A DNA stretch of 64,000 nucleotides from Watersipora subatra (lineage: Eukaryota; Bryozoa; Gymnolaemata; Cheilostomatida; Watersiporidae). Both the position numbers and the translations under genes were made by a program. How positions within the stretch are numbered: position 1 is the stretch's first letter; each line of letters starts with the position of its first letter. Below the pieces are notes generated by a model that made no database searches, was not told the origin of the DNA, and worked only from the letters and a program-made list of their open reading frames with translations. The DNA lies in NCBI RefSeq assembly GCF_963576615.1, contig NC_088711.1:3658001-3722000 (forward strand), written 5' to 3'. Positions 1-64,000 of this stretch are shown here, one piece after another.

Positions 1-291
1 CTGTTATTACACTTGTATTTAGTTAGACTGAAATGAGTCACTGTGAAATACCTGTACTACCACATGACCTTACATATAATTTAGAGACTGACAGTTTGGA
101 GATCTTCATAGCTTACTTTCCTTTCATTGATAGACAGGTCAGTGTTAAAGATTACTAGTCAGTTCATGCGTGTCTCATAAGGAGTTGCCTATCCACTAGT
201 AAACAAGCAAGTTATTGCTAAATGGACTACCCTGTTTTTTCCGTTATATATTAAAATCACACTATAATAACGTAAGCAAAGCACATTGCAC

Positions 292-339
292 ATTTATGGG
301 CTTATGCAAACTGTCAAAGGTTTGCATAAGCCCATAAAT
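292..339. repeat. Perfect 20-bp inverted repeat (hairpin)
   Basis: Arms 292-311 and 320-339 are perfect reverse complements around an 8-base loop. It may be the end or centre of a small foldback element. No function is assigned. Confidence 0.8.
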
Positions 340-949
340 AGCTTACGGATTGTGCCTCCATGGCCATTGGATGTGATACCATCAGGATATGTTATTAAGG
401 ACTCTGCAAAAATGTTGTTGAGAGGCTTTACATATTTGCAATCATGCCAATTGGATTTAATGTAGTGTTTTGCACATTTTTTCACGGTCTGACATGGAAA
501 TACAAAAATCTGCTTTTAGCAAATGTGGTGAGAGGGTCTGGCAAGGTCCCTACCAGTCCATTTATTTCTGTTCAGAAGAAGACGGTGGTAACGGCGAATC
601 ATATAAAGCAGGCTCTCCAAAAGGCACATCCTCCTTTATTTTGTCTGAATCCGCAAGGATATTCCAGAATTTTGCAGAGATTATTCTGTGGCCTAGTCAC
701 AGCGGTGAGATGACGGAAGCTATCACTGATGGATGCATTTCTGGCAGTTATAACTTGTGAGCACTGTTGAGAGCTTTTGCAAAAAAGATACCTCCTTGAA
801 AGATTGTACCACAGAAGCTTATAGCAAAGGTTATGAGGTCAAGATGAGGATGCCAACCAGCAGTCTGTATGTATACTACTAGATATGATTCGGGTTATGA
901 TTATGGCCATCCTACTTTGACCTCACTGTACTGACAAAACAGCATTGCC

Positions 950-1330
950 CATTGAGCATGGACTATCCTCCATTACCCATCTAGCAGAGGCCTTCCTGCA
1001 TTGCCTATCCTCCATTACCCATCTAACATAGACTATCTTGCATTGCCTAATCTCCATTACCCATCTAGCATAAGCCATCCTGCATTGCCTATCCTCCATT
1101 TCCTATCTACCATAGACTATACTGCATTAACAATACCGCACTGACGATCCTGCGATGACAATACTAGTGCATTGACTGCCCCCCCATTGACCAGATTGTA
1201 TTGACCATCCTACATTGGCTATCCTGCATTGATCACACTGCATTGACCAAACTGCATTGACAATTTTGCATTGGCAATATTGCCCTGACCATCCTACATT
1301 GACAATACTTTATTAACCGAAATGCATCGA
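950..1330. repeat. Degenerate tandem repeat, CATTGACCATCCTG-like
   Basis: The words 'cattgcc', 'catcctgcattg' and 'cattgacca' recur with diverged spacing over about 380 bp. An old, decayed minisatellite. Confidence 0.75.
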
Positions 1331-1437
1331 ATATACCATCATAGCTGCAGAGCTGCCGAAATTATGCTCACCTTTGACCTAATTTGCTGAAGTTTGGTTG
1401 AAACTGAAAGAAATGATGGGTTTTTTCTCTAAAACTG

Positions 1438-1632
1438 CTACAGGTAACTGCTACTGGTAACTACTACAAGTGAATGTAACAGGTAACTGTTACAATTAAC
1501 TGCTACAAGTAACTGCAACAGATAACTGTTACATGCAACTGCTACAGGTCAATATAACAGGTAACTGCGACAGTCAACTTCTACAGGTAATTGCTACAGA
1601 TAACCGCTACATGTAACCGCTACAAGTAACTG
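1438..1632. repeat. Degenerate tandem repeat of about 12-15 bp (CTACAGGTAACTG)
   Basis: Many diverged copies of 'ctacaggtaactg' lie head to tail, with T/C/A changes between units. Confidence 0.8.
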
Positions 1633-1869
1633 GCCATCCAAAAAAAATTATTGTACTCAGCCTCATTAGGTCTTCCTTATGTTGAGGGACTGCTAGCAGT
1701 TTTTCCTTCTACTTATGGTCAGTCACTATGTCGTGGATGATCTATGATCTATCGTCTTTTTTTCAATCTATTTTAAATAAAGGCTTATGGAGTTGTTCTC
1801 TCACGGCTCTTTGTAAGATCATCGCCTATTTTATAATTTGCTCGCTAGAATAGTTAAAGCGATTCTTTT

Positions 1870-2070
1870 AGATTTACTACACATTTGTGAATATGACTCC
1901 TGACAATTTTAGCTAGTTTTAATACATTTTTGGACCCATTTTGACCCTCACGCATTTTTCTAGTTTGAGAAAAATAAGAGTCAAATTTGATACAAAATGT
2001 ATTAAAACTAGCTAAAAACATTTTAAAATCTAGTAGAAATTGTCGGAGTCATTTTCATGTATGCTTGAAA
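1870..2070. mobile_element. Foldback (MITE-like) element
   Basis: The core arms (about 1907-1931 and 1994-2017, 'agctagttttaatacat' and its complement) are near-perfect. Weaker pairing extends outwards to 'gactcc..gacaat' on both sides. No target duplication could be fixed. Confidence 0.6.
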
Positions 2071-4626
2071 AAGAACTTCGACCTGTACTAGCTTGAAAAT
2101 AATTTAAACCTGGAAAGAAAATCCTTGATTTGTTGTTATTTTACTTAAATGCATCTGGTAAACCATTGGAAGCAATTTTATGACGATCTGGCATGATTTT
2201 AGCCATCACGCATTTCCTCACGCGTTTCACTAAACCCGCATTGCAGCATACTAAACCGGCATTGTAGTATGGCTTGTGTGACATGCTTTACTCACTGCAC
2301 TGAGCGTACGTATTTGTTTACACTGAAACCTCTGCATCGTATTAAGATGAGGCATAACTAGCAAATTTATTGTCATTTTTAATGATATTATTCTTAGAAA
2401 AATATTCAGCTTTCACTGGTAAGAAACGTGCGTGAGAGAGCGAGAATAACAACGTTCGCTTCACTATCTCAAGAGTTTACAGCGAGTCAACATTTGTTTA
2501 CCTAATTACGCTTAGTGTGTTATTTAGATTTTTTAAACACGCGTACATGTAGCTTCAGAACTGATACTAGCCAAACTCTGATACTACTTAATGTTATTTT
2601 GAATTTATTTTATTGTAAGCGTCGCGTTTGAATGAATATACCGGTATATTTTTCGAGTTGAAAAAAACTATTAATTTATGTTTTGGAGTTGTTTTCCGTA
2701 CGATATTTACTAAACAAGCCTATCTAAGACTTGATTCAACGAATGAGGCACTGTCGCAGTCGATATTGAACCATCGTTCAGTATATAAACATTTTATTTA
2801 CTAAAATTATAACGTTCGCAGGCTAAACTGCTGCGCGATTATACGGCACACGCGTTTCGGACAGAATTATGGAGATCACCACGACCAACCCGTTTTGTTA
2901 GCAAGAAAGAAATGTTAGTACATATATCTCTACATGTAAAACATTGAAATATATAAACGAGCACAGCGTCTCCATAAATTTTTTGGTCTGCACGATTTGA
3001 AGAACAGCTTGGTCCCATTATTCACTGATTCGCTAACAGAGGGAACATAACAGCCGCCATTATTTAACTTGCAACCGCGTTTTATCGCAACGGAGCTTAT
3101 TATTTTCATAAGTATTTGTACAAGGATCCCATGAAGTAAACAAGCTTCTGGCGTAGTCTGCATTGTTTTTCAGAAGGAAATTTTATATTCACGTAATTAG
3201 CATGAGCTGTTCATGGTGTATTCTGACTACATTATTATTAAATTTGGCCGTCACAGCAACGTGAATAAGAATAACAAGAATACAAACATATAACAAAAAT
3301 AAATTTATTCAAGTAAGAAAACTTTTTTATGATCGTGGATTTACCAAGCTAAAGCGTTTGCGTTGATAAATTTATATTTGAGTTGCACCACTGGCTCTCC
3401 AAAATATCTCTTGCTATTGTGTGTATGAAGTGTACGTCGTTGCAAAGACTGTTTAATTTACTTGAGTTATTCTAGTAATTTGTTAGACTAACCATCTTCA
3501 ATGAATAGTAAGTTGATCTTGTAGCCGCCTTGATTGTAAATTTTAGTAAAATGTAAATAATTCATATTTTTCTGAAAATATGCCTGGGTTAAGGAAGCTT
3601 TGAAAATGATACATGGGCACTACGAAATAGCTCCACCCTTTCCAAAAAGATAAATGGCACAATTCCTATTGCTTTAGAGTTAAATGGACATTTCAATATG
3701 TCATGTAAATTTTTAATAAAATATCGGAAATAAGCTAATTTCATAAGCTGTGTCATGATGAGACATTGTGTAGTTGACCCTGAAACTAGCTTCAGAGGTC
3801 TATTCAATGCACATAAGACCTAGCTTAAAAAAGTGCACAGAGTTTGCTCTGTCCATATTTGGTTTCCAAAAGTAGTACAAATATAGTATTAGGTGCTGAA
3901 AGATGAAATCATCTGATTGAATGCGCTACTGAATTTGATTTTTGAGTATTCGTCTGTCAGGTTGTAAATCAGCGCGTAGTCATACAACCCAAAAATTGTT
4001 GATGTAGTATACACCGCCAAAATACTTTAGTTTTGCGAGCTACTAAAAGTTTGTGAATATATTCAATAGATTTAGTTGGGTAACTCTTTGTTTATAAATA
4101 AAAAAATAATAGTCTATTATCTTGAGTTTTGGCATCTCTTTTGTACTTTTATAGCTTATTTTTCTGGCTAGAGATTTTCTGCAAAAAACAGGTATCGATT
4201 CAATCTAATACTTTTTATTCAGGTATTGAATCATCCCACATATACTCGTTGAACTCGGCAACCATTTACCTGGATTTAGTCAACTTTGTCTATGAGAGTG
4301 ATTTTTAAATGCATTAAAGAATCTGTGATTTTGTTGCTTTTCTATGGCAGTTGTTGCAGACCATTGTTCAAATACTGTTTCTTTTCATAAAACTGATTTG
4401 CTTCACCTCTCTTCACATATTTGAAAGTATCAGGCTTGTAACTTTTTTGGTAGCTCAGGTTGGTCATTTAACTTGCGACTGCAGTACACTCAGCATCGCC
4501 AAGAAATATGATGGAAGCACATTGTGAAAAGGATTGATACAATTACATTTCATTTGTGCATCATTTTAAGGCACCTTATCATTGCTGTTGTTAGCTGTTG
4601 CTGTCTGTCTTGAAGATTCCAGTGAA
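2071..4626. other. Upstream intergenic DNA, nothing recognised
   Basis: AT-rich sequence without convincing exons, fingers, tRNA or clear repeats. Open frames here are short and unsupported. It may contain the promoter or 5' untranslated exons of gene 1. Confidence 0.5.
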
Positions 4627-4683
4627 TTGACATATGATCTCAGTCCCAGAATGCATTAAGCTCGTATCTGAAGGTGTTACTGC
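4627..4683. mobile_element. Solo terminus of a CAGT-ended DNA element (family E)
   Basis: On the minus strand it reads as a CAGTAACACCTTCAGATACG-type end, with 'gagcttaat.cattctg' matching the right end of the element at 19081-19747. No partner end is visible nearby. Confidence 0.5.
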
Positions 4684-5197
4684 ATATTGCAAATTTGCTA
4701 TTTCAAACAGCTTGAGCACCTATAATACTATAATATTTTAGTTCCAAAGTCAGTATTTTCCTAGGTTGTTTGATAACATAAAATTTATATATTGTCGTAT
4801 TGCCTACTAAATAATAAATAAGGCTTTCAATATTTACAAATATGCAATTTGACAACGATGTGTTGTTTTCGCACTACTCTCTCCCAATAGGCTTTTAAAG
4901 TAATCTAACAAATGAAGATCTGTTCTTTCTGTGGGTCTTAGCATTACCAGATTCATTGTGCTGCAATATGGCTGTCAAACCAAATATTAAAGGCCTTTCA
5001 CTAGTTGCTGTGAGGTTGAGTCACAGTGAATCTTTCTTTTATCTGTTTTTGAGAAGTAGCTAGGGGACTTTGTCACATTGTAGAAGAATGATAGGGTTGT
5101 GGCGCTTGAAAGTGACTGTCTGAAGTATACCGGGTGTCATGCTGACGCGCCACTTATTCAACTCGCTTCATGCATTTTATAGGTGGAGTTGTGAAGG

Positions 5198-5242
5198 ATG
5201 GCTACAGATGGCAACTCTTTACACCTGGAAAAACCGTTGCTG
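5198..5242 (+). CDS. Gene 1 exon 1 (start codon)
   Basis: Codes for 15 residues beginning MATDGNSLHLEK. The context is good for initiation (A at -3, G at +4), with an in-frame TGA at 5192-5194. The donor is GTAATG at 5243, phase 0. A 5' untranslated exon may lie upstream; 'tttatag' just before position 5183 could be an acceptor. Confidence 0.7.
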
Positions 5243-8200
5243 GTAATGGCTTTTCATTTACTAATATTTGTTGGGCAACTTCTTAAACTATTTTAAAATT
5301 GCTCGATTTTTTGCCCTGATTCGCTAATGGCTTTTGCAGCGAAAGGAAAAAGCATCGATTCTGTCTTGCATCATCTGTGGAGCCGTTGGACAACTTGAGA
5401 AGCCCTCAGAAAGTTTGCTTTCTCTTCTGATTAAGGCTGACTTTGTCAGCTCAGATGTTGCACCCTCAGAAACAAGCATTTGTTCACAGTGCTCTCCATC
5501 AGCCAGCTTGTTAGAGCGAGCTGGCAATGTTTGTTCCGTTGTCAGAGACAGTTTGCAGAAGAGGTTCGCATTGTCTTTGTAAATGCAGCCTTCTTATTGT
5601 TCATCAGCAATGTCACATTGGACCCAGTCTCATACCTTCTCATATGCCATGCCTATGCTTTTCTAATCTGCGTACGACTCGTGTTCTTTTGGTTGGCGAT
5701 ATAAGGTCAAGCGGAGGAAGTATTTTTATTCACTAGCTTTAGTTCAAATTGCTTTTGTATAGTGCAGTATTTTTACAAGCCTCATAATGGGGCCGGTGTA
5801 GCTTAATTAATCTATAATCTCACAGTAGATAGATCCCTTGCATCGCACAAGTTAAATTCTAACTTGAGGTCATCTGCTCCTTACACTAATTGCTCAGGGC
5901 TCATGTCGAGTTTTACTAACATACATAAATTTTTAGTAAAATACATAAAAAATTTAGTTTGATTATTGATAAGGAAAAGTTTGTCAAGTTTCCTATGTTG
6001 ATGAATGCATGTTGACAATAAAAAAACAATTCACTATTGTAACAATGATGTTAACAAGGTTTTAGTCTAACTGAAAAGAGATTGGATTTCACCTACCACA
6101 GCCTAAAAGAGCATGCAATTTTGTTTTTTCCTTTTCTCTATCAATATCTGATGCTAATTTGGATTTGATGGCATTTGTGTATCAGAAACACATTTTTTGT
6201 ATTGTTGCAATTGGAATATTTTGGGCTCGTTATCAATGTCCTTGATGCCAGTGCATGCGTAAACACAGTGCTAAATGCCAACTAAAATTTACAATTTTCT
6301 ATGAGTTTATTTTACACTACAAAGTAGAATTATTGATTATATACTAGGTGCTGTAAACCGATGACTTTGAAGTCGTAGTTCTGGAACATACTCCATTTGT
6401 TAAATTGAACGCATCCATTGTCCATGGTCTTTTTCCACTGAGTTTCAAAATCCATTAGGTTGATGCTCTACTCATGTATCAGCCTAACTCAGTATTTGAC
6501 TTTTAGGCATCTTAATGGAGGGAACGGTGTTGTGAATACTGCCCTAACAGCTCTACTCTTAAAACATGGCAATGATGTAAACATGCCTGGAGATGTTGAG
6601 ACTCAGTGGAAAATACCTGACAATGATGGTAGGATTTGATGCAGTTGTCATGCCACTTTTTTTATAATATTTCTTTGCTGGTCATGACAAAGTCTGGAAA
6701 ATCTATATCGTCCCATTGTGTTTAGATTCAAAAATCTACTTTGTTGTTTCTCACCTGTTGCATAACCATGCTCACTTCATTGATTCTCTCAAGCAGTTGA
6801 TAATAGTCAGAGGTTTTCCTTTGTAAATGTCTTGTAACAAGTGTTGACAAACTGATTCAAATCTCAGCAAGATCACCCCGTATAATAAACAGCACAAAAT
6901 GCACTTACCATCATTCGGTACTGGAAGCAGGTAGTTTTACATACCAACTTGCATTTGTCTGTTACTGCTCACACAGACTTCTAGCATGATGAAAGTCTGA
7001 TTGACTAGCTATGTGTTCCACCACCGCACGACATTTGTTATAGTAGCTGTACACTTCTGTTCGATCCCCATTGCGAGAGATAGAAACCAAAATCAATGCT
7101 TTGAAAAAAAACATGATACATGAGCAGTTTCCGCGTTGATGAACTGATGTTTTTATAAACTTAAACTTTTCATTGTCATATCATTACAATTCTTTGCAGT
7201 ATAGCACTAAAAACTTTTGCTATGAAAAAATTTTGGTAGCATACAAAAATCTTTACTGAGGATCGTTACTGTTTGAATATTTTCAGGGTTTTTAGTATTA
7301 CATGGTGGTTGCAAATAGAAACTACAGTAATAAACTCATAAACTATATCTTTGGTTTCTTCGTGCACACCAGATGCTAACTACCAAGGGTACTGCTACCA
7401 AGCTAAGTCATTCTTGGTTTGACAAATATATGATAAACTCGGTTTCCTCTTTTCTGTCCACTGAAAATGATTCATTCTCAGAGTCTGTAAGAGATGAATA
7501 AATCTATTTGGCCTTACTTCCGTGCATCTTCATTACACCAACTGGAAAGGCCTTCGAGTTGCTTCAAGGCATTGTATGTTTAATGTGCGATTAAGGTTGC
7601 CCCAATATTCTGTATGGGTTTGTACTAGTGCTGGGCATGGGTAGTAAAACTCGTTGAACTCGCGGTTTATCTTCTCTCGGGTAGTAGAAATTTTGATTAT
7701 TTTGATCTTGCTAGTTCGGGGTTTAGTACACGAATCTGTCGAGTAGAGTGGACAAAAACTCGGTCTATTGCGCTCTGAGCACTGTTTATCTACTCGCCTG
7801 TTAACGCCACGAGCACGAATATCGGTAGATAGAAAATAGTAAAAAATAATTAATAGATTGAATAGAATTATAATTACGTTGTAAATTTTAAGATATGTCT
7901 GATGTTTGGGAATTTTAGACATAAAATCCGTATCAAAAAATCTAATACCCGAAAAACCCGTTGGCCAAGAAGTACTCGTGCCAAGCACTACGAGCTACCC
8001 GATACTTGAAAAACTCGAACGGAAGGAGGTGAGTCTGAACTCGATGGCCAAGAAGTACTCGTGCCCAGCTCTAGTTTGTACTGTATTTAGTAATACTAAA
8101 TGCCCGTACTGTTTTTCTTAGCTTTGTCAAGTGGTCCTTTTTGCAAGAGTAAGTTAAATTAGGAGAAATGCTGATATTGTGATTGCACTATCCATTATTT

Positions 8201-11200
8201 AGGGTTGGAGATGTTTAAGATGATGCATATTGGTAGTTACAGAGCTCCTTGGTCGGCATTCATTCAGGCAATCATGCCAAACATCAGATCTTCAAATTGT
8301 ATTCCCATTTAAATTGCTCTCATCACCAAGTTAACACATTGGTGTTTGAGCACTTTAGTATCAATTCATCTCAACACAACGTAGGACAGAACCACATTTG
8401 TTGACAAGCGTGCAGTTCTTATCCTGTTGCTATTGTCATAGGGCTATTGTCTTATAATATCACCCTGGTGGGTGGTAATCAAAGGTTTCTATGTAATATT
8501 AAACTTCATCACTGCTGGCTTTCTTTTGCTAAAGAGCATTCGTCATGCTGTGTTTTCGTACCACAAACAACATCTTCCGTGCTCAGTCCGCATGCTTCCG
8601 CTAAATCACTTTACAAAATCCTTCAAGACCGCTGCTAACTGTAGTAATCACGTTAAGGGACAATTTCTAAGAACAAGTGCAGTTCAGAAAACCAAACATG
8701 CTATATCTTTTACAATAGTCCACTGAAGTTTGGTATATGAGGTCGATGAAAGTTCGTTGCGTGCTATTTGATCTAATCTGCTGTTAAATGTGTTTTAAAG
8801 GTTTTAATCACATTTGCTTCCTAATCATTTAAAAAGCTTGTTAAATGCGGCTTTCTAACACCTAGATTGTTGCGATGACAGTGAGACGTTGTGGCATGGC
8901 AAGTCATGCTATGCTTTGGTAGTACAGTGGAGTCTGCATTATTCAAACTGAGGCACCAAGTCAAATAGTTTAAATGAGCCAGAGTTTGAATTATAAGAGC
9001 CGTGCTATATCTTGTATTTTACATTAGATTACTAACGTACTGTTGATGGTCTGTTAAGCTCTGTGAGTTCTCAATGCATCCCATAATTTTACATATAGAA
9101 TTTAATACTGTATTTTTTAATCTAATTAGTGATTTACTAGAAAATAGAAATATTCAAACATTTTGAATAAAGTATGTATATGTTTTATTGATCATATACG
9201 TTTATTTCAATGTACAAAAATTTTTCAGTCCAACTAATTGAACGGAAGAGTTGGTGAATTGTGTTATCAGAGTTTGTTTCAGAATATCTGCTGATGTTAC
9301 TCATCAAGTCAAGAAGAGTTTTGACTAGCAGAAAGAATCTTATCTTTATTATTATCTCTCCCTGTTAATACTGTAGATTTAGAAAGAATCTTCCTTTATG
9401 TTATCTCACTTGGTTTTACTCTATGAGTTTCATTAATAATACCAACCTTGTACTAATTAGTTTTTATTTTGTAATTCTGCTTCAGTTCTGAAGATATGTT
9501 TGCAAAAGTAGAAAAAGCTTTGAATAAAGTTTGCAACTGCATTTATTGATTAGCCTTTGATTATTCACTTCTGTATCCAAGATAAATGTTCACTATTGCT
9601 CTAGTTTGATGCAGTCATAACGCATAATATTTTTTCAGTGACTCCATTTTCAATTGTTTTTCATGTTCACAGAATAAAGACAGCTTTACCAGTAGCGCAA
9701 CTATAATATTGACCCACCTCTCCCGATCGCTAAAGAGTATATGTCACAGCAGTCACGCTAGATTCTCTGACTGCGACTAATACTAATGTACTCAGCTCTG
9801 TTTATTTTTACACTTTTACTATTTTTTGGTTTGAATAAATGGTAACAGTGCATCTTAGGTCTGTACAACACGCATACAACGCATGCGCAATGTACATACA
9901 AGGCACGTGCAACGCACAAACATTGTGGATACAACGCCGACACAAGTAATTAACAACGCATGCGCCACAAAGTGACAGTTAAAAAATATTATTAATGTGT
10001 AATAATGATAATAATAGTAGTAATAATATTATATTATTATTCTATTTATAGTCTGTTAATAAAACAGGTCTAAAACATTACACAAAGTATTCTATTTATT
10101 TTCTATTGACCATTGTATGTGAGTTGTGAGAATAGTGTATGCGCATTGTATCCACAATGTTTGTGCGTTACGAGTACCTTGTATGTACGTTGCACATGCG
10201 TTGTATGCACGTTGTACCAACCTAAGATGCACCGTTACCGAATTAACCAGAGTCGATTCGAATTAGTCAGGCTATTTACAATTGTAAGTAATATAAAGGT
10301 ACAAGGACCTATAAAATGTTTGAATTAAGCAGAAGTTTGAATTATCCAGGTCCAAATTATTCAGACTCCGCTGTATTTTTTATTAGTCCTCACTCGAGTA
10401 GTGGAATGGAAGGATCACTGTATTTGTTATTAGTCCTCACTGGAGTAGTGGAATGGAAGGATCACTGTATTTGTTATTAGTCCTCACTGGAGTAGTGGAA
10501 TGGAAGGACCACTGTATTTGTGGTTAGTCCTCACTCGAGTAGTGGAATGGAAGGATCACTGTATTTTTTATTAGTCCTCACTCGAGTAGTGGAATGGAAG
10601 GACCACTGTATTTGTGATTAGTCCTCACTGGAGTAGTGGAATGGAAGGACCACTGTATTTGTGATTAGTCCTCACTCGAGTAGTGGAATGGAAGGACCAC
10701 TGTATTTGTGATTAGTCCTCACTGGAGTAGTGGAATGGAAGGACCACTGTATTTGTGATTAGTCCTCACTCGAGTAGTGGAATGGAAGGACCACTGTATT
10801 TGTGATTAGTCCTCACTCTAGTAGTGGAATGGAAGGATCACTGTATTTGTGATTAGTCCTCACTTGAGTAGTGGAATGGAAGGACCGCTGTATTTGTGAT
10901 TAGTCCTCACTGGAGTAGTGGAATGGAAGGACCACTGTATTTTTGATTAGTCCTCACTCAAGTAGTGGAATAAAAGGATCCATGTATTTGTGATTAGTCC
11001 TCACTCGAGTAGTGGAATGGAAGGATCACTGTATTTGTGATTAGTCCTCACTGGAGTAGTGGAATGGAAGGACCACTGTATTTGTGATTAGTCCTCACTC
11101 GAGTAGTGGAATGGAAGGACCACTGTATTTGTGATTAGTCCTCACTCGAGTAGTGGAATGGAAGGACCACTGTATTTGTGGTTAGTCCTCACTCGAGTAG

Positions 11201-14200
11201 TGGAATGTAAGGACCACTGTATTTGTGATTAGTCCTCACTCGAGTAGTGGAATGGAAGAAAAGATTTCCAATCGCGAGTACTGTCACCATACTTCAACTA
11301 GGTCAAACTCTATTCACATCAACAATTGTCCAAAGGAAGTTGGGTGTTCCATTACATTCATTTCTCTGTCATATTCCTTTTGTTTACAATATGAATTTAC
11401 TGTCACGTGGTTATTCTAGATGGTCTACAACTGGTCATTGAGGATGTAAGAAGTGGTGTGGATCTTCTTGAAGTCAATAATGAAAGCAGCCATTCAGCCA
11501 CAAACCTTCCAATCACAGGGGATCGGCTGGTTGTGGATGGCAGCGAAATTGTAAGCTTCCTTCTACTCGTGCATAGCTACATCGCAATACCTTACCGTTA
11601 AAGAGATCTAATTCCATGTATTAATGATATCTGCTGTATAGATAGCATGGTTATTAGTATCTCTGCAGGATATATATTTCCTCAGTAAGTTGGCCTGCTC
11701 TTGTTAATCATATAACTATATATAGATTAACTTAGCTTCAATGTGATGATTTGAAAAGTTTGCATTGACATGTCAGTTGTTAGAGATCACCTTATCACTA
11801 AGTAGTATACTTTGGTTGTTGTAGCAAAACCCTAACCCACAGTGTCTACCAACAGAAGATGCAGGTAAATGTCAGTAACTCCATTTTTAGCATTTGTTTA
11901 AATGATGGTTTTTAAATTAGAGAATCTGGGTTTTTATATTGAACGATGTGTTTAGTGATTTTGTGGGCAATAACTGAGATATCACATATAGTAATTAGTG
12001 TTATAATTCATGGTTATCCACAAAAATACTTCTGTTCACTTACTTTCTGATTCTCTACAAATAAACTTGTCAATGATTGCTTTCCACATGTATGACACTG
12101 AAATTTTACAAGATAGTAATAAAATCTAGAAGCAGAAATTTTTTTTACTTAGGTGATTCATAAACAGGAGATCGATATGAAAGATCATGCAATAAACTTT
12201 GCATAGACAATCATGATAGAGAGGCTTGCAGGACTGGTGCTTTGCGAACCATGTCTTGACCATTGGGTGTATAAGCCAATCATTAGTTTGCGTATCAATT
12301 GGTGAGGTTGCAATAGAGCTTCATGAGCCTCACATTATCTATTGCCATGGCCAACAACAGTTGTGCTAAACCGGTGTTATATTTTAAGTTTAAATAGTGT
12401 CTGTGCTTTTGTATCGTGTCTCCATTTTCCAAAGTTCTATAATTTTAGTAAATGTAAATGAGCGACCATTTAATAGTTTCTCTCTATTTTAGCTTCTACA
12501 TCATTGTCAAGTAATCCAGCATCACCTAAGCTACCTCCTCCACTAGAGAACACAAGCAGTAAGTATTTGAAATATAAAAATAACTGGCCTACCGAAAGGG
12601 ATATTATAAAGTTATTGTCTATGTTATTGAGGTGTTAGTGTGTATGGGTATTTTGCTGCCACATACTAAATTCATTGGTTTTGACATCTGCTTTGTATTT
12701 TAAAACCATCATATGCTGGAATAAATGTTTTTATGGGAATATACTGATTTGTTGGGTTCCACAATCTAAATAACTTACAATAACTCCTTAATAATTACTG
12801 CAGGTATCAGCACATGACATTACAGCTAATACGTTACATAAAGATTATGTAAAAATATTTAAACAAATTAGAGTACAGTAGACACCCCTACAGCGTAAAT
12901 AAGCTGTTTTGACGACGTTTATGTTATAGGGATTTTATGAGGTGTAAATTGCATGTAAATAGCCTAATCTGTAAAGATCTTCCTAAACTCATTCCTTTGG
13001 CCCTTCAAAAGGAAAAAATTAAACTTAACTTTTTTAGTCATGCTGTACAGTAACTGTGATATTATTGGTTTGTATCGATGACTTTTCCCGTTCTTGCTAT
13101 CACAGACACTTTGTAAGGGTCCATAATTGTGGTAATTTTGCTTTAAGTTGGGGATGTGCACACCTTCAATGCCAATTTAAATCTAGGTACTTTTTTCTCT
13201 CCACAGCAAGGTCCGTGTTTCAAAAAAAAAATGCATATGTTTAAAGTAGAGTGAAAGAAAATGATATCTTTATTATAATAAGAGTGGTATTTGTCTGTCT
13301 GTCCGTCTGAAGCCAGGGTTAAGGGTTAGGATAAACATCACTTTCAATGAGACTCCAACTCGTAACATACAGATTGGTAGACCAACACTCTTAACACCTG
13401 CAACAATCGACTACCTTTAGATATTTCTGAATAATTGCGCAGCTAATGTTTCTCTTTGCTTTATAGGCAGGCATGATGGTCTTTCATAACATTCTAGGCG
13501 GCCAGTGTACTAGTATATATAATAGCCATATCCGTATATGTCGTTGTTTTTCCCCAAGTTCAGCAAAAAAGAAAACAATATTTTAAGGCCAATTATGGGA
13601 CTTGTTCTTCAAATTAAATTTGAGAACTTGTACTGGCTTGACAATTTATGATGCATGAAGTTTTTTATGTAAAACGATACAAAAACTTGGCATAAATTTT
13701 TCTTGTCAAGTTGAATTTACGTAAAAGAATGTTTACGGTATTGGGGCATCTATTGTATCTGTAAAAACTATAAGTTATATGTAAAACTAAAGCAATGAAG
13801 TAATTATCAAAAGAGGTTTTTATTGTGACTTTACCTTAAGGTGTGTGAATGCGAGTGCCTCCTTGGTGCTAGATAGTTTTGGAGGTAGAGGTGGTGATAG
13901 AGGTATGATGTGTAACTCAATTTACCGTAAAACCTCTAAATGACTCCCTCCTCTATTTGAACGCCATCTCTATTTTACCATCCCCTGAGAGAAGGGTTAA
14001 AAAATAGAGCGCCAATTCTCTAATTGAATTCTCCATTTGATCACCGCCACTGTGATATTCTTTGATCTTTATTGATGGCATATTATTTATGTTGATGGCA
14101 TTCTCTTTATTTTAGATTCTACATCACTGTCAAGTAATCCGGCATCACCTAAGGTACCTCTGTCACTAGAGAACACATGCAGTAAGTATTTGAAATTTGA

Positions 14201-17200
14201 AAATAGCTAGCCTACCAGAAGTAATTATTATTGTGATCTAGCTCAAGTTATTGAGATAGATGTTAGTGCGTATTGGTCTTTTACTGCCCAATACATGACA
14301 GTATAAATTGGGACTCATGGGGTAGGTTCTTAAGAATATACCCCCTGAGAATGTTGGGATGGCGAATCTTTGGAATGTTGGATGGCGACAGGGAGGAAGA
14401 AGGAACCTCTCGGAATTGCGGAAATATTTGAAGCCAGTCTTGAATAAACACCTGTAGTGCATTTTAGACAGTTTTACAGACAAATGATGTTCGGCAAAGC
14501 AGTAAATGCTATCAGTATAAATGCAGGTACTGTAAAAGAGATTATTCAAGTAGGCAATCCAAAATTCTGGAGAAATATTTTTGAACCAAATCAATTATTA
14601 CAATCCATCGTTTTTTTGGCGTCATCAAGTCGTTTGCACATGCGCTTGTTCACGAAAAAGCCGCCATATTTGTAGAAAACGATCGTTTTTCTTTTATTTA
14701 CTAGTACTTTTAGGTGTTTTGATATTATAATAAAAAAATTGCAAACAAAAGCATCATTTTCAAAATATCATTGCAAAAGCTTCATGTTTTTAACGATAAA
14801 ATTTTCTATAAAGATTGCCGACAACGATAAAATGACGTCACGAAAAAACGAAGGGTAGTTATATTGATAAGTAAAAGAATCGATCAATTATTACAATAGC
14901 ATTTAAGATTAGCAATAAAATTGATTGCTGTTCATTTGATCTTTTTAAACAAAGCCCTCATTATCCAAATAGAATTTGAGGACTTGTGCCGACTTGACGC
15001 TTTACTTCAAGTAAGGCGTTATACAATGCAATAACAAAAATAAATAATTACAATGCAAAAACTGTGCATAAGTTCTTTACTCTCAGAGGAATTTCGATAA
15101 AAGGCGATTTATGTTATATAAGGTGTCTACTATATTGTTCTCTGTAACCGACCATTCAAGTTCATGGATATATTGCATAGGCATAATTAAATTAACAAGG
15201 GAGCATACCATATACAGTGAGTATGTATTTAGTTTAATTGCAGCGCAAGGGCTACTTTAATGAACCCTACACTGCCATGATTATTTATTATGCTAAGGTT
15301 TGTCTTTCGGTTAGACCTAATATTAGCAGGACCTAAAAATATTCTTATCTTGAAAAGCTAACTAATTATGTAGTGTCAATTGCAGTCTTGGCCTCCAACA
15401 GAAGTGACGTTTCACTGTTTTATAGATAAAATGATGTAGATATTGTGCTCACTTTATTTAGCTCCAACCATGTATTTGTGATATTCAGAATTAACAAGTA
15501 CACATCTGACTGCATTGCACAATGCATGTGTGTGACACATTATAATACAAAAAATCACTGGGGAAGTTTTGTGAATAGATTGGAATGAATGTAGACTGGG
15601 TTCTATAACAGATGAGAAGGAAAATTAAAATTGTCAAAAGTGAGTATCAATGCTTTCGGAAAGAAATTAGTATATCACTGAGAGGAATACTTATTGACGT
15701 TAGTTTATTATTCATTCCATTACTTTTTAAAGTTGATCCATGTAAATACAGCACTTCTGTAGAGATCCACTCTTGCATTTTTTGGAAAGCGATTTGGCGT
15801 TTTGAAAAGAGATTCCAATCTACGCCAGTTTCGTGATGGCTGTGATTAACTGTTTATTTTTTAGCTTTTAAGAGCTTTTAATCGCATGTCCATATCTTTT
15901 GCACCTACAACACAACAGAGTAAGACATGGTGAATCTTTTGATTCCAAATAACTGTAATGTGAATTTGGTTGCAAGTCAACCTTTAAATGATTGACAAAA
16001 TCAAATGGTGTAGGCATTAAATTCAACCGTATCACCATTCATTCCAGTCTAATAATATTCAACCCAATATAGCTAAGGTATATTATTGTTATTGTAGGGA
16101 ACACTAATAAAAGCATTGGTTCACTTGATGTAGCTAATGACAGAAGGTTAAAAACTAAAAGCGTTTTGACTTGATACAAAAAAGGAGTAAATGAATATTT
16201 GTCTTGTCTTCTCACCGCGCTGAAACATGCTCACCGCTGAAACAGACTTAAGAGCAGTCCATAATTTGTGAGCCAATTGATGTAAAAATTATAGTTTGTA
16301 AATATTCTAAGAAAATCCTCTAAACTCGCTTGCTTTTTATCAAAATAAACAATGCTGCTGCTAAATCAAAGATACAACCGATAATCCTCACCTACATGTA
16401 TATAAGCTCTGAGAAACAATGAGTTGGTTTATGTTTATAGTTTTCAATGTAGTAGACTCGCAAGCTAAAAATTTGCTTTTTGCTGTTCTATGTTGTGACA
16501 TTGAGTTTACGTTACGCCATCAACCGTATCGAACACTGTAGAATACACTACATACAAACCTTTGCCGGAAAAGGTTCTCGATGTTACTATGATTAGGCAA
16601 GAACTTGGGCCGGATGAGGTCAATCCGTTGTACAATTTATGGCCCTGCTCTGGCTTCTTTTTAGTTCAACTAATCAAATCTCCTTAATTGACTTGGCAAC
16701 ATTTAGTGAGCTCAAATGCTCCTATGGTAAAGTTATTTTTGTCAATGCTGTCATTTCTTGCAACACAACCTTTTTTTTAAATTTTACTGTCAAGCTCACC
16801 CAGATTAGCACCATTACATGATGCAAAAATGCATAGAACCTAATTAAAAACACTTTCTTGCGCTATAAGTTTACAGTATATTTTGTATAAATAAAATCTT
16901 GACATTGTGTTCAAGGAACTTACACAGGCATGCAAAGCTGACTTTAAAATAATCACTCTGTGGTTGCCATCTCTCGCTGCCTAATTGCTTAGCTTAAGTT
17001 ATCTGTGTGCATAACTGCTCATTACATAAACAGAAAAAAGAAACTTGTACAAAAAGCTTAACTGTCCTCCTTCAGATTCTCTGGCTCGTCATCTGACCAG
17101 CAGTGCCTCTGAGCGCAGCTGCGAGTCAGGACTGACAGAATCGAGCATCGCGTCAAGCAATAATGGACGAGGAAAGCCAGGTTGGAAGTGTTCACAGTGT

Positions 17201-20200
17201 ACGATGGCTTTTGTTTCAAGCTCATTGTTAGTCAGTCATGTACACAGTACACACAGTGATATGAAGGCTGGTGAGATGATGACTTGTCCCTTCTGCACTA
17301 AGAACTTTCCTACGTTTACCCAGCTTGGTAGGCATCTTTTATATATTGATGCAAGATTTAAGATTGGAGCAAACTGGTGTAGGTAGCGAACGTTTCCACT
17401 GCTTGCTGAGGCTGAAGATGTCAGGGTGTGCCGTAGTCGGATGGCGTCAAACTTCGACATACTAAGTTAGATTGTCAGATTTATATCTTGTGTTAAAAAC
17501 ATGGTTGAGGGAGCAAAGATTCTTGTAAGAGTCCAATGTATTTTGGTTACCCTACAGGATGAAAATATTCGATGGATTTAATAACTCGCGATTTCGCAAA
17601 CAGGCGATTCCGCGAATTATTAAATTTCGTGAATAATTAGTTCTATTGTTAAATACAAGGGAGAATAACTACTGTCGCAAATTAAAAACTAGTCGCGAGG
17701 TAGAAGTAGTAAACATAGCCGAGTTTCAGATTTTTTTTAAAATCATTGCCGGAGATTTAAGTTAACCCCATTGCCAATGCATCACACTTCTTTACAAAAT
17801 TATTCAAGTTTGTCAGAAGTTATTCGGAATTCGGCACAGCATCTTCATCGAAAAAAAAATGCTGCAGTTCTTTACGTTCAAAAAACTCAACTTACCACAA
17901 GTTGTTGGTTCACCAAAGGCCTCCGAACATTCATGAAAACCTTTGGATGAAGCCAAAAATTTATAGCTTAGCATGAATTATGCTTAGCTTATGAATTAGC
18001 TTATGTATAAATATATTATAATTAATTACAAACATGAGTGTACAAATACCATATTTCAAATACAAATTAAATTTTGCAAACAATGAATGGAGTGAATAAA
18101 AACAGTTTGGCCCTTATGGCGATTGCCTGGCAATAAAATTAAACTGCTACTCTCGATAAGTAAATACTAGCGGGTAATGGTGCTCCCCGACTAGTTATTT
18201 TGGTAATAGCGTCACTGTCTTGGGTAGATGTTGAAGGCGATTCTCTCGCCACTACATGGCTGGTAAGGCAGTTATCATCAGAACTCTCCTCGTGGCTTAC
18301 TATTGCAACGTTCAGCCAGTTGGCCAAAAATTTTTGATCGTAAAGGCATTGTTCCTTTTAAAAAACATATTCTCCTCGTTAGCAGCTACCGTCACTTCTA
18401 CCTCGATTTCAAGACCTCCCTGAATGATTGGTGATATTCTAGGAATGACATCCACCACACTTGCAGTCATTGTGCCTCCGCGTATGATGAAAAAGCTGCT
18501 TACTCTACTTATTTCACGGGGTAGATGACCAACTGTTGAGCAGTCTGCGTTTATTAGCTTTATTGAAAATGGGTCGTGCAGATTATTGGGCTCCTCTCTC
18601 GCACTAAAATGAATAACGAAGCGGTAAGGATGGAAAAAAATACTGTATTGCGTTTTACCAAAGAACCAAAGTAAAATTATTAATTTGGTAAAAGGTTTTG
18701 AAAGAATCATTACTTGCCACAAGTTTCAGGTCGGTTCATCAAAGGCCTCCAAGGTGATGAATATTCGTGAAAACCTCTGGGCGCAGCAAGAAATTTATAG
18801 CTTAGCATGATCGACTCATAGTTGTCAGATAAATAGAAACCGAAACACGCGGTGTACGCATGCGAAGGGTTAACTCTATTGCTAGCTGCAATAGAGTTGA
18901 CTCTTAATAGAGAGTGATTGCGTTCATCCGCGAGTAAATTAGTCCACGAATATGCATGAAAAAAGTGATTTTGCGAAACTTAACTCCGCAAATATATTCA
19001 TCCTATAGGGTATTTATTCTACAGCGACAGAAACTTGATGATAAGTACTTAAGGTATTTATATATAGCACTAAAATACGTTACAGTTGTGCTTCTACTTA
19101 CGACTCTTACCATGCGAGAAACTCGAGATACGAGCTGAGTTTCGAGCAAGTTTCTTCCTTGATATACGAGTAATCCTTAAGACATGAGCTGGTTGTCGAT
19201 GGCCACCATATGGCCAAGTATGTGATGTACTCGAATCAGTTTGAAAACAGTTTTTAAAAGGTTTGCTAAAAGTTATAGTGAACGCGAGGCAAAAAGTGCT
19301 CAGCCAGAAATAAATGCTAAAAAATACAACGCTAAAATTTAAGTAAGTTTTGTAAAAGATTAAAACTTTTCTTCAAGTGCGTGTTTAGCATGCTAAATTT
19401 ATTGAAGTTAAACTCAAAGTTTTTATTACATCGGGTCACAAAAGTTTAATGTACCGAATCTGTTGCTCTCAAGTCTCTCAGGCGGCCGTTTTCAACAACA
19501 TCTGTCTAGAAGGTAAAAACTCCATTCGATAGTGTACATAGTGATGTTAAATTTTATTGCAGATCATAACAACTAAATATGTATTGAAGTTACTGAATCA
19601 CAGCAAGTAAAAGCACATTTTTCCACTGTAATATCCTGTTTAGGTTGTGTTTTTTATAGTGTGGTAACGGATTAATTTGTACTTAGTGCTTTTATGTAGG
19701 AAATCAGTCTCAGAATGGATTAAGCTCGTATGTCAAGACATAACTGGATTGAAAACTATGTAAAAACTAATTATGGCAAGCTATGTTATAAGTAATAAAC
19801 TAACTTAACAAAGTAATTATTCTATAAAAAGAGGTTTTTATTATCACATAGCTTTTATTTGAGAAAACAGGTTGTTAAAACAGGTAAATTGAGCTGTGGC
19901 CTTCACTGTTTGAAAGACTCGCAGTGCATGGATAGAAATGGTAGTAGAGGCAGTGCTGACTGTATGAGCCTTAAATCAACATATCTTATTTATTATTTTT
20001 CGGTTTTAATGATGAGGAAACATTTTCTTTTTGTTTTCATACGTGAATTGGTTTTCATGAGCTCCACCGCTATAAAACGGAAAAATAAGAGTACAAAGCA
20101 CTTTGATATCATTCATTGAATATCATCAGGGTCCTTTGACAGCAGATAAGTGCATGAGTAGCAATATATCAGCAAACACCATGGCGTGAAATGTTTATAA

Positions 20201-23200
20201 ATGTTTTTATGTTTTTGGAATATGATAATCAAACTTTTGCTTTGTAACAAATAAGTTTGGTGTATGCTGAAAATGTTTTATTGGCTCGTTCACATGTCTT
20301 CCATAGAGTAAATATCGTGTCAGTTACGCATCACTGAAAGCAACGTGTTAATGATAACTCCAAGCTTCCGGGTATGCTCGAGATTAATAAAAATGTTTAT
20401 GTAATCCACGGTATACATTATTTTAATATATTGTCATGCGTACCCCTTTAGGGTACATGTGCAAAATCTCCCAGCACACGCATAGATATCTGCCACAAAA
20501 GTGAAATAATACTCTGCTGTATCACTCCTCATGAGGATAACTCTATCGCATGTATTATATACCATTTTTATACTATTGGTTTAAACGTGTTTTGTAGATG
20601 ACCATATAACCAAGCTTCACGGAGATGGCAGCCACAGTTGCCAAGGTTGCTATTCCGTGTTCTTGCGTGCCTCACTACTACGAAACCATCAGAGGTCTTG
20701 CAGTGCCTATAGAAAGCATCTACAGGAAAAGAAGCAGGTTTCAAAGACTGGCAGAGGTATTCAGTGTATTTCTTGAGTTTAAATTCGGTTTCGATTAGGT
20801 GAAGGGGATGAGTCACTCTATCTCAGGGTCACTTTCATACCAGCATTTTCCTAAAACAATATTTAAGATACAATTAACACACACAGTACAGTGCACCCTC
20901 AGGATACGGGTACCATGTTATATGATTTTTTTCGCCTTACGAAATGGAACATGATGATTTCTCCACCTCGCCATACTAATCTTATTTCACCATACAAATT
21001 CATCAAAATCTTCGCCCGAGTTCAAGTTTGGCAGTCGATGTGCTTATTACGTACGTCGAAATAACAAAGACACCGAAATGCTGGTCGCCGAAAACATTTT
21101 CACAACGCATGAAAAAAACACCATGACCTATTTCTCTCAGTTCTGCATTTCCCGTGTAAAAAACAGTAATATTTTCCCTCTAAACCGGTATCAAAGTTGG
21201 AGTTGTGATCCTTCAAACAAAAGATCAGTGGTCAGACAACTTCTTTAAACCTGCTAACAAAAATTAACTTATGAATTAAATATGTGGTTGCGTCAAATTT
21301 GAGTTGATCTTAAAAGAAAGCATTTTTTTCTCTATCAGTTGATATGTTGTTTGTTGTGTTAGGCGATCTCATTGCCAAGATATTTGAAGATTAAAATCGA
21401 AAAAATCTGGTTGCCGTAAAAACGCTCAGGCCAAAAAACATGCCCAGACTTGCCCAAAATGATGTCAAGCGTGATTTATCTGTCAATATATCTCGTATTC
21501 ACATCGGCTATTTGCGATAAAACTCTAGTCCTATGCGGCTCTATTGGCATATATTTTATTTTGTATTTGTTCATGTTGGTTAGAATAAAATTTTAAACCC
21601 CGCTACAGATACATTATTATGAATATTTCAAAGGCTTCAAATAACGAAAATTGAAAATTTGTCTTACTCACTTTCTCCAAATGCTGTGTAAACATTTGAG
21701 TACCGACTACCAATTCTACCGGTCTTCGGTAATTCTGTCAAGCAAACTATGTAGAATAAGGTCTTTGTATCAGCACAGTTCCGCCGCTACCCACACTAAC
21801 GATATACAGCCTCCCAAAAGCCCCGCCCACATTATGTCCGTCGCCTATCCTTGGGGCGGGCTGTATATCATTGCCAACGCTGAAAACTAGTTTCTTACTA
21901 CCGTAAGTAAAATAAGCAAGTTGCGTCTTTGAAAAGCATATACATAGGGATAGAGTTTTAAGGATGAGAAGTCTGCTGCAAACTGGATTTGAACTCACAC
22001 TCTCCAGTTCTGCGGACATCCATATACTGTATCCAATTCACTACAATATTCTGCAAATCATGTTTTGCATTATCTTCAACAATATAATTTTATTATATAA
22101 TTTTTATAAGCAAAAAGATTTTCATCTCGGCATAAAGCTTTTATTAAAATATTCATCAAGTCGTGGCCACTCACGTAGTTTTAGCTGATACAAAAAGACA
22201 AATTCATCTACTGCAAAAACTCAAACAAAACATGGTTTATGCAGCACACATTCAAGTCTCTCTTTCCCCTTTATGGCAGTTTCCACACTGACAAAGCTGA
22301 TTTGGCTGGTGGGACGACAAACATCCTGTAATCAGTAAAACACATGCAATAAATATATGTCATTCATAGATATGTCATTCTAAAGCGTATCTACTGAAAG
22401 CTTTCAAATTGGGAGTTTGATAGATTGCGAGTGTAATTTTATAAACGAATAAATGTTTAACAAAGGCACAATATGCCAAGCCAATGATTCGAAGCTTTGG
22501 TTCTGGAAGTTAAAGATTTGCATTGATCAATCCATTTTCTTCACTTTCTACAAGTGAAAAGTGAACATCTAAAGTCAAATCATAAATCTAATTTACTAGA
22601 TAAAACTGCCACAAAAATTTTGAAGCAGATGTAGCTAGGTGAACCGATAAAAAAACATAAAACGATGATTAGTGATAGCAAAAAGTTATAATTTTATTAA
22701 TTAGTACATGCATTAATGAGTAGTAAAATATTACCTTTAGTATATTCATCAATCTAAGCCATTGTATTGCTAGATGCTAAAGATTAAAAAGAAGCCGTCA
22801 AGAACTCACTGTACATACGTATCTCGCACGCGCAGGAAATTACATTTTAGCCTCAAACAGGGAAATATAATCTGAATGTAAACTCAACAGGAAACTCTAT
22901 AGGAGACTCAAAGTAAAAGATAAATTTACCTCCATTCTCCGATCTTCCTCCGTAGAACTTTAACTACCTGATGCCAAGAAAATTCGGAGCCACCTTCGCA
23001 GTAACTTTACAGCAATTTTTACAATTATGTTGTTCACCAATAAAACGTGTCGATCGAGTAATTCATTAAAGTAACGATGTTAATTAATTTAGTAAATATC
23101 GATGTCCATGCGATTTAATAATCGAGTAAAATCCCTATATTTGAGATCACAGACAACGCGTTTTACGAGTGATAACATTTATTACGGCCTATATAAAAAT

Positions 23201-26200
23201 TTCGCGCTGATGATTGGCTAAGGAAGCGACCTCATATTTATCGCTCGTGGTTTCTTTTCAGATATATTGCTTGTGACGTCACGAAAGAAGCACCCGCTGG
23301 AACGTGAGCTTTTTAAAAGAGGGCCTCATTCAAACGCATATATCTCTGGACAGGGTTGGTCTACAAAGACAAAAATGCCATCAAATTGTAGCTGATGTTT
23401 TAGCCTTTTATGGGTCTTAATTTCATTAAATCGAATTTTTTGACGCAACCACATCTTTAAACAGAACATTTTTGAAAACAGCATCACTCAAGCGGTCTCG
23501 GTTTTATTGAGGTCTGCTAAAAGTCAAAATGAAGCCGGAAACTGATAAATAATAAAGTTTTAGTGATAAAAAGTTGAAGTTCAGTAAAATACTTGAAAAT
23601 ACATACTAAAACTTAGCTTCAAGTGTGTGCGTTTAGTAAGCTAAACTTATTTAAAGTGAATTCAAAGTTTATGCTATACGTACGTCTGTCCTGAAGGTAA
23701 GAACTCATTACGGTAGGTACTGCACATAGCACTTACCGCAAATCCTAGTCAAAAAATACGCTAAAGTTGCTGTAGGCATTTATAGTGTATTTATAATAGT
23801 TGTTAACTACGGTTAACATACTATTTTGTTTCAAATTTTTAATGTGTACAGTACAGTGGAACCTCAGTTCTCGAACGCTTCGGTTCTCCACCAATTTGGT
23901 TTTCGGCCAAAGATTTTGAGATTTGTTCTTCTCGGATCTCGAACATAAATGCGGTTCTTGTCCAAACCTGAGCATGCGCATTGAAATTGGAACATCTCCG
24001 GAAACGGCATGAAAACATTCGTTAACAAACGGAGAAGCAAGTTACGCTTCATAAATTATTTACAAAAATGTAGAAATCATCTGAGACGACGTCTCCTTTA
24101 CCGAAGAGATTTGCTAGTGAGATAACCCCTCCAGTCAAGTTACCCTAAATTGTTTTGGAGGATTCTCCTTCAAAGATGTGAAGTAAACGAAACGTGCCAT
24201 TGCTGTTTATAATTTTCTTTCTTCTACGATTTTTGATGTAACTGATCTGTTGCATTTTTCTGCTGTTTCATTATCAATTTCTGCAATTTTTCGTATTGTA
24301 GCTTGACCTTTAATGTTTTTGATGTTTGAAGAGCAAAACATACAAAATGTTTACTTTTGTTTTTTTTTCCATCATCATAAATGGAAAACCTTTTATTAAA
24401 ATTAAACACGATCTATATCTACCCATTTTTATTTTTAGTATACAATACAGTTTATGGTGTAAAATTTTGAAAAAATACTTTACCAAAGTTGTTTTCTCAC
24501 CTTGGAACGGATTAAAGTTTACATACGCTTATTCTAATGGGAAAATTGTTTCGGATCTCGAACAACTTGGTTTTCAAACAACCTTCTTGAACGGATTATG
24601 TTCGAGAACCGAGGTTCCACTGTACTCATACAAAGTTTTGATGATTTTTACCTGGGATGTTTGCATTATATATTTACTATGGTTTCTATACTCCTCTATA
24701 CGATTTTTTACTGTACGATGTCAACCTGGGTGCGGATTAAAATTGTATCCTGAGCGTGCACTGTAATTGTATCTTACATGAAAATTCATTGTTCCTGATT
24801 TTTTCATTTTAAGGATTTCTGGATTCTCGGCATTGTTTTGCGTGAAATCATATATTTTTGCTTACTTATTCTTCTGTATATACACTACATGTACATGTAG
24901 TGTATATACAGAACTGTTCATAAACTGTGTACATGTACATGTATGTGAACATTTGGTATTTCTTCATTGAATTGGTTGCATTTTAAAGCTGACTAGGTCA
25001 TTATTAAACATTTTACCCCGTCAGAAACATTGAATATCTCATCAGTGTTAGTGCATAGTTCCCTGCATTCTACTGTGTCCGTTTTAGCCTTTCCAGACGT
25101 TGTAACATATACTAGCCCGATTGCACATATAGGAGGAACTAGTTAGCGCTTGCTTTCACTTACTCTAAAGGCGATGTTCACAGTGCATTAATAATTTAAT
25201 TCAGATTATTTGACCATCATTTGTACACCTAAATCTCCCAGTTTTCGTTTTTATGTGTTTGTAGATACTGGTTCAAAAAACGTTTGTACACACTGTCTTC
25301 TCAGTCTGCCCGATGAAGATGCTCTCTCACATCATATTCAACAATGTCGCACCGAATGTCTGTCTAAAAAATATAACTGTGAAGGCTGTCTGGCGGGCTA
25401 TGACGTTTTGATATCCTTGTTCACTCACCAAGCCGACTGCACCCTTTTCTCCAAGATTAGCTCTTTGAGCTCGGACTATTCAGTAACTCTCAGGTGCATA
25501 TCGTTTCATTGCCAACTCTTGTCAAACATTGTAGTTTATATGAATTCTTTAAGATTTTTCTAGTATTTTGCATGCATTTTATTTCTTGGGAATCATAAAA
25601 TACTTCGTTTTAAAGAGTAAATTTGTATGTTGGTTTAGACCATTTTTCTTTTAGGTGTCAAGGTTGCAATGCTGCTCATTCGGATTTGGCTGCATTTTCG
25701 AACCATAAAAACGAATGCAACAAGGTCCAAAACTTGAGAGATAGGGAGTTAAATGAAAAAATTCAAGTGAAACAGACTGAAATATGTTTACAACCATTGC
25801 GCAATAGTGAAGATGAACCAGTTGGCCAGTCACCAGCCACGAATACCTGCTACCAATGTCTTGAATGCGATCGTTCATTTGCAAATCAGGACCTGCTGAA
25901 TAAGCATAGACAGAACATGCATAACATTGTCGACTCATGTGCGTTTAAATGCAGCGGATGCAATGTTGGTTTTTCAACTGAATCGGCCTTAGATGTTCAC
26001 TACCAGTTATGCAGACAATCGGAGCCCATTGAAAATTTATACGAATGCCCGGAGTGTTTAACAAAGCTGGAGTTTAAAAGTCTTCTAGAATTCCACAAGT
26101 CAATACACGTTGATCCTGAGGCAAAGCCATTTAAATGCTTTGGCTGTAATGGAGGATTTACTGCTGCTACCCATAAAGCTAGTCACGAGCAGAAGTGTGG

Positions 26201-29200
26201 CAAGTGCAAGTTGTTAAGGCAGGACAGAGCAAGAGTCTCAACTTTAGATAAGAGCGCTTTCAAGTCATCTGAGAATAAAGGAATTACTCAAACTTCTCCA
26301 TCCACATTGCCTCATGCTCAACGGTGCCACTCTAAGTTTCAATGTAACCAATGTTCCAACGAGTTTGTTTATTTTTGTGATTTGGATAAGCATAGCTGTA
26401 TCCAAAAGGAGACTGCAAAGGATGGGTCAGAATCTTGCCACAGTTTGACAGATTCAAATTGTGAAACTGATATGGATGATACCATCATATCAGAATTTTT
26501 GCGAACTGTAGACTATTTAGCCCTTGAAATTCTTTGCCCAATCTGCGGTATTGAGCTGAAATACCAGCAAGACCTGTCTCGAAGTGCTTTAAAAAAGCAT
26601 GTCACTAGACATTTGGTCGGTCATGGAAAACAAGTTATCAAGCGGGTATCATGTCCTGGCTGTCACTGGGGCTCCAGCTACCCTAGTAGGCCGCACTATT
26701 TAAGGCACACCAATCATTGTCGTGTAATCAAGGAAAAGTTTCCATCAGTGGAGTTCAATAAGCAAGTTGTCCGGTGCCCCATATGTCTCGTTAGATTTTC
26801 TAGCGTTCCACAGTGTGCTACTCATTGCGCTGAACATCACATCAATTCAACAAACCATTCAGAGAAGATTTATATATGTGAGGGTTGTAGTGCTTGGTAC
26901 AACAGTGAAATGGCTCTTCATGAGCACCAATCTGAGTGTTTTCTCTATCCACGAGCTCTCTCTGCTGCAGGAATTGGTGTTGCTTGCGGGGTATGCAGCA
27001 TAAGGTTTGCTAAAAGAGAAAAATGTGAAGCTCATATCTCACAATTTCATAAAATTTCTTCAAATTCTTTCATTTGTGTGTTTTGCAACATGGTATTAGA
27101 GACACTGGATGGCTTGATAGAACATGTAAATACAATTTGCCCCCTTGCTCAGTCAATTAGTAGAACTGGTCATGAGGATATGCGCATTGATAAAAAGCTC
27201 AACAAGGCAAAGGTTGCTATGCAAAAACAGGTGGATGCCAAAAGTAATTACATAGATGATGAAAATACAAATAAGGCAAGAACTAACCAAAAAAGTAAGT
27301 TGAAACCTTTGCGAAGAGGATGGGTGCAATGCAAAATTTGCTTTGCCAAATCGAAAGCCAGCGATTCTGAACAGCATGCACTTATTCACTCGCAAAAGGA
27401 ATTGAGACCATATCGATGCAAAGTGTGTGATGGGGGATTCAATACAACCGGAAACCTTCACAACCATCAGTTTTACTGTCAACGTAGGAAATCAATTGTT
27501 GAAGATCTACCAGATCTACCAGCTTCACCTGATGTTGTTTCTGTTTCACCTTCACAAAGTCTGAATTCAATAGTAGACGCGTCTCAATGTAATAATGAAT
27601 TAACTTTGCCACGACATGAAGAATATTCAAGTTTTGCATCGCCCACAATGCTTTGCGATGCTGAAGCCATTTCATCACCTGTCCACACACAAAGTCCCAT
27701 CGATGTGCCTGCTAACCTGGAAATTGGTGTAGTACAGGGAGAGAGTTCATTCATCCTCACTTGTGATTTTTGCAAGAAGACATTTGACACAACCGAGCTA
27801 ATGGCTGAACATTTAGTAAATTTTCATGGAACAGCAGGTCTTGTTTGCTCCATATGTCTTAAATCGTTTACATTTGAAGAGACCCTTACTGAACATCTGC
27901 TGCACTGTAATGATGACTCCAGTGGTGGTGTCGTGAATACTTGCAAGGAAGCCAACACCACAGAGAACCAAGGTCAAGGGAATGATGAGGTTAGCGCATA
28001 ACACATAAAAACTTGTTTTCTCGAACTGGCTGCAAGGTGTCTTCTCATATCAAGTCTGTTGTCTGTTACAGCTGTTACTGTCTGTTGTCTGTGTTGTTAT
28101 AAATGGTGCAATTATACTGATTGCTGTTTGTTTGAAATATTAATACATTCACTGAAACTTTTAGGTTGAAGAGTGGAAATGTCTAAGCTGTTGCATCAAA
28201 TTCACCAAAGAGACCAACTTTCTGCTGCATATTGCCAGTCATGAAGTTACAAATGTAGGCAAGTGCAGTCTCTGTGCAGCGAGCTTCAAATCAGCTGCGG
28301 ACATTTGCATGCATATGGTTAAGTACCACAGGAACTTCCTCATGAATGGTACGAAAGAGGGTGGATCACAAGATGATAGCGATAAGGTAATGAAGAATGG
28401 TTCTTTAATGGCTGTAAAGAGTTCTTAGTTTTTATTTACTGCTAATATGCAAGTTGGAAGCCTACTTAGTGTACTAGCTTTATTCTTGACATTAACAGGC
28501 TTATAGAGGCAAGAGTACAGTTCTATTTTAATCCAAGGCTACCTTTTTGCTGTAGCATTATTCAGTTAAACTCATTTCTTTCTCTCAGTAATTATTAATC
28601 TGACCTGGCTCGAATATCATTTCAAGCATGACATTCCTATTATTTTTGTTGTCAGTGATTATTTTTTGCCCTTGATAGATGAGCATACATTACTGACAGT
28701 TCCAATGCATGCAAACACACATATGTGTACACATAAATGTCTTATAAAGTAAATTCATTGTATGCAGACTAATGCCGAATTAACAATTTCACAAGTTTCA
28801 ATTACCCATAAATGTTAACTTCCAATTTTCTAACCGAGGAATTTGTCCGCATTCAATATGAAATTTGAGGAAATATTTCGGTTGATGCCCAAAGCAAATT
28901 TTCACGAAACAATGCAGTTTTATTAATAACTACAAAATGCCCGGCGTTGCACTGGTATCAGAATAATTACCCAGTGAATTTGAGTAACTTAGCTAGTAAC
29001 TTATAATAATGGCTGTGAAGCGTCATAAAGCGTCGTAACGGCATGACGTTACGGCATGATGGCCGTTTCATGACGTTACCCCGCGTCAAGACGTTATCGC
29101 GTGTCAATGATGCTAGTATTTCGCAAGCACTGCATAAATATGTACCCAATTATTACTTAAAGGTTGACTTGCAACAAAATTCACATTACAGTTATTTGGT

Positions 29201-32200
29201 ATCAAAAGATTCACCATGTCTTATTCTGTTGTGTTGTAAGTGCCAAATGTGTGGAAATGTGATTACAAGCTCGTAAAAGCTCAAAAACGAAAAGCGGCCG
29301 TAGATTGGAATCTCTTGATTTCGATGAAGTCACGAAATGTGGTTATCGTCTTGTCACGTATGTTCTTACGTGAATTGAAAGGCCAATATAAAGCTCAATA
29401 TAAAACTTATCGTAGTACTCGTTTATGACAAACACTTCGGGTTTTACCGAAGACCCCGTATCAAATATAGATGCTCGCTACTTTACAGTTTTGTTTCGGC
29501 ATTATTCAATCATCAAGTCGTTCTCTGATCATGTGACCCAATACTTTGCAAATAATTTTTGCAGCATTTTTCGATTATCACAGGTGACTAACAGGCTCGT
29601 CATGATTATCAGACAATGATATGTACTCCTTCGAGCTAAGGTTATAAGTAAGTAAGTTATAAGATATCACTGCTAAAAGTGACAGCATTGCAATGACGAT
29701 GAAACAGACGCGTAAGAACAATATACGTAGTTTTATTGAATGCGTGAAGAATATTTGTGAAAATATTTCGACGAATAAGGTTGCAAGAAAGTGTAAACAG
29801 AAACCATCTCTCACAACTACATCACATTAGAGCCGTTTTGGAAAGGGAGTCCAAACTACGGCGGTCTCGTGTGGCTGCGATTTTCTGTTCATTTTTTAGC
29901 TTTTAAGAGCTTGTAATCACCTTTCCACATATTTTGCACCTGCAACACAACAGAGTAAGACATGGTGAATCTTTTCATATCAAATAACGGTAATGTGAAT
30001 TTTGTTGAAAGTCAACCTTTAATATTGTCAATTTAACGTGTAGTGTAGTGGGTAGTACTCCTGTCTGGAGATCTGGAGCTTCCACGTTTAAATGCAGTGC
30101 CAAGCAGATTTTTTGTTCCTAAAACTTTTCCGCTGTAACTAGACATCGGGATGACAAACACTGAGATATATATATACCAGCCGAATGCCCGGCGTTGCAC
30201 AGGCATTAAAAAACAGCTTAAAAACAACAGTGGCAGTTAATGTAGTTGCTATTGGCTAATTTGAGCAAGCTAGTATACATGGTAGTTAACTTACTAAGAA
30301 AAGCCGGGAGAACAAGCATTGGTGATGTTGGTATGCGTATGTTGATGTATGCATATTTAACTCAGATAATGACTATCTGTCTAATGAATCCATTGTATCC
30401 CGTGTAGCTTAATGGGTTAGCTTGTCACATTGTGAATGGGAGGTTCTGAGATCAAACCTTCTGCAATACAGATTTTTCATTGTTAGAATTTAATCACTAT
30501 AACTGGACACAGTATGTACAAAAAACAGATAGATAGATTTTTTGGTCTGGTTCAACCGCGCTAAACAATGCTCCATACTTTTTAGTTTTACAATCAGAAC
30601 CCCAAAAGATTAGTGTGAGTGGTAAAAGCAAGGACCAAAAGAAGACGGGAATTCTTTCCTTAGAATTAGGGCAAGAACTATAGAAAGCATAGGCAAAGAT
30701 TTTGAAATCACTTTAAAATTCTGTATGAATGAGTTTAGTAGTGAAAGTGCTGCCAATAAGAAAGTCTGAAATAAATGGAGAAACTGGCTGTGATAGTTTA
30801 AGACATATATTGTATGTCTTATGTTTTTATATGTAAATATGTTCTTATATTTGATATATGTAGCATATATCAAATAAAAGAACAAATAATATCAATAATC
30901 TCAGTTAATTTTAAGTTCCCCTAGACCAAGTTAGGCCAACTTCGTATCTCTATCACCACTTCTAACTGCAGTTTCTTAGTTTTACGTGGAGGTGATTTAT
31001 TTCTGTTATAAATGTCACAGTAAAAGAAATCCATTATTTTCAAGTGTGTTACCAGTTTTGGTCTCGGGCCTACTAGAAATGATGACTTGAAATCCGTAGA
31101 CTTGCTCTTAAAATTTTGACCTGAAAACTTTTTTCTTTGCTATTGAAGGACTCTGATGATGATTCCGATGTAGAGCTCCAAAGTGTGACATCCAAAGCGA
31201 GCTTAGCACAAACAAAACCCACATCAACGGTGCCTGAAAAAAGCCCTAAATCAGCTCCTCTGAATAAAGTCGTGGCAGGGAGTTCAATTTCCTCAGCTGT
31301 TACTAACGACAAACGCTCAGCTCCTAGCAAGCAGAATGAATATGCTAGAGCAACTGTAGCAGATTTTAAATATCATTGTCTCGTTGGCACTAAGTGTCTT
31401 GTCTGCAACAGGAATTTTGCTTCGAAAGCCATTCTGAAAAGGCATTATGGCATTCATGATGGCTACTACAATGCTGTCTGTCCCATTTGTGGTATTGGCT
31501 TTTGTAAGCGAACCATGTTGCGCAAGCACAAGGTCAGAGTGCACAGGACGGCTAAGGCAACGGACAGCACTTGCAGCCGCTGTGGTGGAGCATTTGAGCA
31601 AGAATTCAGACTTAAAAAGCATATGGAGGTCTGTATTTGTCCCAAAAATGATTCTGTTGTGCAGTGTTTGCAATGTGTACGCACATTTGACACGTGGCAT
31701 CAGTTGAAGGGCCATTTATGGACTCACATTAACAAATGCACCTATTGTGATGAGAAGATCTCTGTGCAGTCCAAACGTGTGGATCACATGCTATCATGTG
31801 TCAAAAACCCGCTCATCACAGGTTAGTTACAACTTGCAGATCTTGTCAAGATATTTCGCTGTTACAGCTTCAATGAAATTTACTGTATGTGTGCCGGTTG
31901 ATGTCTTTGAATCTGATCAGTACTTTGTGTTGAAGGTGAATGTCTACCTACTTCTGTCAAGACAGTTGTATCTCCGCCTCAAAAGCCATTGCAAAGCAAA
32001 GCTGCTCCTAAGTCTACGAAGAAGATTCCGGAGAAGAACTTCAAGTGTAAGGAATGCTGCAGTGAATACACAACAATGAAGGCACTAAAGAAGCATGAAG
32101 TAGTCCATGAGCAAGCGGAATATAGGTAAGCCTTATCACTTCATTCTAGGGTAAGCTTTGGTAGATGAAAGTGTGCGGAAGAAGCAGCCACGCATGATTT

Positions 32201-35200
32201 TATACACGCTGTTTATCTTGTCATCTCTCTAGCAAGGTTTTGTCAATTGAAATTTCATGCGTTTGCCTTGTTATTTATTGTTATTATTATTTAAAATACT
32301 TAAAGGTTGACTTGCAACAAAATTTACATTACAGTTAATTGGTATCAAAAAGTTGACCGTGTCTTACTCTGCTAGGTTGTAAGTTCAAAATATGTGGAAA
32401 TGTGATTACAAGCTTTTAAAAGCTCAAAAGCGAACAGTTAATCCCAGCCATCAAGGAAACGCCATAGGTTGGAATCCCTCTCCAAAATGGCTCAAATTGG
32501 ACGTAGTTGAACACGATGCGCTTCTGTTTACACTTTCATGCAACCTCATTCGTTGAAATATTTTCACAAATATACTTCACGCATTCAATAAAACCATGTC
32601 TATTGTCCTTAAGCGTCTTTTTCATCATCATTGTAATGCTTTCACTTTGAGCACTGATATCTCAAAACCTAACCTAAAAATTAGTTGGATTTTTTAACCT
32701 TAGCTCGACGGGGTGCATATCATCCTCTGATAAACATGAGGAGCCTTTTGGTCATTTGTGGTAGTCAAAAAAATGCTGCAGAAATTGTTCGCGCCGTTTA
32801 GCAGTAAGTATGGGTCACATGATCAGATTACGATTAGATGATTAGACCAAGCTTAAACAAAATTGTAAAGTAGCGAGCATTTATACTTGATACGGGCTTT
32901 CTGGTAGAACCCGAAGTGTTTGTTATAAACTAGTGCTACGGGATGTTTTATATTGAGCTTTTTATTTCACGTGATAACATCACGTCAAAACAATAACTAC
33001 GTCGAGTTGAGTATGTTATCAAAATAAAGGGATTCCAACCTACGGCGTTTTCGTGATTGCTTTGATTAACAGTTAGTTTTTGAGCTTTTAAGAGCTTGTA
33101 ATCACGTTTCCTCATATTTTGCTCCTACAACACAGCGGAGTAAGACCTTTTGATACCAAACAACTGTAATGTGAATTTTGTTGCAAGTCAACCTTTAAAA
33201 CTTGTGTTTGTTTCAGGTGTCGCGTCTGCGGAGGCAAATTCTCATCGCTGCTTGCTAAGAACAGGCATATACTCAGGGAACATGAGTCTAAAACTAGGAT
33301 AATAAAGGCTGCCCCGAAAGAAGAGCCGAAGGTGGAACCAACCGAGACTGGTACTTGGAACACCAATTATAAATAGCTTGAAAAACATTAATCCTCGCAA
33401 AGCAAATGTCTCAGGAGCAAGTAATACTTCGTTAAATGTTTTTCGTAAAAGGCCCTCTCATTAAAAAATATGTGGCTCCTAGGTCACAATTTGTGAACTC
33501 CTGTGCATAAGCCACAATGAAAATACAGTGCGCCCCGGGTTATGATTTCCCTTTTGAACGATTTTTTCTCCTTATGATGTGGAACACGATGCTTTTTCAT
33601 CTCCGCCATACTACATCGACGAAAATTTCTCTTGAAATTCAATTTTGGCAATCAGTGTCCTGAATAATAACGAATCACGTCATAATAACGAAGATGACGA
33701 AATATGCTATTTGATGAAATCCTTTCCACAACGCCCGAAAGAGATATGATGCTCTCTCGCTCAGTTCAGAATTATTCGTTATAGTGAAAACAAAATCGGA
33801 AACGTATAGGTGATGGAATTTTAGACAATGCTAAAGTTTAGTAAAATACATACTGAAACTTAACTTCAAGTGTGTGTTTAGTGAGCTAAATTCATTTAAG
33901 TTAATTTCAAAGTTTATGTTATACGTCTGTTTTGAAGGTAAGAGCGGCTGACAGTACGTACTACAGATGGTACGTTGTAATGTTACATTTTATTGCGGAT
34001 CATAACCATTAAATACACTAAAGTACTGTAGGTAACTAAGTTACTAAGATTAACATTATATTTTGTTACTAGTTTTTAATATGTGAAGTATGTATGAAAA
34101 TAAAATTTTGATTTTTTATTACCAGGTGTTTGTATAAAATAATTTACTATGGGTTTCTATATGACATTTTCGCCTTACGATGCCAACACTGGAATGAACT
34201 AATGTCGTATGGCGCGGCCCGCTGTATGAGTAAAACTGCATTATAACAGCGATGCAGAAAACATGCAGTTGCCTAATCATTCTTTATATCATCACTGGCA
34301 CAGAGCCAATTAGATTTTTAATTTCGTATCGAGTACAGTGCACCCCTCAGGGTACGATTTTGATCCGTTCCAGGATTTGCATCATATAGTAAAAAAATCG
34401 TATGGAGGGTTATAGAAACCATGTTATTTTACAATGCAAACATCTAGTGAAAATCGTCAAAATTTTACAAGTGTTGTAAATATTAAAAATTAGTAACAAA
34501 TTAATATGTTAATCTTGTTAGTTATAGTTACCGACAGGAACTCTATTCTATTTAGTGGTTATGATCTGCAATAAAATGTAACATTATAATGTACCATGTA
34601 CGGTAAGTACCGTAGGGAGTTCTTACCTTCAAGACAGATGTATGTATAACATAAGCTTTGAACTCACCTCAAATAAGTTTAGCTTACTAAACACAGACTT
34701 GAAGCTAAGTTTTAGTATGTATTTTTAAAGATTTTACTGAATTTCAACTTATTACTAAAAAAAATTTATTACTTAACAGTTTCTGTCTTCACTTTCGCTA
34801 TAACTTTTAGCGGTCCTGTTTAAAAACTTTGTCAACCTAATTCAGCAAAAACCTCGAACAATGTTGTCTTCGTAATAAAGTGGTTTTTTGTTAGCAGGTT
34901 AAGGGAAGTTGTTTGATCACTGAATTTCTGTTTGCAGAGATCGCAACTCTAATTTAGCTACTGGTTTTAGAAGGAAAATGTTATCATTTTACAAACAAGA
35001 ATTTCTTAACTGAGAGAAATCGGTCATCGTGTCTCTTTTAGGTGTTGTGAAAATATTTTCCTTTAGCAGCATTTCGGTGTCATAAGCAAACAGACTGCCA
35101 AATTGGAACTCGGGTGAAAATTCTGTTGAATTCGAATGGTGAAATAAGATTCGTATGGTGAGGTGAAAAAATCATCATGTTTCACTTCTTAAGGTGAAAA

Positions 35201-38200
35201 ATTGTATATCCGGGTAATCGTATTCTGAGGGTGCACTGTAGCTGTCAAAGGAACGATTTGCATCAATCACCAATGTCGTTACGAAACAAATTTGAAAAGA
35301 CAGCTAACTCATTCTCGATCACTTTTAAGAGTTTTATTTTTTTGACTTTTTTAGAACAGCTATTTTTTAACAGTTGGTTGCTGGTTAAACAATTGCTTAG
35401 TTGTGGAAAAAATTTCATTATGGCATTTGGTTCTGACTGTTTTTGATAAACCATACATAGCTCATCTGATTGTTATGGGACCAACTTGGGAGCCAGGTTT
35501 ACAAAAATTTTTACTAAGTCTTATTTAAATATGTGTTTATACTTGGGTGATCGATGACATTATTATTTTTAAGAAGCCCTTTTTTCAAAGACTGAAGGAG
35601 TGTCCTCGTGTGACTTGTCTAATTAGGAAATCATTGGCATCGCCAAGAATCAGCAAGAATGTAGCTCGTTGAAGCGGCAGAGTCACTTTTGATTGCCAAT
35701 TCATTCAAATCGTAGCCAAGTGTATTTGCTTTCCGTTATCAGATCACTTGAATAAATGTTTTTGTCCAAAACATACCTAAAAAGTTGCAAATGAGTGCAT
35801 TCAATTTTTCAATAATTAATAATTAATTATTAGTAAAGAATCAGTAAGTACTAGATAAAAAAACAATTTGATGATAAATTATGGTTTCCACAATATCCAA
35901 CTTGTCAGATCGGTATGAAAACACTATTTGCTGAAGGTCAACTGGTCATCATGTGCCATTTCTGTCAAAAATAGGGAATTTTCAAAACTCAATCGTCAGT
36001 GTAAATCGTCAGTGTCATCATCGGTGTATATCGTCAGTGTCATCATTCTCCTTATGACCGTCATGACAGATATTGTTGAGGTGTTCGAATATCAGTTGCA
36101 GAGGAGCCGCGACAAGAAACCTTCTACATGTGCACTCTATGCAATCGTGTGTTCAAAGACACAGAGACCAAGTTGCAACACATGAGGGATGCTCATGGTA
36201 TGGATGCCCCAAACAATAGAAAATTGATTGACTGCAGACATTGCGGAAAAAGGTAAATCGACAATATTTGGCTGAACATAATGTTGTTAAAATTTTTATT
36301 GCTTATTCGGCCTATATATTGTAGGCAAGTCCTACTTGTTGAATTTTCACAGCTGTGTTCTACCATATGTGGTTCACCCTCATATACAATTACCCTGATA
36401 TACAATTTTTCACTTACTAAGTGGAATGATGATTTTTTTCATCCTAACCGTATGAATCTGATTTCATCACACAAATTCAACAAAATTTGCACCCGATTTT
36501 AAATTTAGCTGTCGGATGTGCTTATTACGTACGTTAAAGTAACAAAGACACCGAAGTGCAGTTCGCCGAAAATATTTTCACATCGCCTGAAAGAGACATG
36601 ATGATCTATTTCTCTCAGTTCAGCAATTCTTGTGTGTAAAACAGTAATATTTTCTTTAAAACCAGTAGCAAAGTTGGAGTTGCAATCCTTTCAAATAGGT
36701 CAGTGGTCAGACAACTTCCCTTAACCTGCTAACAAAAGTCCATTTCATTCCGAAAACAGCATTATTCAGGTTTTCTTGCCGAAATATGTTGAAAAGGTTT
36801 TAAACAGGTCTGTTAAAAGTTATAGTCAAATCGAAGACAGAAACTGGTAAGTGATAAATTTTCAGTGAAAAAAAGTTGAAATTCAGTAAAATAGTTGAAA
36901 ATACATACTAAAACTTAGCTTTAAGTGTGTGTGATAAGGAAGCTAAACTTATTTGAGGGGAATTCAAAGTTTGTTATACGTACATCCGTCTTGAAGGTAA
37001 TGCCCTACGGTATGTACTGCACATGGTACATTATAATATTACATTTTATTCCATATCATAACCACGAAATATGGTACAATAAAGTTACTGTATGTAATTA
37101 TATTGTATTTCTTTAGCATTCTCTTTCTAATCTATAATTAGCTGCCGTCGTCTATGTTATTGTTGGAAAGTGTAGGCAGCATCAACTTCTTAGTAATAAG
37201 AGGATCTCTTTGTAGAACTATTCTTCCAGCTTTGTCTTAATGCAACATTCCCTAGCGGATGATATTATTCGATAAATTCAAAAATTCGTCAATTCGCAGG
37301 CAGACAATTCCGCGAATAGTTAAAATCCACGAATAATTAGAGCTGTTGGTATTTTCCTTAAAGGTTGACTCGCAACAAAATTCACATTCCAGTTATTTGA
37401 TATGAAAAGATTCACCATGTCTTACTCTGTTGTGTTGTAGGTGCAAAATATGTGGGAATGTGATTACAAGCTCTTAAAAGCTCAAAAATGAACAGTTAAT
37501 CGCAGCCACACGAGACCGTGACAAGACAATAACCAAACTGTAATGACAACGTCAGAGAAATAAAGAGATTCCAATCTACGGCGGCTTTTCGTTTTTGAGC
37601 TTTTAAGAGCTTGTAATCACATTTCCACATATTAGGCACCTACAACACAACAGAGTAAGACATGGTGAATCTTTTGATACCAAATAACTGTAATGTGAAT
37701 TTTGTTGCAAGTCAACCTTTAAAAGAAAAGGGGAAAATAACTACTACATAAAATTGATAACTAGCTGGCAGGCGTTGTCAGTAAACATAGCTGAGTTCCA
37801 ATTTTTTTGTAACCTTTGGGGGGGTTTAAAATTGCACCCATTGCTAATGCACTGCAATTATTTACAAAATTATTCAAAGTTGTCACAATGTCTTCAAAAT
37901 TAAGCATGTCGTCATCAAAGATCGCTTTGAATCACTGTGACATCACCTCCAACAACTTCTAATAACGAAGCTGGTGACAATGATGATTTTGATTTAGACA
38001 TGGTATGTATTTGATTGGCAGATACAATTACATGTAGAATAAAAAGTCATGCATAAAGTTAAACATGTGCTATACGCATGTGAAGGTTTTAAACTCTATT
38101 GCTAGCTGGATTCAGGATTAATTTATTCGTGTATGTGTTCCTCCCCGCATAAAATATTCCACAAAAATACATGAAACGACTTTCACGAAGTGTTACTCCT

Positions 38201-41200
38201 TGAATGATGTTGTCCTGTAGGGTAACTAATTAAAGGTAAAATTTTATGAAGCTTGGTTACACCAATCATTCTTCAGCATCTGTCCCTGAAGAATGATTGG
38301 TTTAACCCAGTCTGTCGCAGTTATCCATATGTCTTGACAACGAAGCTGTGTAAACAGAACATGCAGTTCAGAGGAGAACAAAATACATAAGCTGTATGCT
38401 AAGTTGAAGGTTAGTAGGACTGCCACAAACCTCTGACTTGCCTTGCATAACTGATGTAATTTCAATGATGAAATTATCTGACTCTTTGATTGGCTCTCGC
38501 ACTTATTACTAAAAAATAAGTGTTGCCACATGAAAGATGGATAGCAATTTTAAAGCAGTCATTTGTTCTTCTTTCTCAGGTGCTGAAAAATAGCGTGGCA
38601 TGAGTGGACTGACATTTGCCAAAATCTGTTATATATATGCCACCTAAGTCTTCCTTTTTCATGATGTGACAACTTCCCATATTAATGGCTGACCGCAGTA
38701 CTTAGTACAGCAGTCAGCTGTACTAAGTACAGCTTGGCCTTACAGTGCGCCCTCGGATTACAATAGCTCTGTTATTATAATTATATTCAAAACCCTCAAA
38801 GAACAACAAATGCATTAGTCGGAGCATTAATTTGTTTCAATTAGTTCAGTAGTTAGTCTGCTACAGGACTTAATGACAAAACTTAATAATTTTCATTGAC
38901 CTGTCTCATTGTTCATGCCATTAAAAGTTGTTTCACAAAAAAATCACTTGATATAAATGAAGTTGTCTACCCTGTAACCATGTAAAATGTGTATACTCCT
39001 GTCGCTGTCACACCTTTGCCCCCCCCAAATGGTTGGGTACTTATTTGCTTATGGTAGGTTAAGTTTTTTATTTGCAGATTTCCTACCAAGTTTGCACGTA
39101 GGCGGCACCTACAGACAGCACACTCTGGATCAAACTCACAGCCCCAAAGCCTTGTCTGTCATCTCTGTACCAAGAGATTTCCTTCCAACTTTGCTAAGCT
39201 GCAACATATGAAGAAGGTAGGATCCTGTAAAATTTTATAAAGTCCCCAATTTCACCGCCTTTCTCCCGAGCCCCTTCTTCTCACCCCACCTCTCCCAAAC
39301 ATTCCTTCTCAGCCCCACACCCTCCTCACAGCCCTACTCTCCGCGCCTTCTCACAGCCCCACTTTCCCGCGCCTCCTCATAGCCTTTCCTGCACTCCACG
39401 TCCCACCTCATAGCCTCACTTCCATGCGCCACCTCACAGCCCCACTCCCACACGCCACCTTACAGCCCCACTCTCATGCACCTACTCAGACTCCTCACCC
39501 TTAGTTCACAGTGTAAAAGTAATCATTTTGAAAAAGAGAAGTAGGAAATGTAGTTTTGCTAATAAGCAATTCTTCATACTTCTTGAGGTGGCTAGTCTAA
39601 GTCTACGTACACAATGGAATGTTGGTGAGAAGGCTAGCCACTCTTCCCTCTATCCCTCTAGATTCATAAGCTGACGGAGAGTGAGCTCGCCCCGAGGAAG
39701 CAGAAAGTATGTAAAGTGTGTGGTGAAACGTTTGAAGGGAAAAGTGAGTTGAAGGCGCATAAGAGGTCTGTTCATTCACAGTTGATTATGAACAACAGCA
39801 TAGACCTAGCGCCTGATATGCTCCTCTTAGGTGATGCTTCCTCCAGTGATCTCGGTGAGTCTACAGTATTTGCTGCCAACCTCGCATCGATACAACGAAC
39901 ATTAAAATTCACCATAAAAACACACCGCTAACACGAAAGTGTCGTTTGCTTATAACACAAACATTCTATGATGTAATAAGAATTCATTATAAATCATTTC
40001 AAATCTGGTCTAGTCATGTCCAAGTTTGATATACAAAAAAGCAAAAAAAAATATTTAAACAGCTTCCTGTTAAAGCTAACTTTCTTTAATTACAATAGTA
40101 GTTGGAGAATGATTTAATAAAATTCTTAAATATTTACCCTATACAAAGAAGTAACCTTCAAACTGCTTTTGATCCACTTGAAGTTGCTATCGCTGAAGTC
40201 AACGTAGGACCGAAAGACTCTTATTTTTTATTTACTCAAGAATAGACAAATATTATCTAGCCAGAGAATCATATTTCAACTGAAAGAAAACATACATTTC
40301 AAAGTAACATGACTTGATATTTTGATCAGCCGTGAACGAATGCTAGCTTCTTAAATTTGGTTACAACTTTGCTAACTAAAGCTTATGCCAAATGTTGTTC
40401 ATTTTTATTTGATGAAACAGTTTTAGAATGGCATTCTGGTGGCTCACAACTGTTTTCAATTTGACTTTGTAGGTGTTTTTAAACATTTTTATTGGTTTGT
40501 GGCTAAGTTTGATGCATCGTATATGAAATCCAAAGTTAATCTGTTCGTTTGATTTCTTTTTGCACATTGTTGCTAGCTTTGACTGATGGCTACAACAACA
40601 CCTGGATTTGAGATGCATGCCGGCACATCAGGCAATATAAGGTTAAAAAATACCTAATCTCAGCAATGATCTCTTTATAAAACGTCAAAAATTATTGTTA
40701 AGGAATCTTAGAGTTTAGGCCTAAATCTTAGAGGTTTAGGCTGGTAATACAGACAATCATGTAGATCTTTGGCCTCATCTAGCTTACAATTTATCAACTT
40801 TTCTATTTTTGTAGTTACTTTTTGCCACTCTAAAATTCTGTAAAAACAATCAAATGTGCTGGAAATTTATAAAAAACAATTCACTGAAACTAGATACCTC
40901 ATAAAGTTTATATTAATGGTTTTTAAAGTGATAGTATTTTATTGTATTTGTATATAGAGCGTCAGCAATTGTGCGCAAGACAGTGTGTGCCAACAATTGC
41001 GCCCAAAACAAATGAGCACAGTAACATTTGAGCATAAATTCAGACATCAACTCTCTCTCTGTTATTCCTTATTTCATCATTCACTCACTGTTACAAGCAT
41101 TTGGTGTTAAAAAAGAAGGGATTGTCTTAATCTTCATTTGTTAATAAAATATATTTTATTATTTAATGTATTAAATATTAATATGTTTTAAATTTTATTG

Positions 41201-44200
41201 ACATTTAAATGCTAAAGTATATAAAGACAAGTTATACAACTCAAATGTTGTAACAGAAAATCTATTTATAAAAAGAATATAATTACTTTTGTAGGCTAAG
41301 GTTCATAAGATATTGAATGAAGATATTTTAGCGGTTTTCTTCAACAATACTCGCCCATTTGAATGTGGCGTTATTTACTTTTAAATATTCACTCTGTTTA
41401 CAGATTCATGCCACCCAGTTTATTCTGATCATTTTCTTTGAAGTATGGTTTTGTTCATTTAAGATATTAATGAATTTGTCAATTGTTGAGTACGTGTGGC
41501 TTACTGACATCCGCACTCACATGCATTTAACGTATATCTTTCCTTTGCACCCACTGTTCACACAGCACCAGGTATCTCTTCCATTCTTTGGCACTCTGTC
41601 GTGTTCATAACAGTAGCCTTCCTACAATATATTATCTTTTCCTTTGAACGATGTTATCTTCTTTACATATCGTGTTTGTCTATGATGCTCAAAGTTGGTG
41701 ACTGCAATTGTCAGCGCTCAAATAATTCCACGCTCATTTGTTTTACGCGCAATTTTTGGCACTCAATTGTTTTGTGCTCAAAACTCAGCTCATGTATACC
41801 ACCACTCAGCTCATGTATACCACCACTCAGCTCATGTATACCACCACTCAGCTCATGTATACCACCACTCAGCTCATGTATACCACCACTCAGCTCATGT
41901 ATACCACCACTCAGCTCATGTATACCACCACTCAGCTCATGTATACCACCACTCAGCTCATGTATACCACCACTCCACCCGGCTTGGACTGCGATGCTAT
42001 TTTGTTAAGCTAATGACGAGCTTATCGGTCGTATACTTGCAGTGTTCAGTCCTCCAAAGGTGCGAGTCTGCCGCCACTGCGACATGACATTTGTCCACAA
42101 ATCAGAGTTGAAAGCTCACTGCAAGGCTGAGCATGCCCACATCTCTCATTCATCAGTTCCAGAAACCCGACTGCTGAAGATGAATGGCACAGCTCCAACT
42201 TCCTCAGAATATACCAGTCTCACTCTCAACTCTGCGGCCTCCAACATATTGGTGGTGTGTGCTTTAATGTATAATTTTGTCTCTTCAACTGCCATGTCAC
42301 TCTAGACAACTGTTACTTTTCAACTGCCATGTCACTCTAGATGCTCGTGATTCTCGCCATATTTTGTGAAGTTTCACTTTTGGATACACTTACAAGTCTA
42401 TTAGATATTAGATATTGGCTCCATAAATGAAAAGCGGGTTATAAGATAAGTCTATTAGATATTGGCTCCATAAATAAAAAGCGGGTTATAAGATAAGTCT
42501 ATTAGATATTGGCTCCATAAATGAAAAGTGGGTTATAAGATAAGTCTATTAGATATTGGCTCCATAAATGAAAAGCGGGTTATAAGATAAGTCTATTAGA
42601 TATTGGCTCCATAAATAAAAAGCGGGTTATAAGATAAGTCTATTAGATATTGGCTCCATAAATGAAAAGTGGGTTATAAGATAAGTCTATTAGATATTGG
42701 CTCCATAAATGAAAAGCGGGTTATAAGATTTCCGATGGTTTTTATCATATGATGGGCAACAACACCTTATTCATTCATGAAATCGAGTCACTCATGTTAG
42801 ACATTCCTAAAACAATTACAAGTGGTTGATCATTTTATTACTTTCCTTATAATCATGTAAGGTTTATCAACGCGCTGAGGCTCCTATTTGTTGCTTTTTT
42901 GTGTTATACTCTAGTTTTATTATTTACTAATTTGTTTAGAATAATGACATAATGAAGGTGAAGCAGCGGATCTGTAAGGAATGCGGAGAGACCTTTGTGT
43001 CTAAGACTGAGTTGAAAGCTCACAGGAAAGCTGAGCATAAGGAGAAAAAGACAGAGTCTATTAGTGTCGATGGGGAAGTCCTTCGACTGCTGCAGGCTGG
43101 GGACGCAAAACAGAACAATGTCAAGGAGAGCACAGCTTTTGCCTCGACTCTCACCGTACCGAGTGATGCTGAGGATGATGAGTGAGTTTGCATATTTTCA
43201 CCGCAATTCACATAGTGACACCCCAAGACACCAAGTTTGTATATCTGTAGTTGAGGCTTTCTTTTCTGTTTTTGGTTTTTTTCACCATAACAGCATACAA
43301 AGCATTTTAGGACATCTGTATAAAGTGTAATTCAAATATTTCCAGTATATGTGGTATTTGGTTGAGCTTTTGCGTTTGTCTCGCAATGGCAATAGAAGCT
43401 AGCGATTGTTCTCATCATATTCTCAAAAAATCAACTAACGTCTCATACGAATATTGTGTGCAAGGTTGCTTATTATTTTTCATGTACAGTAGACGCTCCT
43501 ATAACGTATACCTCCTATAACGTATACCTCCTATAACGTATACCTCCTATAATGTATCCCTCCTATAACGTATACCTCCTATAACGTATACCTCCTATAA
43601 CGTAAATTTCACAAAATGTAAAAAATGTTTGCTTAGTGTCAAATTGGTGCAAGTTCTCAAATTCCATTAATGAATAATGAATAACGATAATCTTGTAGTT
43701 AGCCTTAAAACATCGCTTTCTTTCTCCTGCTGCATTTGTGAGACAGAACAACATACATGTAGTGTATATCCTAATTATACAGTATATATGTATACAAGTT
43801 CTATGGCATGCTAGTTCGCCATGATAGATCGTCAGAAGTGTCCACTAAACAGCGAATCAGTAGCTGAAATTGTTTAGAAAAGTCCTTGAAGGCAATCGAT
43901 TGGTGTTTGTTACAACGTCTGTCTACTAATCTGAATGTCACAAGTTGGAGTATGATCGAAAGTTATCTTTTATCATAACCTTGACCCCCTAGAGACAGAT
44001 GTATGAAGAACAAGTACACACCACTCTTATTATATTAAAAATATATTTTTGTTTTACTTTAATGTAGATGTATAACATATTTATGATTAGGTTTACTTTG
44101 CAGAATTACTTGCTGTCTAGAAAAAATAAACAAATCATTGTAAATGGATGTCAAAAATGTTCTTAAATTTTTGTAAAATTACTACAATTATGAACCAGAA

Positions 44201-47200
44201 AACGAGTGAAAGTGGTTAGAAAAAGGAAAAAAGTTGTCGATGCAAACCAGTAATACTGCAGTTACGGTACAGCCAACATATTAAAAAATTATGTGTAGTT
44301 TTTCTTTTTTGTGGCCAAAAGGATGAGTTTGGCAATATCTTGGAACGAATAAGTCAATTTACATGTATTTTACTGTTATAACGTAAATTCCCTATAAGAT
44401 AAACGTTCCTGGAACGGATTATTTATATTATTTATTGTAGGAGTGTTTACTGTATATTATTATTATTAGTTGAAGCAGGAAGGTACTTGCGCAGAAAGCT
44501 TTCATGTCACATCCAAAGACAAAGATTATCTGCAATTATTTTGCTAGAAAATTGTGTTGAAATGAGAATTTGTATTACAAATAACATTTCTTATAAACTG
44601 AAGGAGTTCGACGTGAGCATGCAACTCCTTATGTGGTGACATGTAAACTCGTCTGGATGGTTTGATCATCCATTGCTTTTGTTAGTAAGAGAATCTCAAT
44701 TTTTTGTGCTATTTCATAAGGTTTTGTTGGTTTTATAGGTAGCCTAATAGGCCCAAAGAAGTTAATATATTTAAAATGCTGATATTAAAGATAGAATTTA
44801 GCTTTGTTCCTTTAACACGTTGGAGCCTAGGCTCAAGATAATTCGGGGAAATGTTTTCTCACCAGGAATGTTGTGTATGCCACAGTAAACTTTGTGTGGT
44901 AGTTTCGCTTGTTTTTTCGTACTTCTGGTTTGCGTATCAGGACTATCAAGTCTTGGTCCCTTTGTGTGGTATATGTTTTGGTAAAATTCTGAAGTTTCAA
45001 GTCGATTGAATTGTTAGTTCTTGCGGTATCGTCATAATACCGAGAGCACTTCTGGCTGATCGAGAAATGAAAAAGGGCCGCTGACAGAGCATCAGTTCGT
45101 TTTGCGCTTCCACACTTTTAGTTTACGTAGGATTATGAAGTTGTGGTCACGATGCATCATACGTTTTAGTACGATTGCAAAAGTTCAAGTTGATTGGACT
45201 ATTAGTATTTCAGATATTGCTGAAATACAGAGGGCACTTCAAACCGACCGAGAAATAAGAATGGCAGCTGACAGAACATTAGTTACTAATTACACACTGA
45301 CTGTAGTTCATAGTAACAAAGGATCAAAAATAGACAAAACTAGAAAGTTTCTTCTCCTCATCAAGAGCTTTAGACTAAAACTATCTGTTTTTCCATTCAT
45401 GAAAAATATACACACTCTATCAACATACATCAACCATTCTGTTTCTTCAGTCACCTCTTAAACATCACATCTTCGAAAGAGGGAAGAATAATTTTTCATT
45501 GAGTTCAAGAAGCTTGGGGCTTCAAAATGGTATTAAGATCACAAAGAATTGTGCTATCGAAGTTTGTTAAAACGGTCTTGGATCAGGGGCCCTGATTGTG
45601 TATACAAAATTAGGCTTGAAAGCGTTAAAGGATATCCTTCTAAAGATGTTTATTTGTATTGCATGTCTTTTGCCTTCAATACTGGCCAACCTATAATTTC
45701 CAAGTAATATCAGGTTTGATTATTAGTCTGCCACATTTGATAAGGTTTTTGGGACGGCCAACTGCAAATCACATGACACCCTAACCTAATGGTCTGATAG
45801 TGAGCTGATTTTTCAATAGGCCATGGCCTATATACTGTACCATAGTACCTTATAAAATTACTACTGATTGCACCATTTTGAACTGCGGCTTAGAACAACA
45901 AATGAGTAGATTTAAAACCATGGTCTAGATTGCTATATTTAGGTGCATATCTACATTTCTATATTGTACTTCTACATCGTATTTGCTCCGCCGTAACATC
46001 TTGATGCTATTCTTATCGCAGGCCGAACCGAAAGCGATTAAGACTGGACCAGGTGACGGTTCATACGAATGAAGCTATCGGCTCTGCACGTAAGTACCAC
46101 TTAGCAAAGCGTATATAATACGTTTAATACATCAATCTAAATGAAGTTACAAAGTGGTTAAAAGTATCGCTTATTTGAACATTGGTGTAGCCATATCTGG
46201 TCACATGGTCTCATGGTGAGTAATAAGAGAAGGATAGTGTTAGTTATTGTGAACTAGTAATAGAGTTTCTTAGCCAGTAGTAGGTCACTCGATACGCTAG
46301 AGAGTGCCACGGATTAAACAAACGAACATTTTATGGTCTTTTATGTGTCACAATCATTTTTCAAATCATTCACTATCAGAACCACACAGCCATTCATAAC
46401 TGAAAGTGTACTAGTATCAAATCATTCGCTATCAGAACCACACAGCCATTCATAACTGAGAGTGTACTAGTTTCAAATCATTCACTATCAGAACCACACA
46501 GCCATTCATAACTGAGAGTGTACTAGTATCAAATCATTCACTATCAGAACCACACAGCCATTCATAACTGAGAGTGTACTAGTATCAAATCATTCACTAT
46601 CAGAACCACACAGCCATTCATAACTGAGAGTGTACTAGTATCAAATCATTCACTATCAGAACCACACAGCCATTCATAACTGAGAGTGTACTAGTTTCAA
46701 ATCATTCACTATCAGAACCACACAGCCATTCATAACTGAAAGTGTACTAGTATCAAATCATTCACTATCAGAACCACACAGCCATTCATAACTGAGAGTG
46801 TACTAGTTTCAAATCATTCACTATCAGAACCACACAGCCATTCATAACTGAGAGTGTACTAGTTTCAAATCATTCGCTATCAGAAACACACAGCCATTCA
46901 TAACTGAGAGTGTACTAGTTTCAATCTGCCACTTTTTTCCATCAATCAACAGAAGTATCATAATCATCTTGTCATAAAAAATTTTTGACATGCAACATAA
47001 AATCTGAGGATATATTTATCTTGACATGTGAAGTTATTTCTAACATTAAGCCTTTTAGTTGCCAAAGTTCGATCAAATTGTAAACATGTCAGTATTTCCG
47101 AAGGTGTGATAATGAATTTACACAATCAGTTATTCCCTCAACATCACATCAGCCAAGGCAACTAGGCGATACTTAATGTTTTCAAATGAATACCCCTCGT

Positions 47201-50200
47201 GCTATATATATCATGCCCAATATACTTTGCAGTAAATTAATTTATCTGATTCAAATTCCACAAAATCTGCAAATAGTGTCTTTTAGGTGACTATATGACG
47301 TGGCTAAAAACAGCATCGCAACAATTGTTAATAGCAAATCGATTAAAAAGACAAATGTAAGTCAACCCAACCAAAAATGCCAAAATCTAGAGATTCAGAA
47401 AAATTCAATATTTGAAAGCAAGTGTAATCACTAGTACACATTTTTATTAGTACCTATTAATATGATATTAGTATTAATATAATATTGTGAAAGACTTGTT
47501 CTATTCATTTTGATTCCTTTCATAAAAGCTCATCAGATAAATCTCCAAAAAGGTGCAACTTTCTGTGAATAAGATTTTGATTTTTTGGTAATATCAAGTT
47601 TGTGCTTTTATTGATTTTTAGTGATTGCATGTTTGGGAATCTTTGTCCGCTTCCTGACTACTGCAAACTCTAAAGTCGTTAGGCGAATAGTACTAGGTCC
47701 TCATGTTCCAAAGCACCAAAGCCTGGAAGTTTATAGTTTTGAGGCAAATGTACTAGGTCCTAGTGTTCCTAGACACGAGAGGCTGGAAGTCTATAGTTGT
47801 GAGGCAAATAGTACCAGGTCCTCGTGTTCCTAGACACAAGAGGCTGGAAGTCTATAGTTGTGAGGCAAATAGTACTCGGTCCTCGTGTTCCTAGACACGA
47901 GAGGCTGGAAGTCTATAGTTGTGAGGCAAATAGTACTCGGTCCTCGTGTTCCTAGACACGAGAGGCTGGAAGTCTATAGTTGTGAGGCAAATAGTACCAG
48001 GTCCTTGTGTTCCTAGGCACAAGAGGCTGGATGTCTATAGTTGTGAGGCAAATAGTACCAGGTCCCAGTGTTCCTAGACACGAGAGGCTGGAAGTCAATA
48101 GCTGTGAGGCAATTAGTACTCGGTCCTAGTGTTCCTAGACATGAGAGGCTAGAGGTCTATAGCTGTGAGGCAAATAGTACCAGGTCCTAGTGTTCCTAGA
48201 TGCGAGAGGCTGGAAGTCTATAGTTGTGAGGCAAATAGTATTCGGTCCTCGTGTTCCTAAACACAAGAGGCTGGAAGTCTATAGTTGTGAGGCAAATAGT
48301 ACCAGGTCCTAGTGTTCCTAGACACTAGAGGCTGGAAGTCTATAGCTGTGAGGCAAATAGTACTCGGTTCTAATATTGTTAGACACGAGAGGCTGGAAGT
48401 CTATAGTTGCGAGGCAAATAGTACTCGGTCCTCGTGTTCCTGGACATGAGAGGCTGGAAGTCTATAGTTGTGAGGCAAATAGTACCAGGTCCTCGTGTTC
48501 CTAGACACTAGAGGCTAGAAGTCTATAGTTGCGAGGCAAATAGTACTCGGTCCTAGTCTTCCTAGACACGAGAGGCTGGAAGTCTATAGCTGTGAGGCAA
48601 ATAGTACTCGGTCGTAGTGTTCCTAGACATGAGAGGCTGGAAGTCTAGAGTTGTGAGGCAAATAGTACTCAGACCTAGTGTTCCTAGACATGAGAGGCTG
48701 GAAGTCTATAGTTGTGAGGCAAATAGTACTCGGTTCTAATGTTGTTAGACACGAGAGGCTGGAAGTCTATAGTTGTGAGGCAAATAGTACTCGGTCCTCA
48801 TGTTCCTAGACATGAGAGGCTGGAAGTCTATCAATTAGATTAATAAAACTAGTATGCTGTAGTGCATAGGGGTTTTGAATTGGCCCAGAATTGGATAGCT
48901 AAACATAAGTTGTAGAATAGTGAGCAATAGTAATATATCAATAAAGGTATATTCTGTATATACCTTTATACATTATACTAGCTGTACTACCCAGCGTTGC
49001 CCAGGTATTAAAATTCAACTTATAAACAATGAGAGGTAATGAGAGTTGCCTGCCACTTGTTATTAGCCTGGCACATTGCCAATGGATAATTTGAGTAAGC
49101 TTACTAATAAGAGCTACCTCATGACGCTACACCATGACTTTGCGTGGTGACCAAAAGCGTAGCGTATTTGCTCCCATATAGCGACATATATCGCCTAGCC
49201 ACATCACTTGTGTGGCTTAGTTAATAAGGCAGTCGGACTGGTGAACGGGAGGTTCCGAGATCAAATCTTCTGCTTTATGGAATCTATATTCCAAGATATG
49301 AAAATTGCTCTAGATGGACAAACTTTGAGAAATATATATATAGTTAAAGGAATTTGATATATCAAGAAAATTTCATATGTAAATTATTTTGTAAGTAGAA
49401 GTACTCTGTCTATGAAACTATGTAAAAACTTGAGTTACATGTAAAACTAAATAAAATAACAATGTGCTAAAATAGATTTTTATAGTTTATCTCAGCTTTG
49501 CTACCTAATGGATGTGCAGTCTCGGCATTGCATTGGTTTGGTGGTGATAGCAATTATAGAAGTGATGAAAGTGATAGGACTGCACTAGATGTATTTAAAA
49601 TTAACATGATTTGTATACCATTTTTATCATCCTCACATGGTCTATTTCATCCTGCTCTTTCATTTTTTCTCACATAGCTGGAATGTTTTAGATAAATTTC
49701 AGGCACCGCATGCTGGAAAGTATTTTGTATGTCAAGACAAATATTTCTTAAGATATTATGTTGCACATCGAAAAATTTTAATGAGATGATCATAAGTCGA
49801 TGTTTGACTGCACATTTGTCACGTACATTGTTAGTAGAAGGTTAGTTTAGTAGTTTTAATCTTTATAATCGTGTTGTAATGTTAGTAATATGGTTTTCAA
49901 GAAACACGCAGCAGTAGTACTTAAGCTGCTCACCATGAAACCTGTATTTGAGCGCCACCTTTATTTGAACACCACCTCTATTTGAGCGCCACTGTGAAAG
50001 AAAGGTTGAATAATAGAGTACCACTTTTATTTGACTGCCACTGTTTGACATTCTCAATCTTTACAAACCCATACTAGCAAGTGGTTAGTAGAAAAGTGTC
50101 AGCATAAATGTGCTAATAATGACTCAATTACATCAGTAACGATTACTTCATTTGTTGTTTTTGTTCACATTGAAGTCCGTTTTTCATTTCCTAGTCTAGG

Positions 50201-51722
50201 TTTTTTCGTTAAAAACTTTGCAACACCATAGAAATAGTAACTGCAACAGGCTAATAGTAGTTCTATGTTTAGCACAGTTTTGATACTTCGATGTCTATGA
50301 TAAACATTTTAGCAATTACAATGCTTTCGACGACTTGTGCTAAGCGTCCCTCCGGCGAAAAGTTTATCATTATTTTCGCAAAATGTTTTTCAGATAGCAA
50401 CGCGTAAAAGTTTTGCTCTGCTAAAAAATGTGCCTAGACGCTAATGCCGACTAGTTGAGCTGTGCAGAAGAAAAGTTCAGGTCAGCAGACACTGTGGAAG
50501 GTATTGAACAGCTAGAAGATGAAATGGCTTTATACGAAAGCAACAATCAGAACACAACCTGTCGAGCAAACAATGCAAATATTTGTGTTTCGAAAATGCT
50601 GGTTTTTTTTCTGCATTACTTGTACCATTTGATAGATCATTGTAAAGTTTATAATTTGAAATTTATAATATTTGAATATATATATTTGCAGCATTTGATA
50701 GATTATTATAAAATTTATAAAAATTGATCGATGCTCCTAACTCCTGTTCTATAGCACATAAAAAGCCAGATCTGGCTGCAAACTGCAGCAAGCATCGATG
50801 AGTGCAATAAGATTTTATGCAACCTTGTTAAATATAATTATAAAATGAAAATATGCCTTCAAATTTAAAATTAAATAAAAAACTTTAAAGCGCCAACAAA
50901 TTGCAACCGCTGGCTATAAGATCATCGTAGGTTAATTGCATGCGATAGATATTAACTGATAGAGACATGTATCAGCTTTCTCATGCATATTTATTTAGAT
51001 ATTTACGAAAAGTTGGAGGTAAGTTAGTCAATTTCTTGCATCCGAAGGGGTTAAAGCACATAAATTACATAATTTTTACATTACATTCGAAAGCCAAGAC
51101 TGATGTATTGAAATATATAATAAAAAAATTATGTAATTTATGTGCTTTAATGTCGCATTGCCCAAAGGAGAGTGCAAAACGTAGTAAACGTTCGATTTGC
51201 GTAAAAAAGTTAAATTTTCTTCTCAACATTCTGACGAGGTGTTTGAACAATACAATGCCACCCTTAATTTGAACGTCACGTCTAATAAAGCGCAACTCTA
51301 AGCAAAGGGTTGAAAAATAGAGCCCCATGACGTACAAATAAAGGTTTTATGGTACTCTATTCGTTGGAATAAAGGAGCTCTGTTCCATAGTTCACCATTA
51401 GAACTATTCAACAGTGAAGCTGGCTGCTCATCCATTGGGCTCAGCGGCCAATGTTAAAGAGTTGTAGGGAGGGTAAAGTGTAAAAGTATATCCTAGCAAG
51501 TCTAGTGAATTGTCAAATGTGTGTTATGTACTCAGTGAGGCTTAAGACAGCTTGAAATGTTTCAATATTGACTGTGTTGATATAAGATGACGCAGTGCCA
51601 TTCTGTTGCTTGTAGCTACTAGTGGCAGTCTTCCCTTCAGGTGTGAACACTGTAGCAAATATTTCAAACTGAGAATACTCCTCAATAAGCACTTGACAAG
51701 AGCTCATCCATGGATGCCTTGA
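5198..51722 (+). CDS. Gene 1: giant multi-zinc-finger protein with ZAD-like N-terminus (22 exons, about 2003 aa)
   Basis: Probable nuclear DNA- or RNA-binding protein. The 22 coding segments listed below join through GT..AG junctions with matching phases into 6012 nt without an internal stop. The ATG at 5198 has A at -3 and G at +4, and an in-frame TGA lies two codons upstream. Domain order: ZAD-like CxxC..CxxC region (about residues 24-90), Ser/Asn/acidic linker (95-260), about 37 C2H2 or C2HC fingers (from about 270), an acidic stretch then a basic PNRKRLRL patch (about 1945), and a final C2H2 finger ending a few residues before the stop. Most fingers have C-x2-C-x12-H-x3-5-H/C spacing, and long non-TGEKP linkers argue against a simple KRAB-type array. 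No ortholog is recognised. DNA/RNA binding is inferred from fingers alone. The exon structure is strong; a missed short phase-1 or phase-0 exon in the large introns cannot be excluded. Confidence 0.85.
5340..5578 (+). CDS. Gene 1 exon 2: ZAD-like cysteine domain
   Basis: The acceptor is 'ttttgcag' and the donor GTAAATG at 5579 (phase 0 in, phase 2 out). The product has CIICG, about 45 residues, then SICSQC, followed by a helix-like segment with a further Cys and the pattern SLLERAGNVCSVVRDSL. Two CxxC pairs about this far apart, followed by L..A..VC..V..SL, match the zinc-finger-associated domain (ZAD), a dimerisation module at the N-terminus of many multi-finger proteins. The ZAD call rests on pattern only. 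Confidence 0.75.
5579..6506 (+). other. Gene 1 intron 2 with a weak tRNA-like stretch
   Basis: Around 5797-5870 a 'tagcttaattaa' box-A-like word and a 'gttaaattc' box-B-like word are spaced as in tRNA-derived SINEs, but box B is imperfect. The rest is unremarkable. Confidence 0.3.
6507..6628 (+). CDS. Gene 1 exon 3: linker
   Basis: The acceptor is 'acttttag' and the donor GTAGGA at 6629; phase 2 in, phase 1 out. It encodes about 41 residues (HLNGGNGVVNTALTALLLKH, then an acidic end) with no recognised domain. It joins exon 2 in frame. Confidence 0.7.
6629..7617 (+). other. Gene 1 intron 3, first part, nothing recognised
   Basis: No repeat, exon or RNA gene could be supported in this stretch. 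Confidence 0.5.
7626..8073. mobile_element. hAT-like MITE, 448 bp, with intact 8-bp target duplication
   Basis: Ends TAGTGCTGGGCATG and CGTGCCCAGCTCTA are near-complementary. GTTTGTAC occurs immediately before (7618-7625) and after (8074-8081) the element, an exact 8-bp target-site duplication as made by hAT transposases. Inside, diverged 'actcg' and 'acccg' words recur. A 151-codon minus-strand open frame through it is non-coding. It sits in gene 1 intron 3. Confidence 0.9.
8082..8922 (+). other. Gene 1 intron 3, middle part, nothing recognised
   Basis: Two overlapping short open frames near 8450-8720 have no domain and no convincing splice sites. Confidence 0.45.
8923..10375. mobile_element. 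TIR DNA element, TACAGTGGAGTCTG ends (family D)
   Basis: The left end TACAGTGGAGTCTGCAT and the right end, complement TACAGCGGAGTCTGAAT, form TIRs within TA dinucleotides, as in Tc1/mariner/pogo-type insertions. Subterminal words 'ttcaaact/tttaaat' repeat. A second inverted-repeat element (9841-10239) lies inside. No transposase frame is present. Confidence 0.75.
9841..10239. mobile_element. Nested inverted-repeat element with arms of about 100 bp
   Basis: The left arm from 9841 (GGTAACAGTGCATCTTAGGT) and the right arm ending at 10239 (complement GGTAACGGTGCATCTTAGG) are long diverged inverted repeats rich in 'acgcatgcgc' and 'tacatacaaggcac'. The AT-rich centre (9960-10130) holds ATT-type simple repeats. 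Open frames through the arms are artefacts. Confidence 0.8.
10383..11260. repeat. 47-bp minisatellite, about 18-19 copies
   Basis: The unit starts TTAGTCCTCACTCGAGTAGT and continues GGAATGGAAGGACCACTGTATTTGTGA. Variants alternate CTCGAG/CTGGAG and ACCAC/ATCAC. The array begins within 10 bp of the right end of the family D element, and every unit contains a CACTGTATTT word like that end. Confidence 0.95.
11420..11550 (+). CDS. Gene 1 exon 4: acidic linker
   Basis: The acceptor is 'ttattctag' and the donor GTAAGC at 11551; phase 1 in, phase 0 out. The peptide begins GLQLVIEDVRSGVDLLEVNN and continues through a Ser/Thr stretch. No domain is recognised. Codon phase and the consensus donor support it. 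Confidence 0.75.
11825..11864 (+). CDS. Gene 1 exon 5: 40-nt microexon
   Basis: It lies between 'ttgttgtag' and GTAAAT at 11865. It encodes QNPNPQCLPTEDA; phase 0 in, phase 1 out, as needed to link exon 4 to the phase-1 exons that follow. Supported by splice sites and phase only. Confidence 0.6.
12493..12558 (+). CDS. Gene 1 exon 6: Ser/Pro-rich exon, first copy of a duplicated pair
   Basis: A 66-nt exon, phase 1 in and out, encoding STSLSSNPASPKLPPPLENT. The acceptor is 'ctattttag' and the donor GTAAGT. Exon 7 is a diverged copy of it and its flanks. Either copy could be skipped without shifting the frame. Confidence 0.75.
12874..13757. mobile_element. TIR DNA element, TACAGTAGACACCCC ends (family A), 884 bp
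   Basis: The left end TACAGTAGACACCCCTACAG and the right end (complement TACAATAGATGCCCCAATAC) flank subterminal 'aacgt.aa' words. Related copies are 43485-44454 and 62887-63985. A tRNA-like stretch lies on the minus strand near 13340-13400. The element lies between duplicated exons 6 and 7. Confidence 0.8.
13340..13400 (-). other. tRNA-like segment inside family A element
   Basis: Read on the minus strand, 'agagtgttggtctaccaatc' followed by 'gagttggagtctc' resembles box A and box B of a tRNA-type polymerase III promoter. The other family A copies carry an equivalent. It is diverged and not a functional tRNA. Confidence 0.45.
13923..14055. mobile_element. Solo terminus of family I TIR element
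   Basis: It starts TACCGTAAAACCTCTAAATG, then 'ctctatttgaacgcca..' and 'gggttaaaaaatagagc', matching both ends of the element at 49932-51354. Only one end is present, just before exon 7. Confidence 0.65.
14116..14181 (+). CDS. Gene 1 exon 7: Ser/Pro-rich exon, second copy
   Basis: The 66-nt duplicate of exon 6 encodes STSLSSNPASPKVPLSLENT. It has the same phases, acceptor style and GTAAGT donor, and intron similarity continues for about 100 bp downstream. Differences from exon 6 are few and keep the frame, which suggests it is still coding. Confidence 0.72.
14182..14935 (+). other. Gene 1 intron 7, first part
   Basis: The first 100 bp resemble the start of intron 6 (exon duplication flank). 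The remainder shows no supported exon, RNA or repeat. Confidence 0.45.
14936..15136. mobile_element. Truncated family A element (right end)
   Basis: The words 'tttgaggacttg.gc.gacttgacg' and the end 'ataaggtgtctactata' match the right parts of the copies ending at 13757 and 63985. The left end is missing. Confidence 0.6.
15809..15987. mobile_element. Solo arm of the TTAA foldback family F
   Basis: It begins 'agagattccaatctacgcc' and ends 'tgcaagtcaacctttaa', matching the right arms of the foldback elements at 29157, 32300 and 37358. The left arm is absent. Confidence 0.75.
15988..17075 (+). other. Gene 1 intron 7, last part, nothing recognised
   Basis: No supported exon, RNA gene or repeat. 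Short open frames near 16639-16821 lack features of coding sequence. Confidence 0.45.
17076..17327 (+). CDS. Gene 1 exon 8: first zinc fingers
   Basis: The acceptor is 'tccttcag' and the donor GTAGGC at 17328; phase 1 in and out. After a Ser-rich lead it encodes one complete C2H2 finger (CSQC ... H-x4-H) and the first half of a second (CPFCTKNFPTFTQL). The histidines of the second finger come from exon 9, which supports the splice. Confidence 0.85.
17548..19012. mobile_element. TIR element, TACCCTAYAGGATGA ends (family G), 1465 bp
   Basis: The left end TACCCTACAGGATGAAAATA and the right end (complement TACCCTATAGGATGAATATA) are inverted repeats. A second, interrupted copy is at 37248-38224. 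A diverged direct repeat of about 90 bp ('tcaaaggcctcc' to 'tttatagcttagcatga') occurs at about 17890-17975 and 18711-18810. Minus-strand open frames inside (18139-18722) match nothing recognised. Confidence 0.75.
19081..19747. mobile_element. TIR element, CAGTTRTG ends (family E)
   Basis: The left end TACAGTTGTGCTTCTACTTA and the right end (complement CAGTTATGTCTTGACATACG) are diverged inverted repeats. Internal words 'cttcaagtgcgtgtttagcatgc' resemble the interior of family B, suggesting common ancestry. Confidence 0.6.
19748..20597 (+). other. Gene 1 intron 8, part before exon 9, nothing recognised
   Basis: No supported exon or element. An 86-codon open frame near 19859 has no domain. Confidence 0.4.
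20598..20756 (+). CDS. Gene 1 exon 9: hidden finger exon between transposons
   Basis: The acceptor is 'gttttgtag' and the donor GTATTC at 20757; 159 nt, phase 1 in and out. It begins DDHITKLH, which supplies exactly the H-x4-H missing from the exon 8 half-finger and restores C-x2-C-x12-H-x4-H. A C2HC finger (CQGC ... H-x4-C) and a Lys-rich segment follow. It lies 130 bp before a transposon cluster. The exact completion of the finger makes chance unlikely. Confidence 0.85.
21280..23456. mobile_element. TTAA-flanked insertion with ATGTGGTTGCGTCAAA ends, 2.2 kb
   Basis: TTAA at 21276-21279 and at 23457-23460 bracket a segment whose ends carry ATGTGGTTGCGTCAAA as inverted repeats. TTAA duplication is the piggyBac pattern. 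Family B sequence resumes on both sides. Inside are a tRNA-like SINE fragment (about 21960-22060, minus strand) and a GC-rich hairpin (about 21801-21870). No transposase frame is seen. Confidence 0.75.
21960..22065 (-). mobile_element. tRNA-derived SINE-like fragment
   Basis: On the minus strand 'tagtgaattggatacag' (box A-like) is followed about 35 nt later by 'gttcaaatcc' (exact box B match). Lies inside the TTAA-flanked insertion. Confidence 0.55.
23852..24624. mobile_element. TIR element, TACAGTGGAACCTC ends (family C), 773 bp
   Basis: Ends TACAGTGGAACCTCAGTTCT and (complement) TACAGTGGAACCTCGGTTCT are near-perfect inverted repeats with TA at both borders. They interrupt family B sequence. 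The TIR style resembles pogo/Tigger elements. No transposase is encoded. Confidence 0.88.
24874..24911. repeat. Perfect 38-bp palindrome without spacer
   Basis: Positions 24874-24892 and 24893-24911 are exact reverse complements (CTGTATATACACTACATGT and its complement). It could extrude as a cruciform or mark a small element. Confidence 0.9.
25265..25493 (+). CDS. Gene 1 exon 10: two C2HC fingers
   Basis: The acceptor is 'gtgtttgtag' and the donor GTGCAT at 25494; phase 1 in, phase 2 out. It encodes CTHC ... H-x4-C and CEGC ... H-x3-C fingers. The last codon is split and completed by exon 11, where the next CQGC finger begins. Confidence 0.88.
25655..27989 (+). CDS. Gene 1 exon 11: main zinc-finger block (about 16 fingers)
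   Basis: A 2335-nt exon with acceptor 'ttcttttag' and donor GTTAGC at 27990; phase 2 in, phase 0 out. It encodes about 16 fingers that alternate between ordinary C2H2 (CLEC, CPEC, CPIC, CPIC, CGVC, CKIC, CDFC) and C2HC (CQGC, CSGC, CFGC, CPGC, CEGC, CVFC, CKVC, CSIC), in which the last His is Cys. Acidic and Ser-rich spacers separate the groups. One finger (CNQC) has a short spacing before its final Cys. The open frame has no break, so the gene is intact here. Confidence 0.95.
28165..28386 (+). CDS. Gene 1 exon 12: two C2H2 fingers
   Basis: The acceptor is 'aacttttag' and the donor GTAATG; phase 0 in and out, 74 codons. Fingers CLSC ... H-x3-H and CSLC ... H-x4-H are followed by an acidic end (DDSDK) that continues in exon 13. 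Confidence 0.88.
28387..28929 (+). other. Gene 1 intron 12, first part, nothing recognised
   Basis: No supported exon, RNA gene or repeat. Confidence 0.45.
28930..29045. mobile_element. Fragment of 'CCCGGCGTTGC' SINE-like family
   Basis: 'atgcccggcgttgcactggtat' and the following 'ttgagtaacttagctagta' match the starts of the copies at 30178 and 48977. The tRNA-like half is missing. Confidence 0.6.
29157..30022. mobile_element. TTAA foldback element (family F), 866 bp
   Basis: It begins TTAAAGGTTGACTTGCAACA and ends with the complement. TIRs are about 150 bp. The interior matches the 32300-33198 copy in inverted orientation ('aacacttcgggtttta' against 'taga.cccgaagtgtttg'). No transposase frame is present. 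Confidence 0.9.
30036..30177 (+). mobile_element. tRNA-like SINE 3' part with GATATATATATA tail
   Basis: 'tagtgtagtgggtag' (box A-like) is followed by 'gtttaaatgc' (imperfect box B), then a 'gagatatatatatac' tail. It abuts another copy of the family starting at 30178. Confidence 0.55.
30178..30530 (+). mobile_element. SINE-like element with 'CCCGGCGTTGC' head and tRNA-like 3' half
   Basis: The head 'cgaatgcccggcgttgc' matches 28930 and 48977. At 30402-30456 'tagcttaatgggttag' and 'gatcaaacc' fit box A and box B consensus with normal spacing. Confidence 0.65.
30531..31148 (+). other. Gene 1 intron 12, last part, nothing recognised
   Basis: No exon or repeat could be supported; AT-rich, with ATAT-type simple sequence near 30790-30880. 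Confidence 0.4.
31149..31821 (+). CDS. Gene 1 exon 13: five fingers after an acidic lead
   Basis: The acceptor is 'ctattgaag' and the donor GTTAGT; phase 0 in, phase 1 out. It opens with DSDDDSDVE, then a Lys/Ser/Pro linker, then CLVC, CPIC, CSRC (C2HC), CLQC and CTYC (C2HC) fingers, with C2H2 and C2HC types again alternating towards the end. Confidence 0.92.
31936..32125 (+). CDS. Gene 1 exon 14: Pro/Lys linker and one finger
   Basis: The acceptor is 'gtgttgaag' and the donor GTAAGC; phase 1 in, phase 2 out. A basic Pro/Lys stretch leads to a CKEC ... H-x3-H finger. The last codon is split, and exon 15 continues directly with CRVC, giving two closely spaced fingers. Confidence 0.85.
32300..33198. 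mobile_element. TTAA foldback element (family F), 899 bp
   Basis: TTAAAGGTTGACTTGCAACA at the left and its complement at the right, with arms of about 150 bp. It fills most of gene 1 intron 14; exon 15 starts 18 bp after its right end. Confidence 0.9.
33217..33350 (+). CDS. Gene 1 exon 15: one finger and Lys/Glu linker
   Basis: The acceptor is 'tgtttcag' and the donor GTACTT at 33351; phase 2 in, phase 1 out. It carries a CRVC ... H-x4-H finger and a KEEPKVEPTE linker. The donor is weak. Read-through would add eight residues (GTWNTNYK after the split codon) and stop at TAG 33372-33374, so a short isoform is possible. Confidence 0.78.
33524..34226. mobile_element. Family B TIR element, 703 bp
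   Basis: The left end TACAGTGCGCCCCGGGTTAT and the right end 'gcggcccgctgta' form diverged TIRs. The interior matches the 34334 copy in the opposite orientation ('cttcaagtgtgtgtttagtgagctaaa'). Confidence 0.8.
34334..35240. mobile_element. Family B TIR element, intact reference copy, 907 bp
   Basis: The left end TACAGTGCACCCCTCAGGGT and the right end (complement TACAGTGCACCCTCAGAATA) are clear TIRs with TA borders. Best preserved copy in the window; the interrupted element at 20887 can be aligned to it. Confidence 0.88.
35241..36101 (+). other. Gene 1 intron 15, last part, nothing recognised
   Basis: Contains short 'atcgtcagtgtcatc' tandem words at about 35990-36050, just before exon 16. 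Otherwise nothing is supported. Confidence 0.45.
36102..36252 (+). CDS. Gene 1 exon 16: one and a half fingers
   Basis: The acceptor is 'cagttgcag' and the donor GTAAAT; phase 1 in, phase 2 out. A CTLC ... H-x4-H finger is followed by CRHCGK, whose remaining residues lie in exon 17. Confidence 0.85.
36363..37115. mobile_element. Truncated family B element
   Basis: A degraded left end ('ttcaccctcatatac') is followed by interior words shared with the other copies, such as 'gtcagtggtcagacaacttcc' and 'gaattcaaagttt'. The right TIR is missing. Confidence 0.75.
37248..38224. mobile_element. Family G element containing a nested foldback
   Basis: The left end 'tccctagcggatgatatt' and the right end 'tgtcctgtaggg' match the 17548-19012 copy. 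Internal words 'ccgcgaata.tta' and 'gtaaacatag' align. A family F element at 37358-37722 interrupts it at a TTAA. Confidence 0.7.
37358..37722. mobile_element. TTAA foldback element (family F), short 365-bp copy
   Basis: The same arms as the 29157 and 32300 copies with almost no interior. It lies inside the family G copy; the uninterrupted copy at 17548 has a single TTAA at the matching point (about 17649), which shows TTAA duplication on insertion. Confidence 0.9.
38261..38301. repeat. Perfect 16-bp inverted repeat
   Basis: ACCAATCATTCTTCAG (38261-38276) and its complement (38286-38301) around 9 bases. A short hairpin of unknown origin. Confidence 0.85.
38302..39077 (+). other. Gene 1 intron 16, last part
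   Basis: Apart from the hairpin at 38698-38730, no element or exon is recognised. Confidence 0.4.
38698..38730. repeat. Perfect 14-bp inverted repeat
   Basis: GTACTTAGTACAGC and its complement around a 5-base loop, in gene 1 intron 16. Confidence 0.85.
39078..39216 (+). CDS. Gene 1 exon 17: completes two split fingers
   Basis: The acceptor is 'tatttgcag' and the donor GTAGGA; phase 2 in, phase 0 out. The segment RFPTKFARRRHLQTAH completes the finger begun in exon 16. CHLCTKRFPSNFAKLQHMKK begins another, whose last His is the second residue of exon 18. Confidence 0.85.
39235..39495. repeat. C/T-rich degenerate tandem repeat
   Basis: Repeated 'cctcacagccccact' words with variable spacers, in the short intron between exons 17 and 18. 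The polypyrimidine bias matches the sense strand of the intron. Confidence 0.75.
39662..39854 (+). CDS. Gene 1 exon 18: finger with EGKSELKAH motif
   Basis: The acceptor is 'ccctctag' and the donor a consensus GTGAGT at 39855; phase 0 in, phase 1 out. It supplies the last His of the previous finger and encodes CKVC ... SELKAH-x4-H. Past the donor the frame still reads ESTVFAANLAS, similar to part of exon 20, so the donor cuts an ancestral unit. Confidence 0.8.
39855..40956 (+). other. Gene 1 intron 18, first part, nothing recognised
   Basis: The first about 35 nt still read like coding sequence (see findings). After that no feature is supported. Confidence 0.4.
40957..41782. mobile_element. 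Long-TIR element next to the 21-bp array
   Basis: Left 'gtgtgccaacaattgcgccc' and 'aaaacaaatgagcac' recur in inverted orientation at the right (41690-41780), giving diverged TIRs of about 80 bp. The 21-bp minisatellite starts where the right arm ends. Confidence 0.65.
41783..41971. repeat. 21-bp minisatellite, nine identical copies
   Basis: The unit is ACTCAGCTCATGTATACCAC plus C. The unit is divisible by three and free of stops on the + strand, so open frames through it are artefacts. It ends 72 bp before exon 19. Confidence 0.97.
42043..42251 (+). CDS. Gene 1 exon 19: finger with HKSELKAH motif
   Basis: The acceptor is 'acttgcag' and the donor GTGGTG at 42252 (non-ideal but fixed by phase); phase 1 in, phase 0 out. 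A CRHC ... SELKAH-x4-H finger is followed by a Ser/Thr tail. It is paralogous to exons 18 and 20. A 21-bp tandem array ends 72 bp before the acceptor. Confidence 0.78.
42392..42729. repeat. 47-bp minisatellite, seven copies with three-unit higher-order pattern
   Basis: The unit begins AAGTCTATTAGATATTGGCT and ends with GCGGGTTATAAGAT. Point variants at two sites run in the order a-b-c-a-b-c-a, giving a 141-bp superperiod. It lies in the intron between exons 19 and 20. Confidence 0.95.
42940..43181 (+). CDS. Gene 1 exon 20: finger with SKTELKAH motif
   Basis: The acceptor is 'tttgtttag' and the donor a consensus GTGAGT at 43182; phase 0 in, phase 2 out. A CKEC ... TELKAH-x4-H finger is followed by an acidic tail ending DAEDD. 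Unspliced, the frame would stop at TGA 43183-43185. The consensus donor and the match to exon 21 favour splicing. Confidence 0.8.
43485..44454. mobile_element. Family A TIR element, 970 bp, with expanded terminus
   Basis: The left end TACAGTAGACGCTCCTATAA and the right end (complement TACAGTAAACACTCCTACAA) are TIRs. The left end carries seven tandem copies of a 16-bp TIR-derived unit. A tRNA-like stretch lies near 43910-43975. Confidence 0.85.
43495..43606. repeat. 16-bp tandem repeat within a transposon end, about seven copies
   Basis: The unit CTATAACGTATACCTC is the subterminal TIR sequence of family A, repeated with one or two base changes. Confidence 0.92.
44455..46021 (+). other. Gene 1 intron 20, last part
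   Basis: Two diverged copies of a roughly 190-bp segment seem to be present (about 44900-45060 and 45100-45280; 'tatcaggactatcaagt.ttggtc' against 'taggattatgaagttgtggtc'). No coding signal is supported; the 119-codon open frame at 45102 covers the second. Confidence 0.4.
46022..46089 (+). CDS. Gene 1 exon 21: basic patch, possible nuclear signal
   Basis: The acceptor is 'cttatcgcag' and the donor GTAAGT at 46090; 68 nt, phase 2 in, phase 1 out. It encodes PNRKRLRLDQVTVHTNEAIG, whose basic cluster resembles a monopartite nuclear localisation signal directly after the acidic end of exon 20. Supported by splice sites and phase. Confidence 0.7.
46361..46921. repeat. 56-bp minisatellite, ten copies
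   Basis: The unit begins TCAAATCATTCACTATCAGA and includes CCACACAGCCATTCATAACT and GAGAGTGTACTAG. Copies differ at a few sites (ctagta/ctagtt, actgag/actgaa, ttcact/ttcgct). In the last intron of gene 1. Confidence 0.95.
46922..47697 (+). other. Gene 1 intron 21, between arrays, nothing recognised
   Basis: An acceptor-like 'atttttag' at about 47620 opens a frame of 70 codons that runs into the next array without a donor; not accepted as an exon. Confidence 0.45.
47698..48832. repeat. 61-bp minisatellite, about 18-19 diverged copies
   Basis: The unit begins GTCCTCGTGTTCCTAGACAC and includes GAGAGGCTGGAAGTCTATAG and TTGTGAGGCAAATAGTACTCG. Variants include CTCGTG/CTAGTG, TACTCG/TACCAG and cacgag/catgag. 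Confidence 0.95.
48977..49340 (+). mobile_element. SINE-like element with 'CCAGCGTTGCC' head, tRNA-like 3' half and ATATAT tail
   Basis: The head 'agctgtactacccagcgttg' matches the 30178 family. Around 49212-49268 'tggcttagttaataaggc' and 'gatcaaatc' give box A and an exact box B. It ends near 'gagaaatatatatatag'. Confidence 0.7.
49932..51354. mobile_element. TIR element, ACCATRAAACC ends (family I), about 1.4 kb
   Basis: Left ACCATGAAACCTGTATTTGA with repeated 'tatttgagcgccac' words, and right end complement TACCATAAAACCTTTATTTG. A fragment of its interior ('gcaacaatcagaacacaacc') recurs at about 54700 in the kinase gene, and a solo end lies at 13923. A 90-codon frame at 50455 (DTVEGIEQLEDEMALYE) is unassigned. 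Confidence 0.75.
51616..51722 (+). CDS. Gene 1 exon 22: terminal finger and stop
   Basis: The acceptor is 'tgcttgtag', phase 1 in, stop TGA at 51720-51722. It encodes a textbook finger (CEHC, 12 residues, H-x4-H) followed by PWMP and the stop. The phase matches exon 21. No AATAAA or ATTAAA is seen before the next gene starts 794 bp on. Confidence 0.82.
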
Positions 51723-52516
51723 TGGAATGGGAGTGAGATGGCGTGTACATATTATATAGCCTTCTGCCTTGGCCCACTGCCTTAAGAATTCATGATTCCT
51801 GTATAATACCTTACGTTGTACATTATAGAGTATAAGCGGTGTAGGTTAGTGTTTAGTAGATAGAATTATTATGGTCATAATCCGTATGACACCAAGGTAT
51901 TGCTCCGACATTTAGACAATTTTTTATCAAAAATTGTACAGAACTTAGAGATAATTTCAATTCACACACTAGATGTCTAAAACAACTTGCACCTATGTTT
52001 ATTCAACATGTTGATCTGCTGACAACTTTGTCCATTTTATATACTACTATGTTTATTTTGGTCAAATATACTTAACATAAATTAGTACAGAGAACTGGCA
52101 AGCAGTGTCATTCATGTTTATATTCTTCTTGGCACTAATAATAATAGTCAATAGTTACATCTGAAGACAATAAGGAAGTTCCATATAAAGATGAGAATAA
52201 GTTCAGATGAGTGTAGTGATCGGAACAAGTCAGCCGCGTGTCAGCTTTTGCCATCTATCATATCAGTATGCGAGGATTAATTGATATTTAGTGTTGGCAA
52301 ATTGCTAATTAGCATTCATGATGAGCAGACCTTACTCGCATCGGCCTTGCCCTTACATAACAAGATCTAGCAAACCTGTCGAATATTCCGGAATGTAAGC
52401 AGTGAGTAAACAAATTACAAGCATTAGATCGCTTGAGCTATTCATCAGCCTTCTTAGCCAATTCCTAGCAAAATTCTTCATATATTTGTTAAACATAATC
52501 TTGAGCTCAGTGCAAG
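51723..52516 (+). other. Intergenic region between the two genes (794 bp)
   Basis: Must hold the 3' end of gene 1 and the promoter or 5' UTR of gene 2. No AATAAA, ATTAAA or TATA box stands out. AATAAG near 52170 is the closest poly(A)-like word. Confidence 0.4.
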
Positions 52517-52574
52517 ATGAGCAAGCGGAAGATAGCCTATGCTCGAAAGAATGTGATAGATCCAGAGGAGGAAG
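52517..52574 (+). CDS. Gene 2 exon 1 (start codon)
   Basis: Begins MSKRKIAYARKN with A at -3 and an in-frame TGA 15 nt upstream. The donor is GTAAGA, phase 1. It gives a short basic-then-acidic N-terminus ahead of the kinase core. Confidence 0.75.
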
Positions 52575-55500
52575 GTAAGACTTTAAGATGTGCTAGCTTG
52601 ACTGCAATTTTTGTTTATTCCATTTCAGTTACAATGCCACTAGGTAACAGATGGCGGTTTATTCAATGTTTTATTTATAACCTGTCAGTTTCACTCCAAG
52701 GATATTGGTTGCCTTGAACTGAATCATCAACAATTCTACTCTATTGTATGTAGATAATTCCAGGACACATGCAGCATAATAGAGCTGTATTATATTTGCT
52801 GCATGAATAAATCTACAAATATTTGAGTTCGCCTAACATGAGATATAGCATCGATGCTTATCCTCAAATATGTGTGGTTTGATGTAAAATAATCCACTTA
52901 ACACGGCTGTAGGCGAAGAACTTCCCTTTGAACCAAGAAATATCACAATTCACACTGACTACTGGTTCGACAGAGATTATGATCTTCATGATAAACTGCT
53001 GGGCAGGTTAGTAACATTGTTGCTGAAGGCAAACAAATGAAATAGGACACTCATGAAGCTGTGAGCCAGTGAGTATTTTCAGTCCTATAATATTGTGCTT
53101 TTACTAGAGGTAAATTTGGGGAAGTCAGAAGATGTAATGAAAAATCATCTGGACTGGTGTTGGCGGCTAAAATTGTAACAGCGAGGAGAGAAAAGGAGAA
53201 AGAGGATGTGAGAAAAGAAATAAAGATAATGTCGCAGCTGCGGCATCCAAAGATATTGCAAATATATGATGCCTTTGAGAGCGCAAAACAGATGTGTATC
53301 ATCACAGAGCTGTAAGTCTTCAGTTTTCTTACTGAACATTACTTTTCTGTCCTTGACCTATTTGAGTTTGTCCCATTGTCTTGTCTCTCAGATATTCTTG
53401 ATTTATAGCTGTTCTTGTAAAGGTTTTTGTTTGCTAGCATGGTCTAATTTCCTCTCTACCTTCTTCATTTACTTGGTTTGGTTTCTTATACCTAGGTGTC
53501 GAGTCACATCTGTAGTTGTGTTTGTTAATCAGTTAATCTTTAATAACTTGTTAATTGTGTTTGTGGTGTTAGTTAACTAGCTGTCCATGCTCACAAACTA
53601 TCCAAGCTTCATGAGCAAAATGTGGGAGTATTTATTTGACATGAGCATAGACGGCTGCAGTCATCACAACCTCTGATTATCATACAATGATCATCAATGA
53701 GATACATTCATGTATGTTTAACCCCCTCTTTAATCTTGCTAGCCTCTGCACCTCTTTGTCAGCAGCTATGTAATATAATAATTGCTATGCCTTATTTCAC
53801 TCACTCCTTATGTTTGTTTATTAGGTTTAGTTGGCTCATAGTTCGCAATGCTAAATCTGCCTCTGTAAAGTGGCTGTGAGAGAAAGCCTAATTATTTCAG
53901 CATAAAGTCTTGCTACTAGTGAAGATGTAAGCGCAGGCAATCAACTATATTGCACTCTAATTGCTCTTACCTGCTCTCTATTACACGCTTGTTCTACAGC
54001 TCCTAGCATTCTGTGCCACACGAGACTCTTTCACACTGATTCTAGAGTGTAAATTGTTCATTAGTTTTCTGTCAACTATCCGTTAGTTTGACTCGTACTG
54101 GCCAGCAGTTATAGCCTAGACTGACTGAGTTGGGATTATAATATGTTACTATAAACCGCTCATTTATTGTTACATTTTGTGAAAAATACCATAATGTTTC
54201 GTTGGTAATTGTTCTGTATATATGGTTAGTGACAGCAGCTGTGTGTTTCTTCAGGGTCAATGGTGGCGAGCTTTTTGATCGAGTAGTAGATGAGGACTTT
54301 GACCTGACTGAGCGCGTGGCCATTCTGTTCATGAGGCAGATCATTGATGGCATCGCTTTCATTCACTCGCAGAACATCCTGCATCTAGATATGAAGGTAT
54401 CGCTGCTATATGGTGTCTGAGAGTACGTTTAGATATTGACTCCCATCCCTTTAAGAGTTACCCGCTCGTGCAAGCATTCCGCTAGTTTGATTAAGTTTAT
54501 TTGAAACGTGATAAGATTCTGACATGCGATTGTATGACTGTTTCTACTTGCAGCCAACTGGTATGACTAGCCATTTGTTGGCTATTTGAAAAGCTGTATT
54601 TACTTTCACGTTTAGCGAATCTACAACCAGTTTTTCTTAAATCCGATCATCTATATAGATTACACCGAATTACCAGTCTGACCCGTATAATCCACAGGTC
54701 CATAGCAACAATCAGAACACAACCTGCCGAGCGAAAAATGCAAATATTTTTGTTTCAAAAATATTAGTTTTTCTATCTGTTTGTATTATAATTATGGCTT
54801 GTTTATGTCACTTGTTCTTGAATACATATTTGTAGCATTTGATTGATTATTATAAAATTTATAAATTTGCAGATTTATAGCATATTATTTGATAGAATGA
54901 TTGAGGTAATTGAAACATAGTAAACTGCCAAATTACCTACTCACTACTTACTCTTTAAAGTAATTATGGTAATAAGGCTTAAGCGTGAGTGAGCAATGCT
55001 AAAGTAAGTGCATAGTGTTTCCTTTTCCAACATTTTCTCAAGCGTGTCCATTGTTCACCTTATAATTTCGATGTACCCATTTCCAGCTTATCGTTGTAAG
55101 AATGTTTTGGTCATATTTATGGGGTTATAAGATATTATTTGACATCTTCACATATTCATCTTCACTTCTATATGCTGGCTTGTGGGAACACAGGCCTAGC
55201 AAACTAATGCAATGAGTTTATCATAACGTAGTCAAATGAATTATTATTTCCCCTTGTTGTAGTCCAGCAACACCTGCTCATTGTTCTTATGTGTTGCAGC
55301 CAGAAAACGTAATATGTGTTGCCAAAACAGGTACACGCATTAAGATAATAGATTTTGGGCTTGCCACAAGATATGACTCATTCTCCAGCACCAAGGTGAT
55401 GGCTGGCACAGTGGACTTCATGGCGCCTGAAGTCTGCAACTATGAGGATGTAACTCCGTCAACTGATATGTGGAGCGTTGGAGTCATCTGCTATGTTCTG

Positions 55501-58500
55501 TATGTCATTCTAGAACATTTATTTATTTTAAAAAATGATATTGATGTAAAATAAAATTTAAAAGAAAATTCTGGCTAAAAATATTTTTTAACTAGATGTA
55601 GATACCACAGTATAAATTGAGAGATTTTTAAAATATTTTGTTTGTGCAAATGATGTGGTGACTGGAAGGTTCGGGATTCAATGATACTAAAATTGTCTAT
55701 GATTTCTTCGCATTGAGAAATAAGTGTCTGAAAGAAATAATGCTGCAAATGCAACTGCAAAACAGTCAGCAATGGCTCTTGTCTAACCAAGTTAACATAC
55801 ATTGTGGCTATAACCCTCATAGCCTCAGCCTTTTCCCTTTCAATAACTTTTTGGTACATCAACTGAATGAATTAGCAGTCAGTGAAAGGTGGCGAGAAGG
55901 CATAAAATGTCTTGAGTGATCTACAATCAACGTTCTGTTTGCCATCTTAGGACTGTCGCTTTTATCTCTACTACAAGGTTTTTTTTAATATTTTCTAGTA
56001 TTATAGTAAACAACTGTACCAGGTAATATACTCAATAGATATACTAGTTATAAACATTGAAGTCAAAAATGGTTAGCGATGGACGATTATTTGTCTATTA
56101 AGGAATGAAATAATGTAGTGAGGTGAAAGAAGGCCAGTAATTTTGACCGATCAGATCACATGATCAAATTGATTTAGAAATTAAACTGAGCAACTCTACT
56201 CTTTTCCCGCTACAGTTTTATCGTTTATATCTGATGGATTGGCGGAACTGTTCATGTTAGTTTCCCTTAAACCGTGTTTGTAAGAGCCATGAAACTGTTT
56301 GAGCTGGTTTCCATAAAGGCCTTTTTAATAGCTCCTTAAGATCTTATTCATCCGCTTCGCTAAATCAGTTGCCAAATGAGTTGTCAAGGAACTACACTCG
56401 TAATTATAAGCTTTACATCTGAACAATCGTTGTAGGGTTTCAGGCTTGTCTCCTTTCTGTGGTGATGATGATGCTGACACAATCTGTAATATCTTGAGAA
56501 TCGATTTTGATTTTGCTGCCGAGGAGTTTGATGAGGTCACAGCAGGATGCAAAGATTTCATTAAAAAGCTGCTAGTAAAGGACCCGAGGTGATAAATAAT
56601 ATCTTTTTTTTAAGTCATGACTTTAAAACTTTAGATCTGCTACTGATAGAACATGTGGGAAAACTGCATCACCACTGATACAACTGAATGAACTGAATTG
56701 CCCAACTCATCAAATGTTGGTTTTGGCTCACAACTTTCATTAGTAACCTTCTTGAGTGCTAGTAACTTTCAACATTTCTCTGTTCTACTGGTTTAATTTA
56801 TAAAAAGACAAGTATTAGTAGTAGTAGACAGGTAGTAGACAAGTATTAGTCGTAGTAGACAGGTAGTAGACAAGTAGTAGACAGGGAGTAGGCAAGTAGT
56901 AGGGCTAAAGGATTTTCTAAGTTGAAACATTTTCCTTCTAACACTCATCACTAACCTTTACTTCGATTGCAGAAAGAGAATGACTGCGTTGGAATGCATG
57001 AAACATTCATGGTTGAATAAAATCACAAGATCCCAGACCAACAAGCACCTCTCCAAAAAACACCATATCAAGTTTTTTGTCAAACGAAAATGGAAGGTAA
57101 GTTTGCCACGCTACGCCCACTTTCACAAGTCTGATAAATCAAAGGCAGTCGGAATTAAATAGCTGAAAATTCTTCAAATAAAACGTGTCATAGCCAGTCA
57201 TTTTTTAGGAATAGCATAGACTAGATGTGAGGCTTAGGTGCTATGAACTGGATCTCTTAGGCAATATGGTGGCTCAATCAGCAAAAACCTCAGCCCAGCA
57301 TTTATTGTTCGGCCTGCAGGAAACTTTCTATGTCTAAGGTGTGGCAGAAGCCTGCACCAAAGACTTATGTTTGGCGCTTTATAGAGAGCAATCGTTTATA
57401 GAGGTCAAGGCATCAGGGTGGTAAAATGGCTGTCATAAAATATGCATTGAAACGCATAGGTGCTATCGATTCTCACCTGCGCGATCATGTTTACGAGCTC
57501 CTAGGGATTATGCATGAGCTGTGTGTAAATTGTATGGTTATTACTCACTTGTACTAGTTATTCTCGCTGTTCAGGAAACAACTAGTTGGCTTACATAAAA
57601 GGTTGCTACACTCTGTGTAATTACCTCTGATCAACGTTTAAGTTGAATACAGGCATGGATGTGCATTGACACAAGGCTCAGCATGTTGATGTTTGCAATG
57701 CATGCATTTCATTGGCTTATTACATTACTTAAAAAGGCAGTTCTTGGATTTTGGAAAGTCGCATCAAAAGATAATTTTTCGTATGATTAATAAAACTAGG
57801 AAAATACGGAATGCATAACCTTGTTGACCCATATATATTTAACAAAAAAATAATGATTTTGTCTAAGGAATTGTGAAGAAAACAGCAAACCCCTGCCCAG
57901 CCTTCGTACGCAGTAAAGCATTGATATGATGCCCATTGATAATTATCTGTGCTCTAAAATACCTACTTGTATAGACAAGACTTCAATCAAGCTTTAGTCA
58001 AGGAAACCATCGACATGTGTCCCTCGCCTTGAACATTAAAATGACTGAGGAGACAACTTCAGAATTTTCAAGCCTGGACAAACGGACATACTAGATTATT
58101 AAATGGCAGTGCTGTACAGTTTTGTAAATAGATATATTGAGACTATAGAGTTAACCTATCTGAACGAATGGCTAGACTGCCATATTGTGACGTTTTTTAG
58201 CCATTTGGAAACAGCAAAGCAGAAGTTATTGATTCATGAAGGTAATTTTTATGAAAAGCAAACCTATGAAGTCATCATTGGCGACATAGAAAGAAACCAC
58301 TAACAAGACAGTATGTTACTGTCATACACTAAAGGGAGATGTAACACTCGAATTATGCAATGTTTATACAGTCATGACTTTCTCAAGATTTTGCATCACA
58401 ACCAAGTTTAAATTTTCCTATCTTAGTCTTCCGTCGCACCATGCCGCTTTCAAACTTGGTTGACGACTCAGTTTCACTTGTGTCTACGCAAAACCTTAGA

Positions 58501-61303
58501 TCAAAAAATATACCAAACATCTAAAGACAAGGTTATTTTCATATTTTTACTGCAGTTTTGGTAAAAGTTCAGTTGTTTTGGTAAAATCTCAAAAGGTTTG
58601 ATGAAAACAAAATAAAAACTGATATAGCAATTATATATGTCGCCGAATATTTTAAATAAGGCAATAACAATATAAATGCACTTGTAATAGTATGCAATAA
58701 ATAGCACATAAAAACTAACTATTTGGCCATGCATACTTAAGGCAGTCAGGTTTCATAACTACTACAAACATATTTTTGCAGGATTTGTTTTCAAAACTGA
58801 TACTAGGTTATTATTAAACAGGACTTCACATAGCCTTAGAACTAAACCCTGCACGAATACATTCATCGCCCATTTTGTTAAGTTTTCAGTTTTCAGTTCA
58901 CTGAGGTAATATTCAGTGACATACCTATAATGAGAGTAATTTGTGATTGTCCCTGACCAGTACTACTACCCTTCACTTCTGAACACTTAATGCTCTTCCA
59001 CTTGTATCTATCATTGCAAAATGCATAGACCTTACCTCCATCATCACTTTCAAGTCAGTAATATGTTAACAAGGAAGCGTTGTACAGGGAAGATAATTTT
59101 ATGCATTTGGTTCAGTACATGCCAAAACAACCACTTATAATATCAATTTTCAAAATAGCTAGAAAGTTATGTTAAAAAGTACCCCTTGAATAGCATTAAA
59201 ATAAATGGGCCTTCAGACAGCATCAGCTGCGTGTTGCTTCTATGATGCATGCAACTCTCTTCCACGTATTAGTACAATATTTTACATAATAATATATTCT
59301 ATTTAATAATACTATATTCTACACAATAATATTACATTCTACACAGTAATATATTCTACATAACGCTACTATTTTATAAATATTTCTATTATACATGTCG
59401 TGTACAAAATGCGACATCTTTGTAGAAAGTGATCCAAGCAGTTATAGCCATAAACCGATTTGCCCGGATTGCTCAGGAACGCAAAGCAGCATCAACAACA
59501 CCTTGCTTTTTACCAGAACCAGAAGTTGCTGAGATTCCAGGCTGGAGGGTACGTATGGATGAGAGAATTGCCCAGGGTAAAGCAAAGGCGGAGCTAATCA
59601 ACAACAAAAATACTTTACAAACATGCAATAATCCGGGAGGGCTGCCATTGGTAGGAACAACTTCCTCCCTATCATGTTCTAGTGGCTATGATAGTTCTGG
59701 CTCCACAAAATCTTCAGCAACCACGGATGATGTAGCATTACTTATTGGTTGCAACGTAGAGGAACAAGCTTATGATGATGATGATACAAATTCAGGGTCT
59801 GTTCAGCGTTTGGAGAGTGTTGAGACACTTGTCAATGATGACGTAAGCGAGCTCAATATGAAGGGGGAGATGGATATGATACATACCGATAGACGAAAAC
59901 ATTTAGAAGCAAATTCTAAGTCAGCAAGTGATGTGCAAGCTTGTTTAAAAAAAGTTTCTCAATCTGAAAATGAGAGCTCAACAGAGGAGGATTCTGAAGA
60001 GGATGAACTTTACAATTACTACACAGATGCAGGAGTAGATGAATGTAATTCCAGTCATTTGTTAGCCAGCAAATCCCCCACATGTCTTGATCACAATATC
60101 AATGGCCATGAGGCACAGGAATTAGAGGAGCCATCGGTTCAGGCTGACACCGAAGATCGCTATAAAGTGATTCACCAAGAAAATGAAGATAGCAGCGCCT
60201 CGGTGTTGCAAGATCCCGAGAACAGTGAAAGTTCTAATTTTCCATCCAGATTGGAATGTCGGGCCAGTTTGCTAGAGAATCTGGTGGAAGTGCCCGATGA
60301 TGTTTCTGTTAAAAATGTCAGAAGTAGACAGAATTCTGAAAAAAATAGCGGAAATATTAATGAATTAGCGCAGCGAATTCCATCACCATGTACAACGAAG
60401 GTTGATCACACTTCCCGATCAGAAACAGGAAGATATAACCGGTCACGCAAATCATCTGCTCTGGCAATTGGTTCACCAAAAGCTTCAAACTTTTCTCCAC
60501 AATCTAGCAGAGGTGATTCTACTCCATCAGGACGATACTCACGATCTTCACGGAACAACAGCCGTGAACCAAGCATTGACCAGGACTTAGATGACAGTAC
60601 TCCAATAGGAAGGCACCGCTACTGGTCCCCTTCACCTGTTCGAGAATTAGAACTTCAAAGACGTCTAAGACTTTCTGCTTTGTATGATGAAAACTATGCA
60701 AGACCTTCAGCTAGTTCAGATGATATTATAGAGCGAGTGATTCCCATCGAAGTCGAACAGTCTCCACCACTATCCAAAAGTAGATTTCAACCAGCATCGC
60801 GCCAGCCATCTGCTTCAAGTACACAATCAGATGGCTTCAGCATCCCGTTTGGTACCACACTCAGCCAAAAGTCTCGCTCTCAGAGACACAGCAGTGGAAC
60901 AGTCAATTACGATGACTTCTGTCCGACAACTTTTGGACTAAGAGAATCTCCCAATCGTGATCCTAGTTTAAAACTTTGGAACACTAGAGAATCACCAAGT
61001 AGAAGTGGGTTAGAACGGAGACAGGCGAGAATTGCAGCAATCATGGGTGATTCAACAGAATCTTTAGACAGCATTGGCAGAAGGAGACCACCACAGACCA
61101 ACATAACAAACAATCGAAGTTACTCTGGCTCTAACACCGAAAATAGACAGGCCAGAATTGCAGCTATAGTCAATAGTAGCAACAGTGATAACCAGAGAGA
61201 ATGTCCTGGTCTTCCAAACAGCAGACCCTCAAGCAGGACTAACTCGGATGAAGATCGACACCGAAGAATAGCAGCTATTCTTTCAAAGACAGAGAATTCC
61301 TAA
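52517..61303 (+). CDS. Gene 2: Ca2+/calmodulin-regulated Ser/Thr kinase of the myosin light-chain kinase class (8 exons, 950 aa)
   Basis: Predicted cytoplasmic protein kinase. Eight exons join in phase to 2853 nt. The catalytic core (about residues 41-300) has the Gly loop GRGKFGEV (50-57), ATP-anchoring Lys72, helix-C Glu88, catalytic loop HLDMKPEN (Asp164, Lys166, Asn169), metal-binding DFG at 184-186 and APE at 208-210. The HLD variant and the VNGGELFDR segment are typical of MLCK, titin and DAPK kinases. Residues 322-340 (basic, with Trp324, Ile328, Val331, Phe337 in 1-5-8-14 spacing) match the calmodulin-binding autoinhibitory helix of MLCKs. The remaining 600 residues are Ser/Asp/Glu/Arg-rich and probably disordered. 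No Ig or FnIII domain is present, unlike smooth-muscle MLCK, so a MYLK2/3/4-like or DAPK-related protein remains possible. The ATG at 52517 has an in-frame TGA at 52502-52504. Confidence 0.92.
52913..53006 (+). CDS. Gene 2 exon 2: start of kinase core
   Basis: The acceptor is 'ggctgtag' and the donor GTTAGT; phase 1 in, phase 2 out. It encodes the lead-in strand ending LLG, the first half of the Gly-rich loop. Exon 3 completes the split Arg codon and GKFGEV. Confidence 0.85.
53108..53311 (+). CDS. Gene 2 exon 3: Gly loop, Lys72 and helix C
   Basis: The acceptor is 'tttactag' and the donor GTAAGT; phase 2 in and out. It encodes GKFGEV, the LAAKIV strand with the ATP-anchoring Lys, the helix-C KEIKIM Glu, LRHPKILQIYDAFE and the hinge MCIITEL. 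Confidence 0.93.
53312..54254 (+). other. Gene 2 intron 3, nothing recognised
   Basis: Pyrimidine-rich open stretches at 53330-53580 are not coding. No repeat is identified. Confidence 0.4.
54255..54396 (+). CDS. Gene 2 exon 4: hinge to catalytic loop
   Basis: The acceptor is 'tttcttcag' and the donor GTATCG; phase 2 in, phase 0 out. It encodes VNGGELFDRV, helix D and E regions and HLDMK of the catalytic loop. Confidence 0.93.
54397..55299 (+). other. Gene 2 intron 4 with family I fragment
   Basis: About 54700-54880 matches the interior of the 49932-51354 element ('gcaacaatcagaacacaacc', then 'atttgattgattattataaa'). No other feature is seen. Confidence 0.55.
55300..55499 (+). CDS. Gene 2 exon 5: DFG, activation loop and APE
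   Basis: The acceptor is 'tgttgcag' and the donor GTATGT; phase 0 in, phase 2 out. It encodes PENVICV, IIDFGLA, a short activation segment with GTVDFMAPEV, and DMWSVGVICYVL. Confidence 0.93.
55500..56435 (+). other. Gene 2 intron 5, nothing recognised
   Basis: Short open frames on both strands near 55575-55919 lack coding features. Confidence 0.4.
56436..56588 (+). CDS. Gene 2 exon 6: kinase C-lobe
   Basis: The acceptor is 'cgttgtag' and the donor GTGATA; phase 2 in and out. It encodes SGLSPFCGDDD, helix G and DFIKKLLVKDPR, the usual lead into the conserved C-lobe Arg. Confidence 0.92.
56815..56905. repeat. GTAGTAGACA-type short tandem repeat
   Basis: 'gtagtagacaggtagtagac' and close variants repeat for about 90 bp in gene 2 intron 6. 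Confidence 0.85.
56973..57096 (+). CDS. Gene 2 exon 7: end of kinase core and start of calmodulin-binding helix
   Basis: The acceptor is 'gattgcag' and the donor GTAAGT; phase 2 in, phase 0 out. It encodes KRMTALECMKHSWL (last kinase helices), a basic linker and KRKWK, the anchoring Trp of the calmodulin-binding segment that continues in exon 8. Confidence 0.92.
57097..59425 (+). other. Gene 2 intron 7 (2.3 kb), inside the calmodulin-binding segment
   Basis: It splits the codons just after the anchoring Trp. A 66-codon frame at 58103 has no domain. A short 'aataatatattctaca' repeat lies at about 59278-59365. Confidence 0.45.
59426..61303 (+). CDS. Gene 2 exon 8: regulatory helix and long disordered tail
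   Basis: The acceptor is 'ctttgtag'; phase 0; 626 codons including the stop at 61301-61303. It starts KVIQAVIAINRFARI, completing the calmodulin-binding helix, then runs as a Ser-, Asp/Glu- and Arg-rich tail with clusters such as SENESSTEEDSEEDE, SRSSRNNSREPS and paired DSTPSGRY/DSTPIGRH. The end carries three related motifs (RQARIAAIM, RQARIAAIV, RRIAAILS) near residues 857, 898 and 934. The length and unbroken frame show that it is translated. Confidence 0.93.
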   Translation, partial: KVIQAVIAINRFARIAQERKAASTTPCFLPEPEVAEIPGWRVRMDERIAQGKAKAELINNKNTLQTCNNPGGLPLVGTTSSLSCSSGYDSSGSTKSSATTDDVALLIGCNVEEQAYDDDDTNSGSVQRLESVETLVNDDVSELNMKGEMDMIHTDRRKHLEANSKSASDVQACLKKVSQSENESSTEEDSEEDELYNYYTDAGVDECNSSHLLASKSPTCLDHNINGHEAQELEEPSVQADTEDRYKVIHQENEDSSASVLQDPENSESSNFPSRLECRASLLENLVEVPDDVSVKNVRSRQNSEKNSGNINELAQRIPSPCTTKVDHTSRSETGRYNRSRKSSALAIGSPKASNFSPQSSRGDSTPSGRYSRSSRNNSREPSIDQDLDDSTPIGRHRYWSPSPVRELELQRRLRLSALYDENYARPSASSDDIIERVIPIEVEQSPPLSKSRFQPASRQPSASSTQSDGFSIPFGTTLSQKSRSQRHSSGTVNYDDFCPTTFGLRESPNRDPSLKLWNTRESPSRSGLERRQARIAAIMGDSTESLDSIGRRRPPQTNITNNRSYSGSNTENRQARIAAIVNSSNSDNQRECPGLPNSRPSSRTNSDEDRHRRIAAILSKTENS

Positions 61304-61492
61304 TTAGTAGTCTCAAAAATATATTTGATATTGCGTGTTTTGCTAAATGATTTATAATTTAATGACAAGGCTATTGGTATTACCACACTAGCTAGTTCTA
61401 CCGACTGATACAGACCCAGATTATTTGACAGGCTCCAAATATACACAACCATTATGTTGTTTCTATAATCGTTATGCTGTTGATCTGATATA

Positions 61493-61498
61493 AATAAA
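61493..61498 (+). terminator. Poly(A) signal AATAAA of gene 2
   Basis: A canonical AATAAA lies 190 bp after the kinase stop codon, in AT-rich DNA. It gives a short 3' untranslated region. Later AATAAA-like strings exist, so alternative ends are possible. Confidence 0.6.
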
Positions 61499-62886
61499 GC
61501 ATGATTTTAGTAAGATCAAATGCTCAACTGTACCAGTAAGCTCATCATTTCTATTTAACTGTTGACACTTCATCTTGAGTATATTCTTCGTGATTGCTCG
61601 TGGAGCAGTGATACAATACACTAATCACTTTTGCTGATTATATCCTTCAGGCCTTTAATACAATTTGTTGGAATCTTGCATCAAATCAGCAAATACAAAA
61701 AACGGCAAACCTTGAAGCTTATGCCATAAGAATCTAAAATTAGGGACTCTTAATGTAGATGAATAGTAAGCCATCAGCAACTGGCTTTCAGAGAGTATCA
61801 CTACAAGTTTGCTAGCATTTAGTTTACAAAAATGTTGCGGTTTCCATTCTCCATTTTTTGACAATGACAACTTAAAAATGGCCATTTTTAAATGCTAAGA
61901 TCAGACCAAATAACGACATACCTAATTGTACATAAGGGTACATGACATAGATGCAGATATATTTCATGTCTGTTCTTAATCATACTCGGAATTTGATGAA
62001 AGAGGTTACAACTGTTTTATCACACCAATGATTTTTGGCTCATTAAAATCATATACATGTATATGTATTTTAGTATGAATAATAAATCTTTATAATTTAC
62101 AAATGTCGTTCAAACAGTCAATATCTAGTGATTACAGTACAACAGAAAGCTAAAAGCAGATTACAACATTGTACAGACATTAGTTTAGGCTCTAATGGAT
62201 TGACCAAGTACACCACAGATTAAAAACATTTCATCACATTAACGAAAAGATATCGAAACGATGTTACCAGGTAACCGCTTAAGATAACCAAAAGTTAATC
62301 AATTGCAAAAGTCTGTGCTCACAAAAACCTCCAAATAATCTATTGCAATAGAATAAAACCTTCAAAAAAGCTATCCTCGTCAAACATCACGAAACAATAC
62401 ATTTGAATGAAATGGATAAAACTATTCCCTGTTATCAGTAAGAAGGGGAGCTGTACAAAGATAGTCACATGGACGTTCCCTTGCTTACATTGCTTATTCA
62501 TTCAACAAATTAACAGAGTTACAAAATTGAGTGTCACACGAGATGAGATTAGCAATGGGGTGTATGAAATAAAATATTTATGTGTATGACTACTAATACA
62601 GCAGGAACAAATACATCCATCGACGTCAACTTCAAATAATAGCAATAGCTCGAGCAAATTCTCGCTGGTCACCAGTACTATTAGCTTAAGAGCCTCCTAT
62701 CTGCAATAATATTCATAAAAGAATTATTAATATTAAACATTTCTTTATTCTCTAGGTTTAAAACCTGAACTACCTTTTGTTGATAAAACTGATAGGAGTA
62801 TTCCATGAGACCAAATTAGGAATGCCATCTGTATATGGCCCGCTATGACCGGTGCTTGATAATGACTAAGACATTAAAATGACCAA
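61499..62886. other. Downstream of gene 2, nothing recognised
   Basis: AT-rich sequence without supported exons, RNA genes or elements. Confidence 0.45.
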
Positions 62887-63985
62887 TACAGTACATGCCC
62901 TACAACGTAAATAATCCGGTCCAAAATGTTTACGATGTAAGGATTTCACGTTATCCCAAGCATAAAATGCATGCAAATAGGCTAATACGTTCCAAAATCC
63001 TCCTAAACGCACTCTATTGGCCCTTCTAGACAAAAATAACTAAACTTAACTCTTTAATTTAACGACAGTAAAATTGTGGTGTTATTGGTTTGTATCAACA
63101 AGTTCTCTTTGTTTCTTATTATTACACTTGGTCCAGGGTCCATGATAACCATAATTTGATTAGGATTAATTTAATTAATCTGAGTGCACACTTTTGATGT
63201 CAATTCAACTCAATTCTGTTCACATTTTTTCACCACAAAGGTCCATGCTGCAAGAAGAAAACCATTGTATATGTCTAAAATGTAGTAAAAAAAAATTTTT
63301 ACTATAACAAAAGCGGTGTCTTTTTATTCATCCGAAACCAAAATTAAAGGTAAGAATAAAATATCACTTTCAATGAGACTCAAACTCGTGACACTCAGTT
63401 GAGTAGATCGAGTTATAACATCTGTACCTATCAACATAGTTATAACATCTGTACCTATCAACATAGTTATAACATCTGTACCTATCAACAGAGTTATAAC
63501 ATCTGTACCTATCAACAGAGTTATAACATCTGTACCTATCAACAGAGTTATAACATCTGTACCTATCAACAGAGTTATAACATCTGTACCTATCAACAGA
63601 GTTATAACATCTGTACCTATCAACAGAGTTATAACATCTGTACCTATCAACAGAGTTATAACATCTGTACCTATCAACAGAGTTATAACATCTGTACCTA
63701 TCAACAGAGTTATAACATCTGCACCTATCAACATCAACCACGTTTGAGTTTTTCAAATAATTTAACAGCCACTTATTTTCTGTCCTTCCACTGTAGAGAG
63801 AAAATGATATTTTCAAAGCAAACTATGGAACTCTCGTCACTTAAATCCACTTTGAAAACTTGCACCAACTTGATGCTTCTATATAGATATCCTATGTAAT
63901 ACGATGCAAAAACTTAACATCAATGCTTTACGTCAAGTGGAATTTACATACAAAAAGTTTGCATTACAGGGGCATCTACTGCATA
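62887..63985. mobile_element. Family A TIR element with internal minisatellite, about 1.1 kb
   Basis: The left end TACAGTACATGCCCTACAAC and the right end 'aggggcatctactgcata' match the 12874-13757 copy. The interior aligns ('tttcaatgagactc.aactcgt.aca'), but here carries a 27-bp array. Confidence 0.8.
63411..63735. repeat. 27-bp minisatellite, 12 copies
   Basis: The unit is AGTTATAACATCTGTACCTA plus TCAACAG; the first two copies end ACATAG. Because 27 is divisible by three, it opens long frames on both strands, which are not proteins. It lies next to the tRNA-like box of the host transposon. Confidence 0.96.
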
Positions 63986-64000
63986 ATGTTATATCTAAGC

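Follow-up and report, generated by a model that had tools for sequence, protein, structure and literature searches.

Short-linked clusters of C2H2 and C2HC zinc fingers, mostly pairs, in a 37-finger protein of the bryozoan Watersipora subatra

Introduction

Paired zinc fingers are known and so are C2HC zinc fingers, separately, in SALL, basonuclin, FOG and finger 11 of CTCF. A two-finger alternation has been published for ZFY, which resembles the protein described here in its alternating two-finger repeat but differs in that both fingers are C2H2. We know of no family with the present combination of fingers, and our searches of open-licence papers listed none.

By analogy, FOG-1 would be the most apt precedent for such C2HC fingers. 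It combines classical C2H2 fingers with C2HC fingers, in which the last His is replaced by Cys, and no direct binding of it to DNA is known (PMC11913303); four of its fingers bind GATA1 (PMC11913303, PMC3927085). Both finger classes thus occur in one protein, as they do here. Unlike our 37 fingers, the nine fingers of FOG/ZFPM stand in the order C HHH CCC H C (H for C2H2, C for C2HC) without regular pairing. SALL/Spalt proteins share with our protein the separated pairs and the presence of a C2HC finger, but the pairs are said to consist of C2H2 fingers that have an H/C link and, in the second finger, a Sal-box (PMC5892016), and their C2HC finger stands by itself at the N-terminus. The Sal-box FTTKGNLK was seen by eye in none of our 37 fingers; F19 resembles it only in part (FNTTGNLH). 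Basonuclin carries multiple separated finger pairs (PMC13304701); these are three, described as C2H2, compared with 37 fingers here, 14 of them C2HC. In CTCF, a C2HC finger, the last of 11, closes the array (PMC8084297), but CTCF has one long array with TGEKP-like linkers and this single C2HC finger. Finally, in the tandem CWCH2 units of ZIC, GLI and Zap1 two fingers form a structural unit with a non-TGEKP linker (PMC2837044). A unit of this type requires, in each of its two fingers, a Trp between the cysteines, which is found in 0 of our 37.

Here we analyse a finger gene in a 64,000-nucleotide stretch (the window) of the Watersipora subatra genome (784 Mb, 239 contigs), for which a strict two-finger repeat had been predicted.

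Results and Discussion

The gene model comprises 14 exons on the plus strand from 17076 to 51722, where the stop codon ends. All 13 introns are GT-AG, and a single open frame is kept across every junction up to the stop. The product as found has 1736 amino acids; N-terminal exons are missing and the 5' end was not found. The exons are the following:

17076-17327 and 20598-20756, plus strand: exons 1 and 2 of the 14 found, AG before and GT after, open frame
25265-25493, plus strand: exon 3 of the 14 found, AG before and GT after, open frame
25655-27989, plus strand: the big exon, fourth found, with F6-F21 including the alternating run
28165-28386, plus strand: exon with the pair F22-F23 (H H)
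31149-31821, plus strand: exon with F24-F28 (H H C H C)
31936-32125, 33217-33350, 36102-36252, 39078-39216 and 39662-39854, plus strand: exons with F29-F34, all C2H2, mostly basic
42043-42254, 42940-43181 and 51641-51722, plus strand: exons with the single C2H2 fingers F35-F37 and the stop

The last exon (51641-51722) has AG before it but no GT after it and ends in the stop. Introns split F2, F32 and F33, and in each case the joined exons restore a complete finger, which supports the gene model. The original prediction had placed the pattern at 25655-31821, and these positions hold: directly after an AG, the big exon begins at 25655, and 31821 is the last base before the GT of what it had numbered exon 13. 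Its exon 11, the big exon, is the fourth in our model, with three exons found upstream.

Several further features were seen in the window. Copies of a repeat with inverted ends lie at 29156-30022, 32299-33207 and 37357-37722, with arms of about 120-140 nt that are 85-93% complementary within a copy; the repeat looks like a non-autonomous DNA transposon. Some 10 bases separate the end of its middle copy from the exon at 33217. Three neighbouring exons (39662-39928, 42043-42254 and 42940-43181) encode similar fingers, with KSELKAH, KSELKAH and KTELKAH. The frame past the donor at 39854 resembles the exon at 42940 (ESTVFAANL versus ESTAFASTL), and these exons may therefore be tandem copies that have alternative ends. 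Six long tandem arrays were recorded (10371-11258, unit 47 bases; 41783-41975, unit 21; 42406-42729, unit 47; 46361-46924, unit 56; 47669-48831, unit 61; 63410-63733, unit 27), three of which sit within introns of the finger gene model. Exons of a separate protein kinase gene lie at 53091-55551, the closest PDB entry to a kinase exon being myosin light chain kinase family member 4, followed by twitchin and DAPK. Additionally, 59426-61300 holds a Ser-rich open frame of 625 residues with no Pfam match.

The gene encodes 37 fingers, 23 C2H2 and 14 C2HC. In order they form the groups HHC CC C HCHC C HC HC HC HC HC HH HHCHC HH HHHH H H H. Those up to the end of the big exon are located as follows:

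17189..20701, plus strand: F1-F3, cluster H H C, F2 split by an intron
25285..25718, plus strand: F4-F6, all C2HC, a pair CC followed by a lone C2HC finger
25857..26198, plus strand: F7-F10, H C H C, with linkers of 9, 11 and 9 aa; F7 (CLEC) starts at 25857
26343..26399, plus strand: F11, an irregular finger (CNQC...HSC, H-x1-C) at which the alternation breaks
26535..27908, plus strand: F12-F21, five consecutive C2H2-C2HC pairs with 15-94 aa between pairs
27846-27908, plus strand: F21 (CSIC), the last of these

Odd spacing is also seen in F12, F13 and F18. F6 (25656-25718) and F11 (26343-26399) both end in Cys and stand alone, with no C2H2 finger nearby to pair with, which gives the impression of pairs whose first finger was lost. 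In SALL the lost partner is likewise the first finger (PMC5892016).

The fingers belong to a well-known type. Indeed, Pfam zf-C2H2 (PF00096) scores 33.8 bits on the big exon and 45.3 bits on the exon at 31149-31821, above the cut-off of 25.2. A predicted model of F9-F10, made with 11 other pairs as alignment (pLDDT 92.6, pTM 0.72), suggests a classical fold in which each finger, the C2HC one included, consists of a helix and two short strands; the model speaks to the fold of the single fingers. Matches in the PDB are ordinary fingers, none with E <0.001.

The pairing pattern is nevertheless real. From CLEC (F7) to CSIC (F21), where the fingers had been claimed to alternate, the order is H C H C C H C H C H C H C H C. 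Alternation is thus confirmed for 13 of 14 neighbouring pairs, the sole break being F11, which the original prediction did not mention; the alternation also resumes as claimed, at F25-F28 (H C H C). When all 37 finger types are shuffled, the best 15-finger window gives a scan-corrected p of 0.006. The longest alternating run covers 12 of the 37 fingers (p 0.005), or 16 of 36 (p 0.00015) when F11 is left out. For the protein as a whole, the run count does not stand out (p 0.23, or 0.15 when F11 is excluded), because F1-F6 and F29-F37 hardly alternate.

More importantly, the length of the linkers explains the pattern better than alternation does. All 10 linkers from C2H2 to C2HC are short (3-13 aa), while the 10 from C2HC to C2H2 measure 10-94 aa and exceed 14 aa in 8 cases (Mann-Whitney p 0.0003 for the two sets of lengths); the tests reported here are interdependent and were all devised on one gene after it had been seen. 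At a limit of 14 aa the fingers group into 12 clusters with at least two members each, 8 of which are pairs. A C2H2 finger opens 11 of the 12 and a C2HC finger closes 9 (permutation p 0.0005), and over seven limits from 9 to 18 aa the p values of this rule range from 0.0002 to 0.006. The tendency of C2HC fingers to stand before long linkers depends on the limit, with p 0.0017 at 14 aa, 0.07 at 20 and 0.15 at 25. When the finger types are shifted in a circle, a C2HC/long-linker difference at least as large as the observed one is obtained at 2 of 37 positions, counting the true one. The cluster HHC obeys the closing rule without alternating, and CC, HH (two) and HHHH break it. The alternation therefore appears to be secondary to a simpler rule: it arises because C2H2-C2HC pairs stand in a row. 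For the predicted two-finger dyad this means that the grouping stands, shown by a property on which the prediction did not draw, but its strictness does not, since HHC, CC, HCHC, HHCHC, HH and HHHH clusters are also present.

The two classes also differ past the last ligand. The knuckle CxGC, said to be frequent in Cys-ending fingers, occurs in 7 of 14 C2HC and in none of 23 C2H2 fingers; of the examples that had been listed for the alternating run, the CQGC ones (F3, F6) precede CLEC and lie outside it. Of the three positions that follow the second Cys, at least one is basic in 2 of 14 C2HC compared with 15 of 23 C2H2 fingers (Fisher test on the first 34 fingers, p 0.002). Fisher tests, charges and similarity figures predate F35-F37; the CxGC and basic-residue counts were redone on 37 fingers without a new test. 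Among fingers with ordinary spacing to the first His, three residues precede the last ligand in 11 of 13 C2HC and four in 16 of 21 C2H2 fingers, so that C2HC fingers mostly end H-x3-C. The mean charge is -0.9 for C2HC fingers, +0.6 for the C2H2 fingers of F6-F22 and +3.4 for those of F24-F34. The middle fingers are mostly neutral or acidic, with F3, F12, F13 and F16 as exceptions; basic C2HC fingers do exist (F3, F13). To a degree, the protein thus appears to contain two kinds of finger in sequence.

TGEKP was found in none of the 20 short linkers, two of which are 7 aa long, and the protein lacks the TGEKP-like seven-residue linkers that define a DNA-binding array. As a control, eight ordinary arrays of the same genome (two or more fingers within one open frame) showed Cys endings in 0 of 45 fingers and a length of 7 aa in 37 of 37 linkers; this control is small and partial, because the arrays are near matches to our protein or come from one neighbourhood of a single contig (C2). 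One search of the genome with the big exon found no close relative. It gave eight further matches, and the seven that were looked at are ordinary finger genes.

How did the pattern arise, and what are the pairs for? The original prediction implies an ancestral C2H2-C2HC pair that was duplicated many times, giving two finger lineages with separate roles. Similarity within the classes indeed exceeds that between them (p 0.003; 0.028 when the two residues between the cysteines are ignored), a weak signal obtained from 31 of the 34 fingers then found, with F12, F13 and F18 dropped, and 22 of these 31 fingers have a nearest neighbour of their own class. F14/F16, F8/F10 and F5/F15 are mutual nearest relatives, CxGC is confined to C2HC fingers, and the change from CAY to TGY requires two substitutions, so that many independent switches are less easy. 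But F20 and F21, pair mates of opposite class, are also each other's nearest relatives, no clear period of two was seen in the finger similarity, and cluster types other than the pair are present. The per-finger tree, put forward as the test of the dyad, shows no two clades of odd and even fingers, although its 22 columns resolve almost nothing and could hardly reveal them. On this tree of 34 fingers (without F12, F13 and F18, which have odd spacing) the C2HC class needs 10 changes compared with a mean of 10.7 for shuffled labels, 207 of 500 shuffles being as low; when C2HC is held as one clade, p-AU is 0.077 with these 34 fingers and 22 poorly resolving columns, a value that neither shows nor rejects such a clade. 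Two sets were also defined, one of 12 pairs, each inside one exon (A1), and one of 12 of the 14 C2HC fingers, with F11 and F13 out (A2). Taken together, descent from one duplicated pair seems rather unlikely. We see as unlikely, too, that the C2H2-C2HC pair with its short non-TGEKP linker and CxGC knuckle is a true supra-domain, a two-finger unit for protein binding that was multiplied, within a single animal lineage, to form a modular scaffold and whose closing Cys finger lost its DNA contacts.

Two other explanations give the Cys ligand less meaning. In one, the pairs would bind DNA or RNA as the SALL two-finger clusters do, the ligand being functionally weightless. A two-finger cluster of SALL4 does bind AT-rich DNA (PMC9838217), and comparing the pair profile with the PDB brings up many DNA-binding fingers, as any profile of the fold would; yet the middle fingers are neutral or acidic, the C2HC fingers have few basic residues after the second Cys, and no TGEKP linker is present, which makes this explanation quite improbable. 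Alternatively, a finger that no longer docks a next one may be free to swap its last ligand, the pattern being otherwise a meaningless product of neutral drift. C2HC fingers mostly stand where a long linker comes next, and the predicted model suggests that the fold tolerates an ordinary exchange of ligand. Against drift, CxGC and a scarcity of basic residues accompany the Cys ligand, and the 14 Cys endings here compare with 0 of 45 fingers in the ordinary arrays. We hold this account, too, for hardly probable.

The reading that we prefer, with a probability of roughly 0.4, is a FOG-like scaffold in the middle of the protein, built from clusters closed by C2HC fingers, with a basic C2H2 tail that possibly binds DNA. 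The protein would have two zones. In F1-F28, fingers form short-linked clusters, mostly pairs, usually with long linkers between them; an ordinary C2H2 finger opens the cluster, and a C2HC finger with Cys as its last ligand usually closes it and would end the unit, with no next finger docking there. Judged by its neutral or acidic fingers, the missing TGEKP and the long spacers between most pairs, this middle zone looks unlike an ordinary DNA reader. Because the closing C2HC fingers mostly lack the basic residues expected at the DNA backbone, the pairs more probably bind protein partners, and one or more pairs may serve each partner, as in a FOG-like scaffold. The basic C2H2 fingers from F24 on, above all F29-F34, would bring the protein to DNA, and F29-F34 are likely the DNA-binding part. 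FOG-1 itself does not plainly follow the closing rule; its Zf5, Zf6 and Zf7 are all C2HC (PMC11913303).

Conclusion

In summary, we show a gene for 37 zinc fingers, a rule that links finger class to linker length, and sequence differences between the two classes. From these we infer a division of labour between C2H2 and C2HC fingers. Should it hold generally that a C2HC finger comes last in a short-linked cluster, one could predict from the last ligand of a finger where clusters stop and which fingers take no part in reading DNA. The closing rule, if true, would thereby aid the reading of many long finger proteins without a known target.
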